From assembly GCF_000385215.1 (NCBI RefSeq), contig NZ_ARQK01000052.1, positions 1 to 64,000 on the forward strand: a stretch of DNA of 64,000 nucleotides, in the 5' to 3' direction. Positions within the stretch are counted from its first letter, which is position 1. Every line of letters begins with the position of its first letter. Shown in pieces: positions 1 through 64,000 of this stretch. Origin of the DNA: Thioalkalivibrio thiocyanoxidans ARh2. GTDB lineage: Bacteria; Pseudomonadota; Gammaproteobacteria; Ectothiorhodospirales; Ectothiorhodospiraceae. A program made the translations under genes and the position numbers. The notes below the pieces were generated by a model. It saw only the letters and a list, made by a program, of their open reading frames with translations. It made no database searches and was not told the origin of the DNA.

Positions 1-62
1 AGCGCCGCCGGCCTGGCGCGTCCGGAGCAAGGTTCCTGGGCGAATCCCGGGCGTGTTTCTTG

Positions 63-92
63 GTTACTTCTTTGCACGAGCAAAGAAGTAAC
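63..92. repeat. 13-bp perfect palindrome (dispersed hairpin)
   Basis: Arms GTTACTTCTTTGC (63-75) and GCAAAGAAGTAAC (80-92) are exact reverse complements around a 4-nt loop. Very similar hairpins are scattered through many gammaproteobacterial genomes, so this is probably a dispersed REP-like element and not a gene-specific site. Nothing else is recognisable in bases 1-216. Confidence 0.6.
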
Positions 93-216
93 TCGGGGTG
101 CGCTGCCGAGACAGCGCTCGGCAGTATGCGGACCGAAGGCACGTAAACACCGGATGACGAACCGGGCCCAGCCTTTGTGTGGGAACGAGCTTCGCCGTGA
201 GAGCGGAGGTAGAGGA

Positions 217-1887
217 CTAAGGCTTGGCGGGAGCGGTGGCGGGATCGGCCTCGTAGGAGGCCCCCACCGGCGGCGTCAGGAGCAGCGCATAGCGCCGCAG
301 GACCCAGATGCCCCGTTCGAACAGGCTGGTGGCGCCGAACACCGCGTCGCGTACGCGGCCGTCGAGGTCGCTGGAGGCGAGCAGACGGCGACGGATCGAG
401 TCCATCAGCTCCGAGCGGTCGTGGGTCAGGGACTGCAGCAGGGCGATATCCTCGGTATCGCCGGTGCGTGCCGCGTCGGTCAGCGTCAGCAGCATCATGT
501 GGAGCGTCTCGACCAGGTTGTGGGTCAGGGCGCGGGCCTCGGCGGAGGCGTCCGCATGGAGGGAACGCTCGATCTCCGTGGCGAGGTCGTTCAGGGTGTC
601 TTCCAGTTGCAGCAGCAGTTGATTGCGGTTCTTCAGCACGATCGCATGATCGAGCGTGGCCCCACTCAGGGCTCCGGAGAGGATTTCGTCTAGAAACTGT
701 TCGAGCGCCTCGGTGACCTGCAGGTTGCCGCGATGCAGGGCCAGGCGCTCGGGGCGGGCGCCGTCGCTGTCGTCGCGCACGCTGTCGAGGTAGTCGGGTA
801 GCCGCTTGAGCAGGCGCAGCTGCTCTTTCTCCACCAGTACCAGCGCGGACCCGGCGTCGTTTTGCGCCCCGGCGTAGATGTAATGCGGCTTGCCCAGGGC
901 CTCTTCCTCGGTCGGGGGTGCCGTGCGTTCCAGGAAGCGCGCGACGGGACCGTGCACCGGGTGCATCGCCAGGTCGCAGACGACCTGGTAGAGGATGTAG
1001 GCGAGGGCAATCTGCAGGCTGATGCCGATCGCGAGTGCTTCCAGCCCCGAGGCGATCAACGGGATGCCGCCGTAGAACTCGATCCAGAACAGCGGCAGCA
1101 GCAGGATCAGGCCCAGCGCCTTGAGGATGAACTGGTAAAGCGCCAGCTGGCGCCCAAGCCCCTTGTGCGAGGCGGCCAGGATCAGCGTCGAGATGCCCGT
1201 GCCGAAGCTGGCCCCGTAGACGACCATCAGGCCGTATTCGAGGTCGATCACGCCGCTGGCGGCCAGTGCCATCGTCACGATCGTGATGCTGGAGGCCGAG
1301 TGCGCGATCACCGCAAATACGAGCCCGGTGGCGAACGCGATCAGCAGCGACTGCGCCGAAAGCGACATCAGGCCGGTCATCCAGGTCAGATCGGTGAGGG
1401 GCTTGGCCCCTTCCTTGATGAACATCAGCCCGAGGAACAGCAGGCCGATGCCGAGCAGGGCGCGGATCAGGTGACGGACGCGCGCGGACTGGTCGCGGTC
1501 GAAGTAGAACATCAGCCCGGTGACCCCAACCAGGATGAAGACCATCAGGGTCAGGTCGAGCGCGGCGATCAGGACCAGCAACGAGGTGCCGAGGTTGGCG
1601 TAGTTGATCACCGGCTGGGCACGCCGGGCGTCGAGCACGCCGGCGGTGACCAGCGAGATCAGAACGAAGATCACCGCGTGGATGCTCTGTGTGATCGCCC
1701 CGCCCACAAGACCCAGGAAGGCGGCGGCGCGATTGGAGCCCGTCGCGCGCCCCACCAGTGCACGCAGTCGCTGGTCCGCGAGCTGGCGCAGGTGCTCGCT
1801 GATCAGGCGGATACCGACGAAGAACAGTCCGAGTCCGGCAAACAGCGTCGCCGCGATCTCGAAGGTGATCATCCACTCGCCGTTCAT
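217..1887 (-). CDS. Na/Pi-cotransporter II-related protein with PhoU-like domain
   Basis: A 556-residue inner-membrane protein. The first ~310 residues hold eight or more hydrophobic segments in two inverted-repeat halves, as in the NptA/PNaS family. The remaining ~230 residues form a soluble helical PhoU-like region. The family imports phosphate with sodium or regulates phosphate or other anion flux. The usual QSSS signatures are altered here: the first repeat reads TQSIHA (about residues 66-71) and the second AHSASS (about 196-201), so substrate and coupling are uncertain. The ATG at 1887 has only a weak ribosome site; an alternative start lies five codons in. The gene stands alone between non-coding stretches. 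Confidence 0.8.
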   Translation of the reverse strand: MNGEWMITFEIAATLFAGLGLFFVGIRLISEHLRQLADQRLRALVGRATGSNRAAAFLGLVGGAITQSIHAVIFVLISLVTAGVLDARRAQPVINYANLGTSLLVLIAALDLTLMVFILVGVTGLMFYFDRDQSARVRHLIRALLGIGLLFLGLMFIKEGAKPLTDLTWMTGLMSLSAQSLLIAFATGLVFAVIAHSASSITIVTMALAASGVIDLEYGLMVVYGASFGTGISTLILAASHKGLGRQLALYQFILKALGLILLLPLFWIEFYGGIPLIASGLEALAIGISLQIALAYILYQVVCDLAMHPVHGPVARFLERTAPPTEEEALGKPHYIYAGAQNDAGSALVLVEKEQLRLLKRLPDYLDSVRDDSDGARPERLALHRGNLQVTEALEQFLDEILSGALSGATLDHAIVLKNRNQLLLQLEDTLNDLATEIERSLHADASAEARALTHNLVETLHMMLLTLTDAARTGDTEDIALLQSLTHDRSELMDSIRRRLLASSDLDGRVRDAVFGATSLFERGIWVLRRYALLLTPPVGASYEADPATAPAKP

Positions 1888-2174
1888 CCGCGCATTCTAA
1901 CGGGGCCTTGTGCGGTCTGCGTCCGTGTCCGTGAGGTGGGCGTGACAAGGAACGCCGGTATCGGCAGAGGGGAACACGGTCAGCCAGACTGAGCAGCCGC
2001 GATGGCGGCCCCGCATGCGGTCGCCGCGACTCAGCGGTTCAGACGCGGACGTGCCTCCGGGTCTGTCTGGCCGAGAGCAGAAAGGCGTACCGGTGGGCCC
2101 CGCGTTCTGGGTGGCGGCGGTTCCACGGGTGCCCCGGAATCAGGGTTCCGCGCGGGGTGCCGGGGCGTGGTCGC
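1888..2174. other. Non-coding gap
   Basis: This 287-base gap separates two minus-strand transporter genes. I see no RNA gene, clear promoter or strong hairpin in it. Open frames here are short and lack family features. Confidence 0.4.
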
Positions 2175-3566
2175 TCAGGTCAATGGCAGGTGGTTGACGA
2201 TCACCGAGTTCTGCCAGAACAGGGTCAGCAGGGCGATCGGTGCGATATAGCGAAGGATCAGCCGCCAGATATGGAAGGCCATCGGCGGCCGTCCCAGTTC
2301 GTCACGGGTGATGGTCGCAGGCAGGATCCAGCCGGCAAACAGCGCGATCAGCAGGCCGCTGACGGGCAGCAGGATATTGATGGCCGTGTGTTCCAGCAGG
2401 TGGTATAGCGTTGGCAGCTCGCGCCCCAGCACGACCAGGTCGATCTGGGCCCAGCCGGCCCCGGTGAACGAGAAGATCGTGATCAGGCTGAAACCCCAGA
2501 TGGCCAGCGCGCTACCCAGGGCGGCCTGCAGGTTGGAGATGCCGAAGTGGTCGTGCAATAGATGCACGAATACCTGGACATTCGCGATCATGGTGCTGAA
2601 GGCCGCGAGGCTTAGCGCCGCGAAGAACAGCGTGGTGAGCATGACCCCCGCCGGGACCGCGGACAGGGCCAGCGGCAGGGCCTCGAACATCAGGCCGGGG
2701 CCGGCGGCCGGATCCAGACCATAGCCAAAGACCACGGGGAAGATCGCGACCCCGGCGATCAGTGCGATCACGGTGTCGGCGATTGCAACCCCGATCGCGG
2801 TGCCGGCGATGGAGGTCCTCCTGGGCAGGTAGGCGCCGAACATCATCAGCACGCCGGCAGCCAGGGTCATGGTGAAGAACGCATGACCGACCGCGATTAC
2901 CAGGCTGTGCCGGTCGAGAGCGGAGAAGTCCGGGCGGAACATGAAGTCTAGGGCGGTTTCGACGTCGCCGACCCAGAGACCGCCGATCATGGCGGCCAGC
3001 AGCAGGGCGAACAACAGCGGCATCACCAGTGCCACACCGCGCTCCAGCCCGTTGCGCAGCCCCAGGGCCACAATCGCGAAGGTCGCCGCAAGGCCCAGCG
3101 TAGTCCACAGCAGCATCCCCGAAAGCGACGTCTGAACCCCTTCGAAGATTGCGATGACCTCGGGCGCGTCCACGCCGGCGAAGGCCCCGCTGGCGGCGCG
3201 TGGCACATAGGAGAAGACCCAGCCGGTGACTACGGCGTAGAAGGTCATGATCACGAACAGGGCGATGATCCCGATCCAGCCAACCATCTGCCAGGCGTCG
3301 CGGACACGCGCCTCGCGGGCGACGGCGAGGGCCGCATACCCGGGGGAGCGGCGACCACGCCGCCCGATCATGACCTCCGCCATCATGATCGGGATGCCGA
3401 TCAGCGCAATGGTCAGCAGGTACACGGCGAGAAAGGCGCCGCCCCCGTTCTGGCCGAGGATGTAGGGGAACTTCCAGATGTTGCCGAGCCCGACCGCCGA
3501 GGCGGTGGCGGCCAGCACGAACGCATAGCCATGCGTCCAGCGCTGCCGGGTGGCGACGATGTCCAT
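2175..3566 (-). CDS. Sodium-dependent transporter, SNF/NSS family
   Basis: A 463-residue polytopic membrane protein of the neurotransmitter:sodium symporter family, which couples Na+ entry to uptake of an amino acid or similar small molecule. The N-terminal family signature is clear: ASAVGLGNIWKFPY followed by the unwound first helix and GGGAFL (residues ~22-46). About eleven hydrophobic segments follow, typical of the shorter bacterial branch. It starts 22 bases after pgm on the same strand and may be co-transcribed with it. Sodium coupling suits a saline or alkaline habitat. The substrate cannot be told from sequence. Confidence 0.88.
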   Translation of the reverse strand: MDIVATRQRWTHGYAFVLAATASAVGLGNIWKFPYILGQNGGGAFLAVYLLTIALIGIPIMMAEVMIGRRGRRSPGYAALAVAREARVRDAWQMVGWIGIIALFVIMTFYAVVTGWVFSYVPRAASGAFAGVDAPEVIAIFEGVQTSLSGMLLWTTLGLAATFAIVALGLRNGLERGVALVMPLLFALLLAAMIGGLWVGDVETALDFMFRPDFSALDRHSLVIAVGHAFFTMTLAAGVLMMFGAYLPRRTSIAGTAIGVAIADTVIALIAGVAIFPVVFGYGLDPAAGPGLMFEALPLALSAVPAGVMLTTLFFAALSLAAFSTMIANVQVFVHLLHDHFGISNLQAALGSALAIWGFSLITIFSFTGAGWAQIDLVVLGRELPTLYHLLEHTAINILLPVSGLLIALFAGWILPATITRDELGRPPMAFHIWRLILRYIAPIALLTLFWQNSVIVNHLPLT

Positions 3567-3588
3567 CAGCGGTGGACCGCGGGTTGGG

Positions 3589-5226
3589 TCAGGTAATCAC
3601 ATCGGGTTTGTCGCGACCGGTCAGGCCCGGCAGGTCACCCAGTCGCACGGCTGCCTCGATCAGCGGGCGCAGCAGCTCCTGCGGCTCGCGGTCCAGGTGT
3701 TCAGGGTGGGTCTCGTACTGCTCGATGTAGATGCGCAGGGTCGCCCCTTCGGTGCCAGTCCCGGAGAGGCGGAACACGATGCGCGCGCCACCCTCGAACA
3801 GGACCCGCAGGCCCTGGTGCTCGGTCACGCTGCCGTCCACCGGGTCGCGGTAGGCAAAGTCGTCCGCCTCCGCGACACGCATGCCGGCGAGCGACTGCCC
3901 CGGGAGGCTCGAGAGCTGCTCGCCGATGCGCGCCATTACCTGTTCGGCGCGGGAGGTGTCCAGCCCTTCGTAGTCATGCCGGGTGTAGTAGTGGCGGCCG
4001 TAGTCGCGCCAGTGGTCGCGCACGATCTCTTCCACCGACTGGCGGCGGGCGGCCAGCAGGTTCAGCCAGAACAGCACGGCCCACAGGCCATCCTTTTCGC
4101 GCACATGATCGGAGCTGGTGCCAAAGCTCTCCTCGCCGCACAGGCGGATGCGGCCGTCGTCCAGCAGGTTGCCGAAGAATTTCCAGCCCGTGGGGGTCTC
4201 GAAGCAGGGGATGCCGAGCGCCTCGGCGACCACGTCCACTGCCTGGCTGGTCGGCATGCTGCGCGCCACACCCTTCAGCCCGTCGGAGAACGCGGGGATC
4301 AGATGGGCGTTGGCCGCCATGATGGCCAGGCTGTCGGAGGGCGTGACGAAGAAATGCGGGCCCAGGATCAGGTTGCGGTCGCCGTCGCCGTCGGAGGCCG
4401 CGCCAAAGTCCGGCGGGTTGCGCCCGTACAGGGCCTCTCGCAGCTCGCGGGTATGGGCCAGGTTCGGGTCCGGGTGGCGTCCGCCGAAGTCGGCCAGCGG
4501 TTCCGCGCGTAGCAGGGTATCGCCGGGGGCACCCAGGCGATTGATCAGGATCTCCTCGGCGTAGGGCCCCGTGACCGCATGCATCGCGTCGAAGCGCATA
4601 CGGAAATAGTCCGACCGCAGCAATTCGCCAATGCGTTCGAGGTCGAACAGGGCCGCCATGTGGTCGGCATAGGCGCCCACGGGGTCGACAACCTCGATCG
4701 ACATCTCGCCGAGATGGGTGCTGTGCAGGTGGTCGATGTCGACGTGCGGCGTGCCACTGGCGATCCGGTAGTGGGTCAGCACCTTGCTGCGTTCGAAGAT
4801 GGCATCGGTGATGCTGGCCGGCGCGGGTCCGCCGTTGGCCGTGTTCAGCTTGACGCCAAAATCGCCCTCGGGCCCGCCTGCGTTATGGGAGGCCGAGAGG
4901 ATGATGGCGCCGGCGGCACCGCGCGAGCGGATCAGGTGGCTGGCGGCCGGTGTCGACAGCAGGCCGGCATGCCCGACCGCGACCTTCTTGACGTCGTTGG
5001 CAGCGGCCATGCGCAGGATGGTCTGGATGGCCTCGCGGTTGTGGAAGCGTCCGTCGCCGCCGAGGATCAGCTCGCCTTCGCACAGGCCAGGGTGCGCCTC
5101 GAAGATGCTCTGGATGAAGTTTTCCAGGTAGTGGGGCTGCCGGAACTGTCGTACCCGCTTGCGCAGGCCCGAGGTGCCTGGCCTTTGGTCGGTGAATGGC
5201 CGGGTCGTGACGACACTGATATCCAT
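3589..5226 (-). CDS. pgm: Phosphoglucomutase, alpha-D-glucose phosphate-specific
   Basis: This 545-residue cytoplasmic enzyme interconverts glucose 1-phosphate and glucose 6-phosphate, feeding glycogen, nucleotide-sugar and osmolyte routes. The phosphoserine loop SASHNAGG, the magnesium loop DGDGDRN and the sugar-binding loop GEESFG are all present in the expected order. Length matches bacterial Pgm (about 546). The start is the ATG at 5226. The nearest downstream gene is the NSS transporter, 22 bases away on the same strand. Confidence 0.95.
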   Translation of the reverse strand: MDISVVTTRPFTDQRPGTSGLRKRVRQFRQPHYLENFIQSIFEAHPGLCEGELILGGDGRFHNREAIQTILRMAAANDVKKVAVGHAGLLSTPAASHLIRSRGAAGAIILSASHNAGGPEGDFGVKLNTANGGPAPASITDAIFERSKVLTHYRIASGTPHVDIDHLHSTHLGEMSIEVVDPVGAYADHMAALFDLERIGELLRSDYFRMRFDAMHAVTGPYAEEILINRLGAPGDTLLRAEPLADFGGRHPDPNLAHTRELREALYGRNPPDFGAASDGDGDRNLILGPHFFVTPSDSLAIMAANAHLIPAFSDGLKGVARSMPTSQAVDVVAEALGIPCFETPTGWKFFGNLLDDGRIRLCGEESFGTSSDHVREKDGLWAVLFWLNLLAARRQSVEEIVRDHWRDYGRHYYTRHDYEGLDTSRAEQVMARIGEQLSSLPGQSLAGMRVAEADDFAYRDPVDGSVTEHQGLRVLFEGGARIVFRLSGTGTEGATLRIYIEQYETHPEHLDREPQELLRPLIEAAVRLGDLPGLTGRDKPDVIT

Positions 5227-5478
5227 GGAGTCGTGAGTCCTTGTTGGTTAACGCGCACCGGTGAATCCCGTCTTGTTCGACGGTACCAAAAAGGGTCGGG
5301 GGTGTCCCGTGCCTGGCGGTGGGTTTGCGTATGGTTTTCGGCAGACGCCATCCACCGGCCAACTTGGACCCGGCGTTGTTGGCAATGGTGCAGCGAAGGG
5401 TGGATCGTGGAAAACGGGACACTATTGCGGGCGGGTACATTGGCCAGTGTTTGCCCGGGGGCTGTTAGACTGCGCGGC
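5227..5478. other. Divergent intergenic region
   Basis: This 252-base region lies between divergently transcribed pgm and the DUF1249 gene, so it should hold both promoters. I could not pick a convincing -35/-10 pair. A long open frame crosses it on the plus strand, but this is an antisense shadow of pgm that runs into the real DUF1249 gene. Confidence 0.4.
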
Positions 5479-5961
5479 ATGTTGCTGGATACCCGCACCC
5501 CCGCCCATCTCGAACCACGCCCGGTCACCTTCGCGGCGTTGATGGAGATGTACGAGGAAAACTACCTGTCGGTACGCCGTCTGTGCCCGGAGCTGCATCG
5601 TCAGCCGGTGCGTGCGGTCTCGCGGGTCGAGGGAGCGCTGGATCTGCACCTGGAGGTGCTGGAGCGCACGCGGTACACGACCACGCTCCGACTCACCTAT
5701 GCCTTTGCCGGGCGCGACGAACCGCGTCTGCAACCGGATGCCCGGGTGCGCCTGTTTCACGATGCGCGGCAGGCCGAGGTACTGGGGCGTCATTGCCGGC
5801 GCAGCGGCGAAGATCTGGTGATCGATACCATCGCGGGACACCCGGGGCTGGGCTGCCGCTGGCGGCACAACCGGTTTCTGTTCAAGTGGCTGCGCTATTG
5901 CCTGCGCCAGGGCCACCGCTTTCACCCGGACGCCACGCCCGCGCCGCTGGCGACGGACTAG
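5479..5961 (+). CDS. DUF1249 family protein (YqiB-like)
   Basis: A 160-residue soluble protein resembling the DUF1249 (YqiB) family of gammaproteobacteria, whose function is unknown. It has the family's N-terminal LMEMYEENYLSVRRL segment, a central beta-rich part with YTTTLRLTYAF, and a C-terminal basic and aromatic run FLFKWLRYCLRQGH. The open frame extends far upstream antisense to pgm. I chose the ATG at 5479 because family similarity begins shortly after it. It converges on fabA. Confidence 0.8.
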   Translation: MLLDTRTPAHLEPRPVTFAALMEMYEENYLSVRRLCPELHRQPVRAVSRVEGALDLHLEVLERTRYTTTLRLTYAFAGRDEPRLQPDARVRLFHDARQAEVLGRHCRRSGEDLVIDTIAGHPGLGCRWRHNRFLFKWLRYCLRQGHRFHPDATPAPLATD

Positions 5962-5991
5962 CTTCCTGCCGGAGCAGGCTCGCCGCTCAGG

Positions 5992-6504
5992 TCAGAAGTT
6001 TTCGGTGGAGGTGAACAGGCCCACGCGCAGGTCGTGGGCCTCGTAGATCGGCCGGCCGTCGACCTCGACGATGCCGTCGCCAATGCCCAGCACCAGTTTG
6101 CGCGAGATCACCCGCTTCATGTCGATGCGATAGGTGACCTTCTTCGCGGTGGGCAGGACCTGACCGGTGAACTTCACCTCGCCCACGCCAAGGGCGCGGC
6201 CACGTCCGGGGTTGCCCAGCCAGGCGAGGTAAAAGCCGACCAGTTGCCACATCGCGTCCAGCCCCAGGCAGCCGGGCATCACGGGGTCGCCGGGGAAGTG
6301 GCAGGCAAAGAACCACAGGTCCGGGTCGATATCCAGCTCGGCGATCATCTGGCCCTTGCCATGCTCGCCGCCGTCGCTGTTGATCTCCAGGATGCGATCC
6401 ATCATCAGCATGTTGGGGACCGGCAACTGGGCGTTGCCCGGGCCGAACATGTTGCCGTAGCCGCAGGCCAGGAGTTCGTCGCGATCGTACTGATTCTTCT
6501 GCAT
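5992..6504 (-). CDS. fabA: 3-hydroxydecanoyl-[ACP] dehydratase/isomerase
   Basis: FabA dehydrates 3-hydroxydecanoyl-ACP and isomerises the trans-2 product to cis-3-decenoyl-ACP, the branch point for anaerobic unsaturated fatty acid synthesis. The 170-residue product matches the usual 171-172. The catalytic histidine sits in [10 protein letters not shown] and the catalytic aspartate in GLDAMWQL. The start is set at the methionine of [12 protein letters not shown], where family homology begins, and not at an in-frame start 19 codons upstream. The usual partner fabB is not in this window. Confidence 0.95.
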
Positions 6505-6620
6505 GGGGGCGCCGCTCGGGGAAAAGCCCGGTATTGGACCGAAACCCGCGCGCAAAAGCAATTCCGCCGGTTACCGGCCGGCGTGGCGCGCTCGCGTTCG
6601 CGGCCGTTCAGCCGCGGGCG

Positions 6621-6935
6621 TCAGGCATCGCAGGGGTAGCGCAACAGCTCGGCCAGCGTGTAGAAGCGCGAGCCGCGCAGGTAGCCCGCCTGGATGTCGG
6701 CCACCAGCGCGCCGGGGCGTCCTTCGGCGTCGCGCTCGGCGATCCACCCCGCGGGCAGGGTGTCGAGAATATGAGTGCAGGCCAGGCGGCCGTCTTCCAG
6801 ATGGCTGGCATGCACCTCTCCGGTACCGCGATGGCGAAACGCGGGCAGCCAGCCGGCAGTGAAGCCGGCGTCCAGCCAGCCGGGCTGTCCGATGGGTTCG
6901 GGGCCTGCGACGGGGAGTAGATCGGTCTGCAGCAT
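6621..6935 (-). CDS. Conserved hypothetical protein, 104 aa
   Basis: A small soluble protein I do not recognise. The ATG at 6935 is preceded at 7 bases by GGAG on the minus strand, which supports this start over longer frames. The protein is rich in Gly, Ala and aromatics, has two short symmetrical segments (GWLDAGFTAGWLPAF and GALVADIQAGYLRGS), and has no signal peptide or membrane segment. It lies upstream of fabA on the same strand with a 116-base gap, so co-transcription is possible. Confidence 0.55.
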   Translation of the reverse strand: MLQTDLLPVAGPEPIGQPGWLDAGFTAGWLPAFRHRGTGEVHASHLEDGRLACTHILDTLPAGWIAERDAEGRPGALVADIQAGYLRGSRFYTLAELLRYPCDA

Positions 6936-7134
6936 CGAAGTTCTCCGGGGATTTACACCTCCTATCGGCGTCGCGGCGACAAACTTGAGCACGTGGGGTG
7001 GGCCGCGCGTCGCGAGGCTGGATCGGCCATAATCGCGGCCGGAGAGAACCGGCGGCGGGCGGGAGCCGGTCGCAAACCGTGCGGGGATGGGCTCGGCGCG
7101 TCCGGGTACCAGGCAGAATCGACGAGGGGGTGGC

Positions 7135-8523
7135 GTGGCTATCACGATCCTGATTGTGACTCTGGCGATCATCATCGCCATCGTGCTGCTGGACTGGGCG
7201 CGAGAACCGGTGCGCGCGGTGCTGTTCGCGATCACGGGCGGGCTGGTGCGCGTGTGCTGTGCCTTGCGGCGACACCTCGTGCATCTGCGGGATGCCGTGA
7301 CGGGCTGGCATCGCGGCTATCTGGCACGTCTGGAAGCGGACCGAATCCACGGGGCGGTGGAAGCTCTGGAGCGTCGCTATGGCCACCTGGTAGGACATGA
7401 TCTGGCGCAGATGCCGGAGCTTCGCCAGGAGGCGGCCGACACCTTGCGCGCCCTGCGCGAGGCTTATGAAAACGATGAGACCCGTCTGCTCGAGGAGCCC
7501 GCCTGGGTGAGCCGTCTCGAGGCGCTGGCCAGTACCCCTGTTAGCGATACCCCGCAGAGCCAGCGACTGGCGCAGGATATCCAGGAGACGATCCTGCGTA
7601 TTGCGCGCCTGGGCATGGAAGAGCATAGGCAACTTGCTCAGGGCATGCTGGCGGCCCGGCGGCGGCTGGAGTCGCCGGTGGACCAGCTGGTGGATCGGCT
7701 GGAAAGTCTGCAAAGGCGCCTCGGTGACCTGCAGCGCCAGGGCGATCGTCTGGACCGTGCCCTGGCGCGCTGTGAACAGACCGAGCCTTCGATCCGGCAC
7801 CAGCTGCCGTCGTATGCCCAGGCCGTCAGTCAGGGATTGCTGGGGCTGGTGGGCCTCGCACTGACGGGGCTGGCGGTCATCGTGTACCACCAGCTCTTCG
7901 GGCCACCGTTCGCCGGGCAGTTCCCGGCCGCCGAGGATGCCGGGCCCGGCGCGCTGTCGGACCGGATCATTGCCCTGCTGCTGGGGATTGCGCTGGTGAG
8001 CGGGTGGCTGCTGGCCGAAAGCCGAGGGGCGATCCGGCTGTTGCCGCAGGCGGTAATGGAGCGCGACAACTGGGCCCGTATGGGGCTGGTTGTCATGGCA
8101 TTACTGGTGCTGGGTGCTGTAGTCGCGTTGTCCGGACTGGCGGGCTTTCACCTCGAGTGGGTGCGTTATCGGAACGAGCTGCTGGAGACGCTGCTGGCCG
8201 GAGAAGTGGCGCCTCCGCCCACGCTGTACTGGACCGAGCAGCTGGTCGGCGCGGCAGTCGGGTTGGTGGTTCCGCTGGTGATGGCACTTGCGCCGCTGTG
8301 GCTGGTCTCCCTCTTGCAGGCGGTACGGGTGCTGGTCGGGGGACTGCTTGGCATCGTGCTGGCGCTACTGACGGGTGTGCTGCACCTGCTGGCCGTGATC
8401 GCGCTGCAGCTGCGGCGGCTCCTGCCGGCCCTGTTCGAGCTGGTGACCTTTCCGCCGCGCGCGGTACGCGAGCGGCTGATGGGACATGCAGCGTCTTCCC
8501 GGGGGGCGGACCCCGGAATGTGA
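7135..8523 (+). CDS. Unknown polytopic membrane protein with coiled-coil loop
   Basis: I do not recognise this 462-residue protein. It has one hydrophobic helix at the very N-terminus (residues ~2-20), then about 200 residues of charged heptad-rich helix that look like a coiled coil (for example DRLESLQRRLGDLQRQGDRLDR). Five or six further membrane segments follow between residues ~235 and 440. I prefer the GTG at 7135, because GAGGGGG precedes it closely and the hydrophobic helix starts there. An in-frame ATG at 7087 is possible. The plan recalls mechanosensitive-channel or envelope-scaffold proteins, but no signature supports either. Confidence 0.6.
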   Translation: MAITILIVTLAIIIAIVLLDWAREPVRAVLFAITGGLVRVCCALRRHLVHLRDAVTGWHRGYLARLEADRIHGAVEALERRYGHLVGHDLAQMPELRQEAADTLRALREAYENDETRLLEEPAWVSRLEALASTPVSDTPQSQRLAQDIQETILRIARLGMEEHRQLAQGMLAARRRLESPVDQLVDRLESLQRRLGDLQRQGDRLDRALARCEQTEPSIRHQLPSYAQAVSQGLLGLVGLALTGLAVIVYHQLFGPPFAGQFPAAEDAGPGALSDRIIALLLGIALVSGWLLAESRGAIRLLPQAVMERDNWARMGLVVMALLVLGAVVALSGLAGFHLEWVRYRNELLETLLAGEVAPPPTLYWTEQLVGAAVGLVVPLVMALAPLWLVSLLQAVRVLVGGLLGIVLALLTGVLHLLAVIALQLRRLLPALFELVTFPPRAVRERLMGHAASSRGADPGM

Positions 8524-8630
8524 CGGGGATCACCCCATAGACGGAGCATTCCCGCGCGGCGCAAATGCCGCTGTAGAATGCGCTCCCTCAAGTAAATGGC
8601 CGGATCAGGCTACCAGGTGAGAGGCAGGAC

Positions 8631-9326
8631 ATGGGCATGCAGGTGCAGCGGGTGATTCGCGGGCTGACGGTAACCGGAATACTGGTCCTGGGTGGGTTGA
8701 CCGCGACGGCGGTAATGGCCGAGACCACGCGTTTTGTCAGCGACGAGCTGGAGGTCGGGGTGCGCAACGGCACCGGGCCGAACAGCCGCATCATCAGTTC
8801 GGTGCGCTCCGGGCAGGAGGTCACGGTGCTCGAGGAGAGCGGTGATGGCCATACCCGTATTCGCCTGCCGAGCGGTACCGAGGCCTGGATTCTGACTCGC
8901 TACCTGCAGGATGAACCGCATTCCCGGGAACGCCTGGAAGAGGTCGAGAGCGAGCTGGCCGAGATCCGCTCGGGCGCGGACGACCAGGAGGGCCGGATTG
9001 CCGAACTGCTGGATATCCGCGGCGAACTCGAGTCCGAGCGTGACGATCTCGAGCTGCAGGTGGCGGATATGGAATCCGAGCTCGAGGAACTGCGTGACGT
9101 GGCGGCGCGCCCGCAGGAGATCCAGCGCGAGAACCAACGTCTGGAGAGCGAGCTGGTCGATGCGCGTGATTCCGCGGACGAGTACCGTCGGCAGGTGGAG
9201 GTCATGCAGGCCGACAGTCAGCGGCGCTGGTTCATGACCGGCGCGGCGGTGACCGTTGGCAGCCTGATTCTCGGCATCATCCTGACGCGCATCCCGCTTC
9301 GCCGCCGTCGCAGCGACTGGTACTGA
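8631..9326 (+). CDS. TIGR04211-type SH3 domain protein (YgiM-like)
   Basis: A 231-residue envelope protein. A signal peptide (cleavage near AMA-ET, residue ~31) is followed by a bacterial SH3 domain (residues ~35-95, with NGTGPNSRIISSV and GTEAWILTRYLQ). A long coiled coil rich in Glu and Arg spans ~95-190, and a membrane helix near 200-220 ends in a basic tail. This order matches the YgiM/TIGR04211 family of inner-membrane-anchored periplasmic proteins of unknown role. A strong hairpin follows the stop. Confidence 0.85.
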   Translation: MGMQVQRVIRGLTVTGILVLGGLTATAVMAETTRFVSDELEVGVRNGTGPNSRIISSVRSGQEVTVLEESGDGHTRIRLPSGTEAWILTRYLQDEPHSRERLEEVESELAEIRSGADDQEGRIAELLDIRGELESERDDLELQVADMESELEELRDVAARPQEIQRENQRLESELVDARDSADEYRRQVEVMQADSQRRWFMTGAAVTVGSLILGIILTRIPLRRRRSDWY

Positions 9327-9327
9327 T

Positions 9328-9364
9328 CGTGTGCCCCCCCGGAGTTTCTCCGGGGGGGCACACG
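9328..9364 (+). terminator. Strong 17-bp hairpin after SH3 gene
   Basis: Bases 9328-9344 and 9348-9364 are perfectly complementary over 17 pairs with a TTT loop, two bases after the SH3 stop codon. There is no U-tract, so the hairpin may act as a 3'-end stabiliser or with Rho. It separates this gene from the mrp operon. The remaining gap to 9536 should hold the mrp promoter, but I cannot identify it with confidence. Confidence 0.65.
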
Positions 9365-9536
9365 TGTCCCGCTTCGCGTTTCTTGCGTGGTGCTCGTCGA
9401 GCCATTAGGCTTTCGCAGCTGTTTTGAAGCCGTCGCCGGTGGTCCTGGGTGACGGACGCAACTCCAGGAGCGTGATTCCAGGCAGGTTTCGGTGTCACGC
9501 GGATAACGCCCGACGCAAAAGGACTCAGCTGGCCGG

Positions 9537-11837
9537 ATGCTCTACGCAATTCTGTCAACATTCCTGGTGGCCGCGATTGCGCCCGCGGTCCATCGAGTGA
9601 CCGGTCGTGCCAGTGGCTGGGTGCTGGGGATTCTCCCGGCGGCGCTGTTCCTCTATTTCCTGAGTTTCCTGCCCGCGGTCTCCAGTGGCGAGTCCATCGT
9701 GCTCAGCTGGCCGTGGCTGCCGGGGCTGGATATCCACCTGTCGTTCCTGGTGGACGGCCTGTCGCTGCTGTTCGCGCTGCTGATCTCGGGTATCGGGTTC
9801 TTCATCGTCACCTATGCCGGGCGCTATCTCGAGGGGCACCGCGACCTCGGGCGCTTCTACGTGATCATCCTCGCCTTCATGGGCTCCATGCTGGGGCTGG
9901 TGCTGGCGGATAACCTGATCGCGATGTTCGTGTTCTGGGAGTTGACCAGCATCACGTCCTATCTGCTGATCGGCTACAACCACGAGAATGCGGACGCCCG
10001 GAAGTACGCACTGCAGGGCCTGATTGTTACCGTGGGTGGTGGCCTGGCGCTGCTTGCCGGGATCGTCATGCTGGCGATGGCGGGGGGCTCGTACGAACTC
10101 TCCGAGATCCTGGCCAACGGCGATGTTGTCCGCGAACACTCGCTGTACTTGCCACTGCTGATCCTGATACTGATCGGGGCCTTTACCAAGTCGGCACAGG
10201 TCCCGTTCCATTTCTGGCTGCCGCGCGCAATGGCGGCGCCGACGCCGGTCTCCGCCTACCTGCACTCCGCCACCATGGTGAAGGCCGGGGTGTACCTGCT
10301 GGCGCGCCTGAACCCGTCGCTGGGCGGCACCGAGATCTGGTTCACCACGCTGGCGCTGTTCGGCGCGCTCACGATGTTTACGGGGGTGTTCCTGGCCTTC
10401 CGCAGTACCGGCGTGAAACAGGTCCTGGCGTATTCCACCGTGATGGCGCTGGGCACGCTGACCATGCTGATCGGTATCGGCACCGAGACCGCGCTGATGG
10501 CCGCGATGGCCTTCCTGCTGGCGCATTCGCTGTACAAGGGCGCGCTGTTCATGGTCGCCGGTATCCTTGACCACGAGGCGGGGGCCAAGGACTTTCTGCA
10601 GACGGGCGGGCTGCGCACGGCATTACCCGTTACAGCGGCCTTTGCGATCCTCGCGGCGCTCTCGCTGGGCGGGGTGATCCCGCTGTTCGGCTTTGTCGCC
10701 AAGGAGCTGATGCTGGAGTCGGTGCTCGAGGCCCCGGGTTTGGTGGGCATCCTGACACTGCTGGCGGTACTGACCGCGATCCTCGGGGTCGCGGTTGCCG
10801 CGATCGTTGGTATCCGGCCGTGGTTCGGCTCGCGGGTGGAGACGCCGAAGACCCCGCACCACGAGGCCCCGCCGGCGATGCTGGCCGGCCCGGTCGTGCT
10901 GGCGAGCCTGGGCCTGATCTTTGGCCTTGGGCCGGGGCTGGCGGACGAAGGACTCGTCAACGCCGCGGCGGCGAGCGTGCAGGGCGCGCCGGTGGATGCC
11001 TATCTGGCGCTGTGGCACGGCGTCAACTGGCCGCTGGCGATCTCCGCGTTCAGCCTGATCGCGGGTGGCCTCCTCTACTGGCGGTGGGAGCAGGCACGGC
11101 GCGCCCTGGCGTGGGTGGACCAAGCGGCCGAATACGGTCCGGAGAAGGGCTACTTCAAGATGATGGATGGCCTGGTCTGGATCTCCGAATGGCAGACCCG
11201 CGTGCTGCAAAACGGCTATCTGCGCTACTACGTGATCGTGATCGTCGCGATGACCGCGGGCCTGGTCGGGGTGACCGCCCAGCTATTCGACGTGAGCGTC
11301 AGCGCGGTGCACTTCGAACGCCTGCAGATCCACGAAATGGCCATCATCGCGATCCTTGTGGCGTCGATGCTGTTCGCGGTGCTGACACGTTCGCGCCTGG
11401 GCGCCGTGGCGGCGCTGGGCTCTCTGGGCTTTACGGTGGCCCTGGTCTATGTGCTGTACAGCGCGGCCGACGTGGGGATCACGCAGGTGCTGGTAGAGAC
11501 CCTGACCGTGATCCTGCTGGTGCTGGTACTGTTCCGTCTGCCGGGGTTCTTGAGCCTGTCGTCCACCGCGCTGCGGCTGCGCGATGCCGGCATCGCGCTG
11601 GTGGCCGGCGGCATGATCACGCTGCTGATGCTGAGCACCCTGGATGCGCGCCTGTTCGACTCGATTTCGCAGTATTTCATCGAGGAGTCGGAACCCTCCG
11701 GCTATGGCCGTAACATCGTGAACGTGGTGCTGGTGGACTTCCGGGCACTGGATACGCTGGGCGAGATCTTCGTGCTGGCTCTGGCGGCGATCGGGGTGTA
11801 CGCCATGATTCGCTTCCGTGCGGAGGATCGCCGATGA
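9537..11837 (+). CDS. mrpA: Mrp Na+/H+ antiporter subunit A
   Basis: The largest subunit of the seven-part cation/proton antiporter that expels Na+ and acidifies the cytoplasm in alkaliphiles. The 766-residue protein has an NuoL/ND5-like proton-channel core (residues ~1-480, with [14 protein letters not shown] and the channel segment [21 protein letters not shown]). The MrpA-specific C-terminal part follows and ends in [16 protein letters not shown]. This is the full-length A subunit, so the separate small MbhD/E proteins are not needed. It is first of seven adjacent genes and overlaps mrpB by 4 bases. The Shine-Dalgarno is weak (AGGA 13 bases upstream). Confidence 0.95.
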
Positions 11838-12259
11838 GCATGCACTCACTGATTCTGCGCACGGCCGGACACTTCCTGCTGCCGCTGCTGCTGCTGTTCT
11901 CCGTGTTCTTGCTGCTGCGCGGCCATGACGAGCCGGGTGGCGGGTTCATCGGTGGCCTCGTCGCGGCTGCGGCGATCGTGCTGTATCTGTTCTCGATGGA
12001 TATTCGATCCGCGCGCAAGGTGCTGCGCGTGGATCCGCGCGACCTGCTGGGCGCGGGCATGGTGCTGGCGGTTGTGAGTGCGCTGCCCGCGGCCTTCCTC
12101 GGGCAGGCGTTTTTCACGGCTCAGTGGTGGGAATTCACGGTCCCGGTCTTCGGCGAGATCAAGCTCTCCACCGTGCTGATCTTCGATATCGGCGTCTATC
12201 TCGTCGTCATCGGGTCAGTGCTGACGATCATGCTCAATCTGGCGGAGGCGGAAGACTGA
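11834..12259 (+). CDS. mrpB: Mrp antiporter subunit B
   Basis: A 141-residue membrane protein with four hydrophobic helices, matching MrpB (MnhB domain). The family motif [15 protein letters not shown] is present at about residues 34-48. Its ATG overlaps the mrpA stop and its stop overlaps the mrpC start (ATGA), so translation is probably coupled. It acts only as part of the complete MrpA-G complex. Confidence 0.94.
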
Positions 12260-12606
12260 TGGAAGTCGTCATGGCCTTCGTGGTCGGCGGCATGTATGCC
12301 GCGGCCATCTATATGATGCTCCGGCGTTCGATCGTCAAGCTGGTGATCGGGCTGGTTCTGCTGTCGAACGCGGCCAATCTGCTGATTTTTACCCTGGCCG
12401 GAATGAAGTCGGGGGCGCCGCCGCTGATCCCGCCGGGCATGTCGATGCCCGACGGGGCAGCCGCAGACCCGCTTGCGCAGGCTGTGGTGCTAACCGCGAT
12501 CGTGATCGGTTTCGGCGTGCTGGCGTTTGCCGTGGTATTGATCCATCGCGCCTACGAAGTTGTGAAGGCGGATGACATGGACCAGATGAAGGACACGGAT
12601 CGATGA
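12259..12606 (+). CDS. mrpC: Mrp antiporter subunit C (NuoK-like)
   Basis: A 115-residue protein with three membrane helices, homologous to NuoK of complex I. The segment [20 protein letters not shown] and the late [16 protein letters not shown] run are typical. The ATG at 12259 overlaps the mrpB stop as ATGA; longer frames upstream are out-of-frame overlap with mrpB. The stop overlaps the mrpD start. Confidence 0.94.
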
Positions 12607-14108
12607 ACATGTCCGTCGCCCTCCCGGTCATCATCCCGCTGCTCGCCGGCGCCCTGTCGGTGATGTTCTGGCGCTCGCATTTCGCGCAGCGCGCGCTGGG
12701 CGTGCTCGGGACCGGCGCGATGCTGGCCACCAGCGTCTGGCTGTTGCTGGAGACCTGGGAGCACGGCCACATCGTGATGGAGATGGGCACCTGGCCGGCG
12801 CCGTTCGGGATCGTGCTGGTCTCCGACATGCTGGCCGCGATCATGGTGGTGCTGACCGGCATCATCGGCTTTGCGACGGCCGTCTATTCCCTGTCCGGCA
12901 TTGGCAAGATGTCGGAGAAATTTGGCTACTACCCACTGTTGCACCTGCTGCTGGCGGGTGTGAATGGTGCGATGCTGACCGGCGACATCTTCAACCTCTA
13001 TGTCTGGTTCGAGGTGATGCTGGTGGCGTCGTTCGCGCTGCTGATCCTGGGTGGCGAGCGCGCACAGATGGAAGGGGCGATCAAGTACGTCACCCTGAAC
13101 CTGCTGTCGTCGATGATCTTCCTGACCGCGATCGGTCTGACCTATGGTCTGACCGGCACGCTGAACATGGCGGACATCGGCGACAAGCTGTCCACGGTGG
13201 AGGACACCGGGCTGATCACCGTGATCGCGATGCTGTATCTGGTCGCGTTCGGGGTGAAGGCAGCGGCCTTCCCGTTCTTCTTCTGGCTGCCGGCCTCCTA
13301 TCACACGCCGAAGGTCGCGGTCTCCGCGCTGTTCGCGGGCCTGCTGACCAAGGTCGGGGTGTATGCGCTGTTCCGTGTGTTCACGCTGATCTTCAACCAG
13401 GATGTGGACTATACCCACGAGATCCTGCTGTGGGTCGCCGCGGCCACGATGCTGACCGGCGTGCTCGGGGCGGCCGCCCACTACGAGTTCCGGCGCATCC
13501 TGTCGTTCCACATCATCAGCCAGATCGGCTACATGATCATGGGGCTGGCGCTGTATACGCCGCTGGCGCTGGTGGGTGGCGTGTTCTACATCATGCACCA
13601 CATCATCGTGAAGGCGAATCTGTTCCTGATCAGCGGGATTACCTTCGTGATGAAGGGCACCCACGAGCTGAAGTACATGGGCGGCATTTACCGCACGAAT
13701 CCGATGCTGGGCGTACTGTTCCTGATTCCGGCGCTGTCGCTGGCGGGTCTGCCGCCGCTGTCCGGGTTCTTCGCCAAGTTCATCATCATCCGCGCGGGCA
13801 TCGAGGCCGAGGCCTACTGGGTCGTCGCCGTGGCGCTGGTGGTCGGTCTGCTGACGCTCTATTCGATGATCAAGATCTGGGCGGAGGTCTTCTGGAAGGC
13901 ACAGCCGGAAGGGGTCGAGGACGAGATCCGTGATGTAAGCTCGGGCCCGATGATCTGGATGTGGGTGCCGGTGATCATGCTCGCGCTGATGACCGTGGCC
14001 ATTGGCCTGTATGGCGAGCCGATCTACCAGATGGCGGCGATGTCGGCCGAGCAGTTGCTGGATCCGTCGCAGTACATCGAGGCGGTCCTCGGGGAGGCGC
14101 GCCAATGA
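12603..14108 (+). CDS. mrpD: Mrp antiporter subunit D
   Basis: A 501-residue antiporter-like membrane subunit related to NuoM/NuoN, carrying one of the proton paths of the complex. Conserved features include [15 protein letters not shown] (channel glutamate), [19 protein letters not shown] and [14 protein letters not shown] with its lysine. It has about 14 hydrophobic segments. It overlaps mrpC by 4 bases and mrpE by 4 bases. Confidence 0.95.
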
Positions 14109-14578
14109 TCGCCCTGACCTGGAACATCGCGCTGGCCCTGATCTGGGTATTCCTCACCGGCAACTTCACCGGGGGCAACCTGCTGATCGGCTTCTTCCTT
14201 GGCTATGTGCTGCTGGCCTTCGCGCTACGCGACAAGCCGGCGTTCGCAAGCTACGCGCGCCGGGTGCCCAGGTTCATTGCCTTCATCGGGTTCTTCCTGT
14301 GGGAGCTGTTCCTGTCGAACCTGAGAGTGGCCTACGATGTGATGACGCCCACCCACCACATGGTCCCCGGCGTGATTGCCTTTCCGCTGGATGCGCAGAC
14401 CGATGGCGAGATCACGATCGTCGCGAACCTGATTTCACTGACGCCGGGCACCCTGAGCCTGGACGTATCGACCGACCGCAAGGTGCTCTACATCCACGTG
14501 ATGTATCTGGAGGACCGCGACGCGGTGGTTCGCTCGATCAAGTATCTGGAACACCGGGCCCTGGAGGTCCTGCGCTAG
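14105..14578 (+). CDS. mrpE: Mrp antiporter subunit E
   Basis: A 157-residue protein with two or three N-terminal membrane helices and a soluble C-terminal domain, matching MrpE. The signature ITIVANLISLTPGTLSLDV is clear, as is LYIHVMYLED after it. The ATG at 14105 overlaps the mrpD stop (ATGA). MrpE helps assemble the complex. Confidence 0.94.
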   Translation: MIALTWNIALALIWVFLTGNFTGGNLLIGFFLGYVLLAFALRDKPAFASYARRVPRFIAFIGFFLWELFLSNLRVAYDVMTPTHHMVPGVIAFPLDAQTDGEITIVANLISLTPGTLSLDVSTDRKVLYIHVMYLEDRDAVVRSIKYLEHRALEVLR

Positions 14579-14593
14579 GCGCGGGGGACACAG

Positions 14594-14869
14594 ATGTTCG
14601 AAATCGCCATCATCGTGGCCAATGTCCTGCTCAGCATCTCCCTGGTGCTGGGGTTCTGGCGTCTCTATCTCGGGCCGACGCTGCCCGACCGGGTAGTGGC
14701 GCTGGAGCTGATCGCGTCCCTGACCATTGGCTTTATCGCGGTGTACGTAATCTCCAGTGGCCGGACCCCGTTCATCGACGTGGCGATGGTGCTGGCGCTG
14801 ACTGCATTCCTCGCCGCAATCGGGTTCGCCCGCTATCTCGAGAAAGGGGGGCACCGCGAAGATGATTGA
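14594..14869 (+). CDS. mrpF: Mrp antiporter subunit F
   Basis: A 91-residue membrane protein with three helices. The motif RLYLGPTLPDRVVALELIA is diagnostic of MrpF. It begins 15 bases after mrpE, the largest spacing in the operon, and overlaps mrpG by 8 bases. Confidence 0.94.
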   Translation: MFEIAIIVANVLLSISLVLGFWRLYLGPTLPDRVVALELIASLTIGFIAVYVISSGRTPFIDVAMVLALTAFLAAIGFARYLEKGGHREDD

Positions 14870-15257
14870 ACTGATTACGGGTTTCTTTCTGGTGATCGGG
14901 GCCGCTTTCATGATGGTGGCAGCGCTGGGGCTTGTGCGCATGCCGGACCTGCCGATGCGTCTGCACGCCACGACCAAGGCCGGCGTGCTCGGGGCCGGCC
15001 TGATGATGGTAGGGGTTGCTGTCTACTTCGGTGACGGGGGCGTGACCGCCCGTGCGGTGGCCGTGATCGGCTTTCTGCTGCTCACCGCCCCGGTGGCTGC
15101 GCATGCGATCGGCCGTGCCGGCTACTTCGTCGGGGTTCCATTGTGGGAACACACACGCTCCGACGAACTGAAGGGCCGCTACGACGACAAGACGCATACG
15201 CTCGCCTCGCCACCGGAGATGAACGAATCCTCTGCGGACGACGAGCCACGCCGCTGA
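14862..15257 (+). CDS. mrpG: Mrp antiporter subunit G
   Basis: A 131-residue protein with three membrane helices. It matches MrpG through GLVRMPDLPMRLHATTKAGVLG and LLTAPVAAHAIGRAGY. The polar C-terminal tail (from about residue 95) is longer than in many homologues. It is the last gene of the operon and converges on the ABM-like gene. Confidence 0.94.
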   Translation: MIELITGFFLVIGAAFMMVAALGLVRMPDLPMRLHATTKAGVLGAGLMMVGVAVYFGDGGVTARAVAVIGFLLLTAPVAAHAIGRAGYFVGVPLWEHTRSDELKGRYDDKTHTLASPPEMNESSADDEPRR

Positions 15258-15292
15258 GCCAGCCTTGACCGGGATCCGGGACGACCGGCCAT

Positions 15293-15319
15293 AAAAAAGC
15301 CGGGACGCAAAGTCCCGGC
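15293..15319 (-). terminator. Rho-independent terminator of the ABM-like gene
   Basis: On the minus strand the stem GCCGGGAC/GTCCCGGC (15312-15319 with 15299-15306, 5-nt loop) is followed directly by six T (15298-15293). It lies about 58 bases beyond the stop of the minus-strand ABM-like gene and also faces the end of mrpG. Confidence 0.85.
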
Positions 15320-15377
15320 AATGGGCACAGTCGCGGGAGAGAAATGCGACTGGAGTTCACTCCCTGATGCAGGCGGT

Positions 15378-15830
15378 TCAGGCCGCCTGGTGGGTTTCCT
15401 TCGCCTCGCGGGCAGCCTTGGCCTCTTCCGGCGAATAGGCGGCGCCGGACCAGAGCATTTCGTAGGCGATCTCTTCGTTACCGTTTTCGCACAGCTCCAG
15501 GACCTCCTGGAACAGCGGCTGGAAGGTCTCGCTGCGGTGCGAGGCCTCGTGTTCCTCGAAGCTGCGCCAGAAGGTGATGATCAGCGCCTCCTTGTCCTTC
15601 ATCGGGCTCTCCACGGCCTGGCCGATGGTCGAGCCCTCGTTGGAGACGGCGCCGGAGTTCAGGGCAACAAAGCCGCCGACGAAGCCGGTGTCCGAGTGAT
15701 AGGTCTTCACGTTTTCGCACAGCATGGCAACCCGTTCCTGCAGGTCGTCGATGCTGTACTCCGGCTTCAGGATCACGCGGTTGATGGTGACGACGCCGTC
15801 GGCCGGGAAGTTGTGGATCAGCTGGCTCAT
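15378..15830 (-). CDS. ABM-like (dimeric alpha/beta barrel) protein, sulfide-region
   Basis: A 150-residue soluble protein. The central part (LIITFWRSFEEHEASHRSETFQPLF) recalls antibiotic-biosynthesis-monooxygenase (ABM) ferredoxin-like folds, where a Trp/Phe-Arg-Ser strand precedes a His-containing helix. The C-terminal tail (residues ~115-150) is charged and helical. AGGAGG lies 5-6 bases upstream of the ATG at 15830, which fixes the start. It is divergent from the ArsR-rhodanese gene and has a good promoter with an operator-like site resembling that of the persulfide dioxygenase operon, so it probably belongs to the same sulfide response. The exact function is unknown. Confidence 0.65.
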   Translation of the reverse strand: MSQLIHNFPADGVVTINRVILKPEYSIDDLQERVAMLCENVKTYHSDTGFVGGFVALNSGAVSNEGSTIGQAVESPMKDKEALIITFWRSFEEHEASHRSETFQPLFQEVLELCENGNEEIAYEMLWSGAAYSPEEAKAAREAKETHQAA

Positions 15831-15881
15831 GGTTGTCCTCCTTTCGGGAACGGGTGCCCCTGCGGCGGGGCACGGCTTGTC

Positions 15882-15932
15882 AGTTAGTTCGTTACCAACT
15901 GCTAATAAATAGTTCCCGAGTAATCTAGTCAA
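15882..15932 (-). promoter_or_regulatory. Promoter and operator-like site of the ABM-like gene
   Basis: On the minus strand a -35 TTGACT (15932-15927) and a -10 TTTATT (15909-15904) are separated by exactly 17 bases. The predicted start falls near 15897, inside the imperfect palindrome AGTTGGTAACGAACTAACT (15900-15882). The core TAACGAAC recurs in the persulfide dioxygenase promoter at the same distance from its -10. I infer repression by a shared factor, probably the adjacent ArsR-rhodanese protein. Confidence 0.55.
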
Positions 15933-16028
15933 GAATGAATTCGGCGCAACAAACCCTCGTTCGCGCTCGGGCCTTGCGCCTTGCGGCGGGGCGGTCTACC
16001 TTGCCGACTTCCCCATCCGGAATGCGTC

Positions 16029-16697
16029 ATGTCCGATCGCGAACTGAAGGATTTGCTCTACGACCAGGTCGCCCGGATCGGCAAGGCGGCGTCCAGCCCG
16101 AAGCGACTCGAGTTGATCGAGCTCCTGGTGCAGGGGGAGAAGAGCGTCGATCAGCTCGCGTCGGACGCCCAGATCAGCGTCAAACTGGCCAGTGCCCACC
16201 TGAAGGAGCTGCGTCAGGCCAACCTGGTGGAGTCCCGGCGCGACGGGCGGCGCATCTTCTACCGCCTGGCGGACCCGCGCGTCGCGGATTTCTGGGTTGT
16301 GCTGCGGGAGCTGGCCGAGAGCCGGTTACTGGAGCTGCAGGGCGCCGTGCGGGACATGACGGCCAGCGCCGGTGACATGGTCCCGCTGAGCGGTCAGGAG
16401 CTGCTGGAGCAGGCCCGCAAGGGCGAGGTGATCGTCCTCGACGTTCGCCCGGACATCGAGTACGCCACCGCGCATCTGCCGCACGCCCGCTCCATCCCTT
16501 TGCGCGAGCTGAAGCAACGCCTCGACGAACTGGCGCCGGATATCCCGGTGGTTGCCTACTGCCGGGGCCCGTATTGCCTGATGGCGCGCGACGCGGTCGC
16601 GATCCTGGACGCACACGGTTTCCGCGCGGTCCGTCTCGATGAAGGTGTGGCCGAATGGCGCCATCAGGGCCTTCCCCTTGAACAAGGGAAACCCTGA
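16029..16697 (+). CDS. ArsR-family regulator fused to rhodanese domain
   Basis: A 222-residue two-domain protein. Residues ~15-100 form an ArsR winged helix (SPKRLELIELL, then the recognition region QISVKLASAHLKELRQANLV). Residues ~118-218 form a rhodanese domain with catalytic-loop cysteine 178 and a second cysteine 183 in CRGPYC. The ArsR part has no cysteines, so sulfane-sulfur sensing would have to use the rhodanese cysteines. Similar fusions sit beside persulfide dioxygenase genes in many proteobacteria. The start ATG at 16029 is where ArsR similarity begins. Role in regulating the flanking genes is inferred from context. Confidence 0.85.
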   Translation: MSDRELKDLLYDQVARIGKAASSPKRLELIELLVQGEKSVDQLASDAQISVKLASAHLKELRQANLVESRRDGRRIFYRLADPRVADFWVVLRELAESRLLELQGAVRDMTASAGDMVPLSGQELLEQARKGEVIVLDVRPDIEYATAHLPHARSIPLRELKQRLDELAPDIPVVAYCRGPYCLMARDAVAILDAHGFRAVRLDEGVAEWRHQGLPLEQGKP

Positions 16698-17035
16698 TCC
16701 GAGTTTTCCCAGGACCCTCCGACGGCTGAAACCACCTCGGTTGGCGGACTTGCAGGTTCGCTCACTCCCGCGTCAGCGCCCCCAGCAAGGCGTGTGAGTG
16801 GCGTGCCGCTGGATGTTCGCCCGTGTCCTGCGGTGGACCCCCCTCTGTATTGGCCAGAACGTATTTGACATCCCTTCGGTGGCGGACTAGTTTACATTCT
16901 AACGAACGTTAGACTAAATATCGTGCCCGGCAGGTTCCGTTCGATTGCGGGGCGCCGTTCCCGGAATGAAACCAGCCGGTTTCCCCGTTCTCGCGCGATC
17001 CTTGCCGTCATCATGGATGATCCAGGAGGTATGTC
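16698..17035 (+). promoter_or_regulatory. Regulatory gap before the persulfide dioxygenase operon
   Basis: This 338-base gap contains a perfect -35 TTGACA (16865-16870), 17 bases, and a weaker -10 TAGTTT (16888-16893). The near-perfect palindrome TCTAACGAACGTTAGA (16898-16913) overlaps the expected start site. The first part (16698-16860) holds no gene or hairpin that I can support. The leader from about 16900 to 17035 ends in AGGAGGT just before the ATG. Confidence 0.65.
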
Positions 17036-17770
17036 ATGTTTTTCCGTCAGTTGCCGACCCGTGAATCTTCACTGTCCTATCTGTTTGGGTGCGGGTCGCT
17101 CGGCAAGGCGATTGCCGTGGACGTCGTCGAGGGTGATCAGGAGTGGTTCCTGGAGCAGGCACGCCAGGTCGGCGTCGAGATCACGCACGTGATCGATACC
17201 CATGTCCACGCCGATCACTATTCCGGTGGGCGCGATCTGGCAGAGCGTGCCGGCGCGAAGTACTGCCTCCATGAATCGGATCGCGAGGTGGTCGAGTTTG
17301 ATTTTCATCCCCTGCGCGACGGCGACCGGATCGAGGCTGGTAACGTCGAAGTAGAGGTCCTCCACACGCCGGGGCATACCGAAGACAGCGTGTGCCTGCT
17401 GGTGACCGACAAGCGGCGCGGTGAGCAGCCCTGGTTCGTGCTGACGGGTGACACGCTGTTTATCGGGAGCGTCGGGCGCCCCGACCTGGCCGGGCAGGAG
17501 CGCGAGATGGCCGGGCAGCTGTACGACAGCCTGCATCAGCGGCTGCTGGGGCTGCCGGATGAGCTCGAGATCTACCCGGGCCACTACGCGGGGAGCGCCT
17601 GCGGCGCCGGTCTGTCGGGCAAGCCGTCCTCCACGCTGGGTTTCGAGAAACGATTTAACCCGGGGCTTGCGTTCAGTGATCGCGATGCGTTCGTCGACTT
17701 CCTGACGAGCGATATCCCCCCGCGTCCGCCCGGCATGGATGCCTATGTGGCCGCGAACATCGCGGCCTGA
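17036..17770 (+). CDS. Persulfide dioxygenase (ETHE1/Blh-type MBL-fold)
   Basis: A 244-residue metallo-beta-lactamase-fold enzyme expected to oxidise glutathione persulfide to sulfite and glutathione with O2 and a single Fe(II). Metal residues are visible: H56, H58, D60 and H61 in THVHADH, H114 in TPGHTEDS, and D139 in LTGDTLF. The late signature PGHYAGSACGAG with KPSSTLGFEKR is typical of this branch and separates it from glyoxalase II. AGGAGGT precedes the ATG at 17036. It is followed after 23 bases by an MFS gene. Regulation by the ArsR-rhodanese protein is inferred from the promoter palindrome. Confidence 0.88.
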   Translation: MFFRQLPTRESSLSYLFGCGSLGKAIAVDVVEGDQEWFLEQARQVGVEITHVIDTHVHADHYSGGRDLAERAGAKYCLHESDREVVEFDFHPLRDGDRIEAGNVEVEVLHTPGHTEDSVCLLVTDKRRGEQPWFVLTGDTLFIGSVGRPDLAGQEREMAGQLYDSLHQRLLGLPDELEIYPGHYAGSACGAGLSGKPSSTLGFEKRFNPGLAFSDRDAFVDFLTSDIPPRPPGMDAYVAANIAA

Positions 17771-17793
17771 GGGGTACAAGACAAGGAACGAAT

Positions 17794-19113
17794 ATGAGTG
17801 ATCCATCCAGGGCCGCGCAGGCCTACGAGCACCTGACCCACGGGATTCGCGAGAACCTCGGGCAGTTCGGGCAGCAGCTGATCCAGGTCTTTTTTGTCGG
17901 CCTGACGATCGGGATGATGCGCACCGTCATCCCGGCGTTGGCCGAGGACGAGTTCGGCGTGGCCGAGGGCTCGTTCATGCTGCTGACCGCGTTCGTCGTC
18001 GCGTTCGGGGTGGTCAAGGGCGTGCTCAATTTCGTGGCCGGGCGCCTGTCCGAGCGCATGGGGCGCAAGACCGTCCTGATGCTTGGCTGGATGGCGGCCA
18101 TCCCGATCCCGTTCATGATCCTCTACGCCCCGTCCTGGAGCTGGATCGTGGCCGCGACCATTCTGCTGGGTGTAAACCAGGGGCTCGCCTGGTCGATGAC
18201 CCAGACCGCGAAGATGGATATCACCCGGAGCGACGAGCGCGGCTTCACCATGGGCATGAACGAGTTCTCCGGCTATGTCGGGGTGGCCGTGGCCGGGATC
18301 GTGACCGGCTATATGGCCGCTGCCCTCGGACCGCGCATGGGGGTGTTCGTGTTCGGTGTGGTCGTGATTCTGATCGCGATCCTGATGACCGCACTGTGGG
18401 TGCGCGAGACCCTGGACTGGGCCAGGGCCGAGGGGGCCCGGCATGCCGCCGGGCAGTCCACCGGGCCGCAACCGCGTTATCCCAAATCCATTGCCGATAC
18501 GCCGACCACCTGGGAGGTGTTCACGCTGATGTCGTGGCGTGACCGGCGCATGGCCGCATTCAGTCAGGCGGGCCTGGTGGAGAAATTCGTCGATGCCCTG
18601 GTCTGGGTGTTCTATCCGGTATTCCTGTATCAGCAGGGGCTGAGCCTGGCCGCGATCGGCTGGGTCGTGGGGATCTACGGCTTTGTCTGGGGCGGGTCGC
18701 AGTTCGCCACCGGCAAACTCTCCGACCATGTGGGGCGGTTGCAGCCCATCGTCTGGGGTATGTGGATCTGCGGCGCTGGCGTGGCCCTGACGCTGCTCGG
18801 CGAGGGGGTCATCTGGTGGTCATTCGCGGCGGCCGTGACCGGTTTTGGCATGGCGCTTCTGTATCCCAACCTGAGCGCGGCAGTCGCCGATATCGCCCAT
18901 CCGAACTGGCGTGGCTCCGCGATCGGGACCTACCGCTTCTGGCGCGATCTCGGCTACGGCGTTGGTGCGCTGGGTCTGGGGATCGTGGCCCACATCGGCG
19001 GTTCGGTCACCTGGGGCTTCTGGTTCGTGGCCATCGCCATGTTCCTGTCCGGTGCGCTGGTACTGCTGTGGGGGGAGGAGACCCATCCACGGCTGAATCC
19101 CGATAAGGATTAG
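17794..19113 (+). CDS. MFS transporter, in persulfide dioxygenase operon
   Basis: A 439-residue major facilitator protein with twelve hydrophobic segments. The loop 2-3 motif RLSERMGRKTVL is present after TM2, and a long cytoplasmic loop rich in Pro, Gly and Gln lies in the middle (residues ~208-235). AAGGA sits before the ATG. It follows the persulfide dioxygenase by 23 bases, so it probably exports or imports a sulfur compound such as sulfite or thiosulfate. The substrate is not determinable from sequence. Confidence 0.85.
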   Translation: MSDPSRAAQAYEHLTHGIRENLGQFGQQLIQVFFVGLTIGMMRTVIPALAEDEFGVAEGSFMLLTAFVVAFGVVKGVLNFVAGRLSERMGRKTVLMLGWMAAIPIPFMILYAPSWSWIVAATILLGVNQGLAWSMTQTAKMDITRSDERGFTMGMNEFSGYVGVAVAGIVTGYMAAALGPRMGVFVFGVVVILIAILMTALWVRETLDWARAEGARHAAGQSTGPQPRYPKSIADTPTTWEVFTLMSWRDRRMAAFSQAGLVEKFVDALVWVFYPVFLYQQGLSLAAIGWVVGIYGFVWGGSQFATGKLSDHVGRLQPIVWGMWICGAGVALTLLGEGVIWWSFAAAVTGFGMALLYPNLSAAVADIAHPNWRGSAIGTYRFWRDLGYGVGALGLGIVAHIGGSVTWGFWFVAIAMFLSGALVLLWGEETHPRLNPDKD

Positions 19114-19124
19114 GCCCCGCGCGC

Positions 19125-19583
19125 CTACCAGCGCGCCTTGTCCCACATCTCGGGATTCGCCCAGAAGCGGGCATTCAGCCAGTCCGGCGTCAGCTTGTAG
19201 TCGTACAGGCTGGTGCGGTAGACCGCATGATCCGGCGCGGCGGATTCGGCGTCCGGGTCGCGCCGAAAGCCCAGCGCGAGAAACTCGTTCAGTCCCCAGC
19301 GTTCGTCGTCCAGCCGATGCAGGATCAGTACCTCGTCCGCCCAGCGGTCCCGCAGGCCGCCGAGCAGGTGCTGGCCGGTCGGGACATCCAGCGTGCTGAG
19401 GGTGTCCAGCAGCAGGACGAGTGGCACACGGGGCTCCGGTGGGTTCTCGAGAAACACCGCGGCCGTGGTGCATTCCACGTCCAACGGGCTGTTCAGCCCG
19501 TCCGTGTCGGGCACGAGCAACAGGGCCCGACCGTCTCGCAGACGGGCAGGCAGGTGGCGGCGAAGGGCCTCAATGTCGATCAA
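19125..19583 (-). CDS. Conserved hypothetical protein (possibly DUF6231)
   Basis: A 152-residue soluble protein, without membrane segments. It begins with an alpha/beta pattern (LLLVPDTDGLNSP, VLLLDTLSTLDV, VLILHRLDDERW) and ends with the aromatic run LTPDWLNARFWANPEMWDKARW. The ending recalls a gammaproteobacterial family I know as DUF6231, though I am not certain. I chose the TTG at 19583 because AGGAG lies 7 bases upstream; an earlier in-frame TTG at 19628 lacks one. It converges on the MFS gene and is divergent from the cNMP-binding gene. Confidence 0.6.
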   Translation of the reverse strand: MIDIEALRRHLPARLRDGRALLLVPDTDGLNSPLDVECTTAAVFLENPPEPRVPLVLLLDTLSTLDVPTGQHLLGGLRDRWADEVLILHRLDDERWGLNEFLALGFRRDPDAESAAPDHAVYRTSLYDYKLTPDWLNARFWANPEMWDKARW

Positions 19584-19687
19584 TCCACGTCTCCTCGGTA
19601 CATCCCGTCCCCCGTGCCGAGGGTACAATCGTTATACTCTAAACCACCCTCACTGCTACTGCGGACCCGTCAGAAGGAAGCCCTCTC

Positions 19688-20170
19688 ATGTCCAAGGAAC
19701 TGCTGACCGAATTCCTCTCCAAGCACCCGATCTCCGCGTCCCTGACGCCTGCGGAGGTGGAAGTCCTGCTCGAATACCTGGAGGTGGTGGAGACCCACCA
19801 CAAGCAGGTGATCGCGGATATCGGGGAGGTGGGCGAGTCGCTGTTTTTCGTGGTGAGCGGGACGGCCGCGTTGTATCACGACGACGGCAGCCAGGAGATC
19901 GAGGTGGGCCGCATGCAAACCGGCGAGCTGGCCGGGTCGATGTCGTTCTTTGACCGGGTGCCGCGCGGCGTGCGCATGCGTGCGCTGAGCGACAAGACGC
20001 GGCTGCTGCGCCTGTCGCGCTCGATGTACGACCGCCTGCGTGTGGAGAACCCGTATATCGCGGTGAACCTGCTGGAGTTCGCGATCATCAGCCTGGATCA
20101 CCTGATCCGCCGTGTCTCGGAGGACGTGGCGACCTACGCCCACTACCTCTACTCCCCGGGCAAGAAGTAA
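19688..20170 (+). CDS. Cyclic-nucleotide-binding-domain protein
   Basis: A 160-residue single-domain protein with a CAP-type cNMP-binding fold (residues ~15-130). Features include ESLFFVVSGTAALY, the phosphate-binding-cassette region TGELAGSMSFFD, and RVRMRALS after it. The canonical cassette arginine is not obvious, so nucleotide binding is uncertain. The helical C-terminus has no DNA-binding domain, so it is not a Crp-type transcription factor. AGAAGGAAG precedes the ATG. A TATACT box at 19633-19638 could be its -10. Confidence 0.75.
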   Translation: MSKELLTEFLSKHPISASLTPAEVEVLLEYLEVVETHHKQVIADIGEVGESLFFVVSGTAALYHDDGSQEIEVGRMQTGELAGSMSFFDRVPRGVRMRALSDKTRLLRLSRSMYDRLRVENPYIAVNLLEFAIISLDHLIRRVSEDVATYAHYLYSPGKK

Positions 20171-20187
20171 GCCCCCCGGGACCGCCC

Positions 20188-20976
20188 ATGCTCGCGTCCC
20201 TGCAAACCATTGCGGAACACCTGTTGTTGCCGCCGGGGCTGGGTATCGCCCTGACGGTGCTGGGCGTGCTGTTGTGGCGGGCCGACTGGCGTGGTGGCCG
20301 GCCGCTCCTGGCGCTGGGGCTGCTGGCGCTGGTGCTGCCCAGCCTGCAGGTCGTGGCACAGCCCCTGGCGGATACCCTCGAGCGCGAGGTGCGCGACAGC
20401 GTACTGGCGACCGGGCGGGCGGATGCGATCGTGATCCTGGGCGGTGGTCGTTGGGTGGGCCGCGCGGAGGACGCCGGACACGACGCCCTGAACCCCCGCA
20501 CCCACGAGCGTGTGCGCGAGGGCGCGCGGCTGCACCGTGCCACCGACCTGCCCATCGTGGTCTCGGGTGGGACGCCGAGGGCGCTGCCCGGGCGCCGTTC
20601 GGAGGCCGAACTGATGGCCGCGACCCTGCAACAGGACCTCGGGGTCTCGGCACGCTGGCTCGAGAATACGTCGCGCAACACCTGCGAGAACGCCACGCAT
20701 ACACGCCAACGCCTGCAGGGGCAGGGAGTGGAGGCCGTACTGGTAGTGACCCAGGCGATGCATCTGCCGCGTGCGCTGGAGTGTTTCGAGCGCGCCGGGT
20801 TCGATGCCTATCCGGCGCCTGCCGGTTTGCGCGGCACCACCGATGACCCGCGCGGCCTGCGCGACTTCCTGCCCACCACAGAGGCCATCGAGACCTCGCG
20901 CTTTGCCCTGCGGGAGTGGCTGGCGCGGGGGGCGCTACCACTGCGCGAGCGCCTGCGCGGCAGTACCGGAGACTGA
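20188..20976 (+). CDS. YdcF/ElyC family protein (DUF218)
   Basis: A 262-residue inner-membrane protein. Two hydrophobic helices (residues ~15-60) precede a DUF218 domain with ADAIVILGGG, LPIVVSGGTP, EAELMAA, NTSRNTCENA and VVTQAMHLPRAL in the family order. E. coli ElyC and SanA of this family affect peptidoglycan or envelope homeostasis; the enzymatic activity is not established. It lies 17 bases after the cNMP gene and overlaps the YdbH-like gene (TGATG). Confidence 0.88.
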   Translation: MLASLQTIAEHLLLPPGLGIALTVLGVLLWRADWRGGRPLLALGLLALVLPSLQVVAQPLADTLEREVRDSVLATGRADAIVILGGGRWVGRAEDAGHDALNPRTHERVREGARLHRATDLPIVVSGGTPRALPGRRSEAELMAATLQQDLGVSARWLENTSRNTCENATHTRQRLQGQGVEAVLVVTQAMHLPRALECFERAGFDAYPAPAGLRGTTDDPRGLRDFLPTTEAIETSRFALREWLARGALPLRERLRGSTGD

Positions 20977-23042
20977 TGCCCGTGCCCCGTCCGGTGCGCT
21001 GGATGCTTGCGGGGCTTTGCGTGGGGGGCATCGTGGCGGGAACGTCTTCCGGCGCTTGGGCCGAATCGGCTGTATCCCTTGGCGCTGAACTGAGCATCGA
21101 TTCGGTGGTGCACGAGGCCCTGAGCGCCGAGGGACTGAGCTCCCGCGTCAGCTGGAGCGATGGGCGCCTGAGCCTTGAGCTGCGCGCCGAGCGCATCGAG
21201 CTGCCGGAGCCGGTGGGTACGCTGCGCGCCGCGCGGGTGGAATGTGCCGAGCTGCGCCTGACCCGGCGCGAGGTGGCGTGTGACGACGCGCGCCTGTGGG
21301 GGCGCTCGGGCGATCTTCGCCTGGATGGCCACCGCCTGGCGCTGGCCTGGGCCCGCGACAGTGGCCATCTGCGGCTGGCCGGGGACTGGCCCGGGTGGTT
21401 CGGTGGGCGCGGAAGCCTGCGCGCGGATTTCGCCCCGGAACGCGGTTGGGATGTCGACGCCCGGCTGCGGGGGCTGGACCTCCAGGCGCTGGTCGCCTTC
21501 GACCGCCAGCCCGTTGAACTGCCGGTGGCCATCGGAGACGGCCGCGCCGACCTCGACCTGCGGCTGCGTCCGGGTAGTCGGGTCACCGCGCGTCTGGGGC
21601 TGGAAGATGTCGCCTTCAGCGATCCGCTGGGGCTGCAGGCGGGCGAGGAACTGCGCGCCACGGCGCAGTTGTCCGGGGATGGCACGCGCTGGGATCTGGA
21701 TCTCGCTCTGGAAGGGGGGGGGGTCTACATCGATCCCTGGTTTCTGGATCTGGACGAGGAGGGGCCGGTGAAGGTTTCCCTGAACGGGCTGGAGGGGGAC
21801 CCCGGAACCCTGGCGTTCCGGATGGACGCCCTGGATCTGCTTTACGGCGATGCCCTTGAGACGCGGGGCGAGGCGGTGGCCTATGAGCCGGGGGCGGGGC
21901 TGGATGGCGTCTTTTACGGTCGGGTCCATGCGCTCGCGCCGGTCTACGATGCCCTGCTGGCCCCGTGGCTGGCCGGGACGGTGCTCGGGCATATGGCCAC
22001 CGGGGGGCAGCTCGAAGGACGTGTGGAACTGGTGGGCTCACAGCCCCGGCGCGCCGACCTGGAATGGTCGGAACTGGATGCCAGCGATCGGCGGGGGCGC
22101 TTCGGCTTGGCCGGTGCGCGCGGGGCACTCGACTGGTCGGCCGACGAGGCGGGGAGTCCCGGCACCTTCGCGATGGATGTCGCCCACCTGTACGGGCTGC
22201 CGTTCGATGCCTTCGAGGCGCAGGTTCGCGCTCTGCCGGCCGGCCTGGAGCTGCTGGCCGAAACCGAGATCCCGATCTTCGATGGCGGGCTGCGGGTCGG
22301 GGCCTTCGAGTTGCGCCAGACGGATGCAGGGCCGGATGTGCGCTTCGAGGGCGGCATCCGAGCGATCAGCCTGGAGCCGTTGACCGAGGTGCTGGGCTGG
22401 CCACGGTTCTCCGGGCGGCTGGCCGGCATGATCCCCCGGGTGCGCTACGAGCGGGGTGACCTGAACGTGGATGGCCGGCTGCTGGTCCAGGTGTTTAATG
22501 GCGAGGTCATACTCCGCGATGTGTATATCCATGATCTGCTGGGCTATGCCCCGGAACTGGGCCTGTCGGCCGAGATCCAGCGGCTGGATCTGGATCCCCT
22601 GACGCAGGCCTTCGACTTCGGACGCGTGCAGGGGCGCATCTCCGGACACGTGCGCGATCTGGTGATGGTGGACTGGTCGCCGGTGCACATGGATCTGCAA
22701 CTCATGACCCCGGAGCGCGATCCGGGACGTCGACGGATCAGTCAGCGGGCGGTGGAGGACATGACCGAGCTGGGCGGAGGCCTGCAGGCCGCGGCTTCGT
22801 CGGTCTTCCTGCGGGTGTTCGAGAACTTCAGTTATCGTCGTCTGGGCTTTCGGTGCGAGCTGCGCGGCGAGGTCTGCACGGTCTCTGGCGTCGCCGATCG
22901 TCCGGATGGCGGTTTCGTGCTGGTACAGGGTGGCGGCATCCCGCAGATTCGGGTGATCGGCTACAACCGCCGGGTCGACTGGCCCGAACTGATCAACCGG
23001 CTCGGGACGATCCAGGCGGGCGATGGGCCGGTGGTGCATTGA
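20976..23042 (+). CDS. YdbH-family envelope lipid-transport (AsmA-like) protein
   Basis: A 688-residue exported protein with a signal or anchor helix (residues ~8-30) and a long beta-rich body typical of AsmA-like bridge proteins. The C-terminal portion (GRISGHVRDLVMVDWSPVHMDL, then RVIGYNRRVDWPELINRL) matches YdbH. In E. coli, YdbH acts with TamB and YhdP in moving phospholipids to the outer membrane. It is shorter than E. coli YdbH (about 880). The ATG at 20976 overlaps the ydcF-like stop. The partner lipoprotein gene is next. Confidence 0.8.
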   Translation: MPVPRPVRWMLAGLCVGGIVAGTSSGAWAESAVSLGAELSIDSVVHEALSAEGLSSRVSWSDGRLSLELRAERIELPEPVGTLRAARVECAELRLTRREVACDDARLWGRSGDLRLDGHRLALAWARDSGHLRLAGDWPGWFGGRGSLRADFAPERGWDVDARLRGLDLQALVAFDRQPVELPVAIGDGRADLDLRLRPGSRVTARLGLEDVAFSDPLGLQAGEELRATAQLSGDGTRWDLDLALEGGGVYIDPWFLDLDEEGPVKVSLNGLEGDPGTLAFRMDALDLLYGDALETRGEAVAYEPGAGLDGVFYGRVHALAPVYDALLAPWLAGTVLGHMATGGQLEGRVELVGSQPRRADLEWSELDASDRRGRFGLAGARGALDWSADEAGSPGTFAMDVAHLYGLPFDAFEAQVRALPAGLELLAETEIPIFDGGLRVGAFELRQTDAGPDVRFEGGIRAISLEPLTEVLGWPRFSGRLAGMIPRVRYERGDLNVDGRLLVQVFNGEVILRDVYIHDLLGYAPELGLSAEIQRLDLDPLTQAFDFGRVQGRISGHVRDLVMVDWSPVHMDLQLMTPERDPGRRRISQRAVEDMTELGGGLQAAASSVFLRVFENFSYRRLGFRCELRGEVCTVSGVADRPDGGFVLVQGGGIPQIRVIGYNRRVDWPELINRLGTIQAGDGPVVH

Positions 23043-23143
23043 TCAGTATTTACTCGAGGGGTTCGGTGTTTGGTTGCCGTTCAGGCTGATGGTGTAGATT
23101 GAGGATCATGCGGGATCGACCGCCTCGACAAGGGAAATACGGC

Positions 23144-23776
23144 ATGAAGGCTTTGTGGAGTGTTCCGGGACTGGCGCTGCTGTTCGCCCTGTTGGCGGGC
23201 TGCGTGACCATCAATATCTACTTCCCCACAGCGGCAGCCGAGGAGGCCGCGCGTGCGATCGTGCGCGACGCGTTGCAGGTGGAGGAAGGCACTCCGGAAT
23301 CGGAGGCACCATCGGAAGCCGAGCCCGGCGCGATGCTGATACCGCCCAATGCCCCGGCGAATGCGAGCCTGCCGGCGCTGGCCTGGGTGCTGGACCGTCT
23401 GGTGAGTCCGGCCGCCGCGCAGGGTCCCGACCTGCAGATCCAGACCCCGGCGATCAACCGCATTCGCGCCTCCATGCGCGAGCGGGCACCGGAGCTTTCG
23501 CCCCATTTCCGCAGCGGGGCAATCGGCTTCGGTCGCAACGCCGATGTGGCAATCCGTGACCTCTCCGAGGTCCCGCTGCGTGATCGCAGCACCGTGCAGC
23601 GGCTGGTGAGCGAGGAAAACTCCGACCGTGACTCGCTGTACCGCGAGATCGCGCGGGCGAATGACCGCCCGGACTGGGAAGACCGGATTCGCGAGACCTT
23701 CGCGCGCGTCTGGGTGGAAGAGGCGCCCTCGGGCTACTGGTACCAGGACCGCGACGGTCAGTGGCGGCAGAAATAG
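23144..23776 (+). CDS. DUF1318 (YdbL-like) lipoprotein
   Basis: A 210-residue lipoprotein. The signal peptide ends in the lipobox LLAGC (Cys20). The mature start VTINIYFPTAAAEEAARAIV is typical of DUF1318 proteins. The C-terminal half carries the YdbL-like core (AINRIRASMRERAPEL through YREIARAND). In E. coli the separate lipoprotein YnbE and periplasmic YdbL work with YdbH; here one lipoprotein may combine both roles. AGGGA precedes the ATG at 23144. An upstream in-frame ATG at 23099 would not give a signal peptide start. Confidence 0.8.
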   Translation: MKALWSVPGLALLFALLAGCVTINIYFPTAAAEEAARAIVRDALQVEEGTPESEAPSEAEPGAMLIPPNAPANASLPALAWVLDRLVSPAAAQGPDLQIQTPAINRIRASMRERAPELSPHFRSGAIGFGRNADVAIRDLSEVPLRDRSTVQRLVSEENSDRDSLYREIARANDRPDWEDRIRETFARVWVEEAPSGYWYQDRDGQWRQK

Positions 23777-23810
23777 CCCGGATGAGTCTGGCGGCCATAC
23801 GGAGTGACCG

Positions 23811-25169
23811 GTGCCGGCGCTGACGCTGGCCGAACGTATCGAGGCCCAGCGCCAGCGTCTGGTATCGCTGGTGCAGGATACCGACCTGACGCAGCTTCCG
23901 CGCTGGCAGGCCGTGGGGCTCGGGGTAGTGCGGGGGGCAGCGGCGATTGTGCACGAGGCCAAGGAGGGTCAGCTCACGCTGCGCGCGATGAGTCTGGTCT
24001 ATACCACGCTGTTGTCCATTGTCCCGCTGATTGCGCTGTCGTTTTCGGTGCTCAAGGCCTTCGGCGCGCACAACGCAGTGGAGCCAGTCGTCCTTGGCTT
24101 TCTGGAGCCGCTGGGAGAGCAGGGGGTCGAGATTGCGAACAACGTCATCGAGTTCGTCGACAACATGCGGGTCGGCGTACTGGGCTTTATCGGCCTGCTG
24201 TTTCTCGTCTATACCGTTATTGCGCTGGTACAGAAGGTCGAACTGGCCTTCAATACCATCTGGCGCGTCGAGAATAGCCGCAACTTTGCCCAGCGCTTTT
24301 CGAACTATCTTTCGGTCATCCTGATCGGTCCGCTTTTGGTGGTGTCCGCGCTGGGCATTACCGCAACGGTGATGTCCACTACTGCCATGCAGACGGTGGC
24401 GGGCATCGAACCGTTCGGCACGCTGATCACCGGCGTCTCGCGGCTGGTGCCATATCTGTTGATCATGGCGGCGTTCACTTTCATCTATGTGTTCGTGCCA
24501 AACACGCGAGTCAGGCTGTTCCCGGCCCTGGTCGGGGCGGTTGTGGCCGGGTTGTTGTGGCAGAGCATTGGCTGGGGGTTCGCGACCATGGTGGCGGGCT
24601 CCACGCGTTTTGACGCGATCTACTCCAGTTTCGCGATCATGATGCTGTTGTTGATCTGGATCTACCTTGCCTGGCTGATCCTGCTGATCGGGGCCAATGT
24701 GGCCTTCTACGTGCAGCATCCCGAGTACATGACGGTGCGCGGGTTGCGGCTGCGCCTGTCCGGCGCGGCGCGCGAGCGCATGGGTCTGCACCTGATGCAG
24801 CAGGTGGGTCAGCGCTTCCTGGATGGTCGTGCGCCGCCGACGCTGGATCATGTGGCGCATGATTTGTCGGTGCCGGGCAATGCCCTGGGGGAGGTTGCGC
24901 AGGCGCTGGAGTCGGCGGGGCTGCTGGTGCGCGCCGGTGCGGACGGTTCACGATACGTGCCAGGGCGGGACCTGGAGCGGATCCGGGTGGATGAGATCCT
25001 GGACGCCCTGCGTCAGGACGCGGATGCCCGCGCCCTGCGCCGCCTGGAGGGCGATCCGGCGGTCGAGGCCACGCTGGAGGAACTGGAGTCCGCACGCCGT
25101 GACCGCCTGGACGGGCGCACCCTGCGCGACCTGCTGAACCGCGAGCGGGCCGCGCCGGCCCCCACCTGA
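23811..25169 (+). CDS. YihY/BrkB family membrane protein
   Basis: A 452-residue protein with six membrane helices in the first ~310 residues, including the family segments RAMSLVYTTLLSIVPLIA and YSSFAIMMLLLIWIYLAWLILLIG. The remaining ~140 residues are soluble and resemble a winged-helix-like extension found in proteobacterial YihY proteins. Despite its old ribonuclease BN annotation, this is not a nuclease; the function is not established. It begins with GTG, with GGAG 7 bases upstream. Confidence 0.88.
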   Translation: MPALTLAERIEAQRQRLVSLVQDTDLTQLPRWQAVGLGVVRGAAAIVHEAKEGQLTLRAMSLVYTTLLSIVPLIALSFSVLKAFGAHNAVEPVVLGFLEPLGEQGVEIANNVIEFVDNMRVGVLGFIGLLFLVYTVIALVQKVELAFNTIWRVENSRNFAQRFSNYLSVILIGPLLVVSALGITATVMSTTAMQTVAGIEPFGTLITGVSRLVPYLLIMAAFTFIYVFVPNTRVRLFPALVGAVVAGLLWQSIGWGFATMVAGSTRFDAIYSSFAIMMLLLIWIYLAWLILLIGANVAFYVQHPEYMTVRGLRLRLSGAARERMGLHLMQQVGQRFLDGRAPPTLDHVAHDLSVPGNALGEVAQALESAGLLVRAGADGSRYVPGRDLERIRVDEILDALRQDADARALRRLEGDPAVEATLEELESARRDRLDGRTLRDLLNRERAAPAPT

Positions 25170-25191
25170 GCCCCGATGTCCGGCGCCGGGC

Positions 25192-25806
25192 CTACTGGCG
25201 CTGGGCCTCGAGCTCAATGATCAGTTCGACCTCGTCCCCCACGAGGTCCCGTGTCAGACCGTAGGTCATGCCGAAATCCGAACGGTCGAAGCTGCCGCGC
25301 ATGGAGGCGCCCAGCACGTAGGGGCGGCCGAACATCCCGCCGAGCGGAAACGGATAGCGGCCCACCTTGTTGATCGTGACGTCCAGCGTGACCGGCCGGG
25401 TCTCGCCCAGCAGTTCCAGGTCACCGGTCAGGCGCCCGGTGTCATCGCCGGTGGGCTCGTACTGGGTCGCGGTGAAGCGCATCTCCGGATATTCCTCGAC
25501 ATTCAGGAAGTCATCGCTGCGCAGATGGTCGTCGCGCTCCTCGTGGTTGCTGAACACGCTGTCTGTCTGCACGACGAAATACCCCTCGCGCAGTTCCCGG
25601 GTCTCCGGGTCGAAGGTGAATTCGCCCTCGGCCTCCAGGAACATGCCCAGGACCTTGGCGAAGCCGGCATGATCGACCAGGAAGCCGACTGCAAGGTGTT
25701 CCGGGTCGATCTCCCAGCGATCGGCCTGGGCCAGCGCGGAGACAGGGAGGGCCAGGGCCAGCAGGCCGGCCAGGAGCAGCGAGCGTGGGGCACGGGCGTT
25801 GATCAT
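25192..25806 (-). CDS. YceI family periplasmic protein
   Basis: A 204-residue secreted protein with a signal peptide (cleavage near ALA-QA, residue ~26) and a YceI lipocalin-like barrel, which binds isoprenoid or similar lipids. Motifs include WEIDPEHLAVGFLVDHAGF, DDHLRSDDFLNVEEYPEMRF and LTGDLELLGETRPVTLDV. GGAGG lies 6 bases before the ATG at 25806, and this ATG overlaps the stop of the upstream phosphatidyltransferase (ATGA). The two form an operon, which hints at a membrane-lipid role. Confidence 0.9.
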   Translation of the reverse strand: MINARAPRSLLLAGLLALALPVSALAQADRWEIDPEHLAVGFLVDHAGFAKVLGMFLEAEGEFTFDPETRELREGYFVVQTDSVFSNHEERDDHLRSDDFLNVEEYPEMRFTATQYEPTGDDTGRLTGDLELLGETRPVTLDVTINKVGRYPFPLGGMFGRPYVLGASMRGSFDRSDFGMTYGLTRDLVGDEVELIIELEAQRQ

Positions 25807-26579
25807 GTCGAACCTCCGGGGCATTGACGGTGTAACCAGCGGATGTCGGTGGCGAACGATCCGGTCAGGGCCACGAGCCCTGCAAGGGCGACGCCAATCG
25901 CCGCCACAGGGTGCAGGCCCGGGAGCAGGGCGACCAGGAGGACGCCGGATTGCAATACGCAGATCGCCTGGCGCCGACGGCTCGGAGGCAGGGGTTCTGC
26001 CAGCCAGGGCCAGATGCGCTGTGCAGCCAGGAACAGGTAGCGCATGGCGCCGATCAGCACGACCCAGGCCCCGACCGCCGTCATCCACCAGACCAGGATC
26101 GAGAGGGCGAGGATAATGGCCGCATCCAGCTCCATGTCGAAGCGCGCACCGAAGGCCGTGCGACTGTTCGTGCGGCGGGCAACGGCACCGTCCACGCCGT
26201 CCAGGATCAGGGCCGCTGCGGCGAGTCCCAGGACCCACAGCAGTACGATCGTGTCGGGGTCGGCAGCTGCCGCCAGAACGAGTGCCCCGAGCGGGGCCGC
26301 GATTGCGGCGCGGGCCAGGGTTACGCGGTTGGCCGGGCCGGGTCCGCGGTGCCGGTCGGCCAGCCCGCCGCTGGGGGTGTTCATGACCAGCATCAGACCC
26401 AGCAGGACCCAGATCCCGGCGTGCGCGATCAGCAGCGGGGCGACAGCACCGATCTGCCAGCCCAGCAGTGCGGAGAGCGCCAGTCCGCCCGCACCGGCCA
26501 GCGCCCAGTCCCGCGCCCAGGTGCGCAGGCCCGTGCGTGCGCGTTCGGGCCAGCGGTTGGAGGTCAGCGTGGAATCCAT
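25803..26579 (-). CDS. CDP-alcohol phosphatidyltransferase family protein
   Basis: A 258-residue polytopic enzyme that joins a phosphatidyl group from a CDP-linked lipid to an alcohol. The catalytic motif D-x2-D-G-x2-A-R-x8-G-x3-D-x3-D is intact in DGVDGAVARR through GARFDMELD. Around seven hydrophobic segments are present. The start is taken as the methionine of MDSTLTSNRW at 26579; an in-frame start 10 codons upstream is possible. The acceptor alcohol is unknown. It is translationally coupled to YceI. Confidence 0.85.
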   Translation of the reverse strand: MDSTLTSNRWPERARTGLRTWARDWALAGAGGLALSALLGWQIGAVAPLLIAHAGIWVLLGLMLVMNTPSGGLADRHRGPGPANRVTLARAAIAAPLGALVLAAAADPDTIVLLWVLGLAAAALILDGVDGAVARRTNSRTAFGARFDMELDAAIILALSILVWWMTAVGAWVVLIGAMRYLFLAAQRIWPWLAEPLPPSRRRQAICVLQSGVLLVALLPGLHPVAAIGVALAGLVALTGSFATDIRWLHRQCPGGST

Positions 26580-26609
26580 GGCTCGAGTGTAGTCGTCCTG
26601 AGGAAACAT

Positions 26610-26897
26610 CTAGGGAAACACTGATTAATGTACACGCTCGCGTTGGCACCCCAGGTTTTCCGAGACAAGGCGCGGTGTGCAGCCGGTAGTGGTTCTACCG
26701 GCAAGGGCCGCAACGCAGGATCGGGGAACCTGGGGTGCCAACCCCGAAGGGGCTCGGCCGCCCGTTGTAATCAAAAACGGGCGCGCGCACGAGTTGCGGT
26801 TCCCTTGTGCAGAATGACTGCACGGCGGTCGCCGCGCCTTGTTCGCACGCAAAAGCGACTCGAGCGCGAGCGTGTACATTGATCAGTGTTTCCCTAG
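26610..26897. mobile_element. MITE-like foldback element with 33-bp inverted ends
   Basis: The 33-base ends (26610-26642 and 26865-26897) are inverted repeats with one mismatch, beginning CTAGGGAAACACTGAT. Nested inside are a 22-bp inverted repeat (26643-26664 with 26721-26742, two mismatches) and a perfect 8-bp hairpin GCCGGTAG/CTACCGGC (26681-26701 region). An ACAAGGCGCGG pair faces inward as well. No coding capacity is credible. The whole can fold on itself and is bounded by CTAG on each side. It occupies most of the 394-base gap between the phosphatidyltransferase and the dehydrogenase. Confidence 0.75.
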
Positions 26898-26973
26898 GAT
26901 ACGCCCGCGAGTTGCCGGGAATCACGACCATCGACCACACTGCCCCCATGCCGGACGATGATCGAACCGCTCC

Positions 26974-27960
26974 ATGAGCGCGCCCCTTGCCAGCGCCTTC
27001 TGGGTCACTGGACCCGGCCGGGGCGAGTTGCGTGACGAGTTCCTGACCACCCCCGGAGTCGACGAGGTGCGGGTGAGCAGCCGCTATTCGGCGATCAGCC
27101 GCGGGACCGAGTCGCTGGTGTTTCATGGCCGCGTCCCCCCCAGCCAGTACGCGGCGATGCGCGCGCCCTTTCAGGCGGGCGACTTTCCGGCCCCGGTGAA
27201 GTACGGCTACATCAGTGTGGGCGACGTCACCGAAGGCCCCGGGGCGGGGCAGACAGTGTTCTGCCTGCATCCGCACCAGTCCGAATATGTCGTGCCGGCC
27301 CAGGCCGTGGTGCCGGTGCCGGAGGCTGTTCCCGCCGAACGTGCGGTTCTGGCGGCCAACATGGAGACCGCGATCAACGCGGTCTGGGACAGCGCCGTCG
27401 GTCCCGGAGACCGCGTCGCCGTGATCGGCGCAGGCGTGGTGGGCCTCCTCGCGGCATGGCTGCTGCGCCGCATACCGGGAACCGAGCTGTCCGTGATCGA
27501 CCCCAACCCTGCGCGCGAAGACATCTGTGCCGCACTCGACCTGCCCCGCCTGACCCCGGAGCAGGCCGCGCAGGATGCCTCCCTGCAGGACCTCGACCTG
27601 GTGCTGCATGCCAGCGGCAATCCCGCCGGTTTGCGCCAGGCGCTGAGCCTGGCGGGCGTGGAGGCGCGGGTGGTGGAGATGAGCTGGTACGGTGACCGGA
27701 TGGTGGATCTGCCGCTGGGGGAGGGTTTCCACGCACGCCGACTGACCCTGCGCAGCTCGCAGGTCGGGCGCATCCCGCCCGCGCGGGCGCCACGCTGGGA
27801 TTACCGGCGGCGGCTGGCGCTTGCACTCGCGCTGCTCGACGATCCGGCCCTGGACGGCCTGATAACCGGCGAGGATGCGTTTGCCGATCTCCCGGCCGTG
27901 ATGCAGCGGGTGACAGGGCCTGAGGCGGATCGTACGCTGTGCCACCGCATTCGCTACTGA
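26974..27960 (+). CDS. MDR-type dehydrogenase, zinc ligands absent
   Basis: A 328-residue medium-chain dehydrogenase/reductase. The nucleotide-binding Rossmann segment [17 protein letters not shown] is at about residues 150-166. The N-terminal catalytic region reads [13 protein letters not shown] and [11 protein letters not shown] where zinc alcohol dehydrogenases have their Cys and GHE motifs, so it probably lacks catalytic zinc. It heads a tight cluster with a PTPS-like protein (31-base gap), a glycosyltransferase and a methyltransferase. I infer a tailoring redox step on the cluster's product. Confidence 0.82.
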
Positions 27961-27991
27961 TCCTGCCCACGAAACCGCGCAAGGAGAACGC

Positions 27992-28390
27992 ATGTACAGC
28001 CTGAATGTCCGTGACCACTTCATGATCGCCCACAGCTTCTCCGGCGAGACGTTCGGCCCGGCGCAGAATCTGCACGGCGCCACGTATGTGGTGGACGTGA
28101 CCTTTCGCCGTGTGGCGCTGGATGCCGATGGTCTGGTGGTGGATATCGGCCGGGCGAGCGAGGTCGTGCGGGCGATCCTGGCCGAGCTCAATTACCAGAA
28201 CCTTGACGAGCGCGAAGACTTTCGTGGCCAGAACACGACCACCGAGTTTCTCGCTTATGCGATCCACCAGCGCGTGGCGCAGGCCATCGCCCAGGGGGAG
28301 CTCGGCGAGTCGGCCCGGGGACTGGACGCCGTCGCGGTGACCCTGCACGAGTCCCATGTGGCCTGGGCGAGCTACGAGGGTGCTCCCTGA
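27992..28390 (+). CDS. 6-pyruvoyl-tetrahydropterin synthase-like protein, active site altered
   Basis: A 132-residue protein with the T-fold of PTPS/QueD. Retained features are H14, H28 of LHGATY, the NTTTEFLA segment and E120 near the C-terminus. By eye-alignment several key residues are changed: the cysteine four before H28 is Ala24, the second histidine of the HGH zinc motif is Ala30, and the Asp-His of LDHxxLN is Asn67-Tyr68. It may therefore bind a pterin or catalyse a different reaction. AAGGAG precedes the ATG. The gene lies within the MDR-GT-methyltransferase cluster. Confidence 0.8.
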
Positions 28391-28393
28391 CGC

Positions 28394-29437
28394 ATGTCCA
28401 GGCTTGGATTCTTGGTCCCGGGGGCGCTGGATCAGCCCACTGGCGGGTACCGCTACGACGCGCGCATGATCGCCGGGCTGCGCGAGCAGGGCTGGCGGGT
28501 CGAGCTGCGCGAGCTGGAGGGCCAGTTCCCCGGGCCTGATGCGCGCGCGGAGCAGGCCCTGGAAGAGGCCCTGGCGGGCTTTCCCGATGGCATGCGAGTG
28601 CTGCTCGACGGACTGGCCGCGGGCGCGAGTCCCGCCGTCCTTCGGCGTCACGCGGCGCGCCTGCAGCTCGTCTACCTGATGCATCACCCCCTGGGCCTGG
28701 AGGCGGGGCTTGCGCCTGCGCGCTCACAAGCGCTGCTCGAGGCTGAGCGCGCGGCCGTGGCCCTTGCCTCGCGGGTGGTCGTGACCAGTGATTATACGCG
28801 GGCGCAGGCGGCCGACTGGGGTGTGCCGTCCGAGCGTCTTTGCAGCATTCTGCCCGGCGTGGAATCGGCGCCGCTGGCCCGTGGCCCGGAGGATGGGGTG
28901 CCCGTGCTGTTGTGCGTGGCCGCCTGGGTGCCGCGCAAGGGACAGCTCGAGCTGGTGCGCGCACTGTCCGGCCTGCGCGAACGGTCCTGGCGGGCCGAGC
29001 TCGCTGGTGCGATGGATCGTGATCCGGACTATACGGCCTCCGTGCGTGATGCCATTGCCGAGGGCGGGCTGGAGGCGCGGATCTCGGCACCCGGAGTGCT
29101 GACACACGAGGGTTTGGGCAAGCTCTATGACCAGGCCTCGATCTTCGTGCTGCCGAGTGTCTACGAGGGCTTCGGCATGGCCTTTGCCGAGGCGATGATG
29201 CGCGGTCTCCCGGTGATCGGGACCACCGGCGGGGCCATTCCCCATACCGTACCGGAGGCGGCGGGTTTGCTGGTGCCGCCCGATGACGTGGAGGCCTTGC
29301 GCCAGGCGCTGGAGAGTCTGCTGTGCGACCCCGAACAGTGTCGACGCATGGGCCGCGCGGGGCGTGCGCATGCCGAGTCGCTGCCGGACTGGACGGAGGG
29401 TGCCCGTCGTCTGGCCCAGTGGCTGGAGGCGGTCTGA
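28394..29437 (+). CDS. Family 4 glycosyltransferase
   Basis: A 347-residue GT-B glycosyltransferase. The N-terminal domain starts RLGFLVPGALDQPTGGYRYD. The C-terminal donor-binding domain carries VAAWVPRKGQLELVRAL and the GT4 motif FVLPSVYEGFGMAFAEAMMRGLPVIGT with the E-x7-E pattern. It presumably transfers a sugar from a nucleotide sugar. It begins 3 bases after the PTPS-like gene and ends 1 base before the methyltransferase, so the three are one transcription unit. The acceptor is unknown; the context suggests a pterin-like molecule. Confidence 0.88.
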   Translation: MSRLGFLVPGALDQPTGGYRYDARMIAGLREQGWRVELRELEGQFPGPDARAEQALEEALAGFPDGMRVLLDGLAAGASPAVLRRHAARLQLVYLMHHPLGLEAGLAPARSQALLEAERAAVALASRVVVTSDYTRAQAADWGVPSERLCSILPGVESAPLARGPEDGVPVLLCVAAWVPRKGQLELVRALSGLRERSWRAELAGAMDRDPDYTASVRDAIAEGGLEARISAPGVLTHEGLGKLYDQASIFVLPSVYEGFGMAFAEAMMRGLPVIGTTGGAIPHTVPEAAGLLVPPDDVEALRQALESLLCDPEQCRRMGRAGRAHAESLPDWTEGARRLAQWLEAV

Positions 29438-29438
29438 G

Positions 29439-30245
29439 ATGGCCGAGCGCTTTGCCGCGGGCTGGCTGGCTCTGCGCGAACCGGCGGATCATGCCGCCCG
29501 GTCGGAGGCATTGCTCGTGCCCCTGAACGACGCGCTTGCGGAGCGCGCGCGCCCCCTGAATGTCGTGGACCTGGGCAGCGGGGCCGGTTCCAACCTGCGC
29601 TACCTGGCGCCGCGTCTGGCCGGGCCGCAGCACTGGACGCTGGTGGATCACGATGCCGGCTTGCTGGCGACGGTCGCGGAGCCGGAGGGTGCCGTCGCCA
29701 CCGCCCGACAGGTGCTTGATTTTTCCGAAGGCCCGCCGCCGATCCCGCATGATGCGGATCTGGTGACGGCCTCGGCATTGCTGGATCTGGTCTCCGCGGA
29801 CTGGCTGCACCAGCTGGTCGCCGCCTGTACGCAGCAGCAATCGGTAGTCCTGTTTGCGCTGAACTACGACGGGCGCATCGAATGGAGCAAGCCAGACCCG
29901 CTGGATGCCTTGGTGCTCCGAGCGATCAATGGACATCAGCGCCGGGACAAGGGACTGGGGCCGGCCCTGGGTCCGGAGGCCGCTGAAGCCTGTGCGCGTG
30001 CCCTGGCGGTGCTTGCGTACCGGGTAGAGGTACGCAACAGCGACTGGTACCTGGGGGCGGAGGAGGTCGGGCTCGGCGAGGCGCTGATCCGCGGCTGGGT
30101 CGAGGCTGCCGCCGAGCAGGTTCCGCAACAGCGGGCCGCCTTTCATGGCTGGGGAGTCCGGCGCACGGCAGAACTGGCCGCGGGGGACGTTACCCTGGGG
30201 GTCGGACATCGCGATTTGCTTGGATGGCCGGACATCCGCACCTGA
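29439..30245 (+). CDS. Class I SAM-dependent methyltransferase
   Basis: A 268-residue soluble methyltransferase-like protein. The SAM-binding motif I is VVDLGSGAGSNLRYLA (residues ~42-57), followed by an acidic motif II (LVDHDAGLL) and ADLVTASALLDLVS as motif IV. The start is the ATG at 29439, overlapping nothing but one base after the glycosyltransferase stop. It is the last gene of the four-gene cluster. The substrate is unknown. Confidence 0.82.
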   Translation: MAERFAAGWLALREPADHAARSEALLVPLNDALAERARPLNVVDLGSGAGSNLRYLAPRLAGPQHWTLVDHDAGLLATVAEPEGAVATARQVLDFSEGPPPIPHDADLVTASALLDLVSADWLHQLVAACTQQQSVVLFALNYDGRIEWSKPDPLDALVLRAINGHQRRDKGLGPALGPEAAEACARALAVLAYRVEVRNSDWYLGAEEVGLGEALIRGWVEAAAEQVPQQRAAFHGWGVRRTAELAAGDVTLGVGHRDLLGWPDIRT

Positions 30246-30379
30246 AGGCGCGGAGTCATCCGGGCAATTGTGTGGTCACAGTTCTACTATCGGAATCGAC
30301 AGGGGCTGAGTTTGCACCGGATGGTGTGTGGGCGGTCCCGGCTACCAACGAACTGCAACAAGAAGTGAGGAGCAACATC

Positions 30380-30955
30380 ATGAGCAAACGAACCGCTTCG
30401 ACAAAAATCGGTGGCGCGCTGGCGATGGCCGCCGCCCTGTCGGTATTGACCCTGGGGGTTGCCCAGGCCGACGAGCAGGATGAGCAGGAAGGTGAACGTG
30501 CTCAGTACGGTCAGCCAGTGCCTGGGCCGTATGGATACGGCATGGGTCCGGGCATGGGTCCCGGCCACGGTATGGGCCCCGGACAAGGCATGGGTCCGGG
30601 AATGGGCATGGGTCCCGGCCACGGCATGGGCCCCGGTCAAGGCATGGGGCCGGGAATGGGCTATGGTCCTGGCCCGATGGCCCCCGGTTACGGCTATGGC
30701 CCGGGACCGGGTTATGGCTACGGCTATGGTCCGGGGTATTACCATCAGGGTCCGATGCATTACGGTGCCCCGTATGGCCACGGCCCGATGCACCAGAAAC
30801 GCATGCGTGATTTCGATCCGGAGCGCATGCCGGGCATGCGCGGCCGCATGCAGGAAAGCGAGGCCGACCGCGAGGCGCGCAGCCGCGCGATCGAACGTGC
30901 GCGCGAGGCCTATCGCGAAGAGATGGAGCGTCACATGGAATCGCGCGACGATTGA
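30380..30955 (+). CDS. Secreted Gly/Met/Tyr-rich repeat protein
   Basis: A 191-residue exported protein. A signal peptide (cleavage near AQA-DE, residue ~31) is followed by a low-complexity zone with two copies of an 18-residue Met-Gly-Pro-His repeat. A Tyr-Gly-Pro zone comes next, then a charged helical C-terminus (residues ~135-191). GAGGAG precedes the ATG at 30380. Possible roles are metal binding through Met and His, or a structural role like the Gly/Tyr-rich sulfur-globule envelope proteins of purple sulfur bacteria; neither is shown. A second secreted repeat protein follows. Confidence 0.75.
   Translation: MSKRTASTKIGGALAMAAALSVLTLGVAQADEQDEQEGERAQYGQPVPGPYGYGMGPGMGPGHGMGPGQGMGPGMGMGPGHGMGPGQGMGPGMGYGPGPMAPGYGYGPGPGYGYGYGPGYYHQGPMHYGAPYGHGPMHQKRMRDFDPERMPGMRGRMQESEADREARSRAIERAREAYREEMERHMESRDD
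30543..30660 (+). repeat. 54-bp tandem repeat in the Gly/Met-rich gene
   Basis: About two copies of a 54-base unit encode MGPGMGMGPGHGMGPGQG-like sequence. The copies differ at third codon positions, so the repeat is held by protein selection and is not a recent slippage product. Confidence 0.7.
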
Positions 30956-30987
30956 TCCCAGCGTGCCCCAGGATCGGGGCGACCCTC

Positions 30988-31013
30988 GGGGGCCGGGCGT
31001 TCGTTCGGCCCCC
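30988..31013 (+). terminator. GC-rich hairpin between the two repeat-protein genes
   Basis: GGGGGCCG (30988-30995) and CGGCCCCC (31006-31013) are perfect complements with a 10-nt loop, 33 bases after the stop of the upstream gene. There is no T-run; it may end or attenuate transcription into the next gene. Confidence 0.5.
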
Positions 31014-31048
31014 AAACTCACGCAGTCAGCTCCGACGGAGGTTTCGTC

Positions 31049-31789
31049 ATGAGCCATTCACGCAGTCTTCTCAAGGCCGGGGTCTTTGGCGCCCTGATGG
31101 CCGTCCCTTTTGCCGTTTCCGCGCAACACGCACCTGGTGACAACTCGGGTCTTGCGCCTTATTCCGGCCCCTCCGGCCTGGGTGAGCGCCCCGCCTTCGA
31201 AAGCGAGCGGGGATATGACCTGGATCAGGACCATGCACAGGCCCCCGGCGGTGGCCCGGGTGGCGATCCGGGTGGCCCGGCTGGCGGCGCGCCTCCGGGT
31301 GGCGAGCCAGGGGGTCCCCCGGGCGGGGCGCCTCCGGGCGGCACCCCGGGTGGCGCACCACCGCCCGGACAGGGAGAGCCGCCGCAGCAACGTGACCCGC
31401 AACAGCGCGACGCCGAACCGGGCGAGCCGCCGGGCGCGCGTGATCCGCAAGGCCGCGACCCGCAGGGTGCACCGCCGGGGCAGGGGCCCCAGGGCCAGCC
31501 GCCGCAAGGTCAGCCGCCCGCCGGGCAACCCCCGCAAGGCCAGCCGCCGCAAGGTCAGCCTCCTGCCGGGCAACCCCCGCAAGGCCAGCCGCCGCAAGGT
31601 CAGCCTCCAGGTGGGGAGCCGCCGCAGGGCCAGCCGCCGGGCGGGCAGGATATGCCGCCGAGCGACGCAGAGCCCCCGGGCGAGCAAAGCGGCGATGGTC
31701 CGGGTGATCCCCCGCCCACCGAGGGTGGCATGGGTGACGAGCCATCGTTTGACGACGACACTGACCTGACGCCGGAGATGGATGACTGA
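31049..31789 (+). CDS. Secreted Pro/Gly/Gln-rich repeat protein
   Basis: A 246-residue exported protein. A signal peptide (cleavage near VSA-QH, residue ~25) precedes a short unique segment, then a long low-complexity region built of GGAPPGG- and [10 protein letters not shown]-type units, and an acidic tail ending TDLTPEMDD. It is likely disordered. GGAGG precedes the ATG. It follows another secreted repeat protein, so the two probably share a structural role in the envelope or periplasm. No enzymatic motif is visible. Confidence 0.72.
31493..31627 (+). repeat. Three 45-bp tandem repeats
   Basis: Copies at 31493-31537, 31538-31582 and 31583-31627 share the start GGCCAGCCGCCGCAAGGTCA and each encode 15 residues ([15 protein letters not shown] type). 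The first two are nearly identical at base level, which suggests recent duplication; copy number may vary between strains. Confidence 0.85.
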
Positions 31790-31872
31790 TTGCTCCGTGC
31801 AGGAAACGCGCGGTGCGCCGACAGCGACAGAGGATGTAGGATTAACCTGGAAGGTAAACCGACGGGTGACGC

Positions 31873-32595
31873 ATGGATAAAGCAGACAAGCCGCGCAGTT
31901 TTATTAATCGCTACTTCATCGTGATCGTGATTGTGCTCTGGTTCATCGCGTGGTCGGCACGCGATTTCCTCGCCCCGAGTGCCGAGGCGGTCCCCGAGGA
32001 CGAGGCGGCCGAGCAGGCCGACGCGGTGCCGGCGGACGACACCGACGCGACCGACGAGAAGGACGCGAAGGACGCGAAGGACGAGGTCGCAGAGGACGAT
32101 GCCCATCCGGGGCCGGCCCGGGACCTCAAGGAGGAGGGGGATCCCGATCCCATGACCGGTGCTGCGCATGATCAGCCGTATGTCGAGGAAGACGCGGAAA
32201 CCGAGCCGGCAGTCGACCTGACCGCCGAGCGGGAGCCAGCGTTCGAAGGCGATGCGGCCGTGGACGCGGATGCCGAGCGTGCCGCCCGGTTTGCCCACAA
32301 GGCCTTGCAGGCCGGGCGTGAGGCCTTCTGGCGTTCGGGGCCGCGCGCGGCGGTGGGCGTGCTGCGCGAGGGTCTGGAAGCGCTGCCGAAAGACTCCGTC
32401 CAGCGGGCAGACCTGTATGGGGAACTGGGCAACGCGCTCTTTTCCATGCGGGATATCGAGGGTGCGATGGATGCCTGGGAAGGCGCCCTAAAGGTGCTGC
32501 CCGAACGCGAACGGCATCGCATGATGGAACGCCTCGCCCCGGTTTACGAGCGGCATCACGAGGACGGTGCGGCGCACCTGGGTGAGTATCGATAG
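31873..32595 (+). CDS. Membrane-anchored TPR protein with acidic linker
   Basis: A 240-residue protein. A membrane helix near the N-terminus (FIVIVIVLWFIAWSA, residues ~14-29) is followed by a very acidic, Asp/Glu/Ala-rich linker (~35-135). A C-terminal tetratricopeptide-like region comes last (AAVGVLREGLEALPKD and LYGELGNALFSMRDIEGAM DAWEGAL). It probably scaffolds protein interactions in the periplasm. The linker contains short KDAKDA-type repeats. No partner is evident apart from the adjacent secreted repeat proteins. Confidence 0.75.
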   Translation: MDKADKPRSFINRYFIVIVIVLWFIAWSARDFLAPSAEAVPEDEAAEQADAVPADDTDATDEKDAKDAKDEVAEDDAHPGPARDLKEEGDPDPMTGAAHDQPYVEEDAETEPAVDLTAEREPAFEGDAAVDADAERAARFAHKALQAGREAFWRSGPRAAVGVLREGLEALPKDSVQRADLYGELGNALFSMRDIEGAMDAWEGALKVLPERERHRMMERLAPVYERHHEDGAAHLGEYR

Positions 32596-32645
32596 AGGAA
32601 CGTGAATCAGTAAGCGTTTCTCAGGCGTTTTCGAGCCGCTGTCAG

Positions 32646-32674
32646 GGGGGCGCTGGCCAACTGCCAGCGTCCCC
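32646..32674 (+). terminator. Hairpin after the TPR gene
   Basis: GGGGGCGCTGGC (32646-32657) pairs with GCCAGCGTCCCC (32663-32674), including one G-T pair, around a 5-nt loop. It lies 50 bases beyond the TPR stop. No U-tract follows, so assignment as a terminator is tentative. Confidence 0.45.
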
Positions 32675-32813
32675 GGGCGGCCGTAACCCGAACTGCGTGC
32701 CACACAGGCGTGGGCGCAGTGGGTATCATGAACAGAACCAACCCACATCGCGGGGGTGTCCGGGCACACAACCGGCTGTGTCCTTCGGCAACCACCGCAG
32801 CAACGGAGTCCGC

Positions 32814-34403
32814 ATGTTCAATCGTCCTGGTCGCCGCGTCCGCAAGCAGCTCAAGCTGCTGAGCGATCGCCTCGCCGAAGAAAATCCGGTTCTCAAGGGG
32901 GTCGTCGACCCCTTTCGCGAGCTGGACCGGGTCGGCTATGCCTCCGGGCTGCTGAATCCGCAGGACGATTCCTACGCGTTTACCATCTCCTGGTGGCCGA
33001 TGATCGCGGTGCTCGGGACGTTTTCCTCGGGCAAGTCGACGTTTATCAACGAGTACGTCGGGACCACCGTGCAGCGCAGTGGTTCGCAGGCGGTGGACGA
33101 CAAGTTCACGGTCATCAGTTACGGCGGCAGCGAGAGGGTACAGGAGTTGCCAGGGTTGGCGCTGGACGGCGATCCGCGCTTCCCGTTCTATCGCGTGTCC
33201 GACGAGATCGAGCGCATCACCGATGGCGGTGGTCGCACGGTGGACCACTTCCTGGCAATGAAGACGGCCAACTCCGAGCGCCTGCGCGGCCGTATCCTGA
33301 TCGACTCGCCCGGATTCGATGCCGACGAGCAGCGCGCGACGATCCTGCAGTTGACGGACCACATCATCGATCTGTCCGATCTGGTGGTGGTCTTCTTCGA
33401 TGCCCGGCACCCGGAGCCGGGCGCGATGCGCGACACGCTGGAGCATCTGGTCAATCGCGTCGCCGAGCGCAACGACTTCAACAAACTGGTGTTCGTGCTC
33501 AACCAGATCGACACCACCTGGCGCGAAGACAACCTGGAAGAGGTCGTCTCCGCCTGGCAGCGCGCGGTCGTGCGCCAGGGCAACGCGACCGGGCGTTTCT
33601 ACTGCATGTTCAACGAGAGCGCCGGGGTCGAGATCGGCGACGAGCAGGTGCGCGAACGCTACGAGGAAAAGTCGCAGCGTGATCGCGCGGAGATCCACGA
33701 GAAGATCCAGGAAATCAGCTCGTCACGCTCGTATCGTATCCTCGGCTCGCTGCAGGCGATCGCCGAATCCATCGAAATGGATGCGTTGCCTGCACTGCGA
33801 AGGGCACTGGAGCGGTGGCGGCGGCGGGTGTTTCAGATCGATGCCGCCATGTTCGCGGTGATTGCCGTGATCCTGGGTGTGATCGGGTACAACACGGCGG
33901 GCGGATTCGGGCCCTGGATGGACGGTTCGGCCTGGGCGTCGATGGGCGAGCACCCGATCTGGACGTCGACCGGCATTGTTGTATTGGTCCTTGTGCTGGC
34001 CGGGCTCCACTTTTTTAACCGCCGCTGGGTCGCCCGGCGCATCGCGCGCACGCTGCCGACCGAGTCGGCCGCCGGTAACTGGCGGGCGGCTTTCGAAAAG
34101 AACACGCGTCCGTGGCGCTGGATGCTGCGTCGCGCACCGCTGGGTCTGGGACGGCGCAAGATCGGCCGCCTGCATGCGTTGCGCGATCGCGCCGAGGCCT
34201 ATATCCAGCGCCTGAACAACCAGTTCGTCGATGCCCGGCCCGTATCGCGCACGGGGGGGCGGGCCTCGGCTGCCGATGTGCATCGCTCGGCAGAACAGAC
34301 ACAATCGGATACTGTATCGGAGTCGACCGGTGATGCTGGACAGCAAGTGCCGGCCGCCGACACGCCGGGGGATGCGAACGCGGAGCGCCCCGAAGTGCGT
34401 TAG
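32814..34403 (+). CDS. Dynamin-family GTPase
   Basis: A 529-residue large GTPase. G1 is GTFSSGKS (residues 68-75), G3 is DSPGFD (after RILI) and G4 is VLNQID, so nucleotide binding looks intact. Two hydrophobic helices (about residues 345-365 and 383-402) would insert in the inner membrane. A basic helical segment follows, then a polar disordered tail. Bacterial dynamin-like proteins remodel or repair membranes. The start at 32814 has GGAG 7 bases upstream; a longer frame begins at 32697 without similarity. The stop codon is the first triplet of a TAGGGAAACGCC motif. Confidence 0.85.
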   Translation: MFNRPGRRVRKQLKLLSDRLAEENPVLKGVVDPFRELDRVGYASGLLNPQDDSYAFTISWWPMIAVLGTFSSGKSTFINEYVGTTVQRSGSQAVDDKFTVISYGGSERVQELPGLALDGDPRFPFYRVSDEIERITDGGGRTVDHFLAMKTANSERLRGRILIDSPGFDADEQRATILQLTDHIIDLSDLVVVFFDARHPEPGAMRDTLEHLVNRVAERNDFNKLVFVLNQIDTTWREDNLEEVVSAWQRAVVRQGNATGRFYCMFNESAGVEIGDEQVRERYEEKSQRDRAEIHEKIQEISSSRSYRILGSLQAIAESIEMDALPALRRALERWRRRVFQIDAAMFAVIAVILGVIGYNTAGGFGPWMDGSAWASMGEHPIWTSTGIVVLVLVLAGLHFFNRRWVARRIARTLPTESAAGNWRAAFEKNTRPWRWMLRRAPLGLGRRKIGRLHALRDRAEAYIQRLNNQFVDARPVSRTGGRASAADVHRSAEQTQSDTVSESTGDAGQQVPAADTPGDANAERPEVR

Positions 34404-34425
34404 GGAAACGCCGAAGGCGTTGCCC
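34403..34425 (+). terminator. Hairpin derived from TAGGGAAACGC element
   Basis: GGGAAACGCC (34403-34412) and GGCGTTGCCC (34416-34425) pair with one mismatch around GAA, directly after the GTPase stop. It may work as a 3'-end hairpin and belongs to the dispersed motif described in the findings. Confidence 0.45.
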
Positions 34426-34488
34426 TGAGCAATCCGCGATGCATGGTTTTCTCGTCAGGGGGCGAGGGAACGATGCGGGAGTTTCATT

Positions 34489-34632
34489 ATGACGGTTGTC
34501 GCCTGGATACTGTTTGCGCTGGCCATGATCCTGGTCCCGATCTCGGTCTGGGCCAGCCTGGCAGCGCTCGGAATATGCGCGGGTTGCGCACTGATCCGCG
34601 ACTGGCGCAGGGCGCGCCTGGCTTCCAAATAA
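34489..34632 (+). CDS. Predicted small membrane protein, 47 aa
   Basis: An ATG with GGGAG 8 bases upstream opens a 47-codon frame. Its product has one long hydrophobic stretch (VVAWILFALAMILVPISVW, then AALGICAGCAL) and a basic tail RDWRRARLASK. The pattern of hydrophobic core and positive C-terminus fits a single- or double-pass inner-membrane peptide. It lies between the dynamin-like GTPase and the DsrE gene. I do not recognise a family, and it could be chance. Confidence 0.4.
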   Translation: MTVVAWILFALAMILVPISVWASLAALGICAGCALIRDWRRARLASK

Positions 34633-34761
34633 CAGGTCCGGATTACCGCTGCTGTACGAGATCCAAGTATCGAGGTCGCACGGGGTGACCTCGATCCACA
34701 GGGGGTGGGTTGCGCGCAGGGGGCTGTGGCGAATCCATCCTCCACCACCAAGGAGGAGTGA

Positions 34762-35232
34762 ATGAGCGACACCAAGAAGTTGGCCATCATTGCGACCAAG
34801 GGCAGTCTGGACTGGGGTTATCCTCCGTTCATCCTGGCCTCGACTGCGGCCGCGCTCGGCTACGAAGTGGAAGTGTTCTTCACCTTTTACGGGCTGCAGC
34901 TGCTGCGCAAGAAGATGGATTTGCAGGTCACGTCGCTGGGCAACCCGGGCATGCCCATGCCCATGCCCATGCCGGTCATGCTCCAGGGTCTGCCGGGCAT
35001 GCAGCGCATGATGACGACGATGATGAAAAAGAAGATGAAGGCGAAAGGCGTCTCCGATCTCGAGGATTTGCGGGAACTGTGTCAGGAGGCCGAGGTACGC
35101 ATGATCGCCTGCCAGATGACCGTGGATCTGTTCGATATGGACACCAGCGAGTTCATTGACGGCATCGAGTATGCCGGCGCCGCCGCGTTCTTCGAGTTCG
35201 CCGGCGAGTCGGACATCTGTCTGTTTATCTAG
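34762..35232 (+). CDS. DsrE/DsrF/DrsH-like sulfur-carrier protein (DsrE2/E3 type)
   Basis: A 156-residue cytoplasmic protein of the DsrE superfamily, which carries persulfide sulfur between proteins in sulfur oxidisers. It opens KKLAIIATKGSLDWGYPPFI, has the family's Met-Pro run in the middle and the cysteine segment RMIACQMTVDLFDM (single conserved Cys near residue 117). AAGGAGG precedes the ATG. A palindrome TCGAGGTC/GACCTCGA at 34670-34694 lies upstream and might be regulatory. No tusA or hdr genes adjoin it here. Confidence 0.87.
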   Translation: MSDTKKLAIIATKGSLDWGYPPFILASTAAALGYEVEVFFTFYGLQLLRKKMDLQVTSLGNPGMPMPMPMPVMLQGLPGMQRMMTTMMKKKMKAKGVSDLEDLRELCQEAEVRMIACQMTVDLFDMDTSEFIDGIEYAGAAAFFEFAGESDICLFI

Positions 35233-35269
35233 GCGGATGTGAAGCCCCGGGCGGCCCGTCCGCCTGCCC

Positions 35270-35300
35270 CGGCCCCGCGGCATCTGCCCGGGGCCGTTTT
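35270..35300 (+). terminator. Rho-independent terminator of the DsrE gene
   Basis: CGGCCCCG (35270-35277) and CGGGGCCG (35289-35296) are perfect complements followed by TTTT, 37 bases after the stop. Confidence 0.75.
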
Positions 35301-35389
35301 CGTTCTGGCAGGCCGAAATGCTCCCGGCCTGGAACTTCTGGCGCGTTCGGCGGGACCACGTGGGTAAGGTTCCGAAGGATAGCCGTCGC

Positions 35390-36331
35390 ATGGCGAGAGT
35401 CCCGAATCAGCGTTCGCGCCGGTCGTTTCTGCAGTGGATGGCCGGTTCGGCCATTGCCGCCGGTACCGGCTGGCCGCTTGCAGGCGCGGCCGGCGAGGGA
35501 CGCGAACCGAACAGGAAGGCGATTCCGTCCTCGGGTGAGGAGATCCCCGTGATCGGCATGGGCACCTGGATCACCTTCAACGTCGCGGATGACCCGGATG
35601 CCCTCGCGCTGCGCACCGAGATTGTCGATACCTTCTTCCGGCGCGGCGGCGGGATGATCGACTCCTCGCCGATGTATGGACGCGCGGAGGCGGTGGTGGG
35701 GCATTGCCTGCAGGAGCTGGGCCATCCCGAAGGCCTGATCTCGGCGACCAAGATCTGGACGGGCAGCACCGGCACCGGGCGCAATCAGCATGCGAAGTCG
35801 CTCGACCTGTGGGGCTTGGACACCCTCGACCTGCAGCAGGTGCACAACCTGCAGAACTGGGAGGCGCATCTGGAGACGATGCGCGAGAAGCGCGAGGCGG
35901 GCGAGATCCGCTATATCGGGGTGACGACCTCCCACGGGCGCCGTCACGACCAATTGGCGCGCATCCTGGAACGCGAGGACCTGGACTTTGTGCAGCTGAC
36001 GTACAACATCGTCGATCGCGAGGCGGAGGAGCGCCTCCTGCCGCTGGCCCGCGAGCGCGAGCTGGCGGTGATCGCCAATCGCCCGTTCCGGCGCAAGGAG
36101 CTGATCAACCGCTTCGAGAACGAGCCACTGCCGGACTGGGCAGAGGAGATCGATTGCGAGAACTGGCCGCAGTTCCTGCTCAAGTTCATCGTCTCGCACC
36201 CGGACATCACCTGTGCGATCCCGGCAACCTCGGTCGTGGAGCACATGCGGGAAAACATGGGCGCCCTCTACGGTCCGATGCCGGATGACGACATGCGCCA
36301 GCGCATGATCGACTACGTCGAGGTCCTGTAA
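35390..36331 (+). CDS. Tat-exported aldo/keto reductase
   Basis: A 313-residue aldo/keto reductase with an N-terminal twin-arginine signal (SRRSFLQWMAGSAIAAGTGW, residues ~9-28), so it should act in the periplasm or be anchored there. Tetrad residues are visible: Asp and Tyr in MIDSSPMYGRAE, Lys in SATKIWTG, and His in LQQVHNLQ. A folded, NADPH-binding enzyme is consistent with Tat export. I chose the ATG at 35390, which places the RR motif near the start. DUF6064 follows after 18 bases. Confidence 0.85.
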   Translation: MARVPNQRSRRSFLQWMAGSAIAAGTGWPLAGAAGEGREPNRKAIPSSGEEIPVIGMGTWITFNVADDPDALALRTEIVDTFFRRGGGMIDSSPMYGRAEAVVGHCLQELGHPEGLISATKIWTGSTGTGRNQHAKSLDLWGLDTLDLQQVHNLQNWEAHLETMREKREAGEIRYIGVTTSHGRRHDQLARILEREDLDFVQLTYNIVDREAEERLLPLARERELAVIANRPFRRKELINRFENEPLPDWAEEIDCENWPQFLLKFIVSHPDITCAIPATSVVEHMRENMGALYGPMPDDDMRQRMIDYVEVL

Positions 36332-36349
36332 CCCTGCCGGGGAGTCCAG

Positions 36350-37018
36350 ATGCTGCCATTCGCCGCCGAAACCCTGCTGTCGATCTTCGGGCAATACAAT
36401 CGTGGTATCTGGCCGTTGCACGGGGTCGCGGCCCTGATGGTGCTCGTCGCGCTGGCGCTGGCCCTCGTGGGCGGGCGCGGGGCCGGGCGTGTCGTCGGTC
36501 TGCTGCTCGGGGTGCTGTGGGTCTGGATCGGGGTCGCGTTCATTGGCGGCGCGCTGGCGGAATTCCATTTCTGGGCGAGCCGTCTGGCGGGCGTGTTCGT
36601 CGCACAGGGGCTGATGCTGGTGTTCGCCCTCACGCTACTGGCACGCCATGGCTTTGGCTGGCCTGGAGGGCTGGCCGGGACTGTGGCGGTCCTGGTGATG
36701 GCCTATGCCATGGTGGGCCATGTGCTGCTGGAGGTTCTGCTCCTGGGGACGCCGTGGGCACAGGCGCAGTACGTGGGTGTGGTGCCCGGACCCACCATGC
36801 TGTTCACTCTGGGCATTCTCCTGCTGGCCCAGCCACGCCCGGCGCTGATTCTGGCGATCATCCCCTTCCTCTGGGCCCTGGTGACGGCCTATATCGCCTG
36901 GGAACTGGGTCTCTGGCTGGAATATGTACCGGCTGCGCTGGGTGTGATCGCTTTCGTGTTGTTGCTCGTGCGCTGGCTTTACCCGGGCGAGAGAAGGCTT
37001 TTTCGCTCCGATGCTTAG
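36350..37018 (+). CDS. DUF6064-like integral membrane protein
   Basis: A 222-residue protein with about seven hydrophobic helices, beginning MLPFAAETLLSIFGQYNRGIWP, which matches the start of DUF6064 family proteins as I remember them. Function unknown. It lies 18 bases after the Tat-exported aldo/keto reductase and is probably co-transcribed. The stop TAG opens a TAGGGAGACGCTGAT motif, a truncated copy of the foldback element end. Confidence 0.75.
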   Translation: MLPFAAETLLSIFGQYNRGIWPLHGVAALMVLVALALALVGGRGAGRVVGLLLGVLWVWIGVAFIGGALAEFHFWASRLAGVFVAQGLMLVFALTLLARHGFGWPGGLAGTVAVLVMAYAMVGHVLLEVLLLGTPWAQAQYVGVVPGPTMLFTLGILLLAQPRPALILAIIPFLWALVTAYIAWELGLWLEYVPAALGVIAFVLLLVRWLYPGERRLFRSDA

Positions 37019-37099
37019 GGAGACGCTGATGTAATCGCGCTTTGGCACCCGGTCGCGGTCCCGTTAGGCTTGCCATTTTTCCCGATAGAGGAGACTGCC

Positions 37100-37375
37100 A
37101 TGTCCATCGAAGTGATCCATCGGCCGGAGCAGGACCATCTGGAACGGCTGGGCGTATTCGACTGGCCGGTCTGGGAAAAGGAGGTCTCGGCCTTCCCCTG
37201 GCACTACGACGAGCGCGAGGTCTGCTACATCCTGGAAGGACAGGTGACGGTCACCCCGGACGGCGGCGGCGAGCCGGTGACGGTTGGCGAGGGCGATCTG
37301 GTGACCTTCCCCGAGGGTATGGACTGCACCTGGGAGATCCACCGCGACATCCGCAAGCACTACCGCTTCGGCTGA
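37100..37375 (+). CDS. Cupin domain protein (Cupin_3/EutQ-like)
   Basis: A 91-residue single-domain cupin. The barrel motifs are EVCYILEGQVTVTPDGG and GEGDLVTFPEGMDCTWEI, characteristic of the Cupin_3 (DUF861) group. The metal-binding histidines usual in cupins are partly missing, so it may be non-metal. GAGGAG lies 8 bases before the ATG at 37100. It converges on the GST gene with a 6-base gap. Function unknown. Confidence 0.85.
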   Translation: MSIEVIHRPEQDHLERLGVFDWPVWEKEVSAFPWHYDEREVCYILEGQVTVTPDGGGEPVTVGEGDLVTFPEGMDCTWEIHRDIRKHYRFG

Positions 37376-37381
37376 GCGCGC

Positions 37382-38059
37382 TTAGCGGGCGAGCCACTGG
37401 GTGTCGAGGGGGGTGTTGAAGGCCTCTTCGACGCGGCGCAGGTAGTAGAGCATGTCGACCGGCAGGTTGATGCCGTCGTGCATCTGCAGGGGGTAGAGGT
37501 CGGCGGCGATCACGCAGTCGGCGATGGACGGGTGGCCGAGGTAGAAGCGGCTGGCCGCCAGGTGGCGAGCCAGATCCGGCAGACGGCTCAGCTTCGCCAG
37601 CTGGTTGTAGCCGTCGTAGCGATCGTTGGCGAGCTCTTCCAGCGACAGGCCGAAGCGGTGCTGCACCTGGGCCTTGTAGTCGGCCAGGGCCTCGGCGCTC
37701 TCGCCAATGCCGTGGAAGCCCGGTGCCAGCGGGGCGTACAACCGATCGAGCACCACATCGACCTTGCTGCGCCAGTCGACCAGGGCCTGCCAGGCATCCT
37801 CGGGGATTACGCCTTCCGCCAGGGGCTCCCCGGTCGGGAACAGGTGGTCGATGTCGCGCAGCGCCGTGAGCGTGTCGGTTACCAGGGTACCGTCATCCAT
37901 CTGCAGGACCGGCGACTGGCGGGCCACGCCCAGCTCGAAGAAGGTCTCGTCGTCGAACCAGTCCAGCGCGACGGTTTCGAGCTCCACACCCTTGTAGCCA
38001 CAGGCCAGGCGCAGGCGGTCGGCCTTCGCGTCGTGCGGGAAGTGGTAGAGCGTAGCCAC
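37382..38059 (-). CDS. Glutathione S-transferase family protein
   Basis: A 225-residue protein with an N-terminal thioredoxin-like domain (TLYHFPHDAKADRLRLACGYKG; SPVLQMDDGTLVTDT, where the cis-Pro and glutathione-binding Asp-Thr lie) and an all-helical C-terminal domain. It starts with GTG at 38059. It sits 4 bases after the EVE-domain gene and is the last gene of the fau-EVE-GST unit. Confidence 0.83.
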   Translation of the reverse strand: MATLYHFPHDAKADRLRLACGYKGVELETVALDWFDDETFFELGVARQSPVLQMDDGTLVTDTLTALRDIDHLFPTGEPLAEGVIPEDAWQALVDWRSKVDVVLDRLYAPLAPGFHGIGESAEALADYKAQVQHRFGLSLEELANDRYDGYNQLAKLSRLPDLARHLAASRFYLGHPSIADCVIAADLYPLQMHDGINLPVDMLYYLRRVEEAFNTPLDTQWLAR

Positions 38060-38063
38060 GCGG

Positions 38064-38528
38064 TTATTTTCCGCGCTGGGCGTGGCTCAGGATGAAGTCC
38101 CACTGCTCCTGGGTGATCGGCATGACCGACAGGCGGTTGCCGCGGCGCACCAGCGGGCAGTCCTCGAGCTGCGGCTGCTGCTTCAGCCAGTCGAGGGTGA
38201 TGATGTCGCCGAATTTTTCCTCGAAGGCGACATCCACCCGCAGCCAGCGCGGGTTGTCCGGGTCGCTCTTCGGGTCGTAGTGCGGGTCCTCGGGGTCGAA
38301 GGCGCAGGAGTCCGGATAGGCCTCCTTCTCGATGCGCATAATGCCGACAATGCCCGGCGGCTTGGCGTTGGAGTGGTAGAAGAAGGCGAGATCGCCCTTC
38401 TTCATCTCGTCGCGCATCATGTTGCGCACCTGGTAGTTGCGGATGCCGTCCCAGGGCTCCACGCCCACGCGTTCCAGGTCGTCAATGCTGAACTCGTCGG
38501 GCTCGGATTTCATCAGCCAGTAGGCCAT
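38064..38528 (-). CDS. EVE domain protein
   Basis: A 154-residue protein consisting of one EVE (PUA-like) domain. The signatures are YWLMKSEPDEFSIDDL at the N-terminus, WDGIRNYQVRNMMRDEMKKGDLAFFYHSN in the middle, and the LSVMPITQEQWDFIL C-terminal end. EVE proteins bind modified bases in DNA or RNA. Genes of this kind often lie beside fau in gammaproteobacteria. The start at 38528 is where homology begins. Confidence 0.92.
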   Translation of the reverse strand: MAYWLMKSEPDEFSIDDLERVGVEPWDGIRNYQVRNMMRDEMKKGDLAFFYHSNAKPPGIVGIMRIEKEAYPDSCAFDPEDPHYDPKSDPDNPRWLRVDVAFEEKFGDIITLDWLKQQPQLEDCPLVRRGNRLSVMPITQEQWDFILSHAQRGK

Positions 38529-38560
38529 GCGGTTTCCTCGTGCCGGCTCGGGCGTGTGGG

Positions 38561-39196
38561 TCAGGTGTGCGTATTGTGCCGCGCGCGGCGGGGCAGCGCA
38601 TGCCAGCCGTCCTCCGTGACCACGCCGTCCAGTGGGACGTCCCATGGCTGGCTGGGGAGGGCCTCGACCCCCTGCAGGGCATGGGCCACGCCAATCAGCT
38701 TGGGGCGGCGGATACCGAAGCGGCGGCGGGCGAAGTAGCGGTCGTAGTAGCCCGCACCCATGCCCATGCGGTTGCCGGCGTGGTCGAACGCGACCAGCGG
38801 CAGCAGGACCACCTGCATCTCGCGGCGCCAGATGCGCGGGGCATCGGGACAGGGCTCGGCAATGCCGAAGCCGTTGTGGCATAGCGGGGCGTCCGGCCCC
38901 CAGGCGTGAAAGTGCATGCGCCCAGGGCGCTTGGCATCCATCACCGGCAGGGCAATGCGAGTGCCGCGTCGGGCCAGGGCCACGGTCAGGGGGGTCAGAT
39001 CCACCTCGCCACGCAGGCCCCGGTAGGCGCCGATGCAATGGGGCTGCCAGCGCTGGAACCAGCGCAGCAGGTGATCGCAGATCAGGGCGGAATGAATCTC
39101 GAGCCGCTCGTCGGACAGCGCGGCGCGTTCGCGGCGCAGGCGCAGCCGTAGCTGGCGCAGTTCGTCAGGCGTGAAGGAGGTCTCGTCCCTGGACAT
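38561..39196 (-). CDS. fau: 5-formyltetrahydrofolate cyclo-ligase
   Basis: A 211-residue ATP-dependent enzyme that converts 5-formyl-THF to 5,10-methenyl-THF. The family motif GNRMGMGAGYYDRYFA (ATP/Mg site) is clear and AYRGLRGEVDLTPL lies in the N-terminal half. Its ATG is about 20 bases downstream of the 6S RNA 3' end, the same arrangement as ssrS-ygfA in E. coli, so it is likely transcribed by read-through from the RNA gene. The ribosome site is weak. Confidence 0.93.
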   Translation of the reverse strand: MSRDETSFTPDELRQLRLRLRRERAALSDERLEIHSALICDHLLRWFQRWQPHCIGAYRGLRGEVDLTPLTVALARRGTRIALPVMDAKRPGRMHFHAWGPDAPLCHNGFGIAEPCPDAPRIWRREMQVVLLPLVAFDHAGNRMGMGAGYYDRYFARRRFGIRRPKLIGVAHALQGVEALPSQPWDVPLDGVVTEDGWHALPRRARHNTHT

Positions 39197-39217
39197 ACGA
39201 TCCGCAAGTAATGAAGT

Positions 39218-39410
39218 GGACGCGCCCCGCGGGCGCCGAAGTGACCATCGACCTTGAACCAGAGGTTCAGGTGGGAGAAGCCTCCGAATCTTAAGGCTTT
39301 CCGCTCGATGACGGACATGCGCAACGAAACGGAAGTGCTCGGTCCCGTGGTGAAGAATTAAGGCTCAAGGGTACCACCAGGCCACTTTCGCACGCCGCAG
39401 CGACGCGTCC
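39218..39410 (-). ncRNA. ssrS: 6S RNA
   Basis: On the minus strand, bases 39410-39218 form a rod closed by GGACGCG/CGCGTCC. The sequence matches conserved pieces of E. coli 6S RNA in order: CCCTTGAGCC near the 5' part, a central region with CATGTCCGTC, then GCGGAAAGCCTTAAG, and CACCTGAACC TCTGGTTCAAGG in the 3' arm. The length of about 193 nt fits. It lies directly upstream of fau, as in other gammaproteobacteria. 6S RNA binds sigma-70 RNA polymerase and restrains transcription in stationary phase. Ends are inferred from the closing stem. Confidence 0.88.
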
Positions 39411-39416
39411 GGCACC

Positions 39417-39422
39417 ATTATG
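39417..39422 (-). promoter_or_regulatory. -10 element of the 6S RNA promoter
   Basis: CATAAT on the minus strand (39422-39417) lies about 7 bases before the inferred 5' end at 39410. A clear -35 is not seen at the usual spacing. The rest of the gap to 39631 has no gene that I can support. Confidence 0.5.
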
Positions 39423-39631
39423 AACCAATCCCCCGGGGGTGTGCGCAACCATGATCACAGAAGGGTTGCACGATCCACCCAGGGCGGAATCCGGCCGCGC
39501 GGGAGACTCGCCGGTTTGGATGGGTTTTAGCAATCACGCCCGGGTGACGTAGGATTCGCGTTTTCCGGATGGATGCGAGTGGGCGGTGCGCAACGAGTAC
39601 CGGCCCTCTCCGGATTGTGCAGAGGAGCAAT

Positions 39632-40798
39632 ATGGAATCGCCGCAGAAACTGATCCCCGGATACGCCAACGCCAAGGCGACGCGTCGGTATGCGGAACAC
39701 TACATCGCCGAGGGCAAGGCCGCCGAGGGCCACTACAGCGAGTTCTCGCGCGCCAAGATGCGCCTGTCCAGCCTGGGCATTGGCACCTTTGGTGGCGCCG
39801 CCACGGCCGAGGTGGACGCCGCGATCTCCGCCATCGTGGCCCGTGGCCTGACCGAGGGCATCAATGTCGTCGACACCGGTGCCCACTACCGCTACGGGCG
39901 CTCGCTGGCGGCCGTCGGCGCGGGCGTGCGCACGGCCCTGGAGGCCGGGGTCCCGCGCGAGGCGATGTTCCTGATCTCCAAGGGTGGTTTTCTGACCCTG
40001 CGCGGCGGGCCGCCTGATGACATGGACGCCTGGTTCCAGCGCGAGATCGAGTCCCAGGGCATGGGCAACCGCGATGATCTGGCCAAGGGCGCGCACCTGC
40101 TGACGCCGGAGTACATCCACTATCAGATGGAACTGTCGCGCTCGCTGATGGGGGTGGAGACGCTGGATGCCTTCATCATCGACCAGCCCGAGGTCCATAT
40201 CCACGAGATCGGCAAGGAGGCGACCAACCGCAAGCTGGAGCCGGTGTTCGAGGTGCTGGAGCGCGCGGCGCGGGAAAAGAAGATCCGCGCCTACGGGATC
40301 TCCACGTTCGAGGGCTTCCGCGAGGAGACCGACGCCGCTGTGTTTCAGTCGCTGACCTCCATGCAGGGCCTGGCCGAACGTGCCGCGCAGACCGTGACCG
40401 GCGACGACCACGCCCGGCACCACTTCAAGATCGGGATGCTCCCGTTCAACCAGGTGATGCTGGAAGGCTTCACCCGCTTCAATACCGCGACCGGGCAGGG
40501 CAATGTGGCGAGCCCGCTGCAGGCCGCGCACCAGCTGGAGGTGTACATGTTCGCCTCCCATTCCATGCTGAAGGGACACCTCGCCCAGCAGTCGGTGGAG
40601 GTGGTCGGGCAGCAGCTGGCGGACCTGCCCAATCCGGCGCAGCGCGCGATGCAGTTCAACCGCTCCACGCCGGGGCTGGGTACGTCCCTGGTCGGCATGA
40701 GCACGCCGGAGCACCTGGACGACATGCTGGCGGTGATGCGCGAACCGCTGCTGGAGAAGAAGGCCTACCTCGGGATGTTCAAGAAGGCCGAGGAGTAA
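39632..40798 (+). CDS. Aldo/keto reductase family protein
   Basis: A 388-residue soluble protein with an aldo/keto reductase barrel. Candidate catalytic residues are Asp and Tyr in VVDTGAHYRYGRS and Lys in FLISKGGF. The family's YGISTFEGF strand and GLGTSLVGMSTPEHLDDML phosphate-site region are present. It is longer than typical members (about 320), with an insertion after the catalytic lysine (residues ~125-165). GAGGAG precedes the ATG at 39632. It is followed by a REP-like hairpin. Substrate unknown. Confidence 0.82.
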   Translation: MESPQKLIPGYANAKATRRYAEHYIAEGKAAEGHYSEFSRAKMRLSSLGIGTFGGAATAEVDAAISAIVARGLTEGINVVDTGAHYRYGRSLAAVGAGVRTALEAGVPREAMFLISKGGFLTLRGGPPDDMDAWFQREIESQGMGNRDDLAKGAHLLTPEYIHYQMELSRSLMGVETLDAFIIDQPEVHIHEIGKEATNRKLEPVFEVLERAAREKKIRAYGISTFEGFREETDAAVFQSLTSMQGLAERAAQTVTGDDHARHHFKIGMLPFNQVMLEGFTRFNTATGQGNVASPLQAAHQLEVYMFASHSMLKGHLAQQSVEVVGQQLADLPNPAQRAMQFNRSTPGLGTSLVGMSTPEHLDDMLAVMREPLLEKKAYLGMFKKAEE

Positions 40799-40819
40799 GC
40801 CGGAGCCTGGTCTCCCCCT

Positions 40820-40898
40820 TGTGGGAGCCGGCTTGCCGGCGAAGCCCCTGCCTGCATCCGGCCTTGGCAGGGGCTTCGCGTGCAAGCACGCTCCCACA
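40820..40898. repeat. REP-like long hairpin
   Basis: TGTGGGAGCCGGCTTGCCGG (from 40820) pairs with the GCAAGCACGCTCCCACA arm ending at 40898, and AAGCCCCTGCC pairs with GGCAGGGGCTT inside. It closely resembles the TGTGGGAGC-type repetitive extragenic palindromes of pseudomonads. It may also serve as a 3' end for the preceding gene. Confidence 0.75.
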
Positions 40899-40935
40899 GG
40901 GTCTGCGATAGAGAATTCATGCACAAGGGTATGTC

Positions 40936-42525
40936 ATGCAGGTTGATCTGAAGGCCCTCGAATTCCCCGCGATCCAGCGTCTGCTGGAGCGCCTGACCGC
41001 GACGCCATACGGCGCGGATGCCGCACGCGGGCTGGAGCCGGCACCGAATCTGGATGCGGCGCGCGCACTGCAGACTGCGGTGACCGTCGCGCGCCAGCGT
41101 TTGGATGCGGGCACCCTGCCGCGTCTGGGGCAGCTGCCGGACGTGCGCGCGGCGCTGCGCCAGGCATCCAACCCCGGGGCCGCGCTGCCGGTGCAGGCCC
41201 TGCACAACCTCCAGACGATCATGCGGCATGCGCGCGAGCTGGCGGATCAACTGGCGGACACCCCCGAGATCTATCCGGCAGACCTGAACAAGCTGTATCC
41301 GCCCGAGGGGCTGGAAGAGCGCCTGTCGGCGTGCCTGAACCCCGGCGGGTCGCTGCGCGAAGACGCGAGCCCCTCGCTGGTCGAGGCCTTCGAACAGCGC
41401 GGACGCCTGCGCGACGAGGTCGAGGCGGTGGTGAAAAAGCGCCTGGCGGCCTCCGATGTCGTGCACAAGGGCGAGGACGCACTGAAGGTCCAGTGGCACC
41501 AGGAGCGCGCGGTGATGGTGCTGCGCGGCGAGGCGGCCAACGCGGTCAAGGGCGTGCGTCGTGGCACCGCGATGGGTGGGCGCGACCAGATTGTCGAGCC
41601 GATCGAGGCGGTGCCGCTGAACAACCAGCTGGATACAGTCAACGGCCAGATCAATACCGAGCAGCAGCGCCTGCTGCGCGAGCTGACCGACGTGGTGCGC
41701 CAGTACGGCGAGCCGCTGGAGCTGATGCTGACGGCCCTGACCTGGATCGATCTGGCATCCGCCGCCGCGCAGCTATCCGCACAGATGAATGCCCATGCCC
41801 CGCGGCTGGAGGCGGAGGCCGGGGTGGAGCTGATCGAGGCCTACCACCCGCTGCTGCTGTTGCAGTTCGCCGAGGGCAACGGGCCGCAGCCGGTGCCGCT
41901 GTCGATCCGACTGGATGGCGAGCAGCCCCTGTTGCTGATCACCGGGCCGAATACCGGCGGCAAGACCGTCGCGCTGAAGACGCTCGGGCTGCTGGTCACC
42001 ATGGCCTGGTGCGGGCTGCATATCCCGGCCGAGCAGGACTGCCGCATCGGGCGCTTCGACCAGGTGATGGTCGATGTCGGCGACAACCAGAGCCTGTTCC
42101 ACCACCTGTCGACGTTTGCCGGGCATGTGGAGGTCCTGAAGCGCATTTTGGACCACGCCGGCCCCGAGAGCCTGATCCTGCTGGACGAGCTGGGCACGGG
42201 CACCGACCCGGACGAGGGCGCGGCACTGGCGATGGCGATGCTGGACGAGCTGCGTGCGCGTGGCACGCGCGGGATCGTGAATACCCACCTGGCGCCCCTG
42301 AAGGACTACGCCGCCCAGCATGCGGGCATCGTGAACGCCTCGATGCAGTTCGATGCCGAGACGCTGTCCCCGACCTACCGGCTGCTGATCGGCGAGCCGG
42401 GTGTGTCGTTCGGCCTTACGATTGCCGAGAAGAACGGGCTGCCGGCCCAACTGGTCGCCCGCGCCCGCGAGCATTTCGCCGAACTCGCCACCGCCCAGGC
42501 CGGGGGCGATCCCGGCAGGGGCTGA
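40936..42525 (+). CDS. MutS2-like ATPase lacking the Smr nuclease domain
   Basis: A 529-residue MutS-superfamily protein with a MutS2-like helical lever/clamp region (residues ~1-310) and a C-terminal ATPase domain. Walker A is GPNTGGKT, Walker B is LILLDELGTGTDP, and the D-loop and NTHLAPLK switch follow. Full MutS2 proteins are about 780 residues and end in a connector and Smr nuclease domain; this one stops just after the ATPase. A role in recombination control or ribosome rescue is therefore uncertain. AAGGGT precedes the ATG at 40936. Confidence 0.85.
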   Translation: MQVDLKALEFPAIQRLLERLTATPYGADAARGLEPAPNLDAARALQTAVTVARQRLDAGTLPRLGQLPDVRAALRQASNPGAALPVQALHNLQTIMRHARELADQLADTPEIYPADLNKLYPPEGLEERLSACLNPGGSLREDASPSLVEAFEQRGRLRDEVEAVVKKRLAASDVVHKGEDALKVQWHQERAVMVLRGEAANAVKGVRRGTAMGGRDQIVEPIEAVPLNNQLDTVNGQINTEQQRLLRELTDVVRQYGEPLELMLTALTWIDLASAAAQLSAQMNAHAPRLEAEAGVELIEAYHPLLLLQFAEGNGPQPVPLSIRLDGEQPLLLITGPNTGGKTVALKTLGLLVTMAWCGLHIPAEQDCRIGRFDQVMVDVGDNQSLFHHLSTFAGHVEVLKRILDHAGPESLILLDELGTGTDPDEGAALAMAMLDELRARGTRGIVNTHLAPLKDYAAQHAGIVNASMQFDAETLSPTYRLLIGEPGVSFGLTIAEKNGLPAQLVARAREHFAELATAQAGGDPGRG

Positions 42526-42540
42526 GCCCCGAACGAGGCG

Positions 42541-43110
42541 CTACCACATGAGGTCGTCGGGGACGACGTAGTCCTTGTACGGGTCGTCGGGATCGGGCTC
42601 GGAATCGCCGCTTTCTTCGGCCGGGATGACCAGCGGCCACTCGGCATCCCGCTCGCGGATCTTGTCCGCGATCTCGCGCGGGATTACGCGGAAACCCTTG
42701 CTCGGGTGCAGCTCCAGGCCTGCCAAGGCCGCGCGCCCGTCGACCAGGCGCTTGCGGGTGTCCTCGGTTACCGGCAGGTGGCGGATCTGCCCGTCGAACT
42801 GGAAGTGGTAGTCGATCGCGGCGTCGCCGGTGGGGATCGGGGCCAGGTGCTGGTTGACCAGTTCGCGAATCTGGGCCCGGCGCGCACGGCGTTCGGCCTT
42901 TTCCTGTCGTTCCTGGTTCTTCTCGCGCGAGCGCTGGGCCTGCTCGGCCTGGCGGGCCGCCGCGGCGCTGGCCTCGGCGTCGGCGGGCTTGCCCTTTTTC
43001 TTTTTTGGTTGTGTCTTCTGGGCCTTGTGCTTCTGGCTCTTGGCCTTGCGCACCTGTTTTTCATCCACCAGCCCGGTCTTCAGGAGCTGGTTGCGCAGAT
43101 CGTCCGACAT
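42541..43110 (-). CDS. DUF2058 family protein (YaiL-like)
   Basis: A 189-residue protein. The N-terminal third (MSDDLRNQLLKTGLVDEKQ) leads into a highly basic, Lys/Arg/Gln-rich helical segment (residues ~20-85). The conserved DUF2058 core begins at NQHLAPIPTGDAAIDYHFQFDG. The basic segment suggests nucleic-acid association. Function is not established. It converges on the MutS2-like gene with a 15-base gap. Confidence 0.9.
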   Translation of the reverse strand: MSDDLRNQLLKTGLVDEKQVRKAKSQKHKAQKTQPKKKKGKPADAEASAAAARQAEQAQRSREKNQERQEKAERRARRAQIRELVNQHLAPIPTGDAAIDYHFQFDGQIRHLPVTEDTRKRLVDGRAALAGLELHPSKGFRVIPREIADKIRERDAEWPLVIPAEESGDSEPDPDDPYKDYVVPDDLMW

Positions 43111-43146
43111 GCCGCTTGCCTGTAGAAAATGTGCCGGGAGGATAGC

Positions 43147-43638
43147 CTATGTGCAGCCGGCCTGTGTGAGTTCGGGTATTCCGTCCCGGATCTCGGTCAC
43201 GGGCAGGGCCGGGAACAGAAGCTGCAGACGCCGTGTGAGGTCGGGGGTCGCGGCGGGATCACCGAGATCCAGGGCGGACTTAAACAGGCGCATCGCAGCC
43301 GTTCGTTCGCATGTGACCTCCAGCGCCTTCGTGGCGGTGTACAGCGCCGCCCGGTTCGGCTGGTGGGGGCCTTCGGGTTTGAGGCGGCGGCGCAGGGCGC
43401 GCACGCGGGCGGTGGTTCGATCGCGCCAACTCGCGGCGGCCTGCATCAGCGCCTCCCAGTTGTGCTTGCGTATGCCCCCCGGGTACCACAGGGCGAACAG
43501 GGCGAGGATGACATCGACGTCATGGTTCTCCTGCCAGTGCAGCAGGCGTTCCCGGGCTGGTGCGGAGGCCCAGATTCGCAGCGCGAAATCCCAGAAGCTG
43601 TCGAAGCCCAAGCCGTGCGGCCTGGCAGCCTCAGGCAC
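43147..43638 (-). CDS. TIGR02444 family protein
   Basis: A 163-residue soluble, mainly helical protein of the uncharacterised TIGR02444 group, recognised by FDSFWDFALRIWA near the N-terminus, DVDVILALFALWYPG in the middle and WRDRTTARVRALRRRLK after it. The start is GTG at 43638, overlapping the end of fnr by 8 bases, so it is translated from the fnr transcript. Confidence 0.8.
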   Translation of the reverse strand: MPEAARPHGLGFDSFWDFALRIWASAPARERLLHWQENHDVDVILALFALWYPGGIRKHNWEALMQAAASWRDRTTARVRALRRRLKPEGPHQPNRAALYTATKALEVTCERTAAMRLFKSALDLGDPAATPDLTRRLQLLFPALPVTEIRDGIPELTQAGCT

Positions 43639-44362
43639 CGCTGGCGGCGGACGTGAGGGTTACGCCGGCGGCATTGTGCAGGCTCTTCGGCTCGAGGATT
43701 TCGAGATCCCGGGTGTGGAGGCTGATCACCCCCTGTTTGCGCAGCTGCGTGAACAGGCGGCTGATGGTCTCCTGGGTCAGGCCCAGATGGTTGGCGATGT
43801 CGGCGCGCGACATCGGCAGATAGAAGCGTTCGGGGGACAGGCCGCGCGCACGGTGCCGTTCGGACAGGGTCACCAGGAACGTGGCCAGGCGCTGCTCCGC
43901 CGTGCGCTGCCCGAGCAGGGCATGCACGCTCTCGTCCTGGGCCAGCCCCTTGCTCATCACATTCATCATGTGCTGGCGGAAGGTGGGCAGCTTGTCGGCA
44001 AGGTCGTCCACATGGGTGAACGGGACTGCGCAGACACTGGTGGATTCCAGCGCCACGGCACTGACCGGATGTTTCCCGGAATGGATCGCGTCGAGCCCGA
44101 GCAGGTCGCCGGCGAGGGCGAACCCGGTGATCTGTTCGGTGCCGTCGTCGCTGATCAGGACCGCTTTCAGTGCGCCCGTTCGCACGGCGAACAGGGTGTC
44201 GAAGCGCTCGCCCATATTGAACAGCGAAGTCCCCTTCTCGATCGGGCGGCGCTGCTGAACGATCTCGTCGAGTTGCCAGAGTTCGTTCTGCGGCAGCCCC
44301 ATCGGCAGGCAGAGCTGACGCAGGGAGCAGTGCTCGCAGGCTTGGGTTGGGCGCAATGTCAT
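43631..44362 (-). CDS. fnr: FNR/Anr-type oxygen-sensing regulator
   Basis: A 243-residue Crp/Fnr regulator. The four iron-sulfur ligands are Cys9, Cys12 and Cys18 in ACEHCSLRQLC, and Cys111 in ESTSVCAVPF. The C-terminal helix-turn-helix is SRADIANHLGLTQETISRLF, with the ETISR recognition residues of true FNR proteins. It should bind TTGAT-N4-ATCAA sites when the 4Fe-4S cluster is intact under low oxygen. It is divergent from the CFA synthase gene. No clear FNR site is visible in the shared 205-base intergenic region. Confidence 0.93.
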   Translation of the reverse strand: MTLRPTQACEHCSLRQLCLPMGLPQNELWQLDEIVQQRRPIEKGTSLFNMGERFDTLFAVRTGALKAVLISDDGTEQITGFALAGDLLGLDAIHSGKHPVSAVALESTSVCAVPFTHVDDLADKLPTFRQHMMNVMSKGLAQDESVHALLGQRTAEQRLATFLVTLSERHRARGLSPERFYLPMSRADIANHLGLTQETISRLFTQLRKQGVISLHTRDLEILEPKSLHNAAGVTLTSAASGA

Positions 44363-44567
44363 GTGCGCAGGTTAGCGGTTTTGACCGCGGCTAGGGAAGC
44401 GCCTGTGGCTCACGGGAAGAGGCTTGCTCGCATGAGGAATTCCGTTATTGTGAGTGTGGAACCTTTTGAGGTGGCGACGATCCGCTATTTCAGATGCTTG
44501 TGTCGCGGCCAGCGCGATATACAGGCTCTGTTCCATGTGGCAGACGATTCGCAGGGGAAGGGATGCA

Positions 44568-45806
44568 ATGATCGAACGGATGCTGAACGAATACATGCGC
44601 CACGGCACGCTGATCCTGCGCGAGCCTGACGGGAGCGAGCGCCGATTCGGGCAGGGGGCGCCCGAGATTACGATGCAGATCCACGATGCGGCGGCTCTCA
44701 AGCGTATTGCGCGCGATCCCGGATTCCAGCTGGGCGAGACCTATATGGACGGGCTCTGGTCGCCGGGGCCCGAGGGTATCCGGGTGTTTCTGGATGTGGC
44801 CATGCGCAACTTTGCACCCATGTTCCAGCGTCGCGTCCACCCGCTGGTGTGCATGTTCCGCGGGATCCTGGAGCAGGGGAACCGCATCGCGCGCAGCTAC
44901 CAGAACATCTCGCACCATTACGACGTGGACGAGTGGCTGTTCCGCCGTTTTCTCGACGACGGGATGTTCTACAGCTGTGCCTATTTCGAGCGCCCGGACA
45001 TGACCCTGGAAGAGGCCCAGCAGGCGAAGTGCGCGATGCTGCGCAAGAAGCTGGTGCTGGAGCCCGGTCAGCGGGTACTGGATATCGGCTGTGGTTGGGG
45101 TGGGCTGGCCTTCCACCTGGCCGAGAATGCCGATGTCCAGGTGGATGGCATTACCCTGTCCAGGGAGCAGCTGCGCGTGGCCCAGGCGGAGGCGAAGCGC
45201 CGGGGGCTGGACGATCGCGTGCGTTTTTTCTATCAGGACTATCGCGAACACGACGACCAGTACGACCGGATCGTTAGCGTCGGTATGTTCGAGCATGTCG
45301 GCGTGCCCAACTACGGCACGTTCTTCCAGCGGGTGAACGACCTGCTCAAGGACGACGGCGTGGCCGTCCTGCACACGATTGGCCGACAGGGACCGCCAGG
45401 GACAACCAACCCCTGGCTAGGCAAGTACATCTTCCCTGGTGGTTACACCCCGGCCCTGTCCGAGGTGATGGAGGCGCTGGAACCGACCCCGCTGCATACC
45501 ACCGATATCGAGTTCTGGCGGCTGCACTATGCCGAGACTCTCGCGGAGTGGTATCGGCGTTTCCAGAACATCCGCGCCGAGGCGGTGGAGCACTTCGACG
45601 AACGCTTCTGTCGCATGTGGGAGTTCTATCTGGCCAGTTGCGAAGGGACGTTTCGCTGGTGGCGCCAGGTGGTGTTCCACATCCAGATGGCCAAGCAGCA
45701 GGATGCCGTGCCGCTGACCCGTGACTACCTGTATGGCGACGAGGCACCCGAGGTGGTCTCCATCCCGCCCGGCGAGGCGGCCGCCCAGGCTCGCAGTGCC
45801 GCGTAG
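44568..45806 (+). CDS. cfa: Cyclopropane-fatty-acyl-phospholipid synthase
   Basis: A 412-residue SAM-dependent enzyme that adds a methylene bridge to unsaturated acyl chains in membrane phospholipids. The SAM site is VLDIGCGWGGLAFHLA. Further family motifs are QNISHHYDVDEWLFRRFLDD, MFYSCAYFERPDM and SVGMFEHVGVPNY. The upstream region carries GGGAAGGGA before the ATG at 44568. The stop codon TAG is the first triplet of a TAGGGAAACGCCGAT motif. It lies opposite fnr. Confidence 0.92.
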   Translation: MIERMLNEYMRHGTLILREPDGSERRFGQGAPEITMQIHDAAALKRIARDPGFQLGETYMDGLWSPGPEGIRVFLDVAMRNFAPMFQRRVHPLVCMFRGILEQGNRIARSYQNISHHYDVDEWLFRRFLDDGMFYSCAYFERPDMTLEEAQQAKCAMLRKKLVLEPGQRVLDIGCGWGGLAFHLAENADVQVDGITLSREQLRVAQAEAKRRGLDDRVRFFYQDYREHDDQYDRIVSVGMFEHVGVPNYGTFFQRVNDLLKDDGVAVLHTIGRQGPPGTTNPWLGKYIFPGGYTPALSEVMEALEPTPLHTTDIEFWRLHYAETLAEWYRRFQNIRAEAVEHFDERFCRMWEFYLASCEGTFRWWRQVVFHIQMAKQQDAVPLTRDYLYGDEAPEVVSIPPGEAAAQARSAA

Positions 45807-45917
45807 GGAAACGCCGATCAATTTTCTGTTTTTCGGAACGTTTTCCCCTCGTCGGGCACCCGCAACCCCGCTTTTTCCCTACACTTCACCGAAACGCTGA
45901 AGGGGCAGGGACGACGG

Positions 45918-47816
45918 GTGTTCGGCAGGTTTCGCAAGCGGCAACAGCGCCAGGAGGCTCCGGAGGCGGCCAGCCCGAGTCAGGACCATGTGCTGATCGA
46001 GGCGGCCGGACGCAGCCGGATCACCGAGGTCGCGGCCAGTGCGCGCAAAGTGCCCTGGTCGCTGAACATGCTGCAGCTGTTGTGGGCCGCCGGTCCGGTG
46101 ACCTTCCTTGCAATGCAGGGGGGCTACTTCCTCGGCTTCGGCCACGCGGCCCCGGCCCAGAACTTCATCTTCTTTGCCGTCTACACGCTGCTGTTCGGGG
46201 TGATCGGTCTGCTGGCGCGTTTTATTGCCGACGCCACCCGGGGCAGACGGCAGGAGCGCTCGCGCGATCAGCTGCGCAATACCATCGACCTGTTGCCCGA
46301 TCTGCTCTTTGTGACGCGCGATCTGGCGATGGCCGAGATGGCGCCGGACATGCGGCGGCGCAAGGCCGCCGAGGTCCTGCTGCACGAGGTGGACATCTCG
46401 CCGGAAGGAGTCGCGGTCGCGGTGCGCGAGATGACCGGCGATACCAGCCTTGCGTCGGCCGCGGAGCAGATCGAGATCTATCGTCGGCTGGGGCTTCGTT
46501 CGCGCGTCGCGGATTTGGTGGACGTGACCGCCGATGCACGGATGGCGGCGCTGGAAAAGCTGCACCACGATGCCCCCGAGCTGGCAGACTCGTTGCGCGA
46601 CCGTCTGCAGGGCGTCGCACCAACCCGCGAGGACGGTGTGCGGCGGATCGATCAGTTCCTGGATCGCCTGTTCTCGGCGGCGGACTCGGACGACCTGACC
46701 CGCTGTACCCTGGATGATGCCCAGGCGATGTTCGTGCTGGCCTTCGAGCTGGTCAACGGGCGCCAGATCCGGCGGCTGAGTTTCGAGTGGTCGGGCGGCT
46801 GGCGGCTGGGGCATGCGCTCGACCGGCTCGAGTACCAGGGCAACCGGTTCCGTGTCGCGCAGGCGGGGGTGGTCAGCCGCCTGCGCTCCCTGGCGATGCT
46901 GCTGGCACAAAGCCCGGCCAGTGGGCTGGATCCGCAGGTCCTGCGCGCGTCGACCCTGGGCATCGGGCGGGAGGTGCTGGATGCCCTCTGGCAGCTGGAG
47001 CAGGCCCGTCCGCTCGTGCACTCGCCGGAAGGCCGCCTGCTGGGGCGGGCACTGCGTCAGGTCGAGGATCTACGTGCGGCGCGTGACCAGCTCATGCAGG
47101 CCCAGAGCCGCTATGCCGCGGCGGTCGAGCGCTGGGAAGCGCTGCGACGCAGGGAGGTCGAGAAAAAGGGCCAGCAAAAGTGGTTCAAGCGCAGTACCCG
47201 CGGCATTCGGGTGGGCGAGGAGGTGATCGAACTGACGGACGACCAGAAGCTGCGCCTGGCCGACCAGTTCTGCGAATACCTGTCCGAGCTCGGCATACGG
47301 CGCGAGGGTGATCTGTTCTACCTTGGAGGGCAGGTGCTGGATGCGGATACGGCCAAGCGCATCGGCATCCAGCTCGCATTGATCCTCGAGCCTCTGGCCG
47401 ACCTGACCAACCCGAGCATTCAGCGAGCGATCTATGCGAACCCGGCCGCCTATCTGGGGGGGCTTTACGTCGGCATGAGTGCGGATGCAAAGGCCGGTCT
47501 GGGCTCGGCCATGGTGCGCCTCGTGCGCCAGGATCTCGGCCGCATGGCGGAGTGGCTGGCCCTGCGTCTGACGCGCATCTACTACCTGCCCCTGTCCGAC
47601 TCCATGCGTGATTTCCTGGAGCAGCAGTACGGTGCTAGCCGGGAACGACTCGAGATGCTCGCTGCGCACCCGGTAGAGGAGGGTGCGCAGACCCCGCCAG
47701 TAGCCTTGCGTGCCGAACGTTCGCCGGAATTCGACGCCATGCTGCAGGACAAGGCCTGGGGTCGTTTGCTCAAGCGTGGTGCCCGTTACCTGCAGGCCGA
47801 GTCGCAACGCTCCTGA
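45918..47816 (+). CDS. Unknown large protein with two N-terminal membrane helices
   Basis: I do not recognise this 632-residue protein. Two hydrophobic segments (residues ~52-72 and ~80-105) near the N-terminus anchor it. The remaining ~520 residues are helical and soluble, with many Arg/Glu-rich helices and a YLGGLYVGMSADAKAGLGSAM segment near residue 520. A GTG at 45918 opens the frame after a GGGA-containing sequence. A short N-terminal basic stretch faces the cytoplasm. It is upstream of the cobalamin riboswitch but not evidently related to it. Confidence 0.65.
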   Translation: MFGRFRKRQQRQEAPEAASPSQDHVLIEAAGRSRITEVAASARKVPWSLNMLQLLWAAGPVTFLAMQGGYFLGFGHAAPAQNFIFFAVYTLLFGVIGLLARFIADATRGRRQERSRDQLRNTIDLLPDLLFVTRDLAMAEMAPDMRRRKAAEVLLHEVDISPEGVAVAVREMTGDTSLASAAEQIEIYRRLGLRSRVADLVDVTADARMAALEKLHHDAPELADSLRDRLQGVAPTREDGVRRIDQFLDRLFSAADSDDLTRCTLDDAQAMFVLAFELVNGRQIRRLSFEWSGGWRLGHALDRLEYQGNRFRVAQAGVVSRLRSLAMLLAQSPASGLDPQVLRASTLGIGREVLDALWQLEQARPLVHSPEGRLLGRALRQVEDLRAARDQLMQAQSRYAAAVERWEALRRREVEKKGQQKWFKRSTRGIRVGEEVIELTDDQKLRLADQFCEYLSELGIRREGDLFYLGGQVLDADTAKRIGIQLALILEPLADLTNPSIQRAIYANPAAYLGGLYVGMSADAKAGLGSAMVRLVRQDLGRMAEWLALRLTRIYYLPLSDSMRDFLEQQYGASRERLEMLAAHPVEEGAQTPPVALRAERSPEFDAMLQDKAWGRLLKRGARYLQAESQRS

Positions 47817-47881
47817 CGCCGCCGTGCCGCCGGGCGGGGCTGGCAATTTCTTGACCAATTGTATAGGCTTTACCGCGTTTT

Positions 47882-48096
47882 CTGGTGCCCGCCGGCGACT
47901 TGCGCCGCGGGTTAAACGGGAAGATCGGTGAGTCCGTCCACGGCTGTGGGCAGACCTGGACGAATCCGACGCTGCCCCCGCAACGGTGATCGAGCGAGAG
48001 GCCCTGATGGCCTCTGATGGTCGCGGCACACGCCACTGAACGAGGTCGTTCGGGAAGGCGCTGCACCGGAACGCTCGTCAGCCCGGAGACCGGCCA
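47882..48096 (+). promoter_or_regulatory. Cobalamin (AdoCbl) riboswitch
   Basis: Conserved segments occur in canonical order: GGTGCCC at the start, TTAAACGGGAA, CTGCCCCCGCAACGGT, the CACTG segment, GGGAAGGCG, and the B12 box TCAGCCCGGAGACCGGCC near 48078-48095. It lies 157 bases upstream of btuB and should shut down btuB and probably the following genes when cobalamin is plentiful. Bases 47817-47881 before it must contain the promoter. Bases 48097-48253 would hold the expression platform, with GGGAGA as the ribosome site. Confidence 0.95.
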
Positions 48097-48253
48097 GGGA
48101 ATGATCGCGCGGCATGCGGCGGGCATGCGAGGCGGATGATCAGCCCGGCCGCTAGCCGGTTGTGGCCGGTCCCCCTCGTGTCTGTATCCCCCTGTCCGCT
48201 CGGTCCCGACGAATCAACGGCGTGCGGGCGACTCGCCGGGAGACACGAACGAC

Positions 48254-50113
48254 ATGAAGCGCACAGCACTTTCCACGGCCATCCTGCTGGCCACCACCCC
48301 GGTTCTGGCCGAGACGCCGAACGCCGATTCCGAAGCGCACACCCTGGAGACCGTCCAAGTCACCGCCGCGCGCATCGCACAGACCGTTGATGAGACCCTT
48401 TCCTCTGTCACCGTCATCGAACGCGAGGAGATCGAGCGTCTGCAGCCCCAGCAGTTCACCGATTTGCTGGAGGGTCGAGCCGGGATCGAAACCTCCCAGA
48501 ACAGCGCCTTCGGCAAGTCCACTTCCGTTTATGCGCGTGGCACGAGTTCCGACCATACCTTGCTGTTGATAGACGGCGTGCGCATGGGTTCTGCGACGTC
48601 GGGTGGTGCAAGCTGGCAGTTCCTGCCTCCGGAAGAGATCGAGCGCGTCGAGATCGTACGCGGCCCACGCACCAGCATCTATGGCTCCGACGCAATCGGC
48701 GGCGTAGTGCAGACTTTCACCCGTGAGGGCCGCAAGGGCCCTCCGAAAGTCAACGCGTTTGTCGGCGGCGGCAGTTTCAACACTTGGGAGGCCGGCGTTG
48801 GTGTTGCCGGTGGCACCGATAACACAACCTACAGTCTCTCGGTCAGTCACTTCGGTACTGACGGCATCAATGTGCAGGATGACGTCGGCGATGACGACCG
48901 CGACGGCTACGACAACACCTCGCTGGCCAGCAAAGTGGCTCACCGCTTGGACAACGGGATCGAGGTCTTCGGCAACGTGCTGTATTCGGAGGGACGTTCT
49001 GAATACGATGCGGATGAGTCCGACCCCGTCACTTTTGCAAACCTGGGTCCGTATGATCGGGCGTACACGGATTTCGTTCATGCCGCGTTACGAGCCGGTG
49101 TCCGCATCCCGGTAAGCAATCACTGGGACACGGAAATCACGATGGGGCAGTCACGGGATGAGAGTGACGAAATCACCGAAGGTGGCGTTCTGGGGGGAAG
49201 TGCCGACCGCTTCGATACGAGGCGGGATCAATTGGCTTGGCGCAATGATATCCGCCTGGGTGAGCGCACCGACCTGATCGCCGGGGTGGATTCCTACGAA
49301 GACCAGGTCGACGGCTCTGCGGATTACGATGAAGACTCGCGCTACAACGTCGGCGTGTATTCGGTCGTGCGCACTGAGCTCGGCAACCACGACCTGGAAG
49401 GATCACTCCGATACGACGATAACGAGCAGTTCGGCGACAAGACCACCGGGCAGGTCGCCTGGGGCATGCAGGCCAACAACGCCCTGCGGCTGCGGGCCAG
49501 CTATGGGACCGCCTTCAAGGCTCCGACATTCAACGATCTCTATTTCCCGGGGTTCGGGAATCCCGATCTTGAACCAGAGACGTCGCGCACTTTCGAACTC
49601 GGTGCCCGTTACAGCAGTGGCCCGTATTATGCGGATGCGGCGGTGTTTCGCACCGAGCTGGATCAGATGATCAGCTATGATCCGATTGCCTTCCAGGCTG
49701 AGAATATCGACGAGGCGCGGATCCATGGGGTTGAGCTTGAAGGAGGCTATGCAACCGCCCGGTGGGTTACCCGTGCCTCGTTGACGATGCTGGATGCTGA
49801 GGATCGCGAAACAGGCAACGAGCTCCAGCGGCGTTCACCCGTGACGGCCCGTGTGGATCTCGATCGGCAGTTCCAGCATCTCTCGCTGGGAGGTTCGGTG
49901 ATTGCGAAGAGCCGCTCGTATAACGACGCCAATAATGACGAACGCCTTTCCGGGTACGGGCTGCTGAACCTGCGAGCGAGCTATCAGATTGCGCCGGAAT
50001 GGCAGATTCAGGCGACGGTCAATAACGTGTTCGACAAGGACTACGAGACCGCCGGAGGGTACAACCAGCCGGGTCGGGCCGCTTTCGTCAAGCTGCGCTA
50101 CCAGCAGAGGTGA
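48254..50113 (+). CDS. btuB: TonB-dependent cobalamin receptor
   Basis: A 619-residue outer-membrane transporter with a signal peptide (cleavage near VLA-ET, residue ~19). The TonB-box region is ETVQVTA (residues ~35-41). A plug domain follows (RAGIETSQN, YARGTSSDHTLLLIDGVRMG, VEIVRGPRTSIYGSDAIGGVV) and then a 22-strand barrel that ends in an aromatic/charged C-terminus. These plug features match BtuB. It follows the B12 riboswitch directly, confirming a corrinoid-uptake role. Confidence 0.94.
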   Translation: MKRTALSTAILLATTPVLAETPNADSEAHTLETVQVTAARIAQTVDETLSSVTVIEREEIERLQPQQFTDLLEGRAGIETSQNSAFGKSTSVYARGTSSDHTLLLIDGVRMGSATSGGASWQFLPPEEIERVEIVRGPRTSIYGSDAIGGVVQTFTREGRKGPPKVNAFVGGGSFNTWEAGVGVAGGTDNTTYSLSVSHFGTDGINVQDDVGDDDRDGYDNTSLASKVAHRLDNGIEVFGNVLYSEGRSEYDADESDPVTFANLGPYDRAYTDFVHAALRAGVRIPVSNHWDTEITMGQSRDESDEITEGGVLGGSADRFDTRRDQLAWRNDIRLGERTDLIAGVDSYEDQVDGSADYDEDSRYNVGVYSVVRTELGNHDLEGSLRYDDNEQFGDKTTGQVAWGMQANNALRLRASYGTAFKAPTFNDLYFPGFGNPDLEPETSRTFELGARYSSGPYYADAAVFRTELDQMISYDPIAFQAENIDEARIHGVELEGGYATARWVTRASLTMLDAEDRETGNELQRRSPVTARVDLDRQFQHLSLGGSVIAKSRSYNDANNDERLSGYGLLNLRASYQIAPEWQIQATVNNVFDKDYETAGGYNQPGRAAFVKLRYQQR

Positions 50114-50116
50114 TCC

Positions 50117-50731
50117 ATGGGTAATCGACTGTCGAAGATTGCGACCCGCACGGGTGACGAAGGCCGGACCGGCCTGGGCGATGGCTCGCGGGTGGACAAG
50201 GACAGCCACCGCGTCGAGGCGTTTGGCGACGTGGACGAGCTCAACAGTGTCGTGGGCCGGGTCCTGGTCCACGATCTGCCGGAAGAGGTTCGGCGCGTGC
50301 TGGCCCTGGTTCAGCACGAGCTGTTCGACCTGGGGGCGGAGCTGGCGGTGCCGGGGCATCAGGCACTGCCGGATGCCTCTGTGGAGCGGCTCGATGTGGA
50401 GCTGGAAAGCTTCAACGCCGATCTGCCGCCGCTCGAAGAGTTCATCCTGCCGGGCGGTGGCCCGGCCACGGCCGACTGCCACATCGCCCGTACGGTCTGC
50501 CGGCGCGCGGAACGCCGGCTGGTGGCGGTGAATCACCACGAGGCGTTGCGGCCAAGTTCGCTGGCCTACGTCAACCGCCTGTCGGATCTTCTGTTCGTGC
50601 TCTGTCGTGTGTGCTTGCACGTCACGAGAACGGCGCGGAAATCCTCTGGCAGCCGGCCAACAAGCGCGGCTGAGACCGCCTGCGTTTGCCGGTTTTCGGG
50701 TGCCGTTTCCACGGCACCTTCCTGCGCATAA
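50117..50731 (+). pseudogene. PduO-type cob(I)alamin adenosyltransferase, frameshifted C-terminus
   Basis: The first ~165 residues match PduO-type adenosyltransferases, with KIATRTGDEGRTGLGDG, AFGDVDELNSVVG, FILPGGGP and SSLAYVNRLSDLLFVL. After LLFVLCRV the frame runs into a non-homologous Arg/Ser/Cys-rich tail ending at 50731. Two bases out of phase, the expected end (HENGAEILWQPANKRG, stop at 50673) is intact. A GTGTGTG run at 50607-50613 has one GT too many, so the coding frame breaks there. It could be a sequencing error, a real mutation or a slippage switch. A second adenosyltransferase, cobO, is nearby. Confidence 0.85.
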
Positions 50732-50797
50732 CTGCCTGGCGACGCCACCACGGTATCGGTGGCGTTGCCCCATCGGATTTTCTTCGGGGTTGATCGC

Positions 50798-53700
50798 ATG
50801 TCCTTCTGGAAACGCAGCGTGGTTTTGCTGATGGTTGTGCTGTGGAGCGCGCCCGCCTGGGCGGATCCCAGGATTGTCGGCATCGTCTCCGAGCGCTCGG
50901 CCCCAGAGGTGGCCGCCGGTGCGCATCGATTCCTGGAGGCCGTGCCGGATGCCGAGGTGGTGCTGCGCACGCCTGAGCAGCTGGCGGACAAGTCGGACTC
51001 GTCAGTCCAGGCGCTGTGGCGCGATGCCGACGCGGTGCTCGTGGCCGCGGTGTTCGGGGACCAGGCCGGTCGTCTCGAACGTCTGCTGCGCGAAGAGCCA
51101 CCGGCCGAGTCAGCGCCGATCCTTGCAATCAACAGCGAACGGCGCCTGACCGCGCTGTCCCGCATCGATGGCCAGGCGGTGCTGGAGGAGCTGGACGAGG
51201 AGGCCCGGACCGAACTGACCGAGAACCCTGAAGCGGGCGAGGATCCGCGCGAGCACCTGGCCCGGCAGCAGGAGCGCTTCTCAAACCAGGCCGACTGGCT
51301 GATCGGACGTGCGTTCTATCAGGGCCGCACACCGGAGAACATGGAGGGCCTCATGCGCTGGCTGGTCGCTCGGGGCGGGCACTCGATCGAGGTGCCGGAA
51401 CCGGATCCGCGCGAGACCATCCGCTATTACCGGGATGGCCAGTCGGTGGCCGACCCGGGGGATCTTGGCCTGGATGCCAGGCCGGCCGTGGCTGTGCTGG
51501 ACCTGGATACCGGTGACCGTCCCGGTGACCGCGAGCTTCTGGATGCGACCTGCGAGGCGCTGGCGGCCCGGGATATCCAGTGCTTCGCGGTACTCGCGCG
51601 CTGGGGTGGGGCCAGCCGCGAGGCGGTCGAGAACCTCGCTGCATCGGCGGCACCCGCCGAGCTGCGCGGGATCGTCAGCCTGCAGGACTTCGTGGTGGGC
51701 GGAGGTGGCAACCGCGAGGCGGTGGCCGAGGCCTTTGGCGAGCTGGATGTCCCGGTGGTCAAGGGGATTCGCCTGGCGGACGTGAGCGAGACCGAGTGGC
51801 GGCTCTCGCACGAGGGCATCCCCTGGGACAAGGTCCACTATCACGTGGCCATGCCGGAATTGCAGGGCGCCAGCCAGCCGATGGTGCTGGCGACCGCGGG
51901 CGAGCCCACGCAGGACGAACGCACTGGCGTGCAACTGGCGCTGCCCGAACCGGTGGGCGAGCGGGTGGAGGCCCTGGCCGACCGGATGCAGCGCTGGAAC
52001 CGGCTGCGCCAGCTGGACAACGCAGACAAGCGGGTCGCGGTCGTGTACTACAACCATCCGCCCGGTCGCCAGAACATTGGCGCCGACAAGCTGGATGTCC
52101 CGGAATCACTGCTGGAGATCCTGCAACGGCTGGACGCCGCCGGCTACGACCTCGGGGACGAGGTGCCGGAGGATGCCGAGGCCCTGCTGGACATGATCCA
52201 GGACCGGGCGGTGAATCTGCCGGAACAGGCGGACGCGCTGGACGCGATTGCCGGCCGGGTCGCCTCGCTGGATCGAGATCAGTACCAGGCGTATTTCGAC
52301 GGCTTGCCTGCCGCGGTGCAGGCGGAGCTGGTCGACGGACCGATCGGCTACCTGCAGGCGCGCCTGGAGGCGGCCAGGGACGCGGACAAGCACGAACTGG
52401 CGGAGGCCGCGCTGGAAAGCGGTGTTGGCGATCTGCGGCATATGCTCGAGAGCTACCCGCACGACGCCCAGGAACGGGCGCTGGATCTGCTCGCCCAGTA
52501 CGAGGCTGCCTGGGAGGCCACGCTGGCCGGTGAAGATGAACACGAAACCACCGAACAGCTGCGCAAGGCCCTGGTGCGTACAGGCATCCCGGGTCTGACC
52601 GGATGGGGCGAGCCACCGGGCGAGGCCATGACGCGCGACGGCGAGATGCTCTTCCCGGGTATCGAGTTCGGCAACGTGTTCATCGGTCCGCAGCCGCCGC
52701 GCGGGTGGGAGGTCAGCGAGCGCTTGCTGCATGCGAATACGACCTTCCCGCCGACGCACCAGTACGCCGGTTTCTATCACTGGATTCGCGAGCACTTCGA
52801 GGCGGATGCGCTGGTCTACGTCGGGCGTCATTCCACCCGCGAGTTCCTGCCGCGCCGCCGTGCGGGGCTGGCCCCGGACGACTACCCCGAGATCCTCGGC
52901 GGCGACCTGCCGATCATCTATCCCTACATCGTCGATGGCGTCGGCGAGGGCATCCAGGCCAAGCGCCGCTCGATGGGCGTGATGATCAGCCACCTGACCC
53001 CGCCGCTGGCGGCCACCGAGCTCTACGACAGCCTGCTGGAACTGCGCCAGCTGGTGGAGACCTACGAGGCCGCGGCCCAGCCAGATGCGGCCACCCGTTC
53101 GCGCGCCGCCCAGACCCTGCGCGAGCGTATCGACGAGCTGGGCCTGACCGAGACCATCGAACGCGAACTGGCGCGCGGCCATCACCATCACGGCCACGAC
53201 GACGGAGATGGGCACCACGATGACCACTCCGACGGGCATGAGCAGGACGGTGGCCATGGACATGACGACCATGGCAGGGACGATGATCATGGCGATGACC
53301 ACGGTCACGCCCATGATCACGGTGACACGCCCCTGGCGGAGATGGACGAAGAGCTGCTCGTGCACGAGATCGGCCACTACCTGACCGACATGCAGGAGGA
53401 CCAGATGCCGCTGGGTCTGCATGTGTTCGGTCGCGACTGGTCGGACGAAGCCGTGGACACGATGCTCGAGTCGATGGCCGGGGATGGTGAGGCCGGTGAC
53501 GACTGGGACGCCAGGCTGCGGGGTTCGCCCGCCAGTGAACGCGCCCATCTGCTGGCCGCCCTGGAGGGTCGGTTCGTGCCACCGGGTCAGGGCAACGATC
53601 CGATCCGCACGCCGGATGTACTGCCCACCGGGACAAACTTCCATGCCCTGTCGGCGGACCTGGTGCCAACCCGTATCGCCTGGGGGATCGGTCAGGAACT

Positions 53701-55267
53701 CGCCGCGGATGCCCGCGAGCACGGTGATCCGGAAGCGGATGGCAGCGAGGCCATCATCCTCTGGGCCTCCGACACCGTGCGTGACGAGGGGGTGATGATC
53801 GCCTTCGGCATGGACATGCTTGGAATCCGGCCCGCCTGGAACAGTCGCGGGATCGTCGAGGGCCTGGAGCGCATGGATCTCGACGAGGCCGGGCGCGACC
53901 GTCGCCGGGATGCCCTGTTTACCACCTCCGGGCTGTTCCGCGATCTCTACGAGGACCAGCTCGTGTGGCTGGACCGGGCCGCACGGCTGGCGCTGGATGG
54001 CGCCTCGGAGACGATCCTCGAGGAGCACCCGGAACTGGAAGAGGCACTGGAAGCAGCCCTGGCTCCGCTGGCGGAGGATCTGCGTGACCCTGGCGACGAG
54101 TCGCTGGCGCGTAACGATGTCGCCGCGCAGTGGGTGGAGGACACCGAGGCCCTGCGCGCGGCGGGGCTGGACGGTGCTTCCGCCGGGGAGCAGGCCGCGT
54201 TGCGCGTGTTCGGCACCGCACCGGGGGCGTACGGCGCCGGGGTGAACCGCCTGGCGGACCGCTCCGGCGCCTGGGAGGATCGCGCCGAACTGGGGGCGGC
54301 CTACCTGCGCCGCATGGGGCATGCCTATGGCACCACGGCATCCGGAGATGCGGCGCACGAGGCGTTCGAGTCGCGCGTGGCGGGGGTGGGGCACACCTAT
54401 CTGGGTCGCGCCTCGCACCTGTACGGGCTGCTGGACAACGACGACGGCTTCGATTTCCAGGGTGGGCTGTCCACTGCCGTGGAAAGCCTGCGTGGCGAGG
54501 TGCCGGACAACCGAGTGCTACAGCATGCCGACCCGGACAATCCGCAGGTGGAGACACTGGGGCGCGCGCTGATGCGCGAGCTGCAGGGGCAGAACCTGAA
54601 CCCGCAGTGGATCGAGCCGCTGATGGATCACGGCTATGCCGGGGCCCGCACCATGGCCCGCGACTTCGTCGACAACCTGTGGGGCTGGCAGGCCACCAAC
54701 CCCGAGATCGTGCGCTCCTGGGTCTGGGACGAGGTGCACGACATCTATCTACAGGACCGGCACGGACTGGGCGTGGACGAATTTCTCGCCGACGGCCACA
54801 ACGTGCATTTGAAGACCCACCTGCAGGCCGTGCATCTGGTGGCTGCCAGTCGCGGGTTCTGGGAGGCCGAACCGGAGGTACTGGAGGCCCTGTCCGAACG
54901 CTTTGCCGAACTGGTTGCGGAACACGGCCTGCCGGGCAGCGGGCACACGCGCCCCGACCACCCGATGCTGGACGAGGTGGCCGAGCGCCTGGAGGACCCC
55001 GAGCTGCGCGAGGCCTTCGAGGCCGTGCGCGCGTCCGCGCAGATCGATCGCGCACAGGCGGAGGCCGATCCCAGCCGTGTCACGGAGATCCAGCCGCTGG
55101 AGGACCCGGACGCCCGGGAGATGCAGGAGCTGCCGGAAGCGGCCGAGGCCGAGAGTGGCCAGGAGACCGGCGACGAGGCGGTCGGCATGCCCTGGATTCC
55201 CTGGATGGTCGCCGCCGCGCTGTTTCTGCTGCTGATCGGCGGTATCGCCGCAGGCCGCCGCCGATAA
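50798..55267 (+). CDS. cobN: Exported, membrane-anchored CobN-family chelatase subunit
   Basis: A 1489-residue protein of the CobN/Mg-chelatase H family. Unlike cytoplasmic CobN it begins with a textbook signal peptide (basic MSFWKRS, hydrophobic VVLLMVVLW, AWA-DP cleavage near residue 23). It ends with one membrane helix (MPWIPWMVAAALFLLLIGGI) followed by RRR, so the bulk should lie in the periplasm. The CobN core is recognisable from KRVAVVYYNHPPGRQNIGA through LPTGTNFHALSADLVPT and IAWGIGQELAADAREH. A 50-residue His/Asp-rich insert lies at residues ~795-844. The next genes encode an ExbB-like protein and DUF2149; no CobS or CobT is present in the window. Topology and partners resemble HmuS of Bacteroides haem loci, while the B12 riboswitch and btuB indicate corrinoids as substrate. 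Confidence 0.88.
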   Translation: MSFWKRSVVLLMVVLWSAPAWADPRIVGIVSERSAPEVAAGAHRFLEAVPDAEVVLRTPEQLADKSDSSVQALWRDADAVLVAAVFGDQAGRLERLLREEPPAESAPILAINSERRLTALSRIDGQAVLEELDEEARTELTENPEAGEDPREHLARQQERFSNQADWLIGRAFYQGRTPENMEGLMRWLVARGGHSIEVPEPDPRETIRYYRDGQSVADPGDLGLDARPAVAVLDLDTGDRPGDRELLDATCEALAARDIQCFAVLARWGGASREAVENLAASAAPAELRGIVSLQDFVVGGGGNREAVAEAFGELDVPVVKGIRLADVSETEWRLSHEGIPWDKVHYHVAMPELQGASQPMVLATAGEPTQDERTGVQLALPEPVGERVEALADRMQRWNRLRQLDNADKRVAVVYYNHPPGRQNIGADKLDVPESLLEILQRLDAAGYDLGDEVPEDAEALLDMIQDRAVNLPEQADALDAIAGRVASLDRDQYQAYFDGLPAAVQAELVDGPIGYLQARLEAARDADKHELAEAALESGVGDLRHMLESYPHDAQERALDLLAQYEAAWEATLAGEDEHETTEQLRKALVRTGIPGLTGWGEPPGEAMTRDGEMLFPGIEFGNVFIGPQPPRGWEVSERLLHANTTFPPTHQYAGFYHWIREHFEADALVYVGRHSTREFLPRRRAGLAPDDYPEILGGDLPIIYPYIVDGVGEGIQAKRRSMGVMISHLTPPLAATELYDSLLELRQLVETYEAAAQPDAATRSRAAQTLRERIDELGLTETIERELARGHHHHGHDDGDGHHDDHSDGHEQDGGHGHDDHGRDDDHGDDHGHAHDHGDTPLAEMDEELLVHEIGHYLTDMQEDQMPLGLHVFGRDWSDEAVDTMLESMAGDGEAGDDWDARLRGSPASERAHLLAALEGRFVPPGQGNDPIRTPDVLPTGTNFHALSADLVPTRIAWGIGQELAADAREHGDPEADGSEAIILWASDTVRDEGVMIAFGMDMLGIRPAWNSRGIVEGLERMDLDEAGRDRRRDALFTTSGLFRDLYEDQLVWLDRAARLALDGASETILEEHPELEEALEAALAPLAEDLRDPGDESLARNDVAAQWVEDTEALRAAGLDGASAGEQAALRVFGTAPGAYGAGVNRLADRSGAWEDRAELGAAYLRRMGHAYGTTASGDAAHEAFESRVAGVGHTYLGRASHLYGLLDNDDGFDFQGGLSTAVESLRGEVPDNRVLQHADPDNPQVETLGRALMRELQGQNLNPQWIEPLMDHGYAGARTMARDFVDNLWGWQATNPEIVRSWVWDEVHDIYLQDRHGLGVDEFLADGHNVHLKTHLQAVHLVAASRGFWEAEPEVLEALSERFAELVAEHGLPGSGHTRPDHPMLDEVAERLEDPELREAFEAVRASAQIDRAQAEADPSRVTEIQPLEDPDAREMQELPEAAEAESGQETGDEAVGMPWIPWMVAAALFLLLIGGIAAGRRR

Positions 55268-55287
55268 CCGCCGCTTGGGTATCTCCT

Positions 55288-55356
55288 GTAGGAGGCGAGC
55301 CCCCTGGCCGATGCGCCGCCGGATAGACCCCATCGGCCAGGGGGCTGGCCTCCTAC
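55288..55356. repeat. Long inverted repeat (REP-like) between cobN and ExbB-like gene
   Basis: GTAGGAGGCGAGCCCCCTGG (from 55288) pairs with CCAGGGGGCTGGCCTCCTAC (ending 55356), and CCGATG with CATCGG inside, around a ~17-nt loop. Its TGTAGGAG ends recall REP-type palindromes. It sits inside the transcription unit and may stabilise or attenuate the cobN transcript. Confidence 0.7.
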
Positions 55357-55403
55357 GCACGAACGTGGGAAGCGCCGAACAAAGGTTAGTGAGGTAAACA
55401 CGA

Positions 55404-55847
55404 ATGCCGTTCTCGATCACGATGGAACTGATGGATACCGTAGTGCGCTGGCTGCTGGAGCCGGTGATTGTCGGCCTGCTGGTGCTGGTGGCGGTCGCCG
55501 TCTGGGAGCTTGGGCTCGCACTGGGCGAGCGCTCCGGCGGGGTGCGCCGGCTGGAGGCCACCGGCGATGCCGAGCGCCTGGCCTACCGCGCACGACGCCG
55601 CATCGACCGTGCGGATCTGCTGGCACGCATCGGCCCGATGCTCGGGCTGATGGGCACGCTGATCCCGCTGGGGCCGGGGCTGGCGGCGATGGGACGCGGG
55701 GAACTGGAAATCCTCGCCCAGGCCGTTACGGTGGCGTTCAACACCACGGTACTGGGGCTGCTGGTCGGCATCCTCGGCTTTCTGCTCGGACGCCTCCGGC
55801 GGCGCTGGTATGACGCCGCGATGGAGCGCCTGGAGGCGGCGGCATGA
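55404..55847 (+). CDS. MotA/TolQ/ExbB proton-channel family protein
   Basis: A 147-residue membrane protein with three helices. The family core RIGPMLGLMGTLIPLGPGLAAM and VAFNTTVLGLLVGILGFLLG is intact. Such proteins conduct protons and drive a partner protein. It is short compared with ExbB (about 240) and lacks a large cytoplasmic domain. It overlaps DUF2149 by 4 bases and follows cobN, so the pair probably energises the CobN protein. The equivalent Bacteroides gene is hmuU. GAGGT lies 9 bases upstream of the ATG. Confidence 0.88.
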   Translation: MPFSITMELMDTVVRWLLEPVIVGLLVLVAVAVWELGLALGERSGGVRRLEATGDAERLAYRARRRIDRADLLARIGPMLGLMGTLIPLGPGLAAMGRGELEILAQAVTVAFNTTVLGLLVGILGFLLGRLRRRWYDAAMERLEAAA

Positions 55848-56134
55848 GGGTCCCGCACTACCGCGCCAGCCGCTTCGATGCCCCTGACGAAGAGCCGATG
55901 GGGCCATTGGCCAACCTGGCCGACATCATGCTGGTGTTCGCCGTCGGCCTGATGGTGGTGATGGCCGCCTCGGGGAGTGGCCTTGAACCGGCCAGTGGCG
56001 GCGCCGAGATCGAGCCCGGACGCGAGATCCCGGACCCGCCCGAGGGTGCCGGGGAGGCCGGCTCCGGCTTCGAGTCGATGGGCCAGGTCTACCGTGACCC
56101 GGAAACCGGACGCATGATCCTGATCGGCGAATAG
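55844..56134 (+). CDS. DUF2149 family protein
   Basis: A 96-residue protein with one hydrophobic helix (LADIMLVFAVGLMVVMAAS, residues ~28-46), preceded by a polar N-terminus and followed by a periplasmic Gly/Glu/Pro-rich part. This topology parallels ExbD/TolR, with an Asp (position 29) at the start of the helix. DUF2149 genes are commonly beside MotA/TolQ/ExbB-like and CobN-like genes. It overlaps the upstream gene (ATGA), so a fixed stoichiometric complex is likely. Confidence 0.88.
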   Translation: MRVPHYRASRFDAPDEEPMGPLANLADIMLVFAVGLMVVMAASGSGLEPASGGAEIEPGREIPDPPEGAGEAGSGFESMGQVYRDPETGRMILIGE

Positions 56135-56192
56135 CTATATCTCGGGGCCGTCCGTACGTGCCTATACAAACAAATCAAGGAGTCACCAGAAC

Positions 56193-56807
56193 ATGAGCGA
56201 CGACACCGAAGCCGCACGCGCCGAACGCCACGCCCAGCGCATGGCGCGCAAGAAGGAGATTGTGGACCGCAAGATCGCCGAGGCGCAGGAAGAAAAGGGC
56301 GTGTTCCTGGTCCTGACCGGCACCGGCAAGGGCAAGAGTTCCTCGGGCTTCGGCATGGTCGCCCGGGCCCTGGGGCACGGGATGCAGGTCGGCATCGTGC
56401 AGTTCATCAAGGGCCAGTTCGCCACCGGCGAGGAGGCCTTCTTCCGCGGTCAGGACAATGTGCAGTACCACGTGATGGGCGAGGGCTACACCTGGGAGAC
56501 CCAGGACCGCGAGAAGGATGCCGAAGCCGCCCGCCATGCCTGGGCGCATGCCCGCGACATGCTGCGCGACCCGAACGTCGATCTGGTGCTGCTCGACGAG
56601 TTGCACATCGCGCTGAAATATCAGTACCTGGATGTGGACGAGGTGCTGCAGGACATCACCGCGCGACCGGAGATGCAGCACGTGATCACCACCGGCCGCG
56701 CCGCGCCGAAGGCGCTGGTCGAGGCGGCCGACACGGTCAGCGAGATCGGCGTGGTCAAGCATGCCTTCCAGGCCGGCATCAAGGCGCAGAAGGGGATCGA
56801 GCTGTGA
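56193..56807 (+). CDS. cobO: Cob(I)yrinic acid a,c-diamide adenosyltransferase
   Basis: A 204-residue CobA/CobO/BtuR-type ATP:corrinoid adenosyltransferase that attaches the 5'-deoxyadenosyl group to cob(I)alamin or precursors. The P-loop is GTGKGKSSSGFG (near residue 44), then VDLVLLDELHIALKY, and VITTGRAAPKAL. AAGGAG lies 11 bases upstream. It is not homologous to the PduO-type enzyme upstream, so the operon carries two unrelated adenosyltransferases. It overlaps cobB by 4 bases. Confidence 0.95.
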   Translation: MSDDTEAARAERHAQRMARKKEIVDRKIAEAQEEKGVFLVLTGTGKGKSSSGFGMVARALGHGMQVGIVQFIKGQFATGEEAFFRGQDNVQYHVMGEGYTWETQDREKDAEAARHAWAHARDMLRDPNVDLVLLDELHIALKYQYLDVDEVLQDITARPEMQHVITTGRAAPKALVEAADTVSEIGVVKHAFQAGIKAQKGIEL

Positions 56808-58096
56808 GTGTCAGCTGCCCCGCCGCGTTCGTGGCGGCCCCGGCCTCGGGCCAGGGCAAGACCACGATCACCGCCGCCATCGCCCGTTACCACCGCAACC
56901 AGGGTTTGCGAGTGCGCGTGTTCAAGACCGGCCCCGACTTCCTCGACCCGATGATCCTGGAACAGGCCTCCGGGCATCCGGTCGACGCCTTGCATCTGTG
57001 GATGGTCGGGGAAGAAGCCTGTCGAGCGATGCTGTACGAGGCGGCCCAGGAGTCCGATCTGATCCTGGTGGAGGGCTCGATGGGGCTGTTTGACGGGGAT
57101 CCGTCCGGTGCGGATCTGGCCCAGGCCTTCGGCTTGCCGATCCTGGCCATGGTGGATGCCAGCGGCATGGGCCAGACCTTCGGGGCGCTGGTGCATGGCT
57201 TGTCGACCTACCGTCCGGGCCTGTCGTTTGCCGGCGTGATTGCCAACCGGGTGGGCAGTCCCGGCCATGCGCGGATGCTGGAGGATTGCACCCCGGAGGC
57301 AATCCGCTTCTTTGGTGCCGTGCAGCGTAACGAGACGCTGAGTGTCCCGGACCGTCATCTGGGGCTGGTGCAGGCCGGCGAGATCGCCGATCTGGATGCG
57401 CGGCTGGAGGCGGCAGCGGCCGCGATTGAAGAGGCTGGGGTGACAGGGCTCCCGGAGCCGATGCGCTTTGATCCGGAAACAATTGCGCCGATCGAGGCGG
57501 CGCTGTCCGGCGTGCGCATTGCGATCGCGCGGGATGCGGCTTTTGCTTTCATGTATCCGGCCAACCTGCGTCTGCTGGAGAAGATGGGCGCCGAACTGCG
57601 GTTCTTTTCCCCGCTTGCCGGGGACGGGTTGCCAGAGGCCGATGCCGTCTGGCTGCCGGGTGGCTACCCCGAGCTGTATCTGGATCAGCTGTCCGACAAT
57701 GCTGCCCTGAAGTCGGACCTTGAGGTCCATCATGCGGCGGGCCGCCCCATCCTGGCGGAGTGCGGGGGCTTTCTCTACCTGCTGGACGAACTGGCCGATC
57801 GCGAGGGCCATGCCGCGGCTATGGCCGGGCTGGTGCCGGGCAAGGCCCAGCTGGCAGACCGCCTGCAGGGTCTGGGGCTCCAGGCGGCCCCGCTGCCGGA
57901 GGGCGAGCTGCGCGGGCACACCTTCCATCACACCCATTCCGAGGTCGGGCTCGAGCCCTATGGTCATTGCTGGCGTGCGCGCGGGACGGGGTCGCAGGGC
58001 GAGGCGATCTATCGTGACGGGCGCCTGACCGCGACCTATCTGCATGCCTGGTTCCCCTCCAACCCGCAGGCCACGGCGCGACTGTTCCAGGCATGA
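56804..58096 (+). CDS. cobB: Cobyrinate a,c-diamide synthase
   Basis: A 430-residue glutamine- and ATP-dependent amidase that converts hydrogenobyrinic or cobyrinic acid to the a,c-diamide. The N-terminal dethiobiotin-synthetase-like domain carries APASGQGKTT and the C-terminal glutamine amidotransferase domain carries the nucleophile segment PILAECGGFLYLLDEL. The GTG start at 56804 overlaps the cobO stop. The same protein is called CbiA in the anaerobic pathway; I use cobB because cobN, cobG and cobH genes indicate the late-cobalt route. Confidence 0.93.
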   Translation: MSVSCPAAFVAAPASGQGKTTITAAIARYHRNQGLRVRVFKTGPDFLDPMILEQASGHPVDALHLWMVGEEACRAMLYEAAQESDLILVEGSMGLFDGDPSGADLAQAFGLPILAMVDASGMGQTFGALVHGLSTYRPGLSFAGVIANRVGSPGHARMLEDCTPEAIRFFGAVQRNETLSVPDRHLGLVQAGEIADLDARLEAAAAAIEEAGVTGLPEPMRFDPETIAPIEAALSGVRIAIARDAAFAFMYPANLRLLEKMGAELRFFSPLAGDGLPEADAVWLPGGYPELYLDQLSDNAALKSDLEVHHAAGRPILAECGGFLYLLDELADREGHAAAMAGLVPGKAQLADRLQGLGLQAAPLPEGELRGHTFHHTHSEVGLEPYGHCWRARGTGSQGEAIYRDGRLTATYLHAWFPSNPQATARLFQA

Positions 58097-58947
58097 GGGG
58101 CACAAGGCAGCACAAGGTGGCCAGGATCGGATCCGGTGCACGCCCTGGGGTGACCCTCCCGTTTCGCGGCGAGCGGCGGGCCGGGTGCGTGGATCTGGTG
58201 GGCGCGGGGCCGGGCGATCCAGGCCTGCTGACACTGGACGCGCTCAGCGCGATGCAGCACGCGGATATCCTGCTGCACGACCGCCTGATCCCGCAGGCGA
58301 TCCTGGATCTGGCAAACCCCAAGGCGCAGCGTCTGTACGTGGGCAAGGCGCGCTCGCGGCACAGTTGTGATCAGGGCGATCTGAACGATCGCATGGTCGC
58401 GCTGGCCCGGGAGGGGCACTACGTGGTGCGCCTGAAGGGGGGTGACCCGTTTGTCTACGGGCGGGGCGGCGAGGAGGCCGCCGCGATTGCCGCCGCCGGG
58501 GTGCCAGTGCGCATCGTGCCGGGGATTACCGCAGCCGGTGGCTGTGCAGCCTATGCAGGGATCCCGCTGACCCATCGCGATCACGCCTATCGCTGCCAGT
58601 TCGTTACCGCCCACCGGCGTGCCGGCGAGACCAATCTGGACTGGGCCTCGCTGGTGCATCCGCAGCAGACCCTGGTTGTCTACATGGGGCTGCATACCCT
58701 GGCCGAGGTCTGTGGCGAGATGATGGCGGCGGGTGCGGACGGCGCGATGCCGGCCGCGCTGGTCGAACAGGGGACGCGGCCGGGCCAGCGTGTCATCGAA
58801 GGCGTTCTGGCCGACCTCCCCGCGCGGGTGGCGGATCTGGATATCCATTCGCCGGCGCTGCTGATCGTGGGCGAGGTCGTGCGCCTGCGCGAGACGATCG
58901 CCACGCAGGGTGCCGAGTCCGTCCCGGGAACGCATGAAACCGGCTGA
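58093..58947 (+). CDS. cobA: Uroporphyrinogen-III C-methyltransferase
   Basis: A 284-residue SAM-dependent methylase that makes precorrin-2, the entry to corrin and sirohaem synthesis. The motifs [38 protein letters not shown] and [21 protein letters not shown] are diagnostic. An N-terminal extension of about 30 basic residues precedes the core, so an internal start is possible. The ATG overlaps the cobB stop. Confidence 0.93.
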
Positions 58948-60079
58948 GCAGAACAGCTCGGCGGGCGCCATGCGCCCGGAGACGCCCGAGACCAGCGGGC
59001 GCCTGCGCACGGGGCTGACCACCGGTGTGTGCGCGACCGCCGCCGCCGTTGCCGCCGCACGCTGGCTGCTGGAGGGGCGGCGGCTCGAGACGGTGGAGGT
59101 CATCCTGCCGAAGGGGCAGGTCGTGAGCCTGACACTGAACGACCTCGAACCCACTCCGGGCGGCGCGGTTGCCGGGGTCATCAAGGATGCCGGCGACGAC
59201 CCGGATGCCACCCACGGGGCCCGGGTCTGGGTGGAGGTGAACCTGTGCGGTGCGCCCGGCGTGGAGTTCGTCGCGGGTGCCGGGGTCGGGACGGTCACAC
59301 GCCCGGGCCTGGTGCTGGAGCCGGGCGAGCCCGCCATCAATCCGGTCCCACGACGCATGATCCAGGGGCATCTGGAGACACTGGCTGCAGCCGCCGGGTA
59401 CAGCGGGGGCTTCAGGGTTACAGTCGGCGTGGACGGTGGCGAACGCATTGCCGGGCGGACCATGAACGCTCGACTGGGGATCCTCGGGGGGCTCTCGATC
59501 CTGGGCACCACCGGCATCGTCCGGCCATTCTCCTGCGCCGCCTATATCGCATCCATCCATCAGGCCATAGACGTGGCCCGCGCCAACGGCTGCCCGCGCG
59601 TGGCCTGCTGCACCGGGGGTACCAGCGAGGCCGCGATGCGCGAACAGTACGGTCTGGACGACATGGCGCTGATCGAGATGGGGGATCTGTTCGGGGCGGC
59701 ACTGAAGTATCTGAGGCGTCACCCCCTGCCCGCGGTGGTGCTGGCCGCGGGGTTCGGCAAGCTCAGCAAATTCGCGGCCGGGCACCTGGATGCCCACAGC
59801 CGCAAGTCACGCATCGATCTCGACGCGCTGGCGGAGGAGGCGGCGGATCTGGGAGGCAGCCAGGCACTGGTCGCGCGCATCCGCGCGGCCAATACCAGCG
59901 CCCAGGCGCTTGCGGATTGCCTGGAGCAGGGTGTGGCGCTGGCCGACCGTATCAGTGCGCGCGCCTGGCAGCGGGCGCGCGGGATGCTGCCGGAGACCAC
60001 GGCGCTGGAGGTCTGCGCGGTGGATCGGGCCGGACGCATCGTCGGGTGGGCCAGGGATGCCGGGGGTCTGGCGCCATGA
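58934..60079 (+). CDS. cbiD: Cobalt-precorrin-5B (C1)-methyltransferase
   Basis: A 381-residue enzyme that methylates C1 of the corrin ring. Motifs are [42 protein letters not shown] and [20 protein letters not shown]. CbiD belongs to the anaerobic route by name but also replaces CobF in late-insertion clusters such as that of Pseudomonas aeruginosa, where it lies with cobG and cobH as here. The ATG at 58934 is placed within the end of cobA, 14 bases before its stop ends, and overlaps the ABC gene at its own end. Confidence 0.93.
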
Positions 60080-61020
60080 TGGCCCCGGCGATCGCCCTGC
60101 AGTCGGTGGCCAAGCGTTATGCCGGTGGCCGGGTTGGGCTGGCGGATGTTGACCTGGAGGTGCCGGCGGGCCGCTTTTTCGGCCTGCTGGGGCCGAATGG
60201 GGCCGGCAAGACGACCCTGGTGGGACTGCTGACCACGCTGGTGCGGGCGGATCGCGGGTCGATCCGGGTCTGCGGCTTCGACGTGGCGACACAGGCGGTT
60301 GCGGCGAAGGCCTGCATGGGCGTGGTGCCGCAGGAGATCAACTTCAACAGCTTCGAGCCGGTGGGCGAGATTGTTGAAGCCCAGGCGGCCTATTACGGAT
60401 TGTCCCCGCGGCGGGCGCGCGAGCGTACTGGCCAGGTACTGGAACAGGTGGGCCTGGCGGACCGGCGGGGGCAGTCCGCCTGGGGGCTGTCGGGCGGAAT
60501 GAAGCGCCGGCTGATGATTGCCCGGGCGCTGGTGCACCGCCCGCACGTGCTGCTGCTGGACGAGCCGACCGCGGGGGTGGACCTCGAGGGACGCCATACA
60601 ACCTGGGAACTGCTGCGTGCGCTGAATGCGGATGGTGTGACCATCCTCCTGACGACACACTACCTCGAGGAGGCGGAAGCGCTGTGCGATTCGCTGGCGA
60701 TTCTGGATCAGGGCGAGATCGTTGCGCGCGGCGAGACCGGCGAACTGCTGCACGGGCTGAACGTGCAGACCCTGGTGCTCGAGTTGAGCGCCCCCCTTGA
60801 TGCGTGCCCCGAGCTGGAAGGGCTGGCGATCCGGCGGGTGGATCGCTGGACCCTGGAGATTGACCTCCCGCAGGGCATGGAGGTGAACGCGCTTTTTGAG
60901 CGTCTCGGCGCGTGCGGTGTCCAGGTGGCGGGCTTGCGCAACAAGCGCAACCGGCTCGAGTCGCTGTTCCTGCAGCGCATCGCGGAACGTGCCAGTGCAT
61001 CGCGGGGGGCCGGGACATGA
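60076..61020 (+). CDS. ABC-2 type transporter ATP-binding protein
   Basis: A 314-residue ATPase. Walker A is GPNGAGKTT, signature [15 protein letters not shown], Walker [12 protein letters not shown], and the H-loop is [11 protein letters not shown]. The C-terminal ~90 residues form the accessory domain seen in drug/polysaccharide export ATPases of the YadG/NodI type. The ATG overlaps the cbiD stop. With the permease gene it forms an exporter inserted into the cobalamin operon. The cargo is unknown. Confidence 0.9.
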
Positions 61021-61790
61021 GACTCGCGGCTTACGGATTTGCCTACCGCGGGATGGTGATCAAGCAGGTGCGCCGCTTCCTGCGTGCCTGGGTGCAGAAC
61101 CTGCTGCCATCGGTGGTGACGACCGTTCTGTTTCTGGTGATCTTTGGTCACCTGGTCGGGCGCGAGCTGGGCACCATGCGTGGCGTCGACTACGCCGATT
61201 TCATCCTGCCGGGCCTGATCATCCTGGCCGTGGCCACCAACGCCTACAGCAATGTGACGCTGGCGTTCTATGGCGCGCGCCTGCAGCGGCACATCGAGGA
61301 ATTGCTGGTTGCGCCACTCCCCGCCTGGCTGATCGTGGCGGGCTTTGCAACCGGCGGGGTGATCCGCGGTCTGCTGGCCGGGGCGCTAGTGGCGCTGGTT
61401 GCAATCCCGTTTACCAACCTGCAACTGCACCACCTGGCGGCGACGCTGGGGATCGCGCTGGTCAGTGCCACGCTGTTCGCCCTGGCCGGCCTGCTGAATG
61501 GCCTGTACGCGCGCAGTTTCGACCACACCTCCGTGGTGGCGACGTTCGTGCTGACCCCCCTGATCTATCTGGGAGGGCTGTTCTATCCGGTGGAACGGAT
61601 GCCCGAGCCCTGGCAGTCGCTGGCGGCGCTGAACCCGCTGTACTACATGGTCGAGGGCTTTCGCTACGGTCTGCTGGGGACCGGGTCCTTCGCCTGGGCC
61701 ACAACCTTCTGGGTGCTCGTGGGGACCACCCTGGTTGTCGGCGGGGTGGCCTGGGCCCTGGTCGCTCGCGGCGTGCGGATCCGGTCATGA
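61017..61790 (+). CDS. ABC-2 type transporter permease (YadH/NodJ-like)
   Basis: A 257-residue inner-membrane protein with six helices. The ABC-2 signature region LTPLIYLGGLFYPVERMPEPWQSLAALNPLYYMVEGFRYG is clear. It overlaps the ATPase gene and cobG by 4 bases each, so it is translated with the cob genes. This type of pair exports amphipathic molecules such as lipids or drugs; a link to corrinoids or cobalt is only contextual. Confidence 0.9.
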   Translation: MRLAAYGFAYRGMVIKQVRRFLRAWVQNLLPSVVTTVLFLVIFGHLVGRELGTMRGVDYADFILPGLIILAVATNAYSNVTLAFYGARLQRHIEELLVAPLPAWLIVAGFATGGVIRGLLAGALVALVAIPFTNLQLHHLAATLGIALVSATLFALAGLLNGLYARSFDHTSVVATFVLTPLIYLGGLFYPVERMPEPWQSLAALNPLYYMVEGFRYGLLGTGSFAWATTFWVLVGTTLVVGGVAWALVARGVRIRS

Positions 61791-63193
61791 GCAGGGGTGC
61801 GAAGCCGTTGGGTGCCGAGCATCCGCGTGTGCGCCGGGCGTGTCCCGGAGTCGCTGCGCCCATGACGACCGGAGACGGGCTTCTGATGCGGGTACGTCAC
61901 CCGATCGGAGGGCTCGACGCGGCGCAGGCGTGCACCCTCGCCGAGGTAGCGCTGCGTTTCGGTTCCGGTGACCTGGAGCTGACCAGTCGCGGCAATCTGC
62001 AATTGCGCGGTCTGGACACGCCGGGCCTGGAGACGGCACGGGCCGAACTGGAGGCGGCGGGTCTGGCGGATCGCGATCCCGAGGCGGAGGCGGTGCGCAA
62101 TGTGCTGGTGGCACCGGCGACGGATATCGACCCGGAGGCCGCCATGGATGTACAGCCCATCGCGCGGCAACTTGTGCGGGCACTGGGGGCAACCCCGCGC
62201 CTGCGCGCGCTGCCGCCGAAGGTCGGGGTGCTGGTGGAGTCGGGTGGCGATTTGCCGCTGGGCCGGGTGCCGGCGGACCTTCGGCTGGAGGCCTGTACGG
62301 GACCGGGTGGCGTGTGGATTCGCGTGGCCGTCGGGGCGTCGGCTCAGGCCGCGACGGTGCTTGGGTGGGCACGCCCGGAGAAGGCTGTGGACGCCGCCTT
62401 GCAAGTCCTCGAGCAATTCCTGGCGCTGCGCCAGGGGGATCCGGATCCGCCGGGGCGTTTGCCCGGCGCCCTGGCTCGGTTCGGCGCGAAGGCCCTGACG
62501 CCTCCCGGACTGGAGCGAGTGCTTCCGGGTGGGGATCCGATTGCGGCACGGAGCAGCGAAAACGCCGACTCCGGGATTGGTGCGGGCCTGAATGGCGACG
62601 CCTTCGGGGTCGCGTTTCCGTTCGGAGCCCTGCGCGCCGAGGCCCTGCGGGGGCTGGCCGAGCAGATCCGCGGCGGGGAAGGGTGCCTGCGGCTCACCCC
62701 CTGGCGCAGCGTGCTGCTGGTCGGGGCGCGGCCGATCGCCCTGGACCGGCTGGCTGCATGGGGCGGTGTAACGGATCCAAAGGATCCTCGCCTCGCGGTG
62801 AGCGCCTGTGTCGGGCAGGCGGGATGCTCGGCGGGTACAACATTCACGCGGGCGGACGCCGCGATGCTCGCGACAGCCGCCCGCGGACTGCTGGCAGATG
62901 ACGAATATCTGCATGTCAGTGGCTGCGAGAAGCACTGTGGGAGGCCCGCGAATGCCCGAATGGTCCTTGCGGCGCGGGCGGGGCATTACGACTTGTCGCT
63001 GCAATGTGCGCCGGCGCACTGGGAGACCCTTCTTGTGGGCCTTTCGCCGGATCAGCTGCGAGCGGCCCTGTCGGCGCTTGAACAGATTGCGCACGCAGAG
63101 CGCGGCGGGGTGCTCGCGGCCCTGCACAGGCTGGGACCGGCCGAGCTGGGTCGGCGCCTCAACGCGATGGTGAATAACGGAGACGAAACATGA
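61787..63193 (+). CDS. cobG: Precorrin-3B synthase (CobG-like sirohaem/FeS protein)
   Basis: A 468-residue protein of the nitrite/sulfite reductase fold. The two half-domains are recognised by TSRGNLQLRGL and LTPWRSVLLVG. The 4Fe-4S ligands are in SACVGQAGCSAG and VSGCEKHCGRP (C-x5-C and C-x3-C). CobG hydroxylates precorrin-3A at C20 with O2, a mark of the aerobic route. The N-terminal first ~25 residues are extra relative to the core. ATG at 61787 overlaps the permease stop and TGA overlaps cobH. Confidence 0.88.
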   Translation: MSRGAKPLGAEHPRVRRACPGVAAPMTTGDGLLMRVRHPIGGLDAAQACTLAEVALRFGSGDLELTSRGNLQLRGLDTPGLETARAELEAAGLADRDPEAEAVRNVLVAPATDIDPEAAMDVQPIARQLVRALGATPRLRALPPKVGVLVESGGDLPLGRVPADLRLEACTGPGGVWIRVAVGASAQAATVLGWARPEKAVDAALQVLEQFLALRQGDPDPPGRLPGALARFGAKALTPPGLERVLPGGDPIAARSSENADSGIGAGLNGDAFGVAFPFGALRAEALRGLAEQIRGGEGCLRLTPWRSVLLVGARPIALDRLAAWGGVTDPKDPRLAVSACVGQAGCSAGTTFTRADAAMLATAARGLLADDEYLHVSGCEKHCGRPANARMVLAARAGHYDLSLQCAPAHWETLLVGLSPDQLRAALSALEQIAHAERGGVLAALHRLGPAELGRRLNAMVNNGDET

Positions 63194-63843
63194 CGCAGAG
63201 CGATACCGCCGGGGCTGTACCCGATTACGAACGCGACGGCGCAGCCATCTACCGGGAATCCTTCGCGATTATTCGATCCGAGGCGGCGCTGGATCGTTTT
63301 CCGGGGGATCTGGTGCCTGCGGTGGTGCGCATGATCCACGCCTGCGGCATGACCGACCTGCCACGGGACGTCGGGTTTTCGGCCGGCGTGGCCGGGGCGG
63401 CTCGCGCGGCGCTGGCCGCCGGCGCGCCGATCCTGTGCGACAGCAACATGGTGGCGCATGGGGTCACGCGGGCCCGGCTGCCGGCGGATAACCCGGTGAT
63501 CTGCAGCCTCCGCGAGGACGGGGTGGCGGCTGCTGCCGAGCGTATGGGCACAACGCGTTCGGCGGCGGCGCTGGAATGGTGGCGACCGCATATGGAGGGT
63601 GCGGTCGTGGCGATCGGGAATGCACCCACGGCCCTTTTTCACCTGCTGGAGATGCTGCACCAGGGCGCGCCACGTCCGGCCGCGGTACTTGGTATCCCGG
63701 TGGGCTTTGTCGGTGCGGTGGAGAGCAAGGAGGCGCTGGCCGCCAGCCCGCTGGACCTCGAGTACCTGACCATCTTCGGACGCCGCGGTGGCAGCGCCAT
63801 GGCCGCGGCGGCCATCAACGCCTTTGCGAGTGACCGGATATGA
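63190..63843 (+). CDS. cobH: Precorrin-8X methylmutase
   Basis: A 217-residue enzyme that moves a methyl group from C11 to C12 to give hydrogenobyrinic acid. Typical segments are [30 protein letters not shown] (catalytic His), [18 protein letters not shown] and [18 protein letters not shown]. The ATG overlaps the cobG stop and the stop overlaps cobI, maintaining the coupled array. Confidence 0.95.
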
Positions 63844-64000
63844 CGACTTCTTCCCCTGTGAATGCATCCCCGGAGGCGGGCTGCCTGTATGGAGTCGGCA
63901 CCGGGCCCGGCGATCCCGAGCTGCTGACGTTGAAGGCCGCGCGGCTGATCGCACAGAGTCCGGTAGTGGCCTACTTCTGCCGCCGTGGCGGGCGCGGTCA
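63840..64000 (+). CDS. cobI: Precorrin-2 C20-methyltransferase, 5' part only
   Basis: The frame opens with ATG at 63840 (overlapping the cobH stop) and runs off the window after 53 codons. The sequence [20 protein letters not shown] with [12 protein letters not shown] matches the N-terminus of CobI/CbiL, which makes precorrin-3A. The remaining ~180 residues lie outside the window. Confidence 0.88.

Follow-up and report, generated by a model that had tools for sequence, protein, structure and literature searches.

A B12-controlled, apparently periplasmic CobN homologue encoded with an ExbB/DUF2149 pair in Thioalkalivibrio and related bacteria: a candidate corrin chelatase

A B12-controlled module, consisting of a periplasmic-type CobN homologue, an ExbB-type protein and a DUF2149 protein, was confirmed in the window, which is the whole 64,000-nucleotide stretch of Thioalkalivibrio thiocyanoxidans ARh2 DNA that was analysed. 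The genes, their order, the riboswitch in front of them, the clade of the CobN homologue and, within the searches named below, the absence of certain genes are established. The best explanation is a proton-driven periplasmic class I corrin chelatase that would insert cobalt into cobalt-free corrins. We hold it tentatively, and we infer its location, coupling, direction, substrate and export.

All features described here lie on the + strand. A cobalamin riboswitch (RF00174, 47866..48112; 88.6 bits, gathering threshold 31.5) is located upstream of a gene for a btuB-like TonB-dependent corrinoid receptor (48254..50113; TIGR01779, TonB-B12, 551 bits, just below the cut-off of 599.7). It is followed by a pduO-type ATP:corrinoid adenosyltransferase gene (50117..50731; TIGR00636, 186.7 bits), the CobN homologue (50798..55267; 1489 aa, ATG start; assigned by the tree and by PF02514, E 2.3e-242), an ExbB/TolQ/MotA-type motor subunit (55404..55847; 147 aa; PF01618 38.8 bits, cut-off 22.9) and a DUF2149 protein (55844..56134; 96 aa; PF09919 37.2 bits, cut-off 27.1). 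The last ~40 residues of the pduO-type gene are in another reading frame than in 13 relatives. The earlier note had confined the module to 50798-56134; these genes are real, but the operon runs on into ring-synthesis genes. By profile matches these are cobO (ATP:corrinoid adenosyltransferase, 56193..56807), cobB (a,c-diamide synthase, 56804..58096), cobA (uroporphyrinogen-III C-methyltransferase, 58093..58947) and cbiD (58910..60079). An embedded ABC-2 pair follows (ATPase, 60076..61020; permease of the PRK15066 subfamily, 61017..61790, 309 bits, cut-off 225), then cobG, the oxygen-dependent precorrin-3B synthase that marks the late-cobalt pathway (61787..63193; TIGR02435 268 bits, cut-off 234.8), cobH (63190..63843) and, past the window end, cobI-cobJ-cobK-cobL-cobM.

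The N-terminus of the CobN homologue, MSFWKRSVVLLMVVLWSAPAWA/D, reads as a cleavable Sec signal peptide (residues 1-22, AWA/D; 50798..50863), and the protein ends in a predicted membrane anchor followed by RRR (55196..55255). Together with the overlap of the exbB and duf2149 ORFs, which share 4 nt (ATGA), these details of the earlier note were all found again in the sequence. A hydropathy heuristic other than SignalP detected both the signal peptide and the C-terminal anchor across the clade, a pattern that agrees with the HmuS layout of membrane anchors at the two termini, facing the periplasm; the C-terminal hydrophobic tail was absent in 7/7 cytoplasmic-type CobN/BchH controls. These results support a periplasmic, membrane-anchored architecture, and the protein is apparently exported to the periplasmic face of the inner membrane. 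The PF02514 domain and the active-site His of the superfamily (His678, 52829..52831, equivalent to HmuS His538) place it in the class I chelatase superfamily CobN/ChlH/HmuS. It is not a canonical cytoplasmic CobN: it carries a predicted export signal, falls outside the CobN branch, and matches nine NCBIfam CobN/BchH equivalogs, every one below its cut-off (TIGR02257, CobN, 504.6 bits versus 822).

In a tree built on 38 of 91 alignment rows, the CobN homologue belongs to a fully supported clade (100/100) that is distinct from HmuS as well as from BchH and the cytoplasmic CobN proteins, and this bears out the separate branch that had been proposed. Canonical CobN forms its own 100/100 branch with the window protein outside, and the clade shares a supergroup with HmuS (support 95/98). 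The order cobN-exbB-duf2149 is kept, consecutively, in 49 of the 53 named clade loci, so the association is not due to chance. Among the other four, the contigs of L146 and L179 end after or within cobN and that of L181 is scrambled. L140 is a real exception, with 1.2 kb beyond cobN and no exbB in it, which contradicts the idea that cobN never occurs without exbB. A sense-strand cobalamin riboswitch was found upstream in 42/53 loci (10 have no upstream sequence and one has no riboswitch), and cobB lies in 17/53. A BtuF-like identity considered for a gene inside one relative's operon was dropped, as this gene had no Pfam match.

The riboswitch is not specific to the clade. Rfam detected RF00174 in 5/8 tested loci of a periplasmic CobN group at ~30 % identity, and the failure of a sequence-only riboswitch profile in the same group (0/27 loci) was accordingly attributed to insensitivity. 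The proposal of B12 in place of haem thus stands for the context of this module, its riboswitch and its neighbours, but the B12 link reaches beyond this branch. As it also extends to the ~30 % group, the haem-specific HmuS may be a special case within the periplasmic CobN proteins. HmuS/BtuS is an already known kind of protein, and the window module is a B12-linked variant of it. A membrane-anchored CobN-like protein with a name implying a B12 link was described in 2003; unlike the window module, it was described for metalloporphyrin salvage and studied for haem in Bacteroides (PMC6460266).

The model of the ExbB-type protein is confident (pLDDT 93), with ExbB as the top fold matches in the PDB (prob 1.00, E 0.03). 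Its sequence resembles those of solved motors only weakly (E 0.016 for the best MotA match, E 0.96 for ExbB), and its ExbB core is kept in 49/49 clade loci. The DUF2149 protein has a single TM helix (residues 20-43) with an invariant Asp27, a membrane Asp present in 49/49 loci, at what we take to be the ExbD-like position. No sequence match of DUF2149 to ExbD was found in the PDB, the model outside the TM helix is of low confidence, and the identification as ExbD by sequence was dropped. Like the ExbB-ExbD, TolQ-TolR and MotA-MotB motors, the pair combines an ExbB core and fold with a one-helix partner carrying an invariant Asp. Unlike them, its ExbB-type subunit is only 147 aa long and is encoded beside a chelatase-like protein. 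The two would form a proton-powered, ExbB/ExbD-like motor for the CobN homologue.

The window genome encodes the full oxygen-dependent (CobG, late-cobalt) corrin pathway and one PF02514 protein, the window CobN. Genome-wide searches found no CobT, CbiX or CbiK, and ChlI/ChlD were not found either, the two TIGR02442 matches being weak (32 and 28 bits against a cut-off of 779). The 32-bit match, on contig C58, was rejected as a chelatase partner; judged from its sequence, it is a 308-aa MoxR-like protein beside a DUF58-like gene. Because the ring pathway is complete and other chelatases were not found, the module is this genome's only candidate cobaltochelatase among the families searched (CobN, ChlI/ChlD, CobT, CbiX and CbiK, with CobS not taken as a family of its own). 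The earlier note would have yielded to a CobS/CobT pair with a cytoplasmic protein, or to a place among ordinary CobN proteins. Searches of the genome found no CobT, ChlI/ChlD or second CobN (CobS again not as its own family), and the tree set the protein apart. The module resembles the CobNST and CobN-ChlI-ChlD cobaltochelatases in superfamily, in an Asp at position 1216 and in the late-cobalt context; those enzymes differ in being cytoplasmic, in their ATP-driven AAA+ partners and in their separate 100/100 branch.

Within the genus, this CobN occurs in 14/30 Thioalkalivibrio genomes, and CobG and CbiC in the same 9/30, all among those 14. Halospina and Halovibrio also have a CobG operon with this CobN as the sole PF02514 protein. 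The ABC-2 pair is present in 11/11 ring operons of CobG genomes with only this CobN (the window, eight relatives, Halospina and Halovibrio) versus 0/9 other ring loci examined, four of which come from Zhongshania (three, one a partial contig) or Spongiibacter. The pair is thus no general part of ring operons, and its tie to those holding only this CobN is suggestive only.

Class I metal insertion requires energy input (PMC7689651). In the mechanism we propose, a CobN-like chelatase would be anchored in the membrane facing the periplasm, and the ExbB/DUF2149 proton motor would replace the cytoplasmic AAA+ motor CobS/CobT or ChlI/ChlD. The module would be made when B12 is scarce and, within the periplasm, would supply cobalt-free corrins with Co2+. 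Most carriers seem unable to build the ring; they would take up such corrins from their surroundings by an outer-membrane receptor, and once metallated the corrin would pass to CobB and CobO; in the known pathway, the cobB step directly precedes cobalt insertion. In aerobic producers such as the window organism, the same module would be the sole late cobaltochelatase, with the cobalt-free ring reaching the periplasm perhaps via the ABC-2 exporter of the ring operon before re-import. The full version of this scheme is doubtful: that aerobic B12 producers such as Thioalkalivibrio, Halospina and Halovibrio finish the ring in the cytoplasm, export it by ABC-2, load it with cobalt at the periplasmic face of the inner membrane with the proton-motor CobN and re-import it, while ring-less bacteria use their neighbours' cobalt-free corrins. 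Some purple sulfur bacteria do make cobalt-free corrinoids without cobalt (PMC6771967). The direction had been left as chelatase or dechelatase; insertion into a cobalt-free corrin seems likelier and dechelation less so, because taking cobalt out of a corrin destroys the ring (PMC6771967) and because a B12-repressed enzyme that destroys corrinoids makes little sense. A late-cobalt pathway in the operon, with no other known chelatase found, likewise points to cobalt insertion by the module.

Several points count against this mechanism. If one step of a cytoplasmic pathway takes place in the periplasm, the membrane has to be crossed twice, and L140 has no exbB behind cobN. Biochemical evidence was found for none of the clade members. 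Genome-wide searches of relatives covered 44/53 loci (all except L134, L135, L139, L140, L146, L167, L177, L179 and L180), with CbiX searched genome-wide in the window genome only. CbiC was missing from 36/44 clade genomes, several of them MAGs of completeness not given, and from 5/14 Thioalkalivibrio carriers. One of these five, G007, has a contig ending in cbiD; the other four are at least 99 % complete. Carriers without CbiC probably have no cobalt-free substrate of their own making, and the constraint on cobN is equal with and without ring synthesis (median dN/dS 0.134 without CbiC versus 0.132). In Spongiibacter and two Zhongshania, CbiX lies in the ring operon, and Azotobacter has a canonical CobN besides the module, so the module is dispensable for cobalt insertion there. 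With CbiC missing so widely, the view of the module as simply the de novo cobaltochelatase was rejected as a full account. Because 36/44 carrier genomes and four of the 14 in the genus have no ring synthesis, the core role of the module is probably corrinoid salvage.

Corrinoid handling without metal exchange is possible if rather unlikely. The CobN body would bind corrinoids delivered by BtuB, and ExbB/DUF2149 would open or strain it, releasing the corrinoid to an inner-membrane importer or stripping or reducing its upper ligand. This would fit the many carriers that keep the riboswitch without CbiC and constrain cobN equally in salvage-only genomes, and HmuS has a second haem-binding site, at the head/neck (PMC12583661). 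However, His678 is kept in 46/46 clade rows, and the CobG genomes would then have no chelatase at all, as far as searched.

An HmuS-like dechelatase acting in the periplasm on haem or another metallotetrapyrrole is unlikely. HmuS of Bacteroidota (PDB 9d26, 9p4s) is a biochemically shown dechelatase with the CobN fold; membrane anchors are predicted at both its termini, holding it on the periplasmic side (PMC12583661), and its operon includes the ExbB-like HmuU (PMC13227078). With the shared supergroup and an insertion near the same protein position, this upholds the proposed kinship. The DUF2149 protein is presumably matched there too, as we take HmuV, the partner of HmuS, to be one. Unlike HmuS, the module has B12 riboswitch control and B12 gene neighbours in place of an iron/haem context, and a different 100/100 branch; the fixed place of cobalt in corrins also speaks against removal (PMC6771967). 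The residues differ as well, in an alignment that omits eight of the 53 clade loci as fragments or frame breaks (L140, L177-L181, L183, L184) and also L209 and L223. HmuS His506 is replaced by Ala in 46/46 clade rows and the axial His1209 by Asp (Asp1216, 54443..54445) in 46/46, likewise in three canonical CobN rows. The HmuS motif LSLDHxxEFMGG (His1209, Glu1212) is thus not kept, with Asp1216 and Asp1219 in every clade row. As an argument for a corrin chelatase, Asp1216 is weak, because 36/37 rows of the ~30 % group share it. The Met-rich domain IV insertion of HmuS (780-898) was not found; the insertion nearby (residues ~795-843, 53180..53326) is His/Asp-rich with no Met. It was rejected as a hallmark of a cobalt enzyme, being confined to a halophile sub-branch of 9/46 rows, all Thioalkalivibrio, Halospina, Halovibrio or Aquisalimonas.

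It is also improbable that ExbB/DUF2149 energise an outer-membrane receptor while the CobN homologue works alone. An EMBO J 2025 figure legend shows HmuU/HmuV powering HmuR (PMC12583661), btuB lies within the same operon in the window, and L140 would fit a CobN that needs no motor. Across the clade, however, btuB (at least 35 % identity) is present in only 11/53 loci versus 49/53 for the three-gene order, and the three genes stand alone behind the riboswitch in Stutzerimonas, Azotobacter and Marinobacterium. That the protein is an ordinary CobN of the cytoplasm whose N-terminus was misread is hardly credible: the PF02514 match does extend across three segments, but the signal peptide and anchor recur in the clade, the tree lies apart from CobN, and CobT and ChlI/ChlD were not found in the genome.

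If the periplasmic chelatase mechanism is true, cobalt insertion, a central B12 step, would occur outside the cytoplasm in many marine, soda-lake and soil bacteria, and the proton gradient would pay for it in place of AAA+ ATP hydrolysis. Cobalt-free corrins would be tradeable, a B12 currency rarely counted in producer/consumer models. An annotation gap would be closed for aerobic B12 producers seemingly without a cobaltochelatase, and partners of the HmuU/HmuV type would gain a role testable in strains kept in laboratories (Stutzerimonas, Azotobacter). In the soda-lake bacterium studied here, the module may be the sole route for cobalt into the B12 ring.

The cobN-exbB-duf2149 module (cobN homologue, window 50798-55267; ExbB-type gene, 55404-55847; DUF2149 gene, 55844-56134) was found where the earlier note had placed it, but it is just the middle of a longer operon running from a riboswitch and btuB to cobM. 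The cobalamin riboswitch (47866-48112) heads the operon 5' of btuB and is followed, after btuB, by the genes for a pduO-type adenosyltransferase, the CobN homologue (1489 aa), the ExbB-type protein and the DUF2149 protein, the start of the last overlapping the ExbB-type gene end by ATGA. On the 3' side lie cobO, cobB, cobA, cbiD, an ABC-2 transporter pair, cobG, cobH, cobI, cobJ, cobK (on the opposite strand), cobL and cobM. CobG, which scored 268 bits against a cut-off of 234.8, marks the oxygen-dependent, late-cobalt pathway in this operon. At the 3' end of pduO (50590-50731) the frame is unlike that of 13 relatives, whose products share an ending near ...RHENG.E.LWQPA; the window product diverges from about residue 165, which looks like a small frameshift within a GTGTG run. 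An inverted repeat between cobN and exbB (55288-55356; 26-nt, 96 % complementary, 17-nt loop) may be a terminator, a processing site or a repeat element. A 6S RNA was also seen on the minus strand (39221-39406).

The CobN homologue fell below the cut-off of all 9 NCBIfam CobN/BchH equivalogs that it matched. In a maximum-likelihood tree of 38 rows it sat within a 16-row clade (support 100/100), apart from both canonical CobN (100/100) and BchH (100/100). The separate branch proposed earlier was thus recovered, and by its sequence this is not an ordinary CobN. The periplasmic-type rows all fell into a larger group (95/98) that takes in B. theta HmuS, although HmuS has a long branch and an unsure placement.

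Public genomes were scanned with alignment A1, and the best 80 named loci of a longer match list were kept. Among these matches, 53 were 42-96 % identical (best segment) to the window protein, and the remaining 27 fell to 28-35 %. The hosts of the 53 listed clade loci were Thioalkalivibrio, Halospina, Halovibrio, Aquisalimonas, Methylohalomonas, Marinobacterium, Stutzerimonas, Azotobacter, Pseudomonas, Colwellia, Spongiibacter, Zhongshania, Methylophaga, Nitrosomonas, Nitrospina, Nitrospiraceae, Myxococcota and others. The order cobN, exbB, duf2149 was kept in 49 of the 53 listed loci, and in all 49 the DUF2149 membrane Asp is invariant and the ExbB core is kept. Two of the others (L146, L179) reach a contig end without a full module, and L181 is a scrambled contig. 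In L140, from an Aquisalimonas MAG, the 1.2 kb 3' of cobN hold no exbB; a peptidase-like gene, named from sequence only, follows the cobN 3' end (L140 3131-4352). In Stutzerimonas, Azotobacter and Marinobacterium the three genes stand alone behind a riboswitch. The more distant matches listed (L187-L213) form a wide set of periplasmic CobN of ~30 % identity from Desulfobacteria, Brocadiales, Methanosarcina and others, several with an exbB-like gene 5' of cobN.

The signal peptide and C-terminal anchor noted for the window protein recur throughout the clade. In a hydropathy scan, 45/45 aligned clade proteins besides the window were hydrophobic near the C-terminus (best 17-residue mean 1.2 to 3.1) and ended in a short, mostly basic tail; C-terminal hydropathy was at most 0.65 in all seven CobN/BchH controls. 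An N-terminus resembling a signal peptide, judged by eye from the scan output, was seen in 42/45; two exceptions are internal starts picked by the script and one is a contig end. Since the script picks the most hydrophobic possible start, the export call is a hydropathy heuristic, not SignalP. AlphaFold gave a confident three-helix model of the ExbB-type protein (pLDDT 93), whose closest PDB folds were E. coli ExbB (probability 1.00 but E 0.03); its sequence profile matched solved motors weakly (MotA, E 0.016; ExbB, E 0.96). The DUF2149 model has one helix at 20-43 and is otherwise unreliable, and the DUF2149 profile matched no solved motor protein.

Of the 53 listed clade loci, 42 carry a cobalamin riboswitch on the sense strand no more than 4.5 kb upstream, and in 24 the distance to cobN is within 750 bases. 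Rfam made 11 of these calls, a further three (the Thioalkalivibrio loci L135, L136 and L167) correspond to RF00174 matches, and the others came from a sequence profile derived in part from riboswitches of this kind. In ten of the 11 loci lacking a call, the sequence upstream is shorter than 3 kb; in the other, L164, no riboswitch was found there. In the ~30 % group, taken as control, the profile found a riboswitch in 0/27 loci and Rfam found RF00174 in 5 of 8 tested. B12 control therefore extends past the clade: the link to B12 stands, but not as a trait of this branch alone. In Methylohalomonas lacus two tandem cobalamin riboswitches lie 5' of the operon (L143 6749-7354). Downstream of the third cobalamin riboswitch of the window genome (contig C52 70538-70770, minus) are encoded a porin-like protein of the outer membrane and a small protein resembling cytochrome c, unusual B12 regulon members named from sequence only (locus L056 8711-10770, equal to C52 68711-70770, minus strand).

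Close to where HmuS has its Met-rich insertion (780-898), the window protein carries a His/Asp-rich one, and HmuS His1209 and His506 are replaced by Asp1216 and Ala646. Both replacements hold in 46/46 clade rows, in which the superfamily His is also kept as His678; the His/Asp-rich insertion occurs in 9/46 rows only, all of the Thioalkalivibrio-Halospina-Halovibrio-Aquisalimonas sub-branch. Asp1216, which 3/3 canonical CobN rows share, speaks against an HmuS-type site. It does not prove a cobalt site, because Asp is also found there in 36/37 rows of the ~30 % group.

The window genome (2.77-Mb, 61 contigs, reported 100 % complete) encodes a single PF02514 protein. Genome-wide searches, family by family, found no TIGR02442-type ChlI/ChlD, CobT, CbiX or CbiK, which bears out the expected lack of CobT and ChlI/ChlD partners. 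Across 30 Thioalkalivibrio genomes, some incomplete, window-type CobN was found in 14. These include the only 9 with CobG over the cut-off, which are also the only 9 with CbiC. Halospina and Halovibrio also combine a CobG ring operon with window-type CobN as sole PF02514 protein, and CbiX was not found within their two 20-kb ring loci. For the late cobalt step, no candidate other than the module was found in these genomes or in the CobG-carrying Thioalkalivibrio. cobB, for the late-pathway step that precedes cobalt insertion, occurs in 17/53 of the listed clade loci, and cobO, for the step that follows it, in 20/53. The ABC-2 pair is flanked by cbiD on one side and by cobG or cobH on the other in 11/11 operons of CobG genomes with only window-type CobN and in 0/9 other ring loci seen, which is only a hint that it might carry the cobalt-free ring over the membrane.

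Presence of the module is independent of ring synthesis. Among 44 clade genomes searched (completeness not given), 34 lacked a second PF02514 protein and only 8 of the 44 had CbiC. Four Thioalkalivibrio genomes of at least 99 % completeness (G001, G011, G024, G026) lack the ring block and retain btuB-pduO-cobN-exbB-duf2149-cobO-cobB; in G007, a fifth CobN carrier without CbiC, the contig ends near cbiD. cobN is equally constrained with or without the ring block (median dN/dS 0.134 in the ring-less four, 6 pairs, versus 0.132 in nine others, 36 pairs). The ring-less four have a different cobB type, with 74-77 % identity to the cobB of eight ring-making genomes (94-100 % among themselves), whereas their cobN is 85-97 % identical; for this reason the ring block looks to have been exchanged among close relatives, with the break between cobO and cobB. 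In the Thioalkalivibrio loci L063-L075 the block 3' of cobO seems to have been swapped along with one of two cobB types, possibly as a recombining accessory block for B12 prototrophy. Other chelatases also occur beside the module: a CbiX gene in the ring operon of Spongiibacter and two Zhongshania, and canonical CobN in Azotobacter.

The cobalamin riboswitch is an off-switch, so an enzyme repressed by B12 would be expected to enlarge the corrinoid pool rather than destroy corrinoids. HmuS, characterised in 2025, has predicted anchors at both ends and strips iron from haem without ATP (PMC12583661, in excerpt). According to excerpts of PMC6771967, cobalt removal from corrins destroys the ring, and cobalt-free corrinoids are produced by some purple sulfur bacteria when cobalt is missing. 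Class I cobalt insertion requires energy, supplied in CobNST by AAA+ partners (PMC7689651, in excerpt). No B12-controlled periplasmic CobN-ExbB-DUF2149 system was evident among the matches listed from the open-licence literature. Because corrin cobalt cannot be removed with the ring intact, class I insertion needs energy and a B12-repressed enzyme should add corrinoid, we favour a module that would load cobalt-free corrins with cobalt in the periplasm, drawing its energy from ExbB/DUF2149. In ring makers, the cobalt-free ring would have to cross the membrane. Given the ring-less carriers and those with other chelatases, the common role must suit B12-short, corrinoid-importing bacteria.
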